Positions 1 to 64,000 of a stretch of DNA of 64,000 bases are shown one piece after another. Numbering within the stretch: the first letter of the stretch is position 1; the number at the start of each line of letters is the position of its first letter. Under the pieces are notes generated by a model. The model worked only from the letters and a program-made list of their open reading frames with translations. It was not told where the DNA came from and made no database searches. The stretch comes from Primulina eburnea (taxonomy: Eukaryota; Streptophyta; Magnoliopsida; Lamiales; Gesneriaceae), in assembly GCF_022965805.1 (NCBI RefSeq), contig NC_133108.1, positions 18,302,056-18,366,055 on the forward strand, in the 5' to 3' direction. Both the position numbers and the translations under genes were made by a program.

Positions 1-1398
1 CATACCTCCCCTCTGGCTATCATCTGCAAAAGTCACCGTCTTAGCAACGCAATCAATCACTGCACGATAAGTCGATAGCCAATCCATGCCAAGAATAACA
101 TCAAAGGCAACCATCGGGATGACAATCAAATCAGCAAAGACCTCACGCTCGACAATACGAACAGGGCATGCATACACAATCGATGTCGGGCACAAGACAT
201 CTCCCGAAGGCAAAACAACACTAAGATGAAGGGGAAGAACAGAAGGAACTATACCCAAAGATCTCAAAAACAATTCAGACATAAAAGAATGAGTAGCACC
301 AGTATCAATCAAAGTAGTAGCTACCCTGCCTGAAATTAAAATAGAACTAGAGATCACAGAAGAATCATGATTAATACCTTCCTTCGTCATCGCAAAGATG
401 CGACCCTGCACCTTCTCCTGGCTAGCTCCCTTAGGACAATCTTTGGCAATGTGGCCTGCCGTGCCACAACGATAACAAGTATTAGTGCCAAATCTGCACT
501 CTCCACGATGAGATCTACAACACTTAGGACATAGAGGTCTCTCTGGATCATATGAAGCAACTGGAACTGACGGTGGTCTAGGACTCGAGTCCACCTTGCC
601 TTTCCCTTTGAACCGATCTCTGCCCCTCTGACTCGAACCCTGGCCTCTCTGAGTAAAAGCCTGATGTCTCGCTTGCCTCTCTCGGTAAATGTCCTTCTCG
701 TCCTGCTCAGCCAACAATGCCTTGGACACGATCTCCTTGAAAGTAACAGCCTTGGACATGTTGATATCTCGTCGAATCTCTGCTCTAAGGCCTCGTATGA
801 AATGAGCGCCTTTATCTCTGTCATTGGATGCGATGTAAGGAGCAAATAGGCAACCCTCCTCGAACTTCAGAATGTACTCGCCAACATCCAAGCTCCCCTG
901 TTGAAGCTCCAAGAACTCTGTCACCTTCCTCGCTCGAAGTGCGTCAGGGAAGTACTTGTCATAGAAAAGATCGGTAAACTCAGACCACTTCAAAGTAGAG
1001 ACATCAACTCCAACTTTGGTCGCATTCCACCAAATGCGAGCAGCTTTAACCAACATGAATACAGCACAGCTGATACGGTCTCTGTCTGAATAACTGAGAT
1101 GATCGAAGATCGCCTCTAAAACCTTGACCCACTCGACCGCAACTAACGGATCAGTGCTACCTGAAAACTCTGGTGGATCCATCCTCTTGAACGCAGAAAA
1201 TATGGCATCAGTGCCAACAGCCTGAGCAACTTGACCTATCACTTGCCCTCTACCCTGACCTGCTCCCTGCAATCAGAGCAACTGCTGGATCTGCTCACTA
1301 TGAACCTTGGCCTGCTCCTTAAGCAACTTGCCGAACTCGTCGACAACTCGGGAGGAAGAACTATCCTCACCCTCTACAGCTTTCCTCTTAGGTGGCAT
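1..1398 (-). pseudogene. gag (to protease) of family A copy 2, with premature stop
   Basis: The coding frame starts at the ATG on the minus strand at 1398 (MPPKRKAVEGED) and continues leftward off the window. It covers the Gag domain, a basic linker, a CCHC zinc knuckle near 440-500 and the protease (a DTGATHS motif near 285-305). Compared with the intact relative at 13236, one in-frame TGA at 1273-1275 replaces an Arg CGA codon about 41 residues in. This is a C-to-T change typical of decay of methylated DNA. After that stop the frame stays open to the edge, so the copy has only lightly decayed. Gag packages element RNA into cytoplasmic particles and the protease matures the polyprotein. Confidence 0.85.
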
Positions 1399-1519
1399 CT
1401 CTACTCTACAATAGCTCACAAGATACATATCAATATATATAACAATGGATAGATGCAAGAAAACATACCCGGACAGTTGACAGTAGACGAAGTCATATGC
1501 ATTGGTCCGAAGAACGGGT

Positions 1520-1531
1520 GCTCTGATACCA
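1520..1531 (-). other. Primer-binding site (tRNA-iMet type), family A copy 2
   Basis: TGGTATCAGAGC on the minus strand, 5 bp inside the LTR boundary. This matches the 3' end complement of initiator Met-tRNA, used to prime minus-strand cDNA synthesis. Confidence 0.9.
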
Positions 1532-1536
1532 CTAAA

Positions 1537-3146
1537 TGTGACACCTCTAACCCGTAACATTAAAAATACGCAGCGAAAATTAAAAATTTTACTTTAAATA
1601 TGGAAGGAGTTTCAAAATACACTTCTTTAAACATTTACATCCAAAATAAATACATGATCATTTAAATGACATAACAAAAACAAAACATCATTCCTATGAT
1701 CATGCCATCAAAATCATCCTTCCATCGGTGTATGCATATGACCCCTGTCTCGCAGTCAACGTCCCGGGCCACCACTCTGATATGCATCACATGAAATAAC
1801 TGAAATGAGAATAAATCTCAGCAAGTGGAACTCTTACATAGCAATGAACAATAAAATCTGTAAAACATAGCTTTGAAATCATAAATACCATCAACTCTGG
1901 ACTGTAAACTCTGAACATGAATATCATATCAATAGCAATAGCAATAGCAATGAGATGGTATTTATCGTTACTATGGGGATTGATATCAATAGTATCTCTG
2001 TCTGTGGGTTGCTCGTATCCCAAATCGATATAAATACCGATAACTCTGAGGGATAAAAGCCTATGGACGTTGATCAACTAATATTGCATGCAATCTCTGA
2101 CTATGTATTTATCAATCCGGAAACATTTGAATTCTCTGACATTTAAACATGAACTTTGAAACTCTATATTTCTCTTGTATTCCCTTTTTCAATATATATA
2201 TATATGAGACAACAAATGCCCCAATAAATATAACAATTGAATCAATACATACAATGGTTCAAATGGAAGGGAATATCACATAAAACCTTTTAAAGACAAT
2301 ACATATAACATCATGTGAGCAAAAAGGAAGGAATTCCACTTACAACCCACAAGAACACCACAAACTTAGTTCTTGATCACCACCTACAACAATAATCCAA
2401 ATATAACACCAATATCAACTCCAAATCGAAGAAACCAAGCTAATAATCCATAAATCCACAAGAATAACAAACCCAACACAACTCTCAACTCGAAACCTTA
2501 AAATAATCGCACCAAAAACTTACCTAAGCTTCCTAGCACCACGGAGAACGTTGATCTCAAGTCGAATCGCCAAATAAACGCTTGAATCGAAGATAGGAAG
2601 TGAAAGAAATGAAGAAAACCCTAAGAAATGAGAGGATTTCGAAATGAAAAGAGGAAAGAATGAAGTCAAATCCATCAAAAAGGTACTATAAATCTCGACC
2701 ATACCTCTACTGTTCATCACCGCGGGTGCGCCAACACAAAGGCCGCGGGTGCGCTGAGCTTTCGGCAGTCCACAAAATTCCTGAACCACAGACACCGCGG
2801 GTGCGGCACTGCAAGCACCGCGGGTGCGCTACACACCGCGGGTGCGGTCCCTGCATCACCGCGGGTGCGGTGATGCTACGGCCCTCCAACACAAAAACTG
2901 GAACAGTCGACCGCGGGTGCACTCCTTGCACTACCGCGGGTGCACTAAGGTCACGGCCAAGATCACCTCCAATGCAACTAAAATCGATCCGGAACTCTGA
3001 AACGAACAACCAACAACAACTAACACCTCAAGAACAATATACTAAACATACTATAGCCCATAAACACAACTCTAAACCTCTAATCAAATAACTCAAATGA
3101 ACATACGAAACATAAATCGTACCGTACACCGGTTTCGGCTATTACA
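1537..3146 (-). repeat. 5' LTR of family A copy 2
   Basis: About 1610 bp. In element orientation it begins tgtaatagccg at 3146 and ends ggtgtcaca at 1537. It aligns along its length with the LTRs at 7422-13102 and 17695-19315 but is clearly more diverged from them than they are from each other. It contains the GC-rich palindrome array at 2719-2946 and a TATA-like gatttatag around 2686-2696 just downstream of it. Confidence 0.9.
2719..2946 (-). repeat. GC-rich inverted-repeat array in LTR (family A copy 2)
   Basis: About eight copies of a core reading accgcgggtgcggt on the + strand (ACCGC-ACCC-GCGGT in element sense). Each is a 5-bp inverted repeat around a 4-nt loop, separated by 10-40 bp of unrelated sequence. 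The array lies about 200-430 bp inside the LTR 5' end, upstream of a TATA-like sequence, so it is probably in U3. Its function is unknown. Confidence 0.75.
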
Positions 3147-4329
3147 AAGATATATAATATTGGATCAATTAATTATTGTGATAATTAATTGATGGTGTAT
3201 GATATGTGATATTATGCATGAAGGATGATCAAAAGCCCAAGCCCAATTTGTTAGGTGTATGCTAGGATATTTTGTGTTGAATGATTGTAATAATTATCAA
3301 TTTATAAAGTGGGCTTGGTTTATGGTCCGTTCCCACCCCATGAGATGTATCCCTATTTTCCATGGATATTTATTTGTAAATATTAGTATAGTGGATGATC
3401 AAGATTGGAAGATGGTGGCCATGATGATTATGAAGATCGAAGACATGTAAATATTGGAAGCTTATGTAATAGTTGCATTTGCATCCCGTGCATTTCCCTA
3501 GGATTGGACCTAGGCCCGTGTTTAGCTCACACGGTCCGTTAGTATTGGGGCGATTGATCATCCTTGTTTTGTTTACTGTTTATAATATATGCATGATATG
3601 TTATAAATAATGAGTATGTGCTTTATTATTATGATAATAACAAAGTTGCATGAATCCGGCAAACATACGATCAAACATGGCGAGCTTTTTAAATAAAATT
3701 AATGATGAGACCTTTCAAAATTAAAAACCCTCATTTTGAATAAGATTCAAAATTAAAATCAAGCCCGAAAAGGGGAATTATAAATTTGTTTATAATTTCC
3801 TTGTCTTCCATCGACAATGGGTGCATGATGAACGCTACCCGTACTCGGGGCTCGGCTCATATTATTGGGGGAGCTTTGGGTGCCGGAAAGCTGTGACATC
3901 CATTGACATGGTGATGTGAACTACGTGGAACTCCCATGATTTCGGCTCATATTATTGGGGGAACTCATGGAGACCGTCCATTAAGGTTCAACATCGATGG
4001 GAAAGGCTTGACACGTGAAGATGAACGACGTCATATTATTGGGTCCTAATCAAACGTGAGACAAAAGGTTACGTAGAGGGTTGCATTGTGATGCAATTGG
4101 AAACTACCTTTTAGGAATTGTGATTGGCTGATATTATTCGGGATCATAATTCGCTAATTGGACCTTACGTACCTACTGAGGAAAGGAGTTTCCCATTTTC
4201 ACTAGAGGGTAGTGAAAGATGTCAAAACAGTGGGAGCAAATATTTATAAAGTAAAGTCAAAACTTCATATCTTACTAAATATTTTAAAATAGTCATCAAC
4301 ATTTATCTGTTTTTACTTTTCAGTACAAA
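3147..4329 (+). other. Copia-1 leader / untranslated region with repeated motif
   Basis: No credible ORF. The AT-rich sequence lies upstream of the copia gag. A short motif, tcatattattggg, recurs at about 3857, 3947 and 4031, with a degenerate version (gatattattcggg) at about 4130. The spacing is roughly 85-100 bp. Copia leaders can be long, so I read this as 5' untranslated DNA of Copia-1. The first few hundred bases might instead be older flanking DNA. Confidence 0.5.
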
Positions 4330-5196
4330 TTGACAATGTCATCGATTCGCAATCCGATATCCGTAATACTCGACAAACACATATTAACTGGACCTAATTA
4401 CCTCACTTGGCTAAGAAACCTGAAAATCGTCTTGAAATCGGAAAGGGTAGCATATACACTGACTGAGTCGCCCCCTGTTGAGGCTCCGACTGACTGCAAT
4501 CCTGAGGAATTGCAGGCTTACAAGGAATGGTGTGACCATGACTTGATAGCCAGGTGTTATATGCTGACTTCTATGAATGATGAGCTGCAGAGGCGTTTTG
4601 AGGATGCAAAGAATGCTGTTGACATTCATAAGCACCTCAAAGAGCTCTTTGGTGAGCAAACACGGCCTCTTAGGTATGCTACCGTCAAGGAGCTGATCAC
4701 TTTGCGCATGCGAGATGGGGCCTCGGTCCATGAGCATGGCTTAAAGATGATCGGGCTCGTGGACAAGCTCGTTGGCATGGATCTGATCCTGCCTTCGGAG
4801 TTGACCACCGACGTGTTGCTCTTATCGCTGCCTAGCTCATTTGATCCTTTTTTGGTGAACTTCAACATGAACAAGATGGAGCCGACCCTTGAGGAGTTGG
4901 TGAATATGCTTGTTACGTTTGAATCAACCATCAAGAAAGAGAAGTTGGTTCTTTATGTGGGTTCTTCATCTGGTACGAAGATTGATCCACATGGGAAGGG
5001 AAAGAAGAGTTCTTTCCAACGTCCCAAGAAGAACGTGCCCTTGTTGAGGCAATCTCCGAATCCCGTTGAGGCAGCCAGACCAGTTAAGGCTGACAAGACT
5101 GATGATGTATGTCATCACTGCAAGAATCCTGGACATTGGAGGCGTAACTGCAGGGAATATCTTGCCCAGAAAAGTTCTGGAAACGGTATGTTCTAA
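4330..5196 (+). CDS. Ty1/copia Gag
   Basis: 288 aa. It opens with the typical plant copia Gag N-terminus, containing an LTGPNYLTWLRNLKIVL-type stretch at about residues 19-35. The UBN2-like capsid helices follow (about 60-200), then a Lys-rich linker and one CCHC zinc knuckle (CHHCKNPGHWRRNC, about residues 260-273). Either of two in-frame ATGs (4330 or 4336) could start it. The ORF ends at a TAA at 5194. The protease motif WVLDTGCGSHLC follows in the same frame at about 5230-5265, so this stop is probably a nonsense mutation in a once-continuous Gag-Pol. Gag forms the particle that packages the element RNA. Confidence 0.85.
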   Translation: MTMSSIRNPISVILDKHILTGPNYLTWLRNLKIVLKSERVAYTLTESPPVEAPTDCNPEELQAYKEWCDHDLIARCYMLTSMNDELQRRFEDAKNAVDIHKHLKELFGEQTRPLRYATVKELITLRMRDGASVHEHGLKMIGLVDKLVGMDLILPSELTTDVLLLSLPSSFDPFLVNFNMNKMEPTLEELVNMLVTFESTIKKEKLVLYVGSSSGTKIDPHGKGKKSSFQRPKKNVPLLRQSPNPVEAARPVKADKTDDVCHHCKNPGHWRRNCREYLAQKSSGNGMF

Positions 5197-7421
5197 ATTG
5201 AAGTAAACATTTCAATTAACTCTACTTCTTGGGTATTGGATACCGGATGTGGATCACATCTCTGTAATGTGTTACAGGAGATGGGAAGAAGTAGAAATCT
5301 TAAGGAAGGTGTGACCTTCTAGAGGATGGGCAATGGAGCAAGAGTTGCTGCCAAGGCTATTGAAGATGTTTACTTATTGTTGAACAATAGTTTTAAGTTA
5401 ATTTTATGAGATGTTTTGTTTGTACCTAATTTTGTAAAAAACATTGTTTCCATTTCTATGCTGATAAAAATGGATATTCTTGTTTATTTTGCAAAAGTGT
5501 TTGCAACATTTACATGAATGAATGTTTGATTGGTACTGGTGAACTTGAAAACGATCTCTATAACTTAAAATTAAAAGATATTCCACTAAATGTCCATTCA
5601 AAGACATACACCATATGAGATATGGATGGGTAAGCCTCCTAAGTATTCTTATCTTAGAATATGGGGGTGCCCTGCTTATGAAGCAGGTAGTGGGAGATAA
5701 ATTGGATTGTCGATCCATTTTATGGTACTTTGTGGGATATCCACGGAATTCAGTTGGGTATCATTTCTATCATCCCCAAGAAACAAAGGTGTTTGTTTCT
5801 TGGAATGCAACCTTTTTGGAAAAGGAATTTCTATTAGATAGAAAAGGCGAGATGATAGAACTCGAAGAGGTTCGAGAGACACCCACAATTATAGAACCCA
5901 CACCCGAAGAGCCAAGAGAGGAGATACAAGCTCCTAGAAAATCCGAGAGAGTCTCGAGACCACCTATGAGGTATGGTCAGCTTCTTGAAGAGGGCCATGA
6001 TGAGCCTAACCATGGATGTGATCCAAGGACCTTCAAGGAAGCGTTATCTGATGCCGATTCATCCAAATGACTTGAAGCTATGGAATCTGAGATGAATTCC
6101 ATGCATCCGAACCAAGTGTGGGATCTTATAGATCCACCTAAGGGAACGGTTCCCATAGGGACTTGGGGCGGATGGGAAGGTATTGACCTTCAAGGCGCGA
6201 TTGGTGGCAAAAGGATATACTCAAAGACAAGGAGTTGACTTTGAGGAAACCTTTTCACCAGTTGCAATGTTCAAGTCTATAAGGATATTGCTAGCCATAG
6301 CTGCATAATATGACTATGAGATATGGCAGATGGATGTCAAGACAGCCTTTCTTAATGGGATATTAAGGAAGAGATTTACATGTCTCAACCCAAAGGGTTT
6401 ACATCTGTCAGAAGTGAGCATATGGTATGCAGACTTCATAGATCTATTTATGGTCTAAAGAAGGCATCTACGAGCTGGAACCTCATATACGACAGTACAA
6501 TCAAAGAGTTTGATTTTACAAAAGAATTCTGAGGAACCCTGTGTATATAAGAAGGTCAGCGGGAGTATGGTGACATTCCTCGTGCTTTATGTTGATGACA
6601 TTCTACTCATTGGGAATGATGTAGGAATGTTGCAATCAACTAAGATATGGTTAGCGAGTAAGTTCTCGATGCGGGACTTGGGTGAAGCATCTTTTGTATT
6701 GGGATTACAGATCTATTGAGAAAGATCGAAAAGATGGCTTGGTCTTACCCAGTCCACATACATTGATACCATCGTGAAGCGGTTCTCGATGGATGAGTCC
6801 ATGAGAGGACATCTACCAATGTGTCATGGCATGTCCCTATCCAAGTCTGTCTCCCAAGACTGATGCAGAGATAGTGGCGATGACACGCATTCCGTATGCT
6901 TCGGCAATTGGTAGCATCATGTATGGGATGATATCTACACGTCCTGACGTGGCTTTCACACTAATTGTAGTGAGTAGATATCAATCGAACCCTGGTCTTC
7001 CACAATGGAAAGCTGTGAAAGACATCCTCAAGTAGTTGAGAAGGACCAATAAATTGTTCATGGTCTATGGGGTGGAGAACTAGAATTGGAAGGCTATACC
7101 GACTCTAGCTTCCAAAGCGATATCGATGACTCGAAGTCAACCTCTGGGTTTGTATTCATGCTCAATGGTGCTGCTATCTCTTGGAAGAGTTCCAAGCAAG
7201 ACAATACTGTGGATTCCAGCACAGAGGCCGAATACATTGCTGCATCAGATGCAGCAAGGGAGGCTGTTTGGATAAGGAATTTCGTCTAAGAGTTGGACGT
7301 CATTCCTAATGGAGTTGCTCCTGTCCCGGTGTTGTGTGACAACACGGAAGATTTAGCTCAAGCAAAGGAGCCAAGGACTCATCAGAAGTCCAAACATGTA
7401 TTGAGAAAGTACCACATCCTC
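5197..7421 (+). pseudogene. Ty1/copia Pol, decayed, first part (protease, integrase end, RT, RNase H)
   Basis: The remains, in order, are a protease motif (DTGCGSHLC, about 5239-5265); a short pre-integrase stretch; and a jump at about 5600 to the integrase C-terminus (WMGKPPKYSYLR-type motif, then YHFYHPQETKVFVSWNATFLEKEF near 5760-5830). RT comes next with YVDDILLIGN at about 6588-6620, then RNase H with STEAEYIA at about 7215-7245. The integrase catalytic core is missing, which fits an internal deletion. There are many stops and frameshifts. Several stops (TAA 5194, TAG about 5321, TGA about 5407) sit where Gln or Arg codons are expected, consistent with C-to-T decay. The family A element inserted at 7422. 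Confidence 0.8.
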
Positions 7422-7623
7422 TGTAATAGCCGAGCCCGGTGTACGGTACGGTTTAAGCTTTATTGTGTTAATTGGGTTATGTGATTAGATGATTATAGTT
7501 GTGTTTTGGGCTATAGTATTATTGGTTATTATTTATTTGAGGTGTTAGTTGGTGTTGATTGTTCGTTTCAGCGTTTCGAATCGATTTTTAGTTGTTTTGT
7601 TACTGTTCATTGCCGTGAGTAGA

Positions 7624-7806
7624 GTGCACCCGCGCTCTTGGAGGGCCGTGGCATCACCGCACCCGCGGCAGTGCAAGGACCGCACCCGCGGTGAGACCGC
7701 ACCCGCGGTAATTGTAGCACCGCACCCGCGGTGTTCGTGCATTTGATTTATTTTGGTTGCCGTGAGCTTAGCGCACCCGCGGTGCTTGTGTGACCGCACC
7801 CGCGGT
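7624..7806 (+). repeat. GC-rich inverted-repeat array in 5' LTR (family A copy 1)
   Basis: Seven visible copies of an ACCGCACCCGCGGT-type unit with spacers of 8-40 bp. This copy has lost one unit with the 42-bp deletion relative to 17896-18122. The array lies roughly 200-385 bp inside the LTR. Confidence 0.8.
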
Positions 7807-8959
7807 GTAAGTATGGGCGAGTTTTTAAGTCACTTTTTGTGCAGTGACCCGTTCCAGAATCACCTACTAGGCAAGAACTAAGCATGCAATTAACCTAATA
7901 ACAATAATCAGAGATAACAGCGGAAAAAGTCAACAAAATAATGGTTATACAACCCAATCGAAGTCTAGAATAACTCAAAATAAAATATCCAATACAACCA
8001 TATCGAATCAAAACAATACCGATAAACTAAACCAACCAGCTACTCAACGTCCTCCTCCTGCTCCTCCCGAGCTGTCCAACCTGAGGCCTGCCCCGTTGGA
8101 ATGGGGTGTCCAAGAATAAACAAAACCGAGGACGTGAGCGATAAGAACGCCCAGTACAAAAGTATGAGTATACAGACCTATATGAAATGCACATGCTATG
8201 ATCATGATACCGGGGTAGTCAAGAAACAGGAGTCACAAAAGGATCTCAACAATGCTCAGTCTAGAGGCGCCAAGTGGATAGTGTCGCGCGGTACACCTCT
8301 GGGTCACTGCATCCACTACAAGACAGACGTGGACCTAAAATGTCCCGGACCACCGAAGCCCTCCCGACCCGTCGGCCACTGTGTACTCTCGGTGTCCATG
8401 CGTCCACAAGACAGGGCTGAGCGGCCCCAAGATATAGCTTATCTCGAAAGAGATACAGCTCAACAGTAAAGGCTATCTCGAAGGAGATACGGCTCAACAT
8501 GAAATGCAACGTGCAGTAATAACCGTGACATAATAACATGCATCATATGACATATAACAATGCAGCAAATACTCATGCAACACATATATGAATGTATACT
8601 CAACCAGGATATCTCGGATAGTACTTTCGTACCTCTATCACAGCAATCCTAGCCTTACGGAACACCGCTAATCAGGTCTAGAACAAGCCTACGCATCAAA
8701 AGCATACCCAATGAACAATACTACCATGCTCAACTAGCAAAACCAGCACTCCCTAGTACTACCAAAGGTTTAGGGTTTACCTTCGTCCGTCGACAGCCCT
8801 TTGATGTCGATTGCCTCGTAACTCAGGCGCCGCTACGCTACTACTCCTGGCAGCTCTTGGCTATCGCTCGATCAACAACTAACCCTAGAAACCTTCCAAA
8901 CTCTCCAAAATGAGAGAAAACTCAAGAAATTGGCAAGTCAAAAATGAGAAATCCGAGCA

Positions 8960-8969
8960 CTATTTATAG
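8960..8969 (-). promoter_or_regulatory. TATA box in LTR of the gag-only element (left copy)
   Basis: CTATAAATAG in element sense, directly downstream of the inverted-repeat array and about 300 bp inside the LTR. It is a likely Pol II start site signal at the U3/R junction. The same sequence is at 11624-11633 in the other LTR. Confidence 0.75.
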
Positions 8970-8971
8970 GC

Positions 8972-9195
8972 CATGTTCGGATCCTCCGAACAACACTTCG
9001 GAACGTCCGAACGCTACGTGTCCATTGGCTCTTGACAGCTCATGATCGGATCCTCCGATCATACACTTCGGACCGTCCGAACATGCACGTGTCCAGCTGC
9101 TCTTGACACCTCATGATCGGATCCACCGAACCCCCTTCGGACCTTCCGAACTCTTCGGTGCTTCCGAACCATCTTCGGTTCGTCCGATCATGACT
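8972..9195 (-). repeat. Inverted-repeat array in LTR (gag-only element, left copy)
   Basis: About eight units of the type ttcggaNcNtccgaa or gatcggatcctccgatc (stem TTCGGA/TCCGAA, loop 3-4 nt), separated by 5-40 bp. The array ends immediately upstream of the TATA box. It differs in sequence from the family A array but has the same design and the same position in the LTR. The right LTR repeats it at about 11636-11859. Confidence 0.8.
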
Positions 9196-9373
9196 CGGTC
9201 AAAATTACACATTAAACCTTCTTAATCACCATTACTCCGTTAATTACCCAATTTGGAATTCGGGCTACTACATTCTCCCCCCCTTAAAAAGATTTCGTCC
9301 TCGAAATCTAGGCAAGAGAATAAAACACCATTGTAATACACTGCAAATATTCTTCATTACAACTGTATAACAA

Positions 9374-10405
9374 TTACATCCCAGGCTGATCCTGGTTCAG
9401 CGCAAAAACCTGACCTTGGGCACGAGGTCGAAGATTCGAACTACCCACTGCCTGACCCTGTCTCCTCTGCTGAACAGTCGTCTGGGATCCAGAACCAGAT
9501 CCTACTCCACCTCGCAGCTGAGGACAATTCTTCTTGAGATGACCCATCTCTCCGCACTGAAAACAAGCTCCTGCTGCTAATCGGCATTGCTCCGATGGAT
9601 GGTTCTTCCCACAATGCGCACAAGAATCCTTCTTCTCACCAAAGCGAACAACACCGCTAGACCTTGATCCAGATTCAGAAGAAGAAGAACCAGATTTCTT
9701 GAAAGACTGAGGTCGAGGGCTCAAAACACTCGGAGGTCTAGAAGAAAGAATAGCCCTACCACGCTGGAGACTGATCTCTGCTTGACGACACCGGTTCACC
9801 AACCCATCGTACGAAGTAGGATTATCACAGACAGTGACTCGATCAAAGATCTCCTGGTTAAGGCCCTGAAGGAAATGATCGTACTTGGCTTCAGAACTGC
9901 CACTGATATGAGGCGCAAAGGGTAACAACTCGAAGAATTTCTGCTGATACTCATCAACAGACATACTCCCCTGCTTAAGGTTCAGGAGCTCAATCGTCTT
10001 GGCCTGGCGAAGGGCTGGAGGAAAGTACAGCTGCATGAACGCTGCACGGAAATCGACCCAAGTCGCTCTACCCTGGGACTGGACTATCGGCGCAGAAGTC
10101 GATCGCCACCACTTGCGAGCACGGCCCTCGAGGAGAAAACTAAGAGTCTCCATCTTCTGCTCATCGGTGCACTGGAATGCGCGGAAACAACTCTCCATGC
10201 GCTCTAACCAATCCTCCGCATCATCGGGAGTCTCACCGCCAACTAAAGGCTTAGGCCCCATCTGAATGAAACGATGCATATCGAAACGTCTAGGACCATC
10301 CCGACGATGACGATGTTCACGGTCACGATGACGCCTACTATCGTCCTGATCACCCCATCGACCTACACTCCCCTGACTACTCCCGTCACCAAAGTGGTCA
10401 GCCAT
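9374..10405 (-). CDS. Gag of the gag-only element (Ty3/gypsy type)
   Basis: 343 aa from the ATG at 10405 (MADHFGDGSSQG). An upstream in-frame ATG at 10456 would add 17 residues, but the internal start gives a more typical Gag N-terminus. There is an Arg/His-rich N-terminal stretch (about 20-40), then a retrotransposon Gag capsid domain (about 50-200, including a KWWRS motif), a Ser-rich linker and a C-terminal CCHC knuckle (CFQCGEMGHLKKNC). The reading frame is uninterrupted. It resembles Tekay-clade Gags and ends right before the 3' LTR, with no pol downstream. It probably assembles or co-assembles particles with proteins from an autonomous relative. Confidence 0.88.
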   Translation of the reverse strand: MADHFGDGSSQGSVGRWGDQDDSRRHRDREHRHRRDGPRRFDMHRFIQMGPKPLVGGETPDDAEDWLERMESCFRAFQCTDEQKMETLSFLLEGRARKWWRSTSAPIVQSQGRATWVDFRAAFMQLYFPPALRQAKTIELLNLKQGSMSVDEYQQKFFELLPFAPHISGSSEAKYDHFLQGLNQEIFDRVTVCDNPTSYDGLVNRCRQAEISLQRGRAILSSRPPSVLSPRPQSFKKSGSSSSESGSRSSGVVRFGEKKDSCAHCGKNHPSEQCRLAAGACFQCGEMGHLKKNCPQLRGGVGSGSGSQTTVQQRRQGQAVGSSNLRPRAQGQVFALNQDQPGM

Positions 10406-10487
10406 CGCTACAACATAGAATGGGGAAACTAGTAAATTGGTCAACGGAAATCCCAAAACAGAATCTATATCCCAAAATCATACGCAT

Positions 10488-10499
10488 GCTCTGATACCA
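10488..10499 (-). other. Primer-binding site (tRNA-iMet type), gag-only element
   Basis: TGGTATCAGAGC on the minus strand, 4 bp from the 5' LTR boundary at 10504. Confidence 0.9.
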
Positions 10500-10503
10500 T
10501 AAA

Positions 10504-11936
10504 TGTAGTGACCCGTTCCAGAATCACCTACTAGGCAAGAACTAAGCATGCAATTAACCTAATAACAATAATCAGAGATAACAGCGGAAAAAGTCAACAA
10601 AATAATGGTTATACAACCCAATCGAAGTCTAGAATAACTCAAAATAAAATATCCAATACAACCATATCGAATCAAAACAATACCGATAAACTAAACCAAC
10701 CAGCTACTCAACGTCCTCCTCCTGCTCCTCCCGAGCTGTCCAACCTGAGGCCTGCCCCGTGGGAATGGGGTGTCCAAGAATAAACAAAACCGAGGACGTG
10801 AGCGATAAGAACGCCCAGTACAAAAGTATGAGTATACAGACCTATATGAAATGCACATGCTATGATCATGATACCGGGGTAGTCAAGAAACAGGAGTCAC
10901 AAAAGGATCTCAACAATGCTCAGTCTAGAGGCGCCAAGTGGATAGTGCCGCGCGGTACACCTCTGGGTCACTGCATCCACTACAAGACAGACGTGGACCT
11001 AAAATGTCCCGGACCACCGAAGCCCTCCCGACCCGTCGGCCACTGTGTACTCTCGGTGTCCATGCGTCCACAAGACAGGGCTGAGCGGCCCCAAGATATA
11101 GCTTATCTCGAAAGAGATACAGCTCAACAGTAAAGGCTATCTCGAAGGAGATACGGCTCAACATGAAATGCAACGTGCAGTAATAACCGTGACATAATAA
11201 CATGCATCATATGACATATAACAATGCAGCAAATACTCATGCAACACATATATGAATGTATACTCAACCAGGATATCTCGGATAGTACTTTCGTACCTCT
11301 ATCACAGCAATCCTAGCCTTACGCAACACCGCTAATCAGGTCTAGAACAAGCCTACGCATCAAAAGCATACCCAATGAACAATACTACCATGCTCAACTA
11401 GCAAAACCAGCACTCCCTAGTACTACCAAAGGTTTAGGGTTTACCTTCGTCCGTCGACAGCCCTTTGATGTCGATTGCCTCGTAACTCAGGCGCCGCTAC
11501 GCTACTACTCCTGGCAGCTCTTGGCTATCGCTCGATCAACAACTAACCCTAGAAACCTTCCAAACTCTCCAAAATGAGAGAAAACTCAAGAAATTGGCAA
11601 GTCAAAAATGAGAAATCCGAGCACTATTTATAGGCCATGTTCGGATCCTCCGAACAACACTTCGGAACGTCCGAACGCTACGTGTCCATTGGCTCTTGAC
11701 AGCTCATGATCGGATCCTCCGATCATACACTTCGGACCGTCCGAACATGCACGTGTCCAGCTGCTCTTGACACCTCATGATCGGATCCACCGAACCCCCT
11801 TCGGACCTTCCGAACTCTTCGGTGCTTCCGAACCATCTTCGGTCCGTCCGATCATGACTCGGTCAAAATTACACATTAAACCTTCTTAATCACCATTACT
11901 CCGTTAATTACCCAATTTGGAATTCGGGCTACTACA
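10504..11936 (-). repeat. 5' LTR of the gag-only element
   Basis: 1433 bp, exactly the length of its partner at 7840-9272. It carries the same TATA box (11624-11633) and inverted-repeat array (about 11636-11859). Differences from the partner seen by eye are at the third base of the left end, near 10762, near 10949, near 11325 and near 11844. Confidence 0.93.
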
Positions 11937-13107
11937 TTTTGGGAGTTGTTGGCCATACCTTATCCTATTCCTTCTCTTCTTTACCGATTTTCCCTCCATT
12001 GGCAAGGGTTTTCATCCATTTCTTTAGCTTCCTACCTTTGATTCTTGGAGTTATTTGGATTTCCGACTTGAGATCATCGTTCTCCGTGGTATAAGGAAGC
12101 TTAGGTAAGTTTTTGGTGCGATTCTAATGAGGTTTCGAGTTAAGGGTTATTTTGGATTTGATGTTTTGATGGTTCTATGGATTATTTAGCATGGACTCTT
12201 GGATTTAGTCTTGATATTGGTGTTATTTATGGATTATTGTTGTAGGTGGTGTACCAAGAGTATAGTTGGAGGTGTTCTATTGGTTTGTAAGTGGAATTTC
12301 ATCCTTTTTGCTCACATGATATTATATGTATTGTGTTTTAAAGGTTTCAAAGTGTTATTCCCTTCCATTGATCCATTGCTATGTATTCGTTTCATTGATT
12401 ATCTATTGGAGGCATTGTATGTCTCACCATTGTTATAAAGGGAATACAAGATATATTATGAGATTGCGAAACGACGGCCTTAAATGCTATTGAGAATTCA
12501 AATGTTTTATTGGATTGATTAATCATAGCCATAGCATTGCATGCAATTAGATGATCATCGACCATAGGCTTTTATCCCCTCACAGTTATCGATTTATATC
12601 GATGGGATATTGGCAACCACAGTCACAGATACTATTGATATCAATCCAACCATAGAAAAGAGAAATACCATCGTTTTGCTATCTATTGCCATTGCTATTG
12701 CTACAGTTATTGCTACAGTATTCATGTTTCAGAGTCGATGGTATTTATGATTTAAAAGTCATGTTTTACAGTGTATACTATGTATCATTGCTATGTAAGA
12801 GTTCCACTTGCTGAGATTTATTCTCATTTCAGTTATTTTCATTTGATGCAGATAAGAGCGACGGACCGGGACGTTGACTGTGGATGGGGGTCATATGCAT
12901 ACGAAGATTGGAAGGATGATTATTTTGTACCATTTTGTAACATGATCACACTAATGATATTTTGTATTTTGTTATGTCATTGGAATGATCATGTTGTTAT
13001 TTTGTAAACACTTTTATAAAATGTATCTTGAAACTCCTTCCATGTTTGAAAGAAAATTTTAAATTCCGCTGTATTTTAATTGTATCGGGTCAGGGTGTCA
13101 CATTTAG

Positions 13108-13119
13108 TGGTATCAGAGC
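13108..13119 (+). other. Primer-binding site (tRNA-iMet type), family A copy 1
   Basis: TGGTATCAGAGC, 5 bp downstream of the 5' LTR end at 13102. Confidence 0.92.
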
Positions 13120-13235
13120 GGTGTTCTTCGGACCAATGCATATGACTTCGTCTACTTTCAACTGTCCGGGTATGTTTTCTTGCATCTATCTATTGTTATA
13201 TATATTGATTGGTGTCTTGTGAGCAATTGTAGAGT

Positions 13236-16200
13236 ATGCCTCCTAAGCGTAAGGCGGCAGAGGGTGAGGATAGTTCTTCCTCGAGAGTTGTCGATGAGTT
13301 CGGCAAGTTGCTTAAGGAGCAGGCTAAGGTGCATAGCGATCAGATTCAACAGTTGCTCCGATTGCAAGGAGCAGGACAGGGTCGAGGCCAAGTGAGAGGT
13401 CAAGTTGCTCAGGCTGTTGGCACTGATGCCGTCTTTTCTTCTTTTAAGAGAATGGATCCACCGGAATTCGCAGGTAGCACCGATCCTCTAGTTGCTGTCG
13501 AGTGGGTCAAGGCGCTTGAAGCTATCTTCGATCATCTCCAGTATGAGGACAAAGACAGGATTAGCTGTGCAGTGTTCATGTTGGTTAAGGCTGCCCGCAT
13601 TTGGTGGAATGCTACGAAAGTTGGAGTTGATGTTGCGACACTGAAGTGGTCAGAGTTCACTGACTTGTTCTACGACAAGTATTTCCCCGACGCACTTCAA
13701 GCGAGGAAGGTTACGGAGTTCTTGGAACTTAGACAGGGGAGCTTGGATGTTGGCCAGTATATTCTGAAGTTTGAGGAAGGTTGCCTATTTGCTCCGTATA
13801 TTGCTTCGAACGACAAGGACAAGGGCGCTCATTTCATTCGAGGCCTTAGAGCGGAGATTCGTCGTGATATCAACATGTCCAAAGCTGTTACTTTCAAGGA
13901 GATTGTGTCCAAAGCATTGTTGGCCGAGCAAGACGAGAAGGACATCGCCAGGGAGAGGCAAGAGAGGCACCAGGCCATTGCTCAGAGAGGCCAGGGTTCG
14001 AATCAGAGGGGCAGGGATCGTTTCAAGGGCAAGGGCAAGATGGAGCCGAGTTCTAGACCACCGCCAGTTCCATTTGATCCCGAGAAGCCACTGTGTCCAA
14101 AGTGTGGTAAGCATCATCGAGGAGAGTGCAGATTGGGCACTCATACTTGTTTTCGTTGTGGCGCGGCGGGTCACGTTGCTAGGAATTGCCCGAGGGGAGA
14201 TAGCCAAGGGAAGGTGCAGGGTCGTATCTTTGCGATGACCAAGGAAGGTATTAATCGTGATTCTTCATTGATCTCTAGTACTATTTTGATTTCAGGCAGA
14301 GTAGCTACTACTTTGATTGATACTGGTGCTACTCATTCTTTTATGTCTGAATTATTTTTGAGATCTTTGGGTATAGTTCCTTCTGTTCTTCCCATTCAGC
14401 TTAATGTTGTTTTACCTTCGGGGGATGTCTTGTGCCCGACATCAATTGTCTTTGCATGCCCTGTTCGTATTGAGGAGCGAGTTGTATTCGCTGATTTGAT
14501 TGTTATCCCTATGGTTGCCTTCGATGTTATTCTTGGCATGGATTGGCTTTCGACTTACCGTGCAGTTATCGATTGTGTTGCTAAGAAGGTGACTTTTGCA
14601 GATGATGGCCAGGGAGGAGCGTTCGCCAGCACAGGTACTTCGCTGGTCCTTCCTTTTATTTCTTGCTTTGAGGCTGAGAGATTGTTGTGTAGAGGTTGCG
14701 ATGGGTTTCTTGCTTCTATTGTGGATGTTGATAGATTGATTAAGTTGAATGTAGATGATATTGATGTGGTGAGAGAGTTTGCTGATGTGTTTGAGGATGA
14801 TGTTCCGGGTTTGCCGCCGGATAGAGATGTTGAGTTTGTGATCGATTTAGCTCCAGGTACGGTTCCTATTTCTAAGGCTCCGTACCGAATGGCCCCTACT
14901 GAGATGAAGGAGTTGAAGACTCAGTTGCAGGATCTTTTAGACAAGGGCTTTATTCGTCCGAGTTCTTCGCCTTGGGGAGCTCCGGTTCTATTTGTCAAGA
15001 AGAAGGATGGTTCTTTGCGACTGTGTATTGACTACAGGGAGCTTAACAAAGTAACTGTCAAGAACAAGTATCCGTTGCCTCGGATAGATGATTTGTTTGA
15101 TCAGCTCCATGGTGCTACTGTGTTCTCGAAGATTGATCTTCGGTCTGGCTACTATCAGTTGAAGGTTAGGGAGTCTGATATCCCTAAGACAGCTTTCCGG
15201 ACCAGGTACGGTCACTATGAGTTTCTTGTCATGTCTTTTGGGTTGACCAATGCCCCTTCAGTCTTCATGGATCTGATGAACCGTGTGTTCAAGCCTTATC
15301 TGGATAGCTTCGTTATTGTTTTCATCGACGATATCCTGATCTATTCCAAATCCAGAGAGCTTCATGCAGAGCATCTCAGAGTGGTGCTTCAGTTGTTGCG
15401 AGAGAAGAGGTTGTTTGCCAAGTTGAAGAAGTGTGAGTTTTGGCTAGATCAGATTTCTTTTCTAGGCCATGTGGTTTCGAGAGATGGCATTGCTGTTGAT
15501 CCGTTGAAGATAGAGGCGATTCGGAGTTGGCCTATTCCTACCACTGTTTCTGAGGTACGCAGTTTCCTCGGTTTGGCGGGTTACTATCGTCGTTTCATTT
15601 CAGGTTTCTCCAAGATTGCCCTGCCATTGCCCAATCTGACGAGGAAGACTGTGAAGTTCGAGTGGTCTATCGATTGCCAGAGTGCATTTCAGGAGTTGAA
15701 GGACAGATTGACGACAGCTCCTGTTCTTTCTTTGCCCAGTGGTTCTGAGGATTTTGTGGTCTATACCGATGCGTCGAAGAGAGGCCTTGGTGCAGTGTTG
15801 ATGCAGCGAGGTAAGGTCATTGCCTATGCGTCTCGCCAGTTGAAGGATTATGAGAAGAATTATCCGACGCACGATTTGGAGCTTGCAGCTGTGGTTTTCG
15901 CCCTTAAGATTTGGAGACATTATCTGTATGGCGAAAAGTGTGAGATCTTCACAGACCACAAGAGTTTGAAGTATCTGTTCTCGCAGAAAGAGCTCAATAT
16001 GCGACAGAGGAGGTGGTTAGAGCTTGTCAAGGATTACGATGTGACGATCAGTTATCACCCAGGGAAGGCGAATGTTGTGGCTGATGCTTTGAGCCGCAAG
16101 TCGAGTGCTTCATTGAGTTCTTTGATTCAGAGACCATTGTTTATGGATTTGCAGAGAGAGGAGATTGATCTGGTGATTCCAGGGACCATTGCTCGCTTTT

Positions 16201-17654
16201 CAGCGTTAGTCATTCGATCTACTTTGACGGACAGGATCCGTAGAGAGCAGTCGACTGATGTTCAGTTGGCAGAGTTGAGAGCTAGAGCTGAGGCTAGAGG
16301 GAATTCAGAGTTTAGTCTGAATGGTGATGATTTGGTAACTTTCAGAGGCCGCATTTGTGTTCCTTCTGGCGACGATATTCGTAGAGACGTCTTGACAGAG
16401 GCTCATACCGCACCTTATTCGATTCATCCAGGCAGTACGAAGATGTATCAGGATCTTCGTCGACTCTACTGGTGGCCAGGTATGAAGAGAGATATTGCTT
16501 TGTTCATTTCTCAGTGCCTTACTTGTCAGCAGGTAAAGATTGAGCACCAGAGACCTGCTGGGACATTGCTTTCTTTGCCGATTCCTCAGTGGAAGTGGGA
16601 GCATATCACTATGGATTTCGTGACTGGTTTACCCAGGACGCAGAAGGGTTTCAATTCCATTTGGGTTATTGTTGATAGATTGACCAAGTCAGCGCATTTT
16701 CTCCCAGTCAAGACGACGTATTCGATGTCTCAGTATGCCGAGGATTACATTGCAGAGATTGTTAGACTTCATGGTGTGCCCGTGTCGATTGTGTCTGATC
16801 GTGACCCTAGATTTACCTCAGAGTTCTGGAAGAGTTTGCACAGAGCTATGGGTTCTCGATTAGCTTTCAGTACAGCTTATCATCCTCAGAGCGACGGTCA
16901 GTCAGAGAGAGTCATTCAGATTCTGGAGGATATGCTCAGAGCTTGTACTATTGACTATTCTGGTAGCTGGGATTCCAAGTTGCCTCTTGTGGAGTTCACG
17001 TACAACAATAGCTACCAGGCGACGATTGGCATGGCACCGTATGAGGCACTTTATGGCAGGAAGTGTAGATCCCCTTTGTTTTGGGATGAGGTTGGAGAGA
17101 GGAAGATGTTGGGTCCCGAGTTGGTCCAACAGACTGCCGATGTTGTTGCAGTTATCAGAGAGAGGATGAAGACTGCTCAGTCCAGACAGAAGAGCTATGC
17201 AGACGTTCGTCGTAGACCTTTGCAGTTCGAGGTTGGCGATCATGTTTTTCTGAAGATAGCACCTCTCAAGGGTGTGATGCGATTTGGCAAGAAGGGCAAG
17301 TTGAGCCCTAGATTTATTGGTCCATTCGAGATATTGGACAGAGTGGGTGACCGAGCCTACAGATTAGCCCTACCGCCCGATCTTGACAGAGTCCATAATG
17401 TGTTTCACGTATCGATGCTCAGGAAGTATGTTGCAGATCCTTCCCATGTTCTTCGCCATGAGCCATTGGACTTGACGCCGAGTCTGACTTACCATGAGAT
17501 TCCGATTCAGATTCTGGATCGCACAGTTAGAGTTCTGAGGAACAAAGAGATCGGCATCGTTAAAGTCCTTTGGAGGAACCATTTGATTGAGGAGGCTACG
17601 TGGGAACCAGAGACTGAGATGAGAGAGAGGTATCCTGAGTTGTTCGTGCCATGA
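13236..17654 (+). CDS. Ty3/gypsy Gag-Pol polyprotein, intact (Tekay-like chromovirus)
   Basis: 1472 aa in one open frame, the usual length for this clade. In order: capsid Gag (about 65-235); CCHC knuckle ([14 protein letters not shown], 305-318); aspartic protease (IDTGATHS, about 361); reverse transcriptase with catalytic FIDD (about 696-699); RNase H ([11 protein letters not shown], first Asp about 844); and integrase with an HHCC zinc finger (about 1060-1095) and D,D,E core (Asp in MDFVTGLP about 1127, SDRDPRF about 1188, Glu about 1224). The C-terminal segment (about 1415-1465, ending [16 protein letters not shown]) looks like a chromodomain, which in this clade guides integration to marked chromatin. 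No stop or frameshift is seen. The start ATG lies 116 bp after the PBS. All catalytic motifs are present, so the protein may be functional. Confidence 0.95.
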
Positions 17655-17681
17655 CGTCAATTTCGAGGACGAAATTCCTCT

Positions 17682-17694
17682 AAGGAGGGGAGAT
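17682..17694 (+). other. Polypurine tract, family A copy 1
   Basis: aaggaggggagat immediately before the 3' LTR; primes plus-strand synthesis. Confidence 0.9.
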
Positions 17695-19315
17695 TGTAAT
17701 AGCCGAGCCCGGTGTACGGTACGGTTTAAGCTTTATTGTGTTAATTGGGTTATGTGATTAGATGATTATAGTTGTGTTTTGGGCTATAGTATTATTGGTT
17801 ATTATTTATTTGAGGTGTTAGTTGGTGTTGATTGTTCGTTTCAGCGTTTCGAATCGATTTTTAGTTGTTTTGTTACTGTTCATTGCCGTGAGTAGAGTGC
17901 ACCCGCGCTCTTAGATGAGTGCCCCCGCGGTGTACTATTCATGATTTTGGTTTTGGAGGGCCGTGGCATCACCGCACCCGCGGCAGTGCAAGGACCGCAC
18001 CCGCGGTGAGACCGCACCCGCGGTAATTGTAGCACCGCACCCGCGGTGTTCGTGCATTTGATTTATTTTGGTTGCCGTGAGCTTAGCGCACCCGCGGTGC
18101 TTGTGTGACCGCACCCGCGGTGTAAGTATGGGCGAGTTTTTAAGTCACTTTTTGGGAGTTGTTGGCCATACCTTATCCTATTCCTTCTCTTCTTTACCGA
18201 TTTTCCCTCCATTGGCAAGGGTTTTCATCCATTTCTTTAGCTTCCTACCTTTGATTCTTGGAGTTATTTGGATTTCCGACTTGAGATCATCGTTCTCCGT
18301 GGTATAAGGAAGCTTAGGTAAGTTTTTGGTGCGATTCTAATGAGGTTTCGAGTTAAGGGTTATTTTGGATTTGATGTTTTGATGGTTCTATGGATTATTT
18401 AGCATGGACTCTTGGATTTAGTCTTGATATTGGTGTTATTTATGGATTATTGTTGTAGGTGGTGTACCAAGAGTATAGTTGGAGGTGTTCTATTGGTTTG
18501 TAAGTGGAATTTCATCCTTTTTGCTCACATGATATTATATGTATTGTGTTTTAAAGGTTTCAAAGTGTTATTCCCTTCCATTGATCCATTGCTATGTATT
18601 CGTTTCATTGATTATCTATTGGAGGCATTGTATGTCTCACCATTGTTATAAAGGGAATACAAGATATATTATGAGATTGCGAAACGACGGCCTTAAATGC
18701 TATTGAGAATTCAAATGTTTTATTGGATTGATTAATCATAGCCATAGCATTGCATGCAATTAGATGATCATCGACCATAGGCTTTTATCCCCTCACAGTT
18801 ATCGATTTATATCGATGGGATATTGGCAACCACAGTCACAGATACTATTGATATCAATCCAACCATAGAAAAGAGAAATACCATCGTTTTGCTATCTATT
18901 GCCATTGCTATTGCTACAGTTATTGCTACAGTATTCATGTTTCAGAGTCGATGGTATTTATGATTTAAAAGCCATGTTTTACAGTGTATACTATGTATCA
19001 TTGCTATGTAAGAGTTCCACTTGCTGAGATTTATTCTCATTTCAGTTATTTTCATGTGATGCAGATAAGAGCGACGGACCGGGACGTTGACTGTGGATGG
19101 GGGTCATATGCATACGAAGATTGGAAGGATGATTATTTTGTACCATTTTGTAACATGATCACACTAATGATATTTTGTATTTTGTTATGTCATTGGAATG
19201 ATCATGTTGTTATTTTGTAAACACTTTTATAAAATGTATCTTGAAACTCCTTCCATGTTTGAAAGAAAATTTTAAATTCCGCTGTATTTTAATTGTATCG
19301 GGTCAGGGTGTCACA
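17695..19315 (+). repeat. 3' LTR of family A copy 1
   Basis: 1621 bp, TG...CA, followed by the tcctc duplication. It is the fullest family A LTR in the window and retains the 42 bp missing from the 5' LTR. Confidence 0.95.
17896..18122 (+). repeat. GC-rich inverted-repeat array in 3' LTR (family A copy 1)
   Basis: Eight units of ACCGCACCCGCGGT type (some with imperfect arms, for example gtgcccccgcggtg at about 17919), about 200-428 bp into the LTR. Each unit contains a CCGCGG core. See the finding on shared LTR arrays. Confidence 0.82.
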
Positions 19316-19470
19316 TCCTCGGAGAGATTGTGGAAAGTAGAGAAGTGTCTTTTGACATAGTCGGCTCCGCAGATAATGTTGCTGATCCACTAGCTAAGCC
19401 TTTACCTGGACCATTATTCGACAAGCATCGCGAATCAATGGGTTTAAAGCATATGGGTAGTTGGCTCTAG
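19316..19470 (+). pseudogene. Ty1/copia Pol, C-terminal end of RNase H (Copia-1)
   Basis: This continues the frame broken at 7421, with residues such as GEIVESREVSFDIVGSADNVADPLAK followed by a TAG at 19468. ADPLAKPL is a typical copia RNase H tail. A purine-rich stretch (caagtgggagat) follows and abuts the 3' LTR at 19485. Confidence 0.85.
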
Positions 19471-20600
19471 TGCAAGTGGGAGATTGTTAGAGTAGGTGCC
19501 CGTCGAGCCAAGTGTTGGCCGAGTGTTCACAATGAAACTCTATGTATAAGCAATCTTTATTTTAGTAATATTTGATATTATTATTTTGACACATCTTTAT
19601 CTGTATACCCATGCTAATTGCATAGATAAAGCCCTTGAATATACAAATTGTAGAAACAATATGAGATGCTCATATGATGAGTATCATGAAACTCATATTT
19701 GTAATACTGTATATTCTAAACGGTTCCTAGTCGATTCAGCCGCCACTAAGAAGGATATAGGCCGCTCGAGTTAGAGACTAGTATCTGCGATGTGAGTACC
19801 ATGTTTCATTGGTAAGGGCCATTGTGATGTCCGAGCATGCAGATAGGTGCTCTTGGTAGAGTGCACTGAACAACCCTCCATTAAAGGACTTTCCAAGTGG
19901 TTCTCACTTATCGAGCGGAAACGTCCTAGTTTATGGTTGTACACCATTAGTCCTTATGACCCGGGACAACATTGAGACTCTATGTGCTAGAATTACACTT
20001 TGACTTGTTTACCGACTCTCATGGGGTCATCAGGTGGCAAGGTTGGGTGTTCTGTCAAAACACATAGGAGTCGATGCATTGTAGTCGGGAATTCACTGCT
20101 TACCTTCAGGTATGGATATCCTATGTGTTATCATGTGTATGTAGGTTGAAATCTGTGGCCAGAGTATGGTTGTAATTATGAAAGGGGTTTCATAGATTAC
20201 ACCATCGATGCAACTACGACATGACACATAGTATCGATTCATTGACAACTCTCGATATACCAATGGTTGTCGAATCGGTCGGGATATATGAGTTGAAGGG
20301 ACCGTACTGTACGCTAACCATAATTGAATGGTTCTTGCAGGCACTATCATTTGATACCTAGGGAATCATGTAAGCGATGCTGTTAGGCGTTTAACATGAT
20401 TGGTTTGGTACTATCAGACTTGAGTTCTGACGTTCTTATTATCAAGGAGTTGATAAATAAGAATGGAGCAATTGGGGTATGCTCATATAAGGACATGTTT
20501 AGTCCGAATCACATGGAGATGTGAACCCACGGCTAGTTGTATCAATGAACCATTGAGGGCCACACAAGTACTAGCTTTCTAGATCCCGTTGAGAAGTAAA

Positions 20601-20757
20601 AATAGTTCAATGTGTTGAACGGCTTATAAAGGAGTTTATAAGCGTAAAGAAAATTAGAAGTATGACTTCTATAAAGGAGAAAATAGTTCAATGTGTTGAA
20701 CGGCTTATAAATGAGTTTATAAGCGTAAAGAAAAATAGAAGTATGACTTCTATAAGA
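20601..20757 (+). repeat. Tandem duplication within the copia LTR
   Basis: A unit of about 81 bp beginning aatagttcaatgtg occurs at 20601 and again at 20682. The Copia-2 LTR has the same duplication (about 35800-35945), so it predates both insertions. A second short repeat (attaattcaagtgttgaatt) recurs at about 20873 and 20930. Confidence 0.8.
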
Positions 20758-21622
20758 GAAATGTAAATTTTAATTTATGGAAGTGTTCCTAAATTAAAAT
20801 TTGGCCAAGTGAATAATGTATTTGAAAATTGTGATTTTCATAAACATTATTATGGACTAAATTAAATTAATTCAAGTGTTGAATTAATTAAACACTAGTG
20901 GACCTAGTAGAGTCCAAATAATTAAATTAATTCAAGTGTTGAATTAATTAAATTATATTGAGTCTTGTAGAGCTCAATTTAAATTAATTATTTAACTAGT
21001 GGGACTTGGGTAAATTCAAGTAATGTTTAATTAGTCTCAAATATGTTTGAGATAATTAAATTTAGTCCCTGGTTTTTATTTTGATAAAAAACCATATAAT
21101 ATGCATGCATGGGAGGTGAAAGGTTGGGAGACTACTTTTTGAGTTTTCAAGGCATGGCATGCAACTTTTTGGAACACTTTTTCCCACAACCAAGGCTAGT
21201 CTCCCTTCCCCCATTCATTCATCTCCTTGGCCGAAACTTCAAGGATTTTTCTCTCAAAAATTTTCTTCTTTTGTTCTTCAATTGTTGGAGATCAAAAACA
21301 CTTTTCTTTGAAAAATCCTCTTAATTTTCTAGTGCAAATTAAGAGGGGATTTACCTAGTTGGTGGTGGGCCTAATTTGAAGGAAAGATTTCAAGAACAAG
21401 GAAAGCTTGTAGAGGGTCTTGCCATTCAAGAGCTTAGTTGTTTGACAACTAAGTTGGAGCCATAATCAATCTCTTGAGATTGATAGGTATATTTCTTTAA
21501 AACACCCTATGTATGACATTTTTGTGTTTTATTGTATTTGTTGCACAAAATCTTGAGGTGGCCGAAAATTCTTGTCAAAAATTTGATTTTTAAACTTCCG
21601 TTGCGCTTGCGGCCACCGTAAC

Positions 21623-22018
21623 TGTGAGGCCCGGAGCCGAAGAGGGCGGGGGGTGAACGCCGGTGCCATCAGTTGCACGGACAATGAGCGGCTCCTGGCA
21701 GGCTTCTAGGTGGAGGGAACATGAATGAACCGACCCACACGGGAATGAGAGGGATTCCGAGACTGTTCAATGTAATGGACTGTACAGTTGAAGAGGGCTT
21801 AAAAGATTTGATTGGTACTACTCATATCACGAAGGTGCATCTTCTTTTCAGTAGCTCATCACATAAGAACTCCAAAGTTAAGCGTGCTTGACTTGGGGCA
21901 ATTTTGGGATGGGTGACCTCCTGGGAAATTTCCTAGGTGCGTGTGAGTGAGGACATAAGCACGCTGGAAAGACTCGTCTTGATACAGTGAGGACAGTCGT
22001 CGAATCTGGGGCGTTACA
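21623..22018 (+). repeat. Cassandra LTR, 5' copy
   Basis: Begins tgtgaggcccgg and ends ggggcgttaca; 396 bp. Confidence 0.92.
21857..21940 (+). promoter_or_regulatory. 5S rRNA-like Pol III control region in Cassandra 5' LTR
   Basis: Contains agaactccaaagttaagcg, close to the 5S A-box region, and gggatgggtgacctcctggg, close to the 5S C box. The spacing is near that of a real 5S gene. The 5' and 3' ends of 5S rRNA are not recognisable and the pairing strand is degenerate, so this is not a functional rRNA gene. It may still bind TFIIIA and recruit Pol III. Confidence 0.85.
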
Positions 22019-22020
22019 AG

Positions 22021-22032
22021 TGGTATCAGAGC
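22021..22032 (+). other. Primer-binding site of Cassandra
   Basis: TGGTATCAGAGC, 2 bp after the 5' LTR. Confidence 0.9.
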
Positions 22033-22088
22033 CGACCTCTCTTAGTACGGTGTGGTTCGGGGACGAACCAAGCGGAAGCTGGTGGGCA

Positions 22089-22485
22089 TGTGAGGCCCGG
22101 AGCCGAAGAGGGCGGGGGGTGAACGCCGGTGCCATCAGTTGCACGGACAATGAGCGGCTCCTGACAGGCTTCTAGGTGGAGGGAACATGAATGAACCGAC
22201 CCACACGGGAATGAGAGGGATTCCGAGACTGTTCAATGTAATGGACTGTACAGTTGAAGAGGGCTTAAAAGATTTGATTGGTACTACTCATATCACGAAG
22301 GTGCATCTTCTTTTCGGTAGCTCATCACATAAGAACTCCAAAGTTAAGCGTGCTTGACTTGGGGCAATTTTGGGATGGGTGACCTCCTGGGAAATTTCCT
22401 AGGGTGCGTGTGAGTGAGGACATAAGCACGCTAGAAAGACTCGTCTTGATACAGTGAGGACAGTCGTCGAATCTGGGGTGTTACA
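22089..22485 (+). repeat. Cassandra LTR, 3' copy, with second 5S-like region
   Basis: 397 bp. The 5S-like segment is at about 22325-22408 and is nearly identical to that in the 5' copy, with one extra g just after it. Confidence 0.92.
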
Positions 22486-22503
22486 GTAACCGATCCCCTT
22501 TCA

Positions 22504-23575
22504 GTATTCTCTTTGAGGAAGTCACATTTGAGCATATGCATCAGACGAGTTGATTTGATTTTAGAGACCGCTCCAGTAAAATTGTGTAGATTGGACTGAA
22601 TACCTTCGATCATAATATCAGTATCAATTGGTACTTCAGGAGATAAGGATTCGGATATTTCAGGAGCTTTGCCTTTGTCCTTCTCACTGAAAGTCACCAT
22701 GGCTAGGGCTTGGGATTCAGGCTCAACCTGTTGTTCCAATTCATTAATGAAGTCTTCAACTGCTTCTTCTTGAACGTCTGGAACTGAAGTGTTGAGCTAG
22801 GGAGCAGCTGAACCGGACGGCACATCAGTTTTCTTTTCCATATCAAATATTTGTTCAGAATGAACTGGGCTATGTCAGTTTATTGTTCAATCATGAAAAC
22901 TGACTGAACTTCATCCTCAATATATTTCAACATAGACTCTAATGCTATTTGTGAAGAGCTTGGCTCCGCCTCCTGCTCAGCTGGTTTTGTTGATTCAAAG
23001 TTCGGCTGTATATCTGAGGCAACTGATTTGATTACTTCATCAACGTTGGCCAAAGATAATTCAGCGTCTGTATAAAGAGATTGTCCACCTGGAGAAGATC
23101 TCATAGGAGCAGATGAAGTTGAGGGTTGGGTATCTTGAGGAACATGATCTATCACTGGCTTAGAGCTTTGTTCAGCAACTTGCTCTTTGAGTTATTCTAA
23201 CTGAGCTTCAGTTGTCTGAGCCTGAGCTGCTGATTTGGACTTTGGGAGTCAATTGTTATGTACAGTTGTTGATCCATCTCCCATACTTTGATCTTCATTT
23301 GCAGTGATATTTAATCTGATTCCAGCTGCTGAAATATTGCTTTGTCATCATAAGCTGTTGGACTGCTTGGATTGTAATTAAATTTTAGTTATGTGGTCAC
23401 TTCAGCTAGCCTTTTCATCCATATTAAATCAAAGAAATATTCTCTTCGTTCCAAAGCTTGTGTGATTGTGATAGCTTTGACAGTCTTTAAGGCCATTGTC
23501 TCGAGAGTTATAAATTCCTTCAGAACTGACTTGTTCTTCAGCCGTCTAGCAAAGACTGCAGTTCAAAATTTTTGA
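22504..23575 (-). pseudogene. Element X accessory ORF, fragment copy 1
   Basis: The minus strand carries decayed coding sequence with short open pieces (22880-23155 and 22504-22739). Recognisable strings include TFSEKDKGKAPEISESL and YIEDEVQSVFMIEQ. The same order of sequence recurs at 25565-25776 plus 31130-31995, so it is a fragment of a repeated element. The predicted protein is Ser/Glu/Gln-rich, acidic and low in complexity, with no domain I recognise. Copia-1 inserted at its left edge and its right edge stops abruptly at about 23575. I cannot assign a function. Confidence 0.55.
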
Positions 23576-24042
23576 AAGTCATTAAGAAACTTGGGATTAA
23601 GTGGATATATAGGATGGAATTATGTTGTCTAAGACTATATGGGTTGTGTAAGTTTGAATTACAAGGGATAGGTGTTTATACGAAAATGTTGGGTGAATTA
23701 AAAACAAAAAAGGAATTTTTTGTGTTCAATATATGTTATCAATGAACAAATATTAAGATATTTTTATTGAGTAAATAATCTAAAATCTTGATATGTTGAT
23801 TTTAGAATTCAACGTATTTTAAAGGAAGTCGAATTATTAGAGTTAGTCTAACGCTAACCTGGGATAACTTATTATGTTTTATATATTATAATATTTAAGC
23901 ATTAAGAATACATCATAATGCAACATTCATTTCAATGAGGAAAGTCCAATTGTCTTAGGCCTCAACAAAATCGTAAATGTGTAGAAAATAGTTATTCATG
24001 TTATTAATGCTAGAAGGGGTTTTATTATATAGGTAGACAGTC
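23576..24042. other. Unassigned AT-rich stretch
   Basis: 467 bp with no ORF, no terminal repeats and no similarity to the other repeats in the window that I can see. It joins the broken end of X copy 1 to the LTR of X copy 2. Confidence 0.4.
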
Positions 24043-25100
24043 TGTTAGGATCGGTTTGAAGGGTTTAAGTATTTAGAAGGTGGTTGAATAAACACTTAGA
24101 TTTTGACTCTTCTTCGAAATAATGAATCAGTTTTGTGACATACTTATATCAAGAATCTTGCTGTCAATATCAGTCATTTACTAGTTTAAGTGCGGAAATA
24201 AACTAACTAATATATTGAATACTTAAAGAATAACTGAAATAATAAACACAAGGACTTTATGGATGATCGGAGACTTCAAATGCTCTTTCGTCACCCCTTC
24301 TATCACAAGGATATGTTTCACTAAAAGACTTTGATTGATTACAGAAAATGTAAAGACCAACTTCAGTTCGGACTTAAACACTTCTAAACTGAAACTCTTA
24401 GTTTCTTACAGCTTATCAGCATACAAACTGATTATTTTTCGTAGGAAAACTGATCTTAAAAGATCGAATACAACAATGTAATGTGCTAGTATTTTTTGCT
24501 CAAATGATAGTCTGAAAGCTATGAATATATCTTTGAAGTGATAGCTTCTGTATGAATATCGTAAGTGATCGTATATAACTCAATTTCTCATTTTTTTGCA
24601 AAATTGTGGAATCTCTCTCAACTGCTTCACATTGAGTTCATCAATAATTTATATGCTTTACTTCCAACAATCATATTGAATGTATTAAATGACTCATATC
24701 CATAGATTTGTCCTTTCTGAATGAGTCTACATTCTTCTAACAATAGTACAATGTTTCAGTTTGATATGCAACGCTCCTACTGTTAGTTACAGTCTGCTGT
24801 GTATGATTTGTCGGTTGTTGAGATAATTGATGACGTGTCAAACTGATCAGATGTTCGATTAGTTAGACTGACAATATGACCGATCTGTTGGACTGACTTA
24901 ATGTGTCCTATTCAATTCTATCTAATATATCAGTTGACTTTACTGATTCAATTAACTTTTTTCAATTCGATTTTATCCGATCATTTAATTTATTAATCTT
25001 CAGTTCGTATGACTTCAGCGTTAGTTACTTCAGTTATATGACCTCAGTTCAGCTAATCAGTTCTGCAAATTTGTCAAAATTTAAAACTTTAATTCTAACA
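24043..25100 (-). repeat. 3' LTR of element X (copia-type ends)
   Basis: 1058 bp with ends TGTTAG...CTAACA. In element sense it starts at 25100 and is preceded by a purine tract (aaaatgggggaaat, 25101-25114). The accessory ORF of X ends just upstream, at about 25130-25368. The termini and the ORF between pol and 3' LTR are typical of SIRE-like copia elements. That classification is inference because pol is missing. Confidence 0.7.
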
Positions 25101-25776
25101 ATTTCCCCCATTTTGATGTTTGACAAAACATAGAATCTAAGAACTGATATAATTCATTATAGATAAAGTAAAAGAACTCTTTGTAGATAAAAAAAAAGTC
25201 AATGTACAAATTCGTACAAAATAAAATAAGATCTAATTGAACTGATTGCTCTTCACTTCTTAGCTCTTTCTTCAGCAGGTCTTTGATCAGTTGATTGACT
25301 AGTTCTTTTCTTTGACTTATCTGATTGCTCTTCTTCCCTCTTTTTTCATCAACAGTGGCAGACTTCATACTAACTTGGGATATAGCATTCAGCCTATGTT
25401 CCTACATCAAATCCATCTACTATGACAAACTTGCGTGCACGAAGTGAGTTTGGTTGACAAGCATGTCCCGATTCTGGAAAAAGCCGGAACTGTCACTCTA
25501 TCTTTCTTCAGCTGATAAACAAGGAGAAATAATGTGGTGATATCCTTTGTAACCTGCTTGAGGTTCTTCATAGTATTCTCTTTGTGGAAGTCTCATTTGA
25601 GCATATGCATCAAATGAGTCAATTTGATTTCAGAGACCGCTCCAATCAAATTCTGTAGATTGGACTGAATACCTTCGATCATAATATTAGTATCAATGGA
25701 TACTTCAGGAGATAAGGATTCAGATATTTCAGGAGCTTTGCCTTTGTCCTTCTCACTGAAAGTCACCATGGCTAGG
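25101..25776 (-). pseudogene. Element X accessory ORF, C-terminal part (copy 2)
   Basis: Decayed minus-strand coding sequence between the X LTR and the insertion of element D. A Lys/Glu-rich piece lies at about 25230-25368 (KKSNQISQRKELVNQ). At 25593-25776 there is the same EKDKGKAPEISESL string as in copy 1. It continues at 31130 after removing D and one ctagg duplication. No known domain is recognised. Confidence 0.55.
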
Positions 25777-26643
25777 TGATGTGAATCTCGATACGAATAA
25801 ATAGCAAACACGATTAAACAATCGCACCCTCTATTTAATTACGATAATAAGACTCGTTTGTTTTCCCGATCTTTTGAATCAAGTAATTTGATGTGTTATT
25901 CACCTTTAAACTAGAAAAGTTTAGCAACAAATAAACACGAGAATAACAATCGAAATTTGATACGAACATTCGAAGAACGATGCCTACGACAATCCGCACA
26001 AACACGATCGACAAACGCCACCAAGTTATAAACTTTGATAAGTTTGATTTAATTTGAAAAGCTAAAGCCTTGAAAAGTTAAGAGAAAAATCTCACAAGTT
26101 TGATAAAACTCAAAATAATATGTATATTGTGTGTAATTTTTCGTCCAAATACATTATAATAAAGAAAAGATATCAAAAATCTAGTCTCCCAAAATAATAA
26201 AACTCTAGAAAAGGAAACAAATCCGCACAGAAAACATAGGACACGGACCCCGTGCAGACATCCGTAGACGGGTCCGTGTACTCTCGGGTAACAGACTTCA
26301 GCTGGAAACAATAGACACGGACCCCGTGCTTACCTCCGTGTACGGGTCCGTGTAGACACGGCCTTCGCCAATATAGTAGGGCACGGACTCCGTGCCTGGG
26401 TCCGTCTTCAGGTCCGTGCAGACACTGGTCTCGCGCATCTCCGGATGTAAAGGGCACGGACCCCATGTGCAGGTCCGTGTAAAGGTCCGTGAAGACTCGG
26501 TTGATGAAATTAATGCTTGAATCCTATTCCTTTGGCCTTCCAACATACTCCCATGCATCACGAGCCCTCCACCACTTTGCTCCTCGCACGTAAATCTATC
26601 TTCTGTGCTCATACGCCCGTTCAAGGCTACCACGATCGCATCA
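25777..26643 (-). repeat. 3' LTR of element D
   Basis: 867 bp; element-sense ends TGATGCGATCG...CACATCA. Its inverted-repeat array is at about 26229-26492. Confidence 0.9.
26229..26492 (-). repeat. GC-rich inverted-repeat array in LTR of element D
   Basis: Four hairpin-like units built from cacggaccccgtg and acgggtccgtgt, for example 26230-26276 and 26312-26356. The arms are about 10-13 bp and the loops 10-20 nt. The array lies about 150-415 bp inside the LTR 5' end. It is repeated at about 30720-30975 in the other LTR with scattered differences. Confidence 0.78.
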
Positions 26644-26669
26644 TCCTCCCCTTCTTGAAAAGGATTTGT

Positions 26670-27098
26670 CCTCAAATCTTGCCCCCTTGCACAAAAACGA
26701 AGCAAGTTAGTAATAACAAGGATGATATTATCAACATACTTACCTTTAAGCTCAAGTTTGTAGGTGTTATCATTTGCTTGCTCCAATTGCACTGGAAATT
26801 TCGACACCATCGTCGCTTTTCCTAGAAACTCAACTTCACCACATAACAAATAATAAATAACACCGAATGATAAAATATCACCAAGTATCACAAATATAAG
26901 ATTCCTCCCCTTCTTAGACCTAGTCAACACCAAAATAATATCCATACACATGTACGACCATAGCTCACTAGGAATAAGAAAGACTTCAATCAACTTATAG
27001 AAATCAAGCTCAGGTGCTCTCGCCCTATAGGCAACGCATTCTTTGCTATACCATTTAACATACCTCTTCATATGCACCCAACACATATAATCATGCAA
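26670..27098 (-). pseudogene. Integrase remnant of element D
   Basis: A minus-strand open stretch starting MHDYMCWVHMKRYVKWYSKEC. It includes residues resembling the integrase zinc-finger/core boundary (KECVAYRARA, then LTRSKKGRNLIFVILGD in place of the usual catalytic-core start). It then jumps to a polyprotein C-terminal string (YKLELKGKY ... DLRTNPFQEGEDD). Most of the integrase core and all of RT/RNase H are gone. The open frame continues into the LTR by chance. Confidence 0.65.
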
Positions 27099-27160
27099 TT
27101 AAAAACATAACAATACGCCTCACTAACAATTATTTCATAAAATGAGCATAACAAGAACAA

Positions 27161-29643
27161 CTAAATCTCCTTAAAATTATATTCATCATGAACATAAAAA
27201 TTCTTATATTCAATCATCATCTTTCCAAATACATCATCAATCAAGTATGAATCATGCAAATAGGACACATTAAATGTACTATCCATGTATTCATTTAACT
27301 CACCACATGAATTTAATTCTAATGCACATAGGTCATTGCCATGACAAAGTGTCAATTGGACAATCTTTGAACACTCAAAAGCAGTAACATTTAAATCTAA
27401 TTCATGCAATACATCTCCATCCTCAATTCTATGACACTTAGGCAACAAGATTAACTCACATTCACATCTCCTAAACATCACATTTTCAAGTTGTCCCCAT
27501 AATTCTTGAAAACAAAACAACAATGAATTAAGGTAAAGAAGAAAATCATACCTCATAGTTGTTGTAGTGGCAAATAACCTTACCTCGTCGTGATTGCACT
27601 TGCATCCTCGAGGCTCAAACTTTTGGGTTCTCCCTTTGACAGGATTCACTTGTCTCCTTGTCATGATAACTCCACGATCCTGCAAATAAGAAATAGCAAT
27701 GCTCGGGATTGAACCAGCGATTTCATCACAATATGGGTAAACCACTTTGTACAAAGGTACATGTAATGGTTTATGCAATAATAAACAACTCTCAACCTCA
27801 CTCTTTTCACTCCTTTGGGCCATCAAATTATTTTTCTTTTCTTTTTCTTTGGCCTCTTTTTCTCTCTCTTTTTTCTTTTCTATGGTCATCTCACTCTTTT
27901 GTTCACTCTTTCTTTCGACCATATATTTTTCTTTTTCTTTTTCTAAGGCCATCTCACTCTTTTGGACACTCTTTTTTTCGGCCTCATCTCTTTTTTTCTT
28001 TTTCAATTGGTCCTCAAGTATTTGTTTTGGTGACAAAGGTAGTAATACAATTGGTTCTTTGTTTAGGACAAATGAGTACCTATTCTTGAAACCATCATGT
28101 GTTACCTTCCGATCGAATTGCCATGGTCTACCCAACAAGATATGACAAGCATGCATAGGCACCACGTCACACAAAACCTCATCCACATACTTCCCAATAG
28201 AAAAGGACACTAGAACTTGCCTATTTACTTTCACTTCCGCACAATCATTCAACCATTGAAGTCTATATGGTTGAGGGTGCTTTAGAGTAGGCAAACTCAA
28301 CTTCTCCACCATCTCACAACTAGCTACGTTGGTGCAACTTCCCCCATCTATAATAACGTTGCAAACCTTTTCGTTCACAAAGCACCTAGTATGGAACAAG
28401 TTCCCCCTTTGATTGGTCTCCTCCTCCTCGACTTGGCCAATCATGATACGCCTAGTCACCAATGATTCTCCTACAACCGCCTCATATCCCTCATCGGGAT
28501 CCTCCAATGCAGGAATATCATCATCACTACCCTCGCTTTGGGACTCATACTTACCATAAGCATTCAAAACCATCACCCTCTTATTAGGACATTCACTAGC
28601 AATATGACCCAACCCTTGACATCTAAAGCATTTAGTATCCCTAGAACGTTTAGAAGTAGTTTCAGATTTACCTTGGACTCCTTGCTTAGGTGTTTCTTGC
28701 TTTGTCTCAATCTTAGGCTTGGTCACCACTTTGCTATCATCACGCTTTGCTACATTTGGTCGCCAAGAAGAAGACGTACCTCCAGTTTGGTTGGTGCGGC
28801 CAACTCCACGCCTTTTGAGTTGTTGTTCCACCTTTATGGCCATTTGCACCATCTCGTCAAGGTCCAAGTAGTGCCTAAGCTCCACTTGATCTTGAATCTC
28901 CCTGTTCAAGCCACAAAGAAAACGAGTAATGGTTGCCTCACTATCCTCCTCAATATTGGCCCTAATCATGACTACCTCCATCTCCTTATAGTAGTCCTCA
29001 ACACTCTTTGACCCTTGCCTCAAAGTTTGTAGCCTCTTAAACATCTCCCTATAGTAGTGATTAGGCACAAACCGCTTCCTCATGACCCTCTTCATCTCAT
29101 CCCAAGACTCAATGGGTCTCTCATTATACCTCCTTCTAGTGGTCACTAATTGATCCCACCAAATGAGAGCATAGTCTAAGAATTCAACCACCGCCAACCT
29201 CACCTTCTTTTGTTCGGAGCAGTGGTGACATTCAAATACGAACTCTACCCTCTTTTCCCACTCTAGGTATGCTTCCGGGTCAGATTTCCCATGGAACGAT
29301 GGAATTTTCATCTTAATGCTACCCATGTGACCATCTTCCCTAGTCTCCTCATATCTACCACGCATGGCTTCCCTTTTTCCTCTACCAAATCCTCTACCTC
29401 CTCCATTCCTACCCCAATTCTCATTTTGACTCTCATCGCCTCCCCCAGATCATACTCCTCATCATCTCTACCCAAATCCCTAGGCTTAGGTTTACCCCCA
29501 CTAACACTAACCTCAAGTTTATCCAACCTCTCATGCAACGACTCCATTTGGGTCGTCATCACCCTACTAAAATCCCCAAACAACGCATCTATTTGGGCAT
29601 TAGACAACCCCGAATTCGAACTACCTCCTACCTCCCTCTCCAT
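27161..29643 (-). pseudogene. Gag-protease of element D, frameshifted, with a non-pol tail
   Basis: Gag starts at the ATG at 29643 (MEREVGGSSNSG, with a coiled-coil-like MESLHERLDKLE). The frame slips at about 29446-29452, where a G run is one base short. It is open again from 29365 to 27161 (734 aa). That part has the capsid Gag domain (SFHGKSDPEAYLEWEKRVEF; VEDYYKEMEVVMIRAN), a CCHC knuckle (CFRCQGLGHIASEC), a protease motif (IDGGSCTN) with LLGRPWQFD, and a charged Lys/Glu repeat. Where RT should begin, about 170 residues follow that I do not recognise. With no RT, the element was non-autonomous. Confidence 0.75.
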
Positions 29644-30242
29644 TTAATGTCAAATTTGTACCTGCAAGAAAAGGTTAGTAGAAATAAAATAATCCTCACC
29701 CAAATGCTCACGGTCACTCCAAAGAAATTCACTCGTCTTTTCTCACAATTTTGTTTGCTCACAACAAATACTCACCGTTCACTCCAAAGAAAAGTCACTC
29801 ACACTCAAGTGTATCACTCAAATTTTGAAAGCTCTCTTGGAAGTGCTCAAGCTTTGTATTCTGGGTATATCAAACAATCAAGGTTCAAACTTGTGAACAA
29901 ATGCGACCGACTCACTTGGACTGTGTAGACAAGAAATTCGAATATAGGGAATATTTTTTTTTTTTGACTGTGAGAGACAATTGAATATGACTCTCTAAAG
30001 GGAATAGAACAATATACCAAAACAATTGTGTAGGCAAATTTTCGAAATTTTGTAATTTTTTTTTTTAGGCTGAGTACAACTCGAAAATCCCAAAAAAAAC
30101 TGAAGAAAATCGACCTAATTTTTGAGAAACACTGTTTCACGAAAATTGAATAACGATAGAACGAAACATATCTGAAAACGATGGAAAAAAAACACAGATC
30201 TGAAATTTAACAAGATACCTTACTTGATTTCAATAAACCTAT

Positions 30243-30254
30243 GCTCTGATACCA
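30243..30254 (-). other. Primer-binding site (tRNA-iMet type), element D
   Basis: TGGTATCAGAGC on the minus strand, 2 bp from the LTR edge at 30257. Confidence 0.88.
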
Positions 30255-30256
30255 AA

Positions 30257-31124
30257 TGATGTGAATCTCGATACGAATAAATAGCAAACACGATTAAACA
30301 ATCGCACCCTCTATTTAATTACGATAATAAGACTCGTGTGTTTTCCCGATCTTTAGAATCAAGTAATTTGATGTGTTATTCACCTCTAAACTAGAAAAGT
30401 TTAGCAACAAATAAACAAGAGAATAACAATCGGAATTTGATACGAACCTTCGAAGAACGATGCCTACGACAATCCGCACAAGCACGATCGACAAACGCCA
30501 CAAAGTTAAAAACTTTGATAAGTTTGATTTAATTTGACAAAGCTAAAGCCTTGAAAAGTTGAGAGAAAAATCTCACAAGTTTGATAAAACTCAAAATAAT
30601 ATGTATATTGTGTGTAATTTTTCGTCCAAATACATTATAATAAAGAAAAGATATCAAAAATCTAGTCTCTCAAAATAATAAAACTCTAGAAAAGGAAACA
30701 AATCCGCGCAGAAAACATAGGACACGGACCCCGTGCAGACATCCGCAGACGGGTCCGTGTACTCTCGGGTAACAGACTTCAGCTGGAAACAATAGACACG
30801 GACCCCGTGCTTACCTCCGTGTACGGGTCCGTGTAGACACAGCCTTCGCCAATATAGTAGGGCTCGAACTCCGTGCCTGGGTCCGTCTTCAGGTCCGTGC
30901 AGACACTGGTCTCGCGCATCTCCGGATGTAAAGGGCACGGACCCCGTGTTCAGGTCCGTGTAAAGGTCCGTGAAGACTCGGTTGATGAAATTAATGCTTG
31001 AATCTTATTCCTTTGGCCTTCTAACATACTCCCATGCATCACGAGCCCTCCACCACTTTGCTCCTCGCACGTAAATCCATCTTCTGTGCTCATACGCCCA
31101 TTCAAGGCTACCACGATCGCATCA
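30257..31124 (-). repeat. 5' LTR of element D
   Basis: 868 bp, matching 25777-26643 with scattered differences. Followed by the ctagg duplication. Confidence 0.9.
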
Positions 31125-31129
31125 CTAGG

Positions 31130-32399
31130 GCTTGGGATTCAGGCTCAGCTTGTTGTTCCAATTCATTAATGAAGTCTTCAACTGCTTCTTCTTGAACGTC
31201 TGGAACTAAAGTGTTGAGCTAAGGAGCAGCTGAACTGGACGGAACATCAGTTGTCTTTTCCATATCAAATATTTGTTCAGAATGAAACTGGGCTATGTCA
31301 GTTTGTTGTTCAATCATGAAAACTGACTGAACTTCATCCTCAATATATTTCAACATAGACTCTAATGCTATTTGTGAAGAGCTTGGCTCTGCCTCCTGCA
31401 CAACTGGTATTGTTGATTCAAAGTTCAGCTGTATATCTGAGGCAACTGATTTGATTACTTCATCAACGTTGGCCAAAGATAATTCAACGTCTATATATAG
31501 AGATTGTCCACCTGGCAAAGATCTCATAGGAGCAGATGAAGTTGAGGGTTGGGTATCCTGAGGAACATGATCTATCACTGGCTTAGAGCTTTGTTCAGCA
31601 ACTTGCTCTTAGGTTGTTCTAACTGAGCTTCAGTTGTCTGAGCCTGAGCTGCTGATTTGGACTTTGGGTGTCAATTGGTATGTACAATTGTTGATCCATC
31701 TCCCGTACTTTTATCTTCGTTTGCAGTGTTATTAGATCTGATTCCAGCTGCTGAAATACTGCCTTGTCATCATAAGTAGTTGGTCTGGTTGGATTGTAAT
31801 TCAATTTCAATTATGTGGTCACTTCAGCTAGCCTTTTCATCTTTATTAAATCAAAGAAATATTCTCTTCGTCCCAAAGCTTGTGTGATTGTGATAGCTCT
31901 GACTGTCTTCAAGATCATTTTCTAGAGAAAGATAAATTCCTTTAGAACTGACTTCTTCTTCACCCGTCTAGCAAAAACTGCAGTTCAGAATTTTACCCAT
32001 TCATCAAAGTCCTCTATTTTGGACTCAGCAAACTCATTTATATCACTCCATATAAGGTCGATGTGAGTCTGAATTGTGTTGGTTGGACTAGGCTCTTTAA
32101 TCACCTTGTCCTATCCTTTTTAATCAGTCAAGGCATGAGAGATACTCAGCCCTGTGGTAGTTGTATCCATTCTTTCCCAAATAACCACACCTTTTGGTCA
32201 TGCAACTGGTAGAACTCTCGGTCAACTGACGATGGTAGGAGGTGCACGAAAACCAATAGGCTTAAACACTTCATCAGATTCGGTGTTGATCTTTGGTGGG
32301 TGGTCAGTTGGTTTCTTCAGTTGGAGCTTTTCAGTTGATGGTGCAGTAGGAACTGATTGAATTAGTTTGGCAGCTATGGGTGTTTCAGAAATATCCATT
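31130..32399 (-). pseudogene. Element X accessory ORF, N-terminal and middle part (copy 2)
   Basis: Continues the X fragment from 25776. Open pieces include 31219-31578 (119 aa, the counterpart of 22880-23155) and 31619-31810. A stretch reading MDISETPIAAKLIQS begins at about 32397 and may be an original start. Several stops break the frame. The product is unrecognised and low in complexity, with an acidic middle and Gln-rich strings. No transmembrane segment is evident. Confidence 0.5.
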
Positions 32400-33039
32400 A
32401 CTCATTTCTATTAAAAATTACAATAATTTTTTTTCTTTTCTTTCTACTTCATTTGGCCGAAACACAAGCATCTAAAATATGCATATTTTGCACCATTTAA
32501 AAATAAACCAACCAACTATTATTTGAAAATCCAAAAGAATGTATTTCAAAGCATAAAGTCGTAAAACGTCAACCAACCTAAACTAACATTATTTCAAAAA
32601 TAAATTTAACTATAATATACTCTTAAAACCTTTCAAAAGCATCATAAGTCATAAAATCTTTAAAGTAGCTTAAATCTTAAACATAATTTTGCGGAAAACT
32701 AGCAACGGTCTTCAGGTTGTGTGCACCTTCAGTCCAGCAAGATCAACCATCAAGACCTCCATTATTATCAAGCTCACCTGCATCAATCACACCTAGTGAG
32801 TCCATTGACAAAGAAAAACTTAATGATGATAACAAGTAATACATATATATTCACAGGAAACAGTGAAAATACTTTTACTTAAAATAGCTTTTCATGAACA
32901 TAAACTTTAACGTTTACCTTTAATCATATCCTTCATATTTTCTTTCATCATATACGTATACGTTTCCATTTTTATTGAATTCAGATCATCAATTGTGACT
33001 TTAGTATTAGCTGAAAGTCGATCGATCCATCTACGTACT
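32400..33039. other. Unassigned AT-rich, LTR-like sequence
   Basis: 640 bp without a credible ORF. The composition resembles non-coding LTR or leader DNA, but I cannot find its partner in the window or define its ends. Confidence 0.35.
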
Positions 33040-34919
33040 TGTAACGCCCCGAAAATTTAAAGGTCCACGCGAACCACATGCATATAAAATAATAAATTCT
33101 CCTGTATTTTTAATTAAATGTTTTTTTTGCATGAATTAATTATTGTTGTGCATAATTTTATGTTAAAAATATATTTTCTACATTGTTGCATTAAAATGTA
33201 TTTTTAAAGGTTATTCGAGTTGCGATCGAGGAATGAAGACCGAGAGCTGAAAAATAGAAAACGTTTTTATTAAATAATATTTTTTAATTATTTAAAATAT
33301 GGTTGTTGCTTTTTATTATTTTTGAAAATAAGGGGTTTTGAGGTGATTTTATACGTCGGGACGTAAATTTTATCGGTGTTGGTTTTTCCACAAAAATACG
33401 AGCTTCTTGGCAACCCGGCTATTAAATTCACAAACTTATTTACCAAAGTTATTTTTAATATCCTAATTAATACTAATGGGCCTAATTGGTTAGCTTAATA
33501 AGCCTAAGTCCTAATTAGTGAATTGATTAGTATTTAAAGTTTTAAATCACCAAAAACCCTACACGTTGCACCAAGGAAAGAATCGGCCACATCCTATTTT
33601 ATTTTCTGAAAACACTCCCCTCTCCCTCACTCACGGCACACACAACACAGCTTGTAGAAGGAAAATTCGTAGGGGCAGGGAGATTCAAGCCTTGGTTTCG
33701 ATCCGTTCTTCGACGTCAACGATATTCGAGCGTAGTTAACGCAAAGGCACACCTTAATCTTCCTTTTCTCATCCATCATATCATATTATGTTTTGAATTA
33801 GTGAGTGCATGAAGATCATGTTTAGTTTTTCCAGAATTTTGAATTTCAGCACTTGTAGCCTTCGAGTTCATGATTTATGATGCATAAAAAATTGTTTAAG
33901 CATGTAGGGGGCTGCTATGATGTCTAGATATGAGTAAGGAAGGCTTTTTAAGTGAATTTAATTCCTACACTCTAACACAATACACGCTGAAACCAAAAGA
34001 GAAACAAGAACAGGCTGAACCCGAGAACCTGCTGTCATGGTTTTTGGTGTTCGGTTTTCCTGAGGGAAAGGGGCGGCTTGGTCTTGGCCTGGTCTAGCAC
34101 TCTGCCAAGGTCCGTCATGGGTCATGGGAAGAGTCCTAGCCAAGCAAGGACTTGAGTTAAGGGCTGGGGAAGAGTCCTAGCCATGCTAGGACTCTACCCG
34201 AGAAACATGCAGCAGGGCGTGCTGGGGTGCGCGGCTTGCAGGAAAGGGAAGGAAGGTTACAGGGCTCGTGAGTTAGGCTAGGGTGACTCAAAAGGGTCCT
34301 AGGAAGGGGCACTGGGGGTTGGCTCGGGTGCTAGGTGGACGGCTAGGTTCCTAAGGGTTCAAAACATAGAGTCCATGCAGGTGTAAAGTCTCGGCCAACA
34401 TGGGGGCAAGTAGGATCTTCTCGTTTTCATGGTTTGGGGTGATGTCATGGCACACTTAGGGTCCATTAGGTTACTTTGGGATGTTAGGCAAGTTTTTGCT
34501 CGACATGGTCCAGGGGTAACTCGTAAAAATCGAAAGTTGGCTAGGGGTCGAAGATTAGGTGTCAAAATAGGGTTTCCAAAACAATGAAAATTGGAAAACG
34601 TCTCACGGGGGTCGAGTCATGGTCCATAAGGGCTAAAATAATATAAAATGAATAAATTTTGAATTTAGGAATTTTAAATTAAAGTTTGGGATTTTTCGGG
34701 ATTAAAACACCGTTAAAACAATTAAGTAAAGATAATTGAAAAAGTCTAAGTTTCAAGGCAAATAAAATTATGAAAAATTTTTATGTAGGCTTAAATAATT
34801 ATTTGGGACATTCTAGAGTCATAAAATCAAGAAAAAAGTCGTAATCGTAAAATGTCGAGTCTAGGGGTAAAACGGTCTTTTTACACCTAGAAATTTGTAA
34901 CGGTCATGGCAGTGCCCTA
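33040..34919 (+). repeat. Possible truncated gypsy LTR and leader
   Basis: Starts tgtaacgccccgaaaa, a common beginning for plant Ty3/gypsy LTRs. There is no ORF of note. A repeated phrase (gaagagtcctagcca) is at about 34130 and 34169. The region ends where the Copia-2 LTR starts at 34920. No second LTR is visible, so the boundaries and identity are uncertain. Confidence 0.4.
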
Positions 34920-37182
34920 TGAAAGGGGATCGGTTACGGTGACCGGAAGCGCAACAGAAGTTTAAAAATCGAATTTTTATCAAAATTTTCGGCCACCACT
35001 TATAATGTGTAGCAAATACAATAAAACACAAAAATGACATTCATAGTGTGTTGAGAAATGTACCTATCAATCACAAGGATTGATGTATGGCTCCAACTAA
35101 GGTGTAAACACCTTAGCTCTTCAATGGTAGAAACTATCTTCAAGCTTCCTTTGAGCACTCCTTGCTCAATTATTAAGCCCACCACCAAACTTAAAAGATC
35201 CACCTTACACTTGCACTAGAAAATGTAGGGCATTTTTCTTTGAAAGAGATTTCTTTCCTCAACACTTGAAGAAGAAAAATGAGAGAAAAATTGGAGGAGA
35301 GAACCACAAAATTTCGGCCATAGTAGTGTAAAATGAGGGGGAAGGGAGACTAGTCTTGGTCTTGCAAAAAGCAAAAGCAAAAGTAGCATGCCAAGCCATG
35401 ATATTTGAAAAAGTTGTCTCCAACCCTTCACCTCCCATGCATGCATATATTATATGGTTTTTGACAAATTAAAAACCCATGGACTTAATTTAATTATCTC
35501 AAACATTTTTGAGATAAATTAAACATTACTTGAATTTAATCAAGTCCACTAGTTAAATAATTTATTTAAATTGAGCTCTACAAGACTCAATATAATTTAA
35601 TTAATTCAACACTTGAATTTATTTAACTATTTGGACTCTACTAGGTCCACTAGTGTTTAATTAATTCAACACTTGAATTAATTTAATTTAGTCCATAATA
35701 ATGTTTATGAAAATCACAATTTTCAAATACATTATTCACTTAACCAACTTTTAATTTAGGAACACTTCCATAAATTAAAATTTACATTTCTCTCATAGAA
35801 GTCATACTTCTATTTTTCATTACGCTTATAAACTCATTTATAAGCCGTTCAACACATTGAACTATTTTTACTTTATAGAAGTCATACTTCTAATTTTCCT
35901 TACGCTTATAAACTCCTTTATAAGCCGTTCAACACATTGAACTATTTCTCTTCTCAACGGGATCTAGAAAGCTAGTACTTGTGTGGCCCTCAATGGTTCA
36001 TTGATACGACTAGCCGTGGGTTCACATCTCCATGTGATTCGGACTAAACATGTCCTTATATGAGCATACCCCAATTGCTCCATTCTTACTTATCAACACC
36101 TTGATAACAAGAACGTCAGAACTCAAGTCTGATAGTACCCAACCAATCATGTTAAACGCCTAGCAGCATCGCTTACATGATTCCCTAGGTATCAAATGAT
36201 AGTGCCTGCAAGAACCATTCAATTATGGTTAGCGTACAGTACGGTCCCTTCAACTCATATATCCCGACCGATTCGACAACCATTGGTTTATCGAGAGTTG
36301 TCAATTATTCGATACTATGTGTCATGTTGTAGTTGCATCGATGGTGTAATCTATGAAACCCCTTTCATAATTACCACCATACTCTGATCAGAGATTTCAT
36401 AATACATACACATAGGATATCCATACCCGAAGGTAAGCGGTGAATCCCTACTACAATACATCGACTCCTATATGTTTCGACAAAACACCCAACCTTGCCA
36501 CCTGATGACCCCTTGAGAGTCGGTAAACAAGTCAAAGTGTAATGCTAGCACATAGAGTCTCAATGTTGTCCCGGGTCATAAGGACTAATGGTGTACAACC
36601 ATAAACTAGGACTTTTCCACTCGATAAGTGAGAACCACTTGGAAAGTCCTTTTATGGAGGGTTGTTCAGTGCACTTGTTGCGACTTTGATTGTTGCACTC
36701 CCAAGAGCAGGTTGTCCACAAGTAATATAATTCGGTGAGTCCGAATATCGTATCCACAGGGAAGCAAAGGTAATTACAAGTCCACTACAATGTCTTTTTG
36801 TTTTGTTTTTGTTTTTGTTTCTTTTTAATTTTAATTGTTTGAATATTTAATGGGTAAATTTTAATTGTTCAAATTTTAATTTAAGTAGTTGAGATTAAAG
36901 GATCCACTCTTAGTATTTTAATAAAGTTAACATTAACGAACAATATTGAAATTCACTTAATAAAATGGTTCCAATATATTAAATAATCATATTTATATTA
37001 TGTTATATATTATTATCTTATAAGTATATAATATATACCAAAACTTATAAATGTGGCCAAGTATTTATTGTGCTATATATATATTTGTAAACACTAAATC
37101 AAGGTTCCCACTTTAAATAGTTGGTAAAACCAAACTAACATTTAAATGGTACCAAGAAAATATTATTATGATATATTTATAT

Positions 37183-39157
37183 TGTGGGGACCCGGACGCT
37201 AATCAAGTTCTTAATCATCTTTGGGACTAATTAATCAATTATAAAACAGGGTCTAAAAATTTTTTTTTTGAAATGCGGAACGTAGTGAAATCAAACCATA
37301 AAATTTTTTTTTTAAAATGCGGAACGTAGTGAAATCAAACCATATACACATATCAGTATATAACATACACGTCCTGTATCACAAACATTTATTCAAACTA
37401 GGGTTTGACAACTACTATCAAGTGTTCAACCCTATCTCTAGTCCAAGTCCGGTGCCACCACTCTAACCACGATCTTTCTTCATCTCCTCAACCCTGTACC
37501 TGTCCCACCTGTTGTCATGTACACATACAGACAAGACAACAGCCGGATAATTCCGGTGAGAATATAATCCCAGTATAAATCAACGAAACATGCAATCATA
37601 TAAACAATATAGAGCATGTAATCAGGTAACATGAATATGTATCAAAATCTGAAACATAAACAATATCTAATGAAACTGTCGACATTACTCATAATTCAGA
37701 CTAGACTCAATCCTAGTCTAGGGATCCCGATTTCCAGATGTGGTATTCCTATATCGAATTCCGTAAAGGATGGAACCATAATATCTATTACTCGATATAA
37801 CCAGTGCCCTGGTATTCGTATATCGAATTCCGTAATAGAAGAATTCCAATACCCTTTACTCGATATAACCAAATATGGTGTTCCTATATCGAATTTCGTA
37901 ATAGATTCCATTACTCGATATAACCAAACATCCAGTGTCCTGACCTAACAGTCAAGGACTGTAGCTCTATCACTAGCATCCTATCTTGAGACATAGTGCA
38001 ATGTGCCGTGGTGATACCACCACTATCCGGCACTTCTGTCACAAGATAACTTGTCTAATACCTGTCATCTAAATACAAGAGAACAAGTACATTAATCAAT
38101 GTAATGCAAATATCCATGCAATAAATTAAAGTATGTGATTTAGGGAAACCCAAGTCTAAACCGACTTAAGTCCATCTCCCAATACCACATTGACTTATAC
38201 CTTTCGTTGCAGTCTCGGTTTCCTGCTCAGTCGAAGTCCTGAATTCACAGTCTGTGTCGTAATCACAATATCAATAATCTCATATCAATATACCTCCCAA
38301 ATCGATAACAATCTGATCAATCTGAATTTAGTTCAAAATCAACGGCATAACAGTATCATTTCACTATTCCCGTCAATACCATCTCAACATCTATCAATTA
38401 CAATCTATAACCCATATCCAATATAAACTGTAATCGATTCATAATCCAAATCTGTCCGGTATAAATCAATATACCCTAAAATTCATAACAATTCCATAAT
38501 CAGTCCGTTTCTTAATCTGACTTCGATTCTATGATGTCTATGATGTCAAGAACGTCATATATGAATCCCATTCAATTCTGACAATAGCATAATTTCAAAG
38601 CATGTCAAAACGTAGTAAAACTTACGTCAAGTTGTAGCCTACGTCGCTAGGAACTCGGTACCGAAGTCGGATTCAAAATCAGACGGACGGATTTCTCATA
38701 AAAGGCGTAAGGATTTTTCACTCTTTTCCCCTGACCCTTTTTCTCGATTCCTTCTTTGTTTTCTTATCAAAGAACAAACGTATATATGTATATATATACT
38801 TACGTTGCATGTTTCAGCAACGTGTCACCTTTCCATGAATCTCGGCTGGCGCTCGAGCGGTAATAAACTACCGCTCGAGCGCGGCAGTTTCTGTCCGATT
38901 ACTTTCGGATTACACATTTGGCGCTCGGGCGGTCAAAAACTACCGCCCGGGCGCCACTTCTTCTGTCCAAGATGTGTTCCTATTGGACTTTGGCGCTCGA
39001 GCGGTCATTTCTTACCGCTCGGGCGCCAATGTTTCTGTCCAACAATTGCACCCTTCAAATATAATTTTATTTCGTGTCCCGATTAATCCTTTCGTAATCA
39101 TATCAAATTATAAATCAATAATTACCGATTACTAGGATTAAGTTTCCGGGCATTACA
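37183..39157 (-). repeat. Family B LTR 1 (element 3' end)
   Basis: 1975 bp. A TATA-like run (38781-38798) lies just downstream, in element sense, of a GC-rich hairpin array (38848-39031). It also holds a repeated tatatcgaattccgtaa / ttactcgatata motif, three units at about 37750-37925. Confidence 0.92.
38848..39031 (-). repeat. GC-rich hairpin array in family B LTR
   Basis: Three strong inverted repeats: gcgctcgagcggt...accgctcgagcgc (38851-38882), gcgctcgggcggt...accgcccgggcgc (about 38931-38954) and gcgctcgagcggt...accgctcgggcgc (about 38992-39027). The stems are about 12-13 bp and the loops 7-10 nt. The array lies about 125-310 bp inside the LTR 5' end. It is repeated in LTR 2 (about 45652-45835) and LTR 3 (about 52456-52639, with one base change at about 52604). 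Confidence 0.85.
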
Positions 39158-39252
39158 TTTCTCCCCCCCTAAGATACGATTTCGTCCTCGAAATCACAAG
39201 CCATCTATCATATCAACAAGGAGTATATACAGAAATGTATACGAAATTTACA

Positions 39253-42200
39253 TCAGTGAAATAATGCTGGGAATTCTTGTCTCATATCAGACTCAGTCTC
39301 CCACGTAGCTTCTTCAACACCATGACGAGTCCATTGAACTTTCACAAGAGGAATCATCTTTGTTCTGAGCTGTTTTTCTTTACGATCGATAATCCGGATC
39401 GGCTTCTCGACATAACTCAATGTCTCATCCAGCTCAGTCTCGTCTGGTTGAATAACATGGGAATCATCAGGGAGATATTTCCGCAGCATTGATACATGAA
39501 AAACATCATGTATTCCAGATAATGAAGGCGGTAATGCTAGTCGATAGGCACGGTCTCCTATCTTCTCGAGAATCTCATAGGACCCACGTATCGTGGAGAC
39601 AATTTCCCTTTCTTCCCAAATCGCACAACACCCCTGAAAGGAGAAATCTTCAGGAATACTCGGTCTCCTGCCTCAAATACCAACGGTCGTCGTCTGAGGT
39701 TGGCATATTTGGCTTGTCGGTCCTGAGCTGCCCTCATTTTGTTCTGAATCAACTTTACTTTTTCATTCATATCTCTGATCATGTCAGGTCCCGTCTCAGG
39801 AACTTCAGAGATATCATCCCAGTAAAGAGGCGATCGACATTTCTTTCCGTACAACGCTTCGAATGGAGCCATCTCAATACTTTTTTGATAGCTATTGTTG
39901 TACGAAAACTCGCAAAGAGGCAATGCATCTTGCCAATTAGTGCTAAAATCCAGCACTACAGCTCTCAGCATATCTTCTAATGTCTGGATCGTACGTTCTG
40001 ACTGTCCGTCAGTTTGTGGATGATATGCGGTACTCAAATGCAACTTCGTACCAAGAGCTTGCTGTAAACTTTGCCAGAAGTGCGAAGTAAATCGAGGATC
40101 ACGGTCTGAAACAATCGACTTCGGCACTCCGTGCAATCTTACCACTTCCTTGACATAGATATCGGCCATCTGATCATATCTATATGTCATCTTGTATGGA
40201 ATAAAACATGCTGATTTGGTCAATCGATCAATCACGACCCAAATCGCATCACAACCTCTGGAGGATCTCGGTAGCTGTGTCACGAAATCCATGGAAATGT
40301 GATCCCATTTCCATTCAGGAATGGACAAACTCTGTAACAATCCTCCTGGTTTCTTCCTCTCAGCTTTCACCTGTTGGCAATTCAGACACTTTGATACAAA
40401 TGTAGCAACGTCTGCTTTCATTTGTTTCCACCAATATTGTGTCTTCAAATCATTATACATTTTCCTGCCACCAGGATGAATGCTAAATCGACTGTTGTGT
40501 GCTTCTGTCAGTATCCGCTGTCTCAATTCTGAAACATTTGGCACAACAATACGATTATTCACATACAAGACATTGTCACGAACCTGATATTCTGACCGAT
40601 GTCCAGCTTTGACCAAAGCAATCGACTTCTGCACATTCTGATCAACTCTTTGAGCCGCTTTAATTTTCAAAATCAGCTCTGGTTCCGCTTGAATAGTATA
40701 TAACCTCATTGGTCTCTGATCTGTCTCAAATACTAATCCAGACAAACAGCAGTCTTCAATCAAATTCGATACACCAATCGTCGATAAGGATAGTGCACAT
40801 ACCTTTCGACTCAACGCATCTGCTGCTGCATTGGACTTCCCTGGATAATATTTAATCTCACAATCAAAGTCTTTCAATAAATCCAGCCATCTTCGCTGTC
40901 TCATATTCAGCTCTGATTGCGAAAACAGATATTTCAAGCTTTTGTGATCAGAATATATCTAAAATTTCTCACCGTACAGGTAATGTCGCCATATCTTTAG
41001 TGCAAAGACTATGGCTGCCAATTCAAGATCGTGAATTGGGTAACGGATCTCATGTGGTTTCAATTGTCTAGAGGCATAGGCAATGACATGCCCTCGCTGC
41101 ATCAGTATACATCCCAACCCTCTATGAGATGCATCACAATAAACCACAAAATCACCAGTACTTGAAGGAATCGTCAACACAGGCGCACTGGTCAATCTCT
41201 TCTTTAACTCAAGAAAACTGGTCTCACATTCCTCAGACCAATTAAACGGAGCATTCTTCTGAGTCAACTGCGTAATCGGTTTGGCAATACTCGAAAAATC
41301 TTTAATGAATCGACGATAATATCCTGCCAAACCCATAAAACTGCGAATTTCCGGCACAGATGTAGGTCTCGGCCAAGAAATCACTGCCTCAACCTTACTG
41401 GGATCAACTGATATACCGTCTCCCGATATAATGTGACCCAAAAACACAACCTGTTTCAGCCAAAACTCGCATTTCGACAATTTAGCATACAGTTTCTCTG
41501 CCCTCAAAATTCTCAACACAGTCCTCAGATGATTAGCATGCTCAATCATATTCTTTGAATAAATCAATATATCATCAATGAATATGATAACAAAATCATC
41601 CAAGTATTTCTGAAATACGCGGTTCATCAATCCCATAAATACTGCCGGGGCATTCGTCAAACCAAATGGCATGACAATAAATTCATAATGTCCATACCTG
41701 GTTCTGAATGCTATCTTTGAGATATCAGAATCCCTGACTCTCAGTTGATGGTATCCAGATCTCAAGTCGATCTTGGAATACACAGATGAACCTTGCAACT
41801 GATCAAACAGATCATCAATACGAGGCAATGGATATTTATTCTTTACCGTTGCCTTGTTCAGTTGTCGATAGTCGATACAAAGTCTCATCGACCCATCCTT
41901 CTTTCTCACGAACAGTACTGGAGCACCCCAAGGAGATACACTCGGTCTGATGTATCCCTTGGCCAGTAAATCCTCCAACTGTTCTTTCAATTCTTTCAAT
42001 TCGATTGGTGCCATCCGGTATGGAGCTCTCGAAATCGGAACTGTTCCTGGCATTAACTCTATGCTGAAGTCTATCTCCCGAATCGTAGGCAATCCAGGAA
42101 TCTCGTCTGGAAAGACATCAGCAAATTCGCACACCACTGGCAAATCCGCCAATGATGGGCTCGTCTTCAGTAAATCAACTGAATATACCAGGAATCCATC

Positions 42201-43745
42201 CGCTCCCTTCTGCAATAATCGAGTCATATTCATTGCAGATATCAAAGGAATTCTAGCACGAGAACCCTTACCATAAAATTTCCACTCCTCAACCATCTCA
42301 GGTCTGAATCGAACTATCTTGTGGAAACAATCGACTGTAGCTCGGTACTTGGTCAACATGTCGATGCCGACAATACAATCAAAATCGGATAAACCAAGCA
42401 CAATACAGTCTAATTCAATCGTATGCCCATCGTACTGCAGTATACATGATTGAACAGATTTCACTGATATCAATCCTGTCCCTAACGGAGACGTGACAGA
42501 TACTACCGTAGCTAAGGACTCAACAGGCAATGAATGCATTAAAGCAAATCGCTCAGACATAAAAGTATGTGATGCACCAGTATCAATCAATACGTAAGCA
42601 GGATAACCAGAAATAAAACAGTTACCTGCAACTACATCATCGGGTGCATCCTGTGCCTGCTCCTCGGTCAAAGCAAAAACTCTGGCCTGCTGTCTCGGAG
42701 GCTGGCTCACAATCTGGCCCCCTCCTGGCCTCTGCTGTGACAGAGTAGACGGTGCTGGCTGAAAGGAATGAACGGCAGAAGATCGTCTCCCTGCCTGAGC
42801 CACGGATCCCGATGACTCAGCTGCCTGTGATCCCTGGGCACCCCTCTGGGGACACACTCGGGCAAAGTGTCCCTGCTGTTTACAGATACGACAGCTGCCA
42901 ACTACTCCTCGGCACTGATCTGTGGAATGTCTCCCTCCACAAGTACCACAGTATGGTCCAGTATAACTTTGGCTCTGACCGATCTGTCTCGAGCCACTCG
43001 AACTGGACGAGGTAGTCCCTGATTTCTTGAATTGCTTTCCTCTAGCCTTCAAGAAATCCTTCTTCCCGGTACTACTGCTGCTGCCACCTTCAAATCGAGG
43101 AGATGGTTGTTGTCCCGATACTGGAACCACAAACGAAGCCTCTTTCTGCCTCATCAGGCCTGCCTCGGCTCCCTTGGCTCTGTTTAGGGCATCGGTGAAG
43201 TTGTTGGGCCTCCCAGTATTCACCAGAGTAAAAATTTCAGGATTTAGACCATTTATGAACTGGTCTGCTACGGCCTCATCATGTTCAGCTACGTGGGGAG
43301 CAAATCGGAGCAATGTCGAAAACTTAGCCACATAATCCTCAATGTTCAACTGGCCTTGTTTCAGGTTTGCAAACTCGGCTCCCTTGTCCTTCCTATAAGA
43401 AACTGGAAAGAACCGTAGATAGAATTCAGTCTTAAACACATTCCAGGTAATGGCCGTACCTCTCTGTTCCAACGCCCTTCTAGTCGTAATCCACCAGTGT
43501 TTAGCAACGTCATGCAACTGGTGTATTATCAGTTTCACCCTCTTTTCCTCAGTATACTCCAAAGAGTCAAACAGTGATTCAATGTCGTCCAACCAACTTT
43601 CACATTCCACGGAGTTCTCCGTTCCTTTCAAAGTCGGTAGATGAAATGACTGGAATCTTTTCAGCAATTTCTCCATTGCTGTAGGTGTCACATCCATGGG
43701 AGGATTCGAGGTACTCCCCTGTTCTGGCATTCTCCTCGGAGGCAT
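39253..43745 (-). pseudogene. Family B Gag-Pol, copy 1 (Tekay-like, one stop and one frameshift)
   Basis: Starts [11 protein letters not shown] at 43745. It has Gag; a CCHC knuckle ([14 protein letters not shown]); protease ([11 protein letters not shown]); RT (FIDDILIYS); and RNase H ([11 protein letters not shown]). An in-frame TAG at 40959-40961 follows HYLYGEKF, where a residue of RNase H is expected; the same frame then continues to about 39578. There the integrase (HHCC, then DFVTQLP, SDRDPRF and a DDE Glu) is complete, but one base is missing near GPYE. The last 78 residues, chromodomain-like (VQWTRHGVEEATWE), are in another frame. Without both lesions it would be about 1.5 k residues, normal for the clade. 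Confidence 0.9.
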
Positions 43746-43968
43746 ATCTGATAACCAAAAGGGTTAGCAGTTCCAACAATAATCCTATTTCAAGCCTCCC
43801 TGGATCATCTTACAGCTGATCCATTCCAATAATACACAATACCATATCAATAGCAGATAAGTCAGGTAACATGTATTAAAGCAATAAACATGCTAGCAAT
43901 CAAAAGCAAGGAAAGAAAATCTCATTCTACCCCGCTCACTAGCTCCTATCTCAATCTCACGGATCTAT

Positions 43969-43981
43969 CGCTCTGATACCA
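43969..43981 (-). other. Primer-binding site (tRNA-iMet type), family B copy 1
   Basis: TGGTATCAGAGCG on the minus strand, 5 bp from LTR 2. Repeated at 50773-50785 next to LTR 3. Confidence 0.9.
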
Positions 43982-43986
43982 CCTGT

Positions 43987-45961
43987 TGTGGGGACCCGGA
44001 CGCTAATCAAGTTCTTAATCATCTTTGGGACTAATTAATCAATTATAAAACAGGGTCTAAAAAATTTTTTTTAAAATGCGGAACGTAGTGAAATCAAACC
44101 ATAAAATTTTTTTTTTAAAATGCGGAACGTAGTGAAATCAAACCATATACACATATCAGTATATAACATACACGTCCTGTATCACAAACATTTATTCAAA
44201 CTAGGGTTTGACAACTACTATCAAGTGTTCAACCCTATCTCTAGTCCAAGTCCGGTGCCACCACTCTAATCACGATCTTTCTTCATCTCCTCAACCCTGT
44301 ACCTGTCCCACCTGTTGTCATGTACACATATAGACAAGACAACAGCCGGATAATTCCGGTGAGAATATAATCCCAGTATAAATCAACGAAACATGCAATC
44401 ATATAAACAATATAGAGCATGTAATCAGGTAACATGAATATGTATCAAAATCTGAAACATAAACAATATCAAATGAAACTGTCGACATTACTCATAATTC
44501 AGACTAGACTCAATCCTAGTCTAGGGATCCCGATTTCCAGATGTGGTATTCCTATATCGAATTCCGTAAAGGATGGAACCATAATATCTATTACTCGATA
44601 TAACCAGTGCCCTGGTATTCGTATATCGAATTCCGTAATAGAAGAATTCCAATACCCTTTACTCGATATAACCAAATATGGTGTTCCTATATCGAATTCC
44701 GTAATAGATTCCATTACTCGATATAACCAAACATCCAGTGTCCTGACCTAACCGTCAAGGACTGTAGCTCTATCACTAGCATCCTATCTTGATACATAGT
44801 GCAATGTGCCGTGGTGATACCACCACTATCCGGCACTTCTGTCACAAGATAACTTGTCTAATACCTGTCATCTAAATACAAGAGAACAAGTACATTAATC
44901 AATGTAATGCAAATATCCATGCAATAAATTAAAGTATGTGATTTAGGGAAACCCAAGTCTAAACCGACTTAAGTCCATCTCCCAATACCACATTGACTTA
45001 TACCTTTCGTTGCAGTCTCGGTTTCCTGCTCAGTCGAAGTCCTGAATTCACAGTCTGTGTCGTAATCACAATATCAATAATCTCATATCAATATACCTCC
45101 CAAATCGATAACAATCTGATCAATCTGAATTTAGTTCAAAATCAACGGCATAACAGTATCATTTCACTATTCCCGTCAATACCATCTCAACATCTATCAA
45201 TTACAATCTATAACCCATATCCAATATAAACTGTAATCGATTCATAATCCAAATCTGTCCGGTATAAATCAATATACCCTAAAAATTCATAACAATTCCA
45301 TAATCAGTCCGTTTCTTAATCTGACTTCGATTCTATGATGTCTATGATGTCAAGAACGTCATATATGAATCCCATTCAATTCTGACAATAGCATAATTTC
45401 AAAGCATGTCAAAACGTAGTAAAACTTACGTCAAGTTGTAGCCTACGTCGCTAGGAACTCGGTACCGAAGTCGGATTCAAAATCAGACGGACGGATTTCT
45501 CATAAAAGGCGTAAGGATTTTTCACTCTTTTCCCCTGACCCTTTTTCTCGATTCCTTCTTTGTTTTCTTATCAAAGAACAAACGTATATATGTATATATA
45601 TACTTACGTTGCATGTTTCAGCAACGTGTCACCTTTCCATGAATCTCGGCTGGCGCTCGAGCGGTAATAAACTACCGCTCGAGCGCGGCAGTTTCTGTCC
45701 GATTACTTTCGGATTACACATTTGGCGCTCGGGCGGTCAAAAACTACCGCCCGGGCGCCACTTCTTCTGTCCAAGATGTGTTCCTATTGGACTTTGGCGC
45801 TCGAGCGGTCATTTCTTACCGCTCGGGCGCCAATGTTTCTGTCCAACAATTGCACCCTTCAAATATAATTTTATTTCGTGTCCCGATTAATCCTTTCGTA
45901 ATCATATCAAATTATAAATCAATAATTACCGATTACTAGGATTAAGTTTCCGGGCATTACA
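43987..45961 (-). repeat. Family B LTR 2 (middle, shared)
   Basis: 1975 bp. Serves as 5' LTR of the left interior and 3' LTR of the right interior. It matches LTR 3, not LTR 1, at every diagnostic position I checked (for example near 44268, 44329, 44473 and 44697). Confidence 0.92.
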
Positions 45962-46056
45962 TTTCTCCCCCCCTAAGATACGATTTCGTCCTCGAAATCA
46001 CAAGCCATCTATCATATCAACAAGGAGTATATACAGAAATGTATACGAAATTTACA

Positions 46057-49000
46057 TCAGTGAAATAATGCTGGGAATTCTTGTCTCATATCAGACTCAG
46101 TCTCCCACGTAGCTTCTTCAACACCATGACGAGTCCATTGAACTTTCACAAGAGGAATCATCTTTGTTCTGAGCTGTTTTTCTTTACGATCGATAATCCG
46201 GATCGGCTTCTCGACATAACTCAATGTCTCATCCAGCTCAGTCTCGTCTGGTTGAATAACATGGGAATCATCAGGGAGATATTTCCGCAGCATTGATACA
46301 TGAAAAACATCATGTATTCCAGATAATGAAGGCGGTAATGCTAGTCGATAGGCACGGTCTCCTATCTTCTCGAGAATCTCATAGGACCCACGTATCGTGG
46401 AGACAATTTCCCTTTCTTCCCAAATCGCACAACACCCCTGAAAGGAGAAATCTTCAGGAATACTCGGTCTCCTGCCTCAAATACCAACGGTCGTCGTCTG
46501 AGGTTGGCATATTTGGCTTGTCGGTCCTGAGCTGCCCTCATTTTGTTCTGAATCAACTTTACTTTTTCATTCATATCTCTGATCATGTCAGGTCCCGTCT
46601 CAGGAACTTCAGAGATATCATCCCAGTAAAGAGGCGATCGACATTTCTTTCCGTACAACGCTTCGAATGGAGCCATCTCAATACTTTTTTGATAGCTATT
46701 GTTGTACGAAAACTCGCAAAGAGGCAATGCATCTTGCCAATTAGTGCTAAAATCCAGCACTACAGCTCTCAGCATATCTTCTAATGTCTGGATCGTACGT
46801 TCTGACTGTCCGTCAGTTTGTGGATGATATGCGGTACTCAAATGCAACTTCGTACCAAGAGCTTGCTGTAAACTTTGCCAGAAGTGCGAAGTAAATCGAG
46901 GATCACGGTCTGAAACAATCGACTTCGGCACTCCGTGCAATCTTACCACTTCCTTGACATAGATATCGGCCATCTGATCATATCTATATGTCATCTTGTA
47001 TGGAATAAAACATGCTGATTTGGTCAATCGATCAATCACGACCCAAATCGCATCACAACCTCTGGAGGATCTCGGTAGCTGTGTCACGAAATCCATGGAA
47101 ATGTGATCCCATTTCCATTCAGGAATGGACAAACTCTGTAACAATCCTCCTGGTTTCTTCCTCTCAGCTTTCACCTGTTGGCAATTCAGACACTTTGATA
47201 CAAATGTAGCAACGTCTGCTTTCATTTGTTTCCACCAATATTGTGTCTTCAAATCATTATACATTTTCCTGCCACCAGGATGAATGCTAAATCGACTGTT
47301 GTGTGCTTCTGTCAGTATCCGCTGTCTCAATTCTGAAACATTTGGCACAACAATACGATTATTCACATACAAGACATTGTCACGAACCTGATATTCTGAC
47401 CGATGTCCAGCTTTGACCAAAGCAATCGACTTCTGCACATTCTGATCAACTCTTTGAGCCGCTTTAATTTTCAAAATCAGCTCTGGTTCCGCTTGAATAG
47501 TATATAACCTCATTGGTCTCTGATCTGTCTCAAATACTAATCCAGACAAACAGCAGTCTTCAATCAAATTCGATACACCAATCGTCGATAAGGATAGTGC
47601 ACATACCTTTCGACTCAACGCATCTGCTGCTGCATTGGACTTCCCTGGATAATATTTAATCTCACAATCAAAGTCTTTCAATAAATCCAGCCATCTTCGC
47701 TGTCTCATATTCAGCTCTGATTGCGAAAACAGATATTTCAAGCTTTTGTGATCAGAATATATCTAAAATTTCTCACCGTACAGGTAATGTCGCCATATCT
47801 TTAGTGCAAAGACTATGGCTGCCAATTCAAGATCGTGAATTGGGTAACGGATCTCATGTGGTTTCAATTGTCTAGAGGCATAGGCAATGACATGCCCTCG
47901 CTGCATCAGTATACATCCCAACCCTCTATGAGATGCATCACAATAAACCACAAAATCACCAGTACTTGAAGGAATCGTCAACACAGGCGCACTGGTCAAT
48001 CTCTTCTTTAACTCAAGAAAACTGGTCTCACATTCCTCAGACCAATTAAACGGAGCATTCTTCTGAGTCAACTGCGTAATCGGTTTGGCAATACTCGAAA
48101 AATCTTTAATGAATCGACGATAATATCCTGCCAAACCCATAAAACTGCGAATTTCCGGCACAGATGTAGGTCTCGGCCAAGAAATCACTGCCTCAACCTT
48201 ACTGGGATCAACTGATATACCGTCTCCCGATATAATGTGACCCAAAAACACAACCTGTTTCAGCCAAAACTCGCATTTCGACAATTTAGCATACAGTTTC
48301 TCTGCCCTCAAAATTCTCAACACAGTCCTCAGATGATTAGCATGCTCAATCATATTCTTTGAATAAATCAATATATCATCAATGAATATGATAACAAAAT
48401 CATCCAAGTATTTCTGAAATACGCGGTTCATCAATCCCATAAATACTGCCGGGGCATTCGTCAAACCAAATGGCATGACAATAAATTCATAATGTCCATA
48501 CCTGGTTCTGAATGCTATCTTTGAGATATCAGAATCCCTGACTCTCAGTTGATGGTATCCAGATCTCAAGTCGATCTTGGAATACACAGATGAACCTTGC
48601 AACTGATCAAACAGATCATCAATACGAGGCAATGGATATTTATTCTTTACCGTTGCCTTGTTCAGTTGTCGATAGTCGATACAAAGTCTCATCGACCCAT
48701 CCTTCTTTCTCACGAACAGTACTGGAGCACCCCAAGGAGATACACTCGGTCTGATGTATCCCTTGGCCAGTAAATCCTCCAACTGTTCTTTCAATTCTTT
48801 CAATTCGATTGGTGCCATCCGGTATGGAGCTCTCGAAATCGGAACTGTTCCTGGCATTAACTCTATGCTGAAGTCTATCTCCCGAATCGTAGGCAATCCA
48901 GGAATCTCGTCTGGAAAGACATCAGCAAATTCGCACACCACTGGCAAATCCGCCAATGATGGGCTCGTCTTCAGTAAATCAACTGAATATACCAGGAATC

Positions 49001-50549
49001 CATCCGCTCCCTTCTGCAATAATCGAGTCATATTCATTGCAGATATCAAAGGAATTCTAGCACGAGAACCCTTACCATAAAATTTCCACTCCTCAACCAT
49101 CTCAGGTCTGAATCGAACTATCTTGTGGAAACAATCGACTGTAGCTCGGTACTTGGTCAACATGTCGATGCCGACAATACAATCAAAATCGGATAAACCA
49201 AGCACAATACAGTCTAATTCAATCGTATGCCCATCGTACTGCAGTATACATGATTGAACAGATTTCACTGATATCAATCCTGTCCCTAACGGAGACGTGA
49301 CAGATACTACCGTAGCTAAGGACTCAACAGGCAATGAATGCATTAAAGCAAATCGCTCAGACATAAAAGTATGTGATGCACCAGTATCAATCAATACGTA
49401 AGCAGGATAACCAGAAATAAAACAGTTACCTGCAACTACATCATCGGGTGCATCCTGTGCCTGCTCCTCGGTCAAAGCAAAAACTCTGGCCTGCTGTCTC
49501 GGAGGCTGGCTCACAATCTGGCCCCCTCCTGGCCTCTGCTGTGACAGAGTAGACGGTGCTGGCTGAAAGGAATGAACGGCAGAAGATCGTCTCCCTGCCT
49601 GAGCCACGGATCCCGATGACTCAGCTGCCTGTGATCCCTGGGCACCCCTCTGGGGACACACTCGGGCAAAGTGTCCCTGCTGTTTACAGATACGACAGCT
49701 GCCAACTACTCCTCGGCACTGATCTGTGGAATGTCTCCCTCCACAAGTACCACAGTATGGTCCAGTATAACTTTGGCTCTGACCGATCTGTCTCGAGCCA
49801 CTCGAACTGGACGAGGTAGTCCCTGATTTCTTGAATTGCTTTCCTCTAGCCTTCAAGAAATCCTTCTTCCCGGTACTACTGCTGCTGCCACCTTCAAATC
49901 GAGGAGATGGTTGTTGTCCCGATACTGGAACCACAAACGAAGCCTCTTTCTGCCTCATCAGGCCTGCCTCGGCTCCCTTGGCTCTGTTTAGGGCATCGGT
50001 GAAGTTGTTGGGCCTCCCAGTATTCACCAGAGTAAAAATTTCAGGATTTAGACCATTTATGAACTGGTCTGCTACGGCCTCATCATGTTCAGCTACGTGG
50101 GGAGCAAATCGGAGCAATGTCGAAAACTTAGCCACATAATCCTCAATGTTCAACTGGCCTTGTTTCAGGTTTGCAAACTCGGCTCCCTTGTCCTTCCTAT
50201 AAGAAACTGGAAAGAACCGTAGATAGAATTCAGTCTTAAACACATTCCAGGTAATGGCCGTACCTCTCTGTTCCAACGCCCTTCTAGTCGTAATCCACCA
50301 GTGTTTAGCAACGTCATGCAACTGGTGTATTATCAGTTTCACCCTCTTTTCCTCAGTATACTCCAAAGAGTCAAACAGTGATTCAATGTCGTCCAACCAA
50401 CTTTCACATTCCACGGAGTTCTCCGTTCCTTTCAAAGTCGGTAGATGAAATGACTGGAATCTTTTCAGCAATTTCTCCATTGCTGTAGGTGTCACATCCA
50501 TGGGAGGATTCGAGGTACTCCCCTGTTCTGGCATTCTCCTCGGAGGCAT
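46057..50549 (-). pseudogene. Family B Gag-Pol, copy 2 (same lesions as copy 1)
   Basis: An exact shifted duplicate (6804 bp) of the sequence at 39253-43745. It has the same TAG (47763-47765), the same one-base loss (about 46382) and the same split into 928-, 459- and 78-residue pieces. All three translated pieces are identical to copy 1. The lesions therefore predate the duplication. Confidence 0.9.
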
Positions 50550-50790
50550 ATCTGATAACCAAAAGGGTTAGCAGTTCCAACAATAATCCTATTTCAAGCC
50601 TCCCTGGATCATCTTACAGCTGATCCATTCCAATAATACACAATACCATATCAATAGCAGATAAGTCAGGTAACATGTATTAAAGCAATAAACATGCTAG
50701 CAATCAAAAGCAAGGAAAGAAAATCTCATTCTACCCCGCTCACTAGCTCCTATCTCAATCTCACGGATCTATCGCTCTGATACCACCTGT

Positions 50791-52765
50791 TGTGGGGACC
50801 CGGACGCTAATCAAGTTCTTAATCATCTTTGGGACTAATTAATCAATTATAAAACAGGGTCTAAAAAATTTTTTTTAAAATGCGGAACGTAGTGAAATCA
50901 AACCATAAAATTTTTTTTTTAAAATGCGGAACGTAGTGAAATCAAACCATATACACATATCAGTATATAACATACACGTCCTGTATCACAAACATTTATT
51001 CAAACTAGGGTTTGACAACTACTATCAAGTGTTCAACCCTATCTCTAGTCCAAGTCCGGTGCCACCACTCTAATCACGATCTTTCTTCATCTCCTCAACC
51101 CTGTACCTGTCCCACCTGTTGTCATGTACACATATAGACAAGACAACAGCCGGATAATTCCGGTGAGAATATAATCCCAGTATAAATCAACGAAACATGC
51201 AATCATATAAACAATATAGAGCATGTAATCAGGTAACATGAATATGTATCAAAATCTGAAACATAAACAATATCAAATGAAACTGTCGACATTACTCATA
51301 ATTCAGACTAGACTCAATCCTAGTCTAGGGATCCCGATTTCCAGATGTGGTATTCCTATATCGAATTCCGTAAAGGATGGAACCATAATATCTATTACTC
51401 GATATAACCAGTGCCCTGGTATTCGTATATCGAATTCCGTAATAGAAGAATTCCAATACCCTTTACTCGATATAACCAAATATGGTGTTCCTATATCGAA
51501 TTCCGTAATAGATTCCATTACTCGATATAACCAAACATCCAGTGTCCTGACCTAACCGTCAAGGACTGTAGCTCTATCACTAGCATCCTATCTTGATACA
51601 TAGTGCAATGTGCCGTGGTGATACCACCACTATCCGGCACTTCTGTCACAAGATAACTTGTCTAATACCTGTCATCTAAATACAAGAGAACAAGTACATT
51701 AATCAATGTAATGCAAATATCCATGCAATAAATTAAAGTATGTGATTTAGGGAAACCCAAGTCTAAACCGACTTAAGTCCATCTCCCAATACCACATTGA
51801 CTTATACCTTTCGTTGCAGTCTCGGTTTCCTGCTCAGTCGAAGTCCTGAATTCACAGTCTGTGTCGTAATCACAATATCAATAATCTCATATCAATATAC
51901 CTCCCAAATCGATAACAATCTGATCAATCTGAATTTAGTTCAAAATCAACGGCATAACAGTATCATTTCACTATTCCCGTCAATACCATCTCAACATCTA
52001 TCAATTACAATCTATAACCCATATCCAATATAAACTGTAATCGATTCATAATCCAAATCTGTCCGGTATAAATCAATATACCCTAAAAATTCATAACAAT
52101 TCCATAATCAGTCCGTTTCTTAATCTGACTTCGATTCTATGATGTCTATGATGTCAAGAACGTCATATATGAATCCCATTCAATTCTGACAATAGCATAA
52201 TTTCAAAGCATGTCAAAACGTAGTAAAACTTACGTCAAGTTGTAGCCTACGTCGCTAGGAACTCGGTACCGAAGTCGGATTCAAAATCAGACGGACGGAT
52301 TTCTCATAAAAGGCGTAAGGATTTTTCACTCTTTTCCCCTGACCCTTTTTCTCGATTCCTTCTTTGTTTTCTTATCAAAGAACAAACGTATATATGTATA
52401 TATATACTTACGTTGCATGTTTCAGCAACGTGTCACCTTTCCATGAATCTCGGCTGGCGCTCGAGCGGTAATAAACTACCGCTCGAGCGCGGCAGTTTCT
52501 GTCCGATTACTTTCGGATTACACATTTGGCGCTCGGGCGGTCAAAAACTACCGCCCGGGCGCCACTTCTTCTGTCCAAGATGTGTTCCTATTGGACTTTG
52601 GTGCTCGAGCGGTCATTTCTTACCGCTCGGGCGCCAATGTTTCTGTCCAACAATTGCACCCTTCAAATATAATTTTATTTCGTGTCCCGATTAATCCTTT
52701 CGTAATCATATCAAATTATAAATCAATAATTACCGATTACTAGGATTAAGTTTCCGGGCATTACA
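50791..52765 (-). repeat. Family B LTR 3 (element 5' end)
   Basis: 1975 bp. Followed on the right by the tatat duplication and the rest of the Athila 3' LTR. Confidence 0.92.
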
Positions 52766-53275
52766 TATATATAGTAAATCAAGGAATCCAAGTTAAATGG
52801 TTGGTAAAACCAAACTAACATTTAAATGGTTCCAAGAATTTAATATTATAATATATTTATATATAATAACTCAAGGCATCCACTTTAAATGGTTGGTAAT
52901 ACCAAACTAACATTTAAATGGTTCCAAGAATTTAGTGTAACATATAGCAACAATAAATCAAAACTCCCACTTATAAGTAGGGTATAAAAATACTTAAAGA
53001 AATAAATATAACATAAACAATAAATAATGATTAAATAATATAAAGCATAGATTCTTACCTTATAATAACCTTATTATCATGCCAAGAGTTTCACCTTATC
53101 ATCTCAACTTTAGGAAGTTAGCTATTCATTATTCAAAGTGTAAAACTTTGAATATGAAATTAACATGCTAATTATATTTAAATGAAGAAATAAAAGAAAA
53201 ATATAGAGAGAAATATTATGAACTCAAAGATTTGTTCATAGAATGAGGGATATCTCAATACATTACAATGCACCC

Positions 53276-53287
53276 CTATTTATAGCC
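53276..53287 (-). promoter_or_regulatory. TATA box in Athila 3' LTR
   Basis: GGCTATAAATAG in element sense; the same box is at 63113-63124 in the 5' LTR, where it is the likely promoter for the genomic RNA and the cassette. Confidence 0.75.
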
Positions 53288-53844
53288 AAATTTGGGGAGA
53301 CAACCACAAATAAAATATTATTTTTTACACATAAGTCTTCATTGGTGTTCCAAGAAATTAATATTATATTACACATCACTTTTGAAAATCTTCTTCTCCG
53401 AATTTGCTTCTTCACATAAAATGAAACATGTGGATAATTGAGTTGTCTAGTTGTGGTATTTTTTTCAGAATATTTGACCAAGTAATTTGAGAGATATGGT
53501 CAAAATACTAGAGCATGGTAAAACTGCCACTCCTTTGGTAACTTTAATTGTTGCTTAATTTGATCCCACTTGTGAGAGGATTTTTATCTCATGCTTGGCA
53601 ACAATATTGTAGATCTTATAATCAACTTTCTACAGGTCCAAGAATCATCTTAATCCCATTTGCAACGCCAAGGTTATTCTTGTTTTATCGAACCTGTAAA
53701 AATAGTAAAAACTTATAATTACACCACAACTTATATTTTATACAATTTATTATAAAACATATAATATTTAAACATTTAATAAAACAAAAACTATATATTT
53801 ATATTATAAAACATTTAATTAATGTACAATTTTTATGTTTATCA

Positions 53845-55095
53845 CACCTCCCAACCAGCTTATTGCTAGTCCCTAGCAATTTAAGCGTTAATAGCAATAC
53901 AAAACATATTGATTAATTTAAATAGAAATGTAATCAGAACTATCTAAGTGTTTAAATTAAATTTGAAAACTGTCAAAGTTATATCAAGATCATCATAATT
54001 ATAATTTATGAAATAATTTGAGATGATTAATTCAAAGCTTATTTCAGGTAGTTAAATGTATACGGCCTTTAGAAATTCCTAGTAAGAGTCTCAACTCCAA
54101 ATCCTCACAGGTTAATAAATGTTTCAATTTATGGCAACGATTTCTCTCATGGAGTTGGAATACAGATAAATGCTCAGAAAAATGGTTTACAGAATGCAGA
54201 CAGACAAACGAGCCAAACTAATCAAAAGATAGGAAATCCATTGATTTAAAATCCAGTTGTTCTTATTATATATATTTTTTTTCCTGATTTTTTTTTTTTA
54301 CATCATGGAATCAAACTAAGTTTATGCTTCTTGACCACATATTTATTTAATTTGTACAATGTATTTATCTTTCTCTTTCTTTTTTTTTTTTTTGTATTTT
54401 TATGAGAGAAAAATGGGTCGCAGCATATAACTTAAATTACATAAATCTTCAACATCTTTCTTCTTTTTTTTTTCGCTTCTTTTTTTTTTTTTTTCAGGAA
54501 ATAACAATTTTTTTTTATTTTTTTTTTCTAAATAAGAACTCAAGATCTAAACAATTGATAGCCTCTCCGATGATCAATAAAGGCTCGCAAGCTGTTTTCT
54601 CAATCCTCTCCACTCACTCACAAAATATGTGTGAGTTCAAAAATTTTAGGCACTCTTATAAGGTATATCTTGGGCCATATACTTTAATACCTAATTTTAT
54701 CACAATGGTTAATCACTCAAAAAGATTTCATAAATCATATTTTTATATTGATCAGAATATTAAAAATGACCTTTTTTCAAATAAAAATTTAAACATTCTT
54801 AAATAGATTAATGCATGTTCTAATTTAAATCTTTCAAATATGTAATGTATGAAATTTTTGCAAAAATTACTAAGGTACAAACAATAAACATGGTTTTATT
54901 TTAAAATAATATTTAATTTATTTTTTTAAAATTTGTTTTTTTTTTCAAATGTGTTCTCCCCCCAATCAGAATATGACATTGTCCCTAATGTCAAAATAGA
55001 TATTAATAAAGAGTACATAATGAAAGAGATATCACCTGGAATTTTATTGAAGATAACAAACTGAAACAAACGCAAACCAATCCACGACTTTTGAA
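53845..55095 (-). other. Athila 3' non-coding region
   Basis: 1.25 kb, very AT-rich, with long T or A runs (about 54280-54530). No convincing ORF is present on either strand. In element sense it starts after the LOG stop, passes the purine-rich motif at 54953-54990, and ends at the polypurine tract (gggaggtg, about 53845-53853) beside the 3' LTR. Confidence 0.7.
54953..54990 (-). other. Athila/Tat-type internal purine-rich motif
   Basis: In element sense it reads tagggacaatgtcat followed by attggggggagaa. A motif of this form (gacaatgt, then a run of G) commonly follows the coding region in plant Athila/Tat elements and may act as a second polypurine tract. It marks the far edge of the inserted cassette. 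Confidence 0.6.
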
Positions 55096-55734
55096 TCAAT
55101 GATCCAACTTCCTTTTCTTACTGCTTGATTGTGACCAATTGAGCTTTGTTATCATCGGATCAGGCTTATGAACAAAAGCTTCCAAATCATCAATTAATTG
55201 ATTGGCAGTCGAAGCACAGATGAGCATCCGTCGTGAATTTTCTGAAATGAAATTCTGTTCCACAGCTTTATCAAGAAATGTCAATAAACTGTCATAATAA
55301 TAATTGATATTCAACAAGCCCACAGGTTTATTATGGATATTAAGTTGTGCCCAAGAAACAGTGTGAAAAATTTCTTCTAATGTACCAAAACCACCTGGTA
55401 GTGCGATAAAAGCATCAGAATTTTCAATCATTTGAGTGATTCTTTCATACATAGAAGAAACTTTTAATTCCTCCCCAATCGTAACACCTGTAATATTTCC
55501 TTCAGCTAAAGCTATAGGAATAATACCCAAAACCTGACTACCTCCAAGATGAGCAGATGTTGAAACAGATCCCATGAACCCAATATTACCTCCCCCATAT
55601 ACCAAGTGAATTTTTCTCTCCGCCAATATCTTTCCAAGATTATTCGCTGCTTCTACAAACACTTCATTTTTTCCAGGACTCGACCCACAAAATACACAAA
55701 TATTTTTCAATGTTTGTGTAGAGGATCCAGCCAT
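55096..55734 (-). CDS. LOG: LOG cytokinin riboside 5'-monophosphate phosphoribohydrolase, carried by the retrotransposon
   Basis: 212 aa from the ATG at 55734 (MAGSSTQTLKNICVFCGSS), a normal plant LOG length. LOG enzymes release free-base cytokinin from its nucleotide in the cytosol and nucleus. Seen: the Rossmann-type start ICVFCGSSPG (12-21), GGGNIGFMG (47-55), catalytic Arg98, and PGGFGTLEE (113-121) with the catalytic Glu. The residue after Arg98, usually Lys in plant LOGs, is Ile. The tail KKRKLD (206-211) looks like a nuclear signal. The frame is intact with no introns, whereas host LOG genes have several, so it entered as RNA. An in-frame ATG at 55866 would add 44 residues with a hydrophobic stretch; I prefer 55734 because of family length and a splice-acceptor-like site 20 nt upstream. 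Confidence 0.9.
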   Translation of the reverse strand: MAGSSTQTLKNICVFCGSSPGKNEVFVEAANNLGKILAERKIHLVYGGGNIGFMGSVSTSAHLGGSQVLGIIPIALAEGNITGVTIGEELKVSSMYERITQMIENSDAFIALPGGFGTLEEIFHTVSWAQLNIHNKPVGLLNINYYYDSLLTFLDKAVEQNFISENSRRMLICASTANQLIDDLEAFVHKPDPMITKLNWSQSSSKKRKLDH

Positions 55735-55753
55735 GTTTTTACCTTTTTTTTTT

Positions 55754-55782
55754 CTGCGAAAATAGAGAGACAGATGAGAGAT
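55754..55782 (-). promoter_or_regulatory. Splice-acceptor-like site before LOG
   Basis: In element sense, a pyrimidine-rich run (ctcatctgtctctc) then attttcgcag, with AG at 55755-55754, 20 nt before the LOG ATG. If used, it would give a spliced mRNA with LOG as the first ORF and would skip the upstream ATG at 55866. This is a sequence-based prediction only. Confidence 0.45.
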
Positions 55783-55940
55783 TTTGTAGGGGTAATATGT
55801 TATCATGACAAAACAATGGGTCACAGCTGTAAACAGAATAATAGTAAAAACAATAATGACACACATGCATATGAACAGTAGTGTGATTGTGGCTCACAAT
55901 TTTCCTCTGGTTTTACGTCCAGAAACGGCTTCAACGCCTT

Positions 55941-56486
55941 CTATGAGTCGAGGATATGCTTCCCATCCAATTTTCTTATAAATTGGCAAACAGGGTCTTT
56001 TTTAGTCAGATTCCCAAGACTATGACGCTCATCTTGAAATTGTTTCCATAAACGGAGAAGTTCAATATGCACATGTCCACTAGAATGCGTCTCAAGAGTC
56101 AATAAGATGTTATCTAAAGACTCCTTACTCAGCCCATTCTTAATGAAATCAATTTTATCTTCTTTGTTATTGGAAACACATCCCAAAGATCTGCATCGTT
56201 TGTCACAAGTCCATCTTGCACACTTATGACAAACCCCTAAACTGTTTGCCCTTCGTTTTTTCGCATAAGTGCTTTTTCCTAATCCAGGCAAATACCGAAT
56301 GAGCAATGATTGTGGAACTTCTCCTCCTAATCGGACCTTAGCTTCAATTACAAGACGAATATCTTCTGGAATTCCTTTTTGCATTAGCAATCTCAATCTT
56401 TCACACCTTCCTGCATAAATTTTTCTTAGAACATTTTCAGAAACAGAGGGAAAATATTTACAAATTTTTGAGAGAATTTCATCCAT
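55941..56486 (-). CDS. Cys/Arg-rich zinc-finger protein resembling carlavirus-type nucleic-acid-binding proteins
   Basis: 181 aa (MDEILSKICKYFP...), uninterrupted. Residues 35-70 look helical. A basic cluster KKRR (76-79) precedes a Cys group (C86, C89, C94, C98, C103) and a DFIKNG string (113-118). A tail of about 60 residues follows. The order (basic KKRRA, short linker, CxxC zinc finger, then D/F-I-x-x-G) resembles the small cysteine-rich nucleic-acid-binding proteins of carlaviruses and relatives. In those viruses they bind RNA or DNA and affect silencing or host transcription. The N- and C-terminal extensions make it longer than those (roughly 100-140 aa). It lies 173 bp after pol and 74 bp before the extended LOG frame, on the same strand. 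The family call is from memory of the motif layout, not a search. Confidence 0.6.
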   Translation of the reverse strand: MDEILSKICKYFPSVSENVLRKIYAGRCERLRLLMQKGIPEDIRLVIEAKVRLGGEVPQSLLIRYLPGLGKSTYAKKRRANSLGVCHKCARWTCDKRCRSLGCVSNNKEDKIDFIKNGLSKESLDNILLTLETHSSGHVHIELLRLWKQFQDERHSLGNLTKKDPVCQFIRKLDGKHILDS

Positions 56487-56619
56487 TTTGAAAAGAAAAG
56501 AAATGATTTTTTTTTTATTTTTGTATCAGCAATTGTGGGAAACTGATTTAACCGACTATGAGAGTCACGGAGTACCGTTATCCGCCATTTAACCGGGAAA
56601 ATAAAAAGATTAAGGAAAC

Positions 56620-56640
56620 CTGAAATAAAAACAAACAAAA
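56620..56640 (-). promoter_or_regulatory. Splice-acceptor-like site after pol
   Basis: In element sense ttttgtttgtttttatttcag, with AG at 56621-56620, about 134 nt upstream of the zinc-finger ATG. Athila env-like genes are thought to be expressed from spliced RNA, so this could serve the cassette. Confidence 0.45.
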
Positions 56641-56659
56641 TTAAATGCAACATAAAAAT

Positions 56660-59600
56660 TTAAGGATCAGAAAGGGAAATAAACTCTTCTTGAAAGATTT
56701 CATTTTCCAAAAATGGTTTAAGCCTTTGTCCATTCACTTTGAAAACATCACCATTTTTAGGATTTTCAATATCCACAGCTCCATAAGGATATACATGCTT
56801 TACAATATATGGGCCTGTCCGTCTTGATCGTAATTTTCCTGGGAATATGTGAAGTCGAGAATTATAAAGCAAAACTTTTTTACCAATCTCAAAAGATTTT
56901 CTAAGAATTGTTTTATCATGAAATGATTTGATTTTTGCTTTATAAATCCTCGAATGCTCATACGCGTCATTTCTGAGTTCATCAAGTTCATTAAGTTGCA
57001 ATTTACGCAATTTGTTGGCATCATCCATGCTTGAATTTAAAGTTTTGATCGCCCAATAAGCTTTATGTTCCAATTCCACAGGCAAATGACAATGTTTTCC
57101 ATAAACCAACCTATAGGGAGACATATTCAATGATGTTTTAAAAGATGTTCGATATGCCCACAGTGCATCATTAAGTCGCAGAGACCAATCTTTTCTATTT
57201 GAGTTAACAGTTTTTTCCAAAATTTGCTTTATCTCCCTATTAGCTAATTCAACTTGTCCATTTGTTTGAGGATGATAAGGAGTTGTTACTTTGTGAGTAA
57301 TACCATATTTTTTCATTAATGAAGCAAATGGTTTATTAACAAAGTGAGTTCCCCCATCACTTATCATAGCTCGAGGAATTCCGAATCTACTAAAAATATT
57401 TTCTTTCAAAAATTTGATGACGATTTTATGATCATTTGTTCGACATGGAATTGCCTCTATCCATTTGGAAACATAATCAACTGCAATTAAAATATACAAG
57501 TATCCAAACGACGGTGGAAAAGGTCCCATAAAATCAATTCCCCAACAGTCATAGATTTCAATTTCAATGATAGGATTCAAAGGCATCATGTTTCTTTTTG
57601 AAATTGCACCCAATTTTTGACAATTTTCACAGATCTTGCAGATTTCGTGGGTGTCTTTAAACAAAGTGGGCCAATAAAATCCACACTGCAAAATTTTTGC
57701 AGCCGTTTTCTTTGAAGAAAAATGTCCTCCGCATGCTTCTGAATGACAAAATTTAATGACACTACTTACCTCATTGTCGGGTATGCAACGTCGAAAAATT
57801 TGATCTGGACAGTACTTGAACAGATACGGATCATCCCAATAAAAGTTTTTTACCTCATTCAAAAATTTTCTCTTATCTTGGAAACTCCATTGCGGTGGCA
57901 TTTTTCCTGTCACAAGAAAATTTACTATGTTAGCAAACCAAGGTGTAGTAGTAACTGAAAATAGATGTTCATCAGGAAAATTATCGTTAATTGGCGTCAT
58001 TTCAAAAGATGATCCTGTTACTAGTCTCGATAAATGATCGGCTACGACATTCTCGGTTCCTTTTTTATCTTTGATCACAATGTCAAATTCTTGGAGCAAC
58101 AAAATCCATCGTATCAGTCGTGGCTTTGCATCCTGTTTCGTCAACAAATATCTAATAGCAGAATGATCAGTAAACACAATAGACGTTGATCCAATCAAAT
58201 AAGAACGAAATTTATCTAATGCAAATATTACAGCAAATAGTTCTTTTTCAGTTGTGGAGTAATTCATTTGAGCATTGTTTAAAGTTCTACTTGCATAATA
58301 TATCACATAAGGCTTACCGTTTCTTCTTTGACCCAGTACTGCACCGACTGCATAATCACTCGCGTCGCACATGATTTCAAATGGTAAAGACCAATCAGGA
58401 GGTTGCATGATAGGAGCTGATGTTAAATGTCGAATGATTTTATCAAAAGCATTTTGACATTCTTGAGTCCACTCAAATGCAGTGTCTTTTTTTAAGAGGT
58501 TACAAATGGGTTTAGAGATTAAACTAAAGTCCTTTATAAACCTCCTATAAAATACAGCATGTCCCAAAAATGAGCGAATTTCTTTAATGGTTTTTGGAGG
58601 GGGTAAATTGGCAATGACATCAACTTTTGCTTTATCAACTTCTATTCCATGAGATGACACGACATGTCCCAAAACAATTCCAGAAGTAATCATGTAATGA
58701 CATTTTTCCCAATTTAAAATAAGACCTTTTTCCTCGCATCTTTTTAAAACTTTTTCCAAATTTTCAAGACAATTATCAAATGTATTCCCAAAGACAGTTA
58801 AATCATCCATGAAAATTTCCAAACAATTTTCAACCATGTCGCAAAAAATGCTTAGCATACATCTTTGATATGTTGCTAGGGCATTGCATAATCCAAATGG
58901 CATCCTTCTAAATGCAAATGTTCCAAAAGGACATGTGAATGTAGTTTTCTCTTGATCTTCGAGTGCAATGGGAATTTGATAATAGCCTGAATATCCGTCA
59001 AGAAAACAGTAGTAGGGATGACCAGCTACTCTTTCTAAAATTTGATCCAAAAATGGTAATGGAAAATGATCTTTTCTAGTGGCATCATTTAATTTTCTAT
59101 AGTCAATACACATCCGCCAACTAGATGGGACTCTACTTGTTAACAATTCACCTTTTTCATTTTTTATCACTGTGATGCCAGATTTTTTTGGAACTACTTG
59201 TTTTGGACTTACCCACTTACTATCAGAAATAGGGTAGATAATCCCAACATCAAGTAGTTTGAGAACTTCAGTTTTCACAACATCTTTCATGTGTGGATTT
59301 AATCTCCTTTGTGGTTGTTGAGATGTTTTAGAATTTTCTTCTAAATGAATTTTGTGTGTGCAAATTAGTGGATTAATGCCCTTGAGATCTTTCAGTGTCC
59401 AACTAATTGCATTTTTATGTCTTTTAAGCATATCAACTAATTTACCTTCTTGATCACTTTCTAGTTTGGAAGAAATTACCACTGGATATGTTTCATCTTC
59501 TCCAAGAAATGCATACTTCAATTCTTCTGGCAAGGGTTTTAACTCCAATATGGGTGGTTCGTCTTTGTTCTCATATTTTGCATCAAATTCTTTCTCTGAT

Positions 59601-60778
59601 CCTGGTAATGAGTGATACCTGATAAAATCCTCAAGATCAATTTCAATATTTTCTTTAACAGTTTCAATTGAACAAATATCTAATTGATCACGAGTACTCC
59701 CTTCTTGAATGTTTTCTTCCACAAGAGTTTCAATAAGATTTTCATCTTCACTTTCATCTCCTTTGTCATGTGGTTGCTTACAAAGATTAAAAACATTGAG
59801 CTCCAAGGTCATGTTACCAAATGACAACTTCATTATTCCATTCCTGCAATTTATAAGAGCATTAGAAGTTGCTAAAAATGGACGACCCAAAATTACAGGA
59901 ATTGCATTACAAGCTTCGATAGATTGTGTATCTAAAACTATGAAATCGACAGGATATACAAAGTTATCAACTTGGACCAACACGTCTTCTACCATACCTC
60001 TTGGCACTTTAACAGATCTATCGGCAAGTAAAAGTGTTACCGAAGTAGGTTTTAACTCGCCTAGATTGAGTTCTTGATAAACTGAATATGGAAGTAAATT
60101 CACACTAGCTCCAAGATCAAGCAAGGCTTTTTTAATCTTTCGTTCTCCAATAATACATGAAATAGTAGGACAATCAGGGTCTTTGTATTTCAAAGTATTA
60201 TTATTTTGAATGATTGCACTTACTTGTTCGGCTAAAAATACTTTCTTTTTCACATTCAATTTTCTTTTCACAGTGCACAAGTCTTTCAAAAATTTGGCAT
60301 ATGATGGTACCTGTTTTATTGCATCTAATAAAGGAATATTAACTTTTACTTGTTTAAAAACATCATATATATCAGAATTCAAATTTGATTTTTTTGTATT
60401 TTTCAATGCATGAGGGAATAGTGGTGACACTGTCTGTTGAACCTCCTCTTCGCAAGTTATGGGTTCCACTTCCTTACCCTTTGGAGTTGATTTATCATCA
60501 TCTTCACAAGGTTCAAGAATGGATTTTTCCACAACCTTACCACTTCGAAGGGTAATAACAGATTTTACCTGATCCATCGGTTGAGTTCCAGAAGTTCCAG
60601 TTTGTGAATGATGATCCTTGGGATTAGGCAGAGGTTGTGAAGGAAATTTACCTTTCTCATGAACATTAAGTGCAGATGCAAATTTAGCAAGAGTATCTTT
60701 CAAATCTGTCATGGTTTGAGCAGTTTGAGTATTGATAGACTCTTGCTTTGCAATGAAAGAATTCAATGTATCTTCCAA
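56660..60778 (-). CDS. Athila-type Pol (protease, RT, RNase H, integrase), open frame
   Basis: 1372 aa from the first ATG (MEDTLNSF); the same frame extends upstream into gag up to a TGA at 60896. Seen: the Athila hallmark ITLRSGK (about 75-81); protease [12 protein letters not shown] (219-230); RT with FMDDLTVFG (about 655-663); RNase H ([18 protein letters not shown]); and integrase with an HHCC finger (about 1030-1070), a catalytic core with DFMGPFP, SDGGTHF and the Glu in [10 protein letters not shown], and a C-terminal [17 protein letters not shown]. There is no chromodomain, as expected for Athila. All catalytic residues appear to be present. The ORF ends 173 bp before the zinc-finger gene. 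Confidence 0.92.
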
Positions 60779-61903
60779 ATTTCTTTTCGGCGGAGGAACA
60801 TAAGGTGCATAATTTTGAAAATTTTGTTGATTTTGAAAATGTGGTTGTGAAAACTGTGCAGCATTATCATTCCTCCAACTAAAATTTGGATGATTTCACC
60901 AACCTGGATTGTAATTTTGAGAAAATGGTTCAAAATTTGGCCTTTTGAAACTGTTCAAAACATTGGCTTGTTCATGGAGACATTCTTTAAAAGAGGGCAA
61001 AGTGGAACAATCTTTTGTAAAATGATCACTTGTGTCACAGATGTGACACACAATTTCTTGAACAGATTTTAATTGACCATTCTTTTTCAATTCAAGTGCC
61101 TCAACTTTTCTTGCCAAAGAGGTAAATCTAGCTTGAAGATCATGTTCATCTTTGAGAGTGTACATACCTCCACCAGATGTAGGAGATTGAATCTTGTTTG
61201 ATGGTTCGATAGTACCTATAGTGTCCCAATTTTGAGCATTTGCAGCTAATGAATCGAGATACTCAATTGCCTCATTTGGATCTTTATCTTCAAATGTTCC
61301 ATTACACATAAATTCAACCATTTGCCTATCTTTAGGTGTTAAGCCTTCATAAAATTGAGAAACAACTCTCCAAATTTCAAAACCATGATGTGGACAAAGA
61401 TTAAGCAATTCTTTGTATCTATCCCAACACTGATAAAAAGTTTCTCCTTGTTTTTGAGTGAAAGTGATGATTTGCTTTTGAAAGAATTTGTTCTATGAGA
61501 TGGAAAAAACTTTTTCAAAAATTGTTGTTGCAATTCATCCCAAGTTCGAATGGATCCCGATCTAAGATTTTGTATCCAAGTTTTAGCTTTATCTTTTAAA
61601 GAAAAAGGAAAAAGCTTAAGTCTAATGGTGTTCATGCTACAATTTAGATCATTATATGTGTTGCACACTTCTTCAAACTCTCGTAAATGCATGTATGGAT
61701 TTTCAGAATCTAAGCCATGAAAGTTGGGTAAAAGTTGGATAATACCAGGCTTAAAATTGAAATGAGATGCATCAGGGGGAAAAACTAGACATGAAGGTGC
61801 ACTAGTACGTGTAGGATTCATGTGATCTCTAAGTGTTCTTCGTCTATCATGATCATGGAGATTGAATTTCATCTTCATTTTCTTGGATGGGTTCTTCCGC
61901 CAT
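60779..61903 (-). pseudogene. Athila-type Gag, broken
   Basis: The probable start is MAEEPIQENEDE at 61903. A one-base shift near 61856, another near 61474 (an AAAAG run one base short) and an in-frame TGA at 60896-60898 break a frame that otherwise runs into Pol. Capsid sequence is clear (FHGLDSENPYMHLREFEEVCNTY; FSLKDKAKTWIQNL), as is a zinc-knuckle-like CHICDTSDHFTKDC at about 61010-61060. The TGA sits where an Arg codon would fit, suggesting C-to-T decay. The element would now need Gag in trans. Confidence 0.85.
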
Positions 61904-62074
61904 GTTTTGTAAAAATAAAGGGTTATTTCGAATGAGTCGACCACTAAGTGTACGTGACCAAATGCTCATGCAAATGCAAAAGAAAAAGAAAAAAAAACAC
62001 ACAAAAGCAATAAAAATTCAAATAAAGAAAAATAAACCATAAACAAAATTAAATAGACTTGAAATTAAATTATA

Positions 62075-62094
62075 CTTCCCCGGCAACGGCGCCA
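62075..62094 (-). other. Primer-binding site (Athila type, likely tRNA-Asp)
   Basis: TGGCGCCGTTGCCGGGGAAG on the minus strand, 7 bp from the LTR edge at 62102. It differs from the tRNA-iMet sites of the other elements in the window and is typical of Athila elements. Confidence 0.85.
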
Positions 62095-62101
62095 AAAACT
62101 T

Positions 62102-63681
62102 GTTCCGACTTTGATTGTTGCACTCCCAAGAGCAGGTTGTCCACAAGTAATATAATTCGGCGAGTCCAAATATCGTATCCACAGGGAAGCAAAGGGTATT
62201 ACAAGTCCACTACAATGTCTTTTTGTTTTGTTTTTGTTTTTGTTTCTTTTTAATTTTAATTGTTTGAATATTTAATGGGTAAATTTTAATTGTTCAAATT
62301 TTAATTTAAGTAGTTGAGATTAAAGGATCCACTCTTGGTATTTCAATAAAGTTAACATTAACGAACAATATTGAAATCCACTTAATAAAATGGTTCCAAT
62401 ATATTAAATAATCATATTTATATTATGTTATATATTATTATCTTATAAGTATATAATATATACCAAAACTTATAAATGTGGTCAAGTATTTATTGTGCTA
62501 TATATATATTTGTAAACACTAAATCAAGGTTCCCACTTTAAATGGTTGGTAAAACCAAACTAACATTTAAATGGTACCAAGAAAATATTATTATGATATA
62601 TTTATATATAGTAAATCAAGGAATCCAAGTTAAATGGTTGGTAAAACCAAACTAACATTTAAATGGTTCCAAGAATTTAATATTATAATATATTTATATA
62701 TAATAACTCAAGGCATCCACTTTAAATGGTTGGTAATACCAAACTAACATTTAAATGGCTCCAAGAATTTAGTGTAACATATAGCAACAATAAATCAAAA
62801 CTCCCACTTATAAGTAGGGTATAAAAATACTTAAAGAAATAAATATAACATAAACAATAAATAATGATTAAATAATATAAAACATAGATTCTTACCTTAT
62901 AATAACCTTATTATCATGCCAAGAGTTTCACCTTATCATCTCAACTTTAGGAAGTTAGCTATTCATTATTCAAAGTGTAAAACTTTGAATATGAAATTAA
63001 CATGCTAATTATATTTAAATGAAGAAATAAAAGAAAAATATAGAGAGAAATATTATGAACTCAAAGATTTGTTCATAGAATGAGGGATATCTCAATACAT
63101 TACAATGCATCCCTATTTATAGCCAAATTTGGGGAGACAACCACAAATAAAATATTATTTTTTACACATAAGTCTTCATTGGTGTTCCAAGAAATTAATA
63201 TTATATTACACATCACTTTTGAAATTCTTCTTCTCCGAATTTGCTTCTTCACATAAAATGAAACATGTGGATAATTGAGTTGTCTAGTTGTGGTATTTTT
63301 TTCAGAATATTTGACCAAGTAATTTGAGAGATATGGTCAAAATACTAGAGCATGGTAAAACTGCCACTCCTTTGGTAACTTAAATTGTTGCTTAATTTGA
63401 TCCCACTTGTGAGAGGATTTTTATCTCATGCTTGGCAACAATATTGTAGATCTTATAATCAACTTTCTACAGGTCCAAGAATCATCTTAATCTCATTTGC
63501 AACGCCAAGGTTATTCTTGTTTTATCGAACCTGTAAAAATAGTAAAAACTTATAATTACACCACATATTATATTTTATACAATTTATTATAAAACATATA
63601 ATATTTAAACATTTAATAAAACAAAAACTATATATTTATATTATAAAACATTTAATTAATGTACAATTTTTATGTTTATCA
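62102..63681 (-). repeat. 5' LTR of the Athila element
   Basis: 1580 bp, TG...CA, with a TATA box at 63113-63124. Followed on the right by the gcact duplication and the rest of the Copia-2 LTR. Confidence 0.93.
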
Positions 63682-64000
63682 GCACTCTACAAGGAGCACC
63701 TATCTGCATGTTCGGACATCACAATGTCCCCTACCAATGAAACATGGTACTCACATCGCAGATACTAGTCTCGAACTCTAGCGGCCTATATCCTTCTTAG
63801 CGGCGGCTGAATCGACTTGGAACTGTTTAGAATATACAGTATTCCAAATATGAATTTCATGATACTCATCATATGAGCATCTCATATTCTTTCTACTATT
63901 TGTATATTCAAGGTCTTTATCTATGCAACTAGCATGGGTATACAGATAAGATTTACCAAAACAATAATTTCAAATATTATTAAAATAAAGATTGCTTATA

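Follow-up and report, generated by a model that had tools for sequence, protein, structure and literature searches.

A LOG-family gene and a NABP-like partner in an Athila-type retrotransposon of Primulina eburnea, with genomic copies lacking exact GT-AG segments

The element and its two accessory frames

The window, by which we mean the whole 64,000-nucleotide stretch of Primulina eburnea DNA that was analysed, carries a long terminal repeat (LTR) retrotransposon on its minus strand, which is thus the sense strand of the element. Two open frames lie between pol and the 3' LTR, one of the LOG family and one resembling carlavirus nucleic-acid-binding proteins (NABP). The parts of the element are as follows.

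36671..36675, no strand: left target site duplication, GCACT
36676..63681, minus: Athila-type LTR element with TG..CA ends and a nested insertion inside (self-BLAST, empty-site paralogue, target site duplication)
36676..37182, minus: 3' LTR, second part as read on the sense strand
52766..53844, minus: 3' LTR, first part as read on the sense strand (the nested insertion splits the LTR)
53845..53854, minus: purine-rich stretch adjoining the 3' LTR
55096..55734, minus: LOG-fold frame of 212 aa with a PGGFGTLEE motif and C-terminal KKRKLDH (ORF, Pfam, structure comparison)
55941..56486, minus: NABP-like frame of 181 aa (Carla_C4 / Viral_NABP), between pol and LOG (Pfam, protein search, alignment)
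56660..60895, minus: pol, in a single frame with the gag C-terminus; protease, reverse transcriptase, RNase H, integrase (Pfam, ORF)
60896..61903, minus: gag, broken by two frame shifts and an in-frame stop (ORF list; start read from the sequence)
62077..62094, minus: likely primer binding site adjoining the 5' LTR (read from the sequence)
62101..63681, minus: 5' LTR of 1581 bp, the right LTR of the window
63682..63686, no strand: right target site duplication, GCACT

Pfam matches and reading frames give the order PR-RT-RH-INT with no second RNase H and with a coding region between pol and the 3' LTR, as expected of Athila elements, and by this pol domain order and layout the element is classified as Athila-type. 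The initial annotation had placed an intact LOG frame on the sense strand of such an element, bracketed by both LTRs and matching gcact duplications; the frame was indeed found at 55734..55096 within 36676-63681, and both LTRs and both copies of GCACT (36671-36675 and 63682-63686) were located. An inverted paralogue of the flanking sequence at 19545-21622 lacks the insertion and represents the empty site. The divergence of about 1% claimed for the LTRs was measured as 1.1% (18 of 1586 aligned positions, five of them counted twice owing to the duplication made by the nested insertion), which corresponds to an age of about 0.4 million years if 1.3e-8 substitutions per site are assumed for each year. 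The ORF list likewise agrees with the two frameshifts and the stop reported for gag: its pieces 62017-61853 and 61492-60896 share one frame, the piece 61965-61339 uses another, and the in-frame stop is at 60896-60898. We take tRNA-Asp to be the primer that fits 62077..62094. Diaspora, an element of the Athila group, is primed by tRNA-Asp according to the available text of PMC1142308.

The insertion that splits the 3' LTR (37183-52765) is itself an LTR-internal-LTR-internal-LTR tandem of 6804-bp units that are 99.9% alike. It bears a single TATAT duplication (37178-37182 and 52766-52770) and is a retrotransposon dimer.

The LOG frame is open, stop-free and intronless. It matches the Pfam family Lysine_decarbox in a profile search (E 2.4e-37); the nearest solved structures are those of Arabidopsis At2g37210 (E 4.1e-63) and At5g11950, and comparison of the structure model with 2a33 gave a TMt of 0.93. 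The family domain, the fold, the PGGxGTxxE motif and the catalytic arginine and glutamate are all present in the window protein. Between LOG and the 3' LTR the ORF list holds no further sense frame longer than 63 aa.

The NABP frame was absent from the initial annotation. The window protein matches Carla_C4 with 30.4 bits (cut-off 20.9) and Viral_NABP with 21.5 bits, just under the cut-off of 23; at E 0.01 each family is matched by 17 of 19 aligned members, and 320 of the 356 candidates pass in the protein search. A basic stretch is followed by cysteines C86, C89, C94 and C98 (C-x2-C-x4-C-x3-C), a spacing other than the C-x2-C-x12-C-x4-C given for one carlavirus finger in the accessible part of PMC8839810. 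The predicted structure is poor (pLDDT 60.6). Viral contigs yielded 21 and 159 pattern matches and no confirmed relative, and our literature search found no published account of the carlavirus NABP family in retrotransposons. A Rhamnella gene model fuses an integrase (64% over 133 aa) with NABP. Equal-sized contigs (8723 bp for P0006/P0152; 4511 bp for P0057/P0135), considered as cases of LOG and NABP together elsewhere, were regarded as suggestive only, and a coincidence at 905 and 1006 bp between LOG and NABP contigs as probably due to chance.

Active site, relatives and selection on LOG

As far as the available text of PMC4979012 goes, Arg99 and Glu122 of the C. glutamicum LOG are proposed to be catalytic, and Met96, His97, Lys100, Glu125 and Trp129 to form the prenyl pocket, which is identical in AtLOG3 and in the rice and Claviceps LOGs; alanine swaps of the AMP-binding and catalytic residues nearly abolished activity, except S19A. 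The window protein keeps the catalytic residues as Arg98 and Glu121 and keeps M95 and W128 of the pocket, whereas the equivalents of His97, Lys100 and Glu125 are changed to Y96, I99 and H124. Most of the relatives listed follow the same pattern. Among these, the best 120 of 7954 passing matches, the catalytic Arg and Glu are each kept in 116; at the pocket Lys position 114 have L, M or I and six keep Lys, Glu125 is replaced in 114 and kept in six, and His97 remains His in 40. Six of these best 120 of 7954 have the host-like Lys and Glu together (P0002, P0003, P0042, P0096, P0098 and P0099). All five positions (catalytic Arg and Glu; pocket His97, Lys and Glu125) are intact in 120 of the 120 canonical host LOGs listed. 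The C-terminus differs as well: an LxLxL end, which we take to be an EAR motif, occurs in 102 of the best 120 of 7954 relatives versus none of the 120 host LOGs listed, and a basic cluster within the last 22 residues, presumably a nuclear localization signal, in 99 of those 102 versus one of the 120. The lineage of the window LOG has no LxLxL and keeps KKRK.

Of the earlier description of this protein as a cytokinin-activating LOG, the LOG assignment stands; cytokinin activation is doubtful because three of the five proposed prenyl-pocket residues are changed. Retention of Arg98, Glu121 and the P-loop motif gives roughly an even chance that the protein remains able to split the N-glycosidic bond in a nucleoside 5'-monophosphate, with altered preference; alternatively, the altered pocket may belong to a protein that binds without catalysis.

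In the phylogenetic tree 40 LOGs of element type occupy one side of a branch (98/94) and form a clade (97/95) with a bacterial root; for most of these members the designation derives from signature and copy number. The opposite side holds 21 host LOG1/3 proteins and AtLOG8, the latter falling among LOG1/3. The tree took in 39 of the 120 listed relatives and 21 of the 120 listed host LOGs, with LOG5/LOG7 types left out. Three of the six relatives that keep Lys and Glu are in the tree, and they lie at the base of the element clade. Named proteins of several plant families belong to this clade, and a Xanthoceras LOG gene model contains 41 aa of Athila-like polyprotein (E 5e-10, single comparison). 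Capture of a host mRNA had first been proposed for the locus; a recent capture is not supported, since the 40 element-type proteins make up this single clade apart from the sampled host LOGs. One of the relatives, P0008, is annotated as 'LOG3-like' in P. eburnea and sits behind the pol and NABP of an element; P0040, annotated as 'LOGL10' in Populus, has the signature of element-type LOGs, as judged from the protein alone. Element frames of this kind are entered in databases as host genes, and counts of the LOG family would be distorted as a result.

The question whether the window holds a lone pseudogene was answered in the negative by 1465 first-look LOG candidates in the genome, a number that comes from a loose search and does not count verified copies, together with a second element family in the same genome. 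All 150 scored LOG candidates are full length and 149 are stop-free. For NABP, 147 of 150 scored rows (from 1428 candidates of the same loose kind) lack a stop, and a scored LOG follows just downstream in 109 of the 150, at 209-230 nt in 106 and at 70, 74 and 102 nt in three. In 59 fetched copies of the window family, family 1 (L009-L028, L030-L049 and L051-L069), 58 have an intact LOG, 49 an intact NABP and 45 an intact pol C-terminus. A search with P0008 retrieved the second family: among 150 scored rows it makes up 80, with identities of 82-100%, and 57 of these are stop-free; the other 70 rows are family 1 at 68%. The LOGs of the two families are about 67% alike. The order POL-NABP-LOG was seen in L073 and L074, the only two of five fetched family 2 loci long enough to display it. 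In both, NABP is cut short by a stop and extra sequence precedes a conserved 3' block, and LOG is intact. The NABP-LOG pair is therefore not strictly kept together.

Between the families LOG has dN 0.25-0.27 and dS 1.24-1.34, so that synonymous sites are near saturation, and dN/dS is 0.19-0.21 in five of five comparisons. On this codon evidence the ratio of about 0.2 shows LOG to be an old gene under long-term purifying selection. The initial annotation had suspected constraint on LOG, and neutral dN/dS, set beforehand as refutation, was not seen. Within the families the picture is less uniform. In the family 2 copies read, pN/pS of LOG is 0.47-0.84, with 4.14 in one pair that has few synonymous changes, and L073 and L074 have identical LOGs; these recent copies show little apparent constraint. 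In family 1 (n=60 including the window), shared changes in LOG are 8 synonymous and 4 nonsynonymous and private changes 16 and 27 (Fisher p 0.10); the ranking of copies by LOG score favours LOGs with few nonsynonymous changes. The corresponding counts, with copies having indels or partial frames dropped, are 9/3 shared and 11/40 private for the pol C-terminus (49 copies; p 0.0008) and 6/11 and 7/38 for NABP (51 copies; p 0.16). Hence the contrast between shared and private changes is significant for the pol C-terminus and not for LOG or NABP.

Two other accounts of the gene have to be weighed against these data. According to the first, a recently captured LOG still activates cytokinin and promotes division of the cells where the element replicates. 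The plant-type fold and the retained P-loop motif and catalytic pair would suit it; the single element clade, the near-saturated dS between families and the Ile, His and Tyr in place of Lys100, Glu125 and His97 argue against it, and we regard it as unlikely. According to the second, LOG is a passive hitch-hiker trapped in a burst family and is open merely through the youth of the copies. Numerous near-identical copies, the weak constraint in recent family 2 copies, and private changes in NABP and the pol C-terminus that look near neutral, as expected after insertion, agree with such an account. Since family 2 keeps open LOGs at near-saturated synonymous divergence, with dN/dS of about 0.2 relative to the window, and since relatives are present in several plant families, we consider it very improbable.

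Exact intron losses in genomic copies

Comparison of copies revealed two segments with intron-like ends, which the initial annotation did not have, and a conserved block overlaps the second.

56620..57769, minus: intron 1, GTAAGT...TTTCAG, from the integrase interior to just upstream of the NABP frame (exact absence in L023 and L034)
55754..55897, minus: intron 2, GTGAGC...TTCGCAG, downstream of the NABP stop and upstream of the LOG ATG (absent in L023, L070 and L072)
55880..56020, minus: block up to 92-100% identical to family 2 (60-column steps), covering the 3' end of NABP together with the donor of intron 2

L023 lacks both introns, L034 lacks intron 1 only, and L070 and L072 lack intron 2 only, with exact boundaries; in L071 a shorter form of intron 2 is missing, which starts at an alternative GT donor and shares the acceptor. 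Among the 59 fetched copies intron 1 is missing in two and intron 2 in one; L070, L071 and L072 were chosen for odd spacing or frame length, and all three lack intron 2 or, in L071, its shorter form. Apart from the loss, both copies without intron 1 run colinear with the window through the upstream sequence that was read, and they are recent, since their LTR pieces are 99.8% (456 bp) and 100% (215 bp) alike. The pol C-terminus is missing from the fetched stretch in four of the 59, namely in these two and in L033 and L069, which are ordinary truncations. L033 was considered as a spliced copy and rejected: NABP and pol are missing upstream, yet the break falls inside intron 2 and the acceptor is kept.

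The exact losses of GT-AG segments from genomic copies imply that sense transcription and splicing of the element took place, and from their boundaries the five intron-less loci are reverse-transcribed spliced RNAs, possibly from fewer than five independent events, as copies of the same form may share one parent. Chance deletion without splicing, for which L033 and L069 show that ordinary truncations do arise, is scarcely credible in view of five loci in four combinations with GT-AG boundaries, intron 2 being gone at the identical place in three and the same acceptor being used in a fourth. In family 2 donor 2 is conserved and AG acceptors precede NABP and LOG (sequence only); donor 1 is not conserved (ATAAGT), and the intron 1 donor may thus be incidental. 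Intron 2 contains three ATGs; after its removal the first ATG downstream of the NABP stop is that of LOG. For the related element Diaspora, the available text of PMC1142308 reports predicted splice sites, and its reference list includes a paper on spliced envelope-class plant elements.

The 55880-56020 block is this similar although LOG synonymous sites are near saturation between the families. In family 2 it stands after the NABP stop, a position that points to conservation at the nucleotide level, for which a cis element or gene conversion may be responsible. A second conserved stretch common to both families, 56510-56620, is non-coding and lies between acceptor 1 and the NABP ATG. RNA folding of the conserved blocks gave no excess stability (z -0.60, -0.41, -1.22 and 0.37), and a search of 53800-57900 against Rfam returned no match up to E 1.

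Proposed role and comparison with known systems

Taken together, the data make it quite likely that an old and prolific lineage of Athila-type elements carries LOG as a permanent accessory gene, within a two-gene cassette of NABP and LOG ahead of the 3' LTR, and that the element drives its expression. The element RNA was transcribed in the sense direction and spliced at the acceptors ahead of NABP and LOG, and spliced forms were reverse-transcribed. Unspliced RNA would supply gag-pol and spliced forms the accessory proteins, and removal of the three ATGs with intron 2 may help ribosomes to reach the LOG start. Only tentatively do we propose that LOG has a nuclear function through the basic tail at its C-terminus and in this way prepares the host cell for replication of the element. 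A still more speculative extension, which we would not expect to hold as a whole, follows the logic of complex retroviruses: structural genes would come from unspliced RNA, whereas alternative splicing would yield the messages of two regulatory genes, one for a virus-like zinc-finger protein and one for a modified LOG. LOG, no longer devoted to cytokinin, would have another nucleotide as its nuclear substrate or would serve there as a nucleotide-gated recruiter of corepressors (basic tail; EAR-like LxLxL in most relatives), loosening silencing or immune signalling.

LOG is a case of a hormone-metabolism enzyme that selection has retained within an element, and why retrotransposons retain host-derived enzymes becomes a question testable with one purified protein. 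Moreover, spliced copies in the genome are evidence of expression independent of RNA data. LOG domains in Gypsy elements have been published before; the pairing of NABP with LOG, the splice fossils, the selection and the pocket change are apparently new, as none of these was found for LOG-bearing retrotransposons in the literature searched.

According to the available text of PMC9289625, which cites Steinbauerova 2011, a YgdH (LOG) domain occurs in Gypsy consensuses from Citrus sinensis and C. clementina and, under a looser filter, from Populus trichocarpa. These elements share with ours a LOG-family domain as an extra; they differ in that the available text describes a domain match, with no account of NABP, splicing, selection or the active site, and in that the host of the window belongs to Gesneriaceae. 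Carlavirus cysteine-rich NABPs have in common with the partner frame the Carla_C4 match over the cut-off and the basic stretch ahead of four cysteines, whereas the window protein has 181 aa and its own finger spacing. Canonical plant LOG1/LOG3 (2a33) has the same fold, P-loop motif and catalytic Arg and Glu; in contrast, the element frame is intronless, with a changed prenyl pocket, a basic C-terminal tail and, in most relatives, LxLxL. Finally, the envelope-class Athila/Calypso elements have the same gag-pol layout and likewise coding sequence that follows pol ahead of the 3' LTR, and the likely primer binding site of our element would fit them; the accessory frames here are NABP and LOG.
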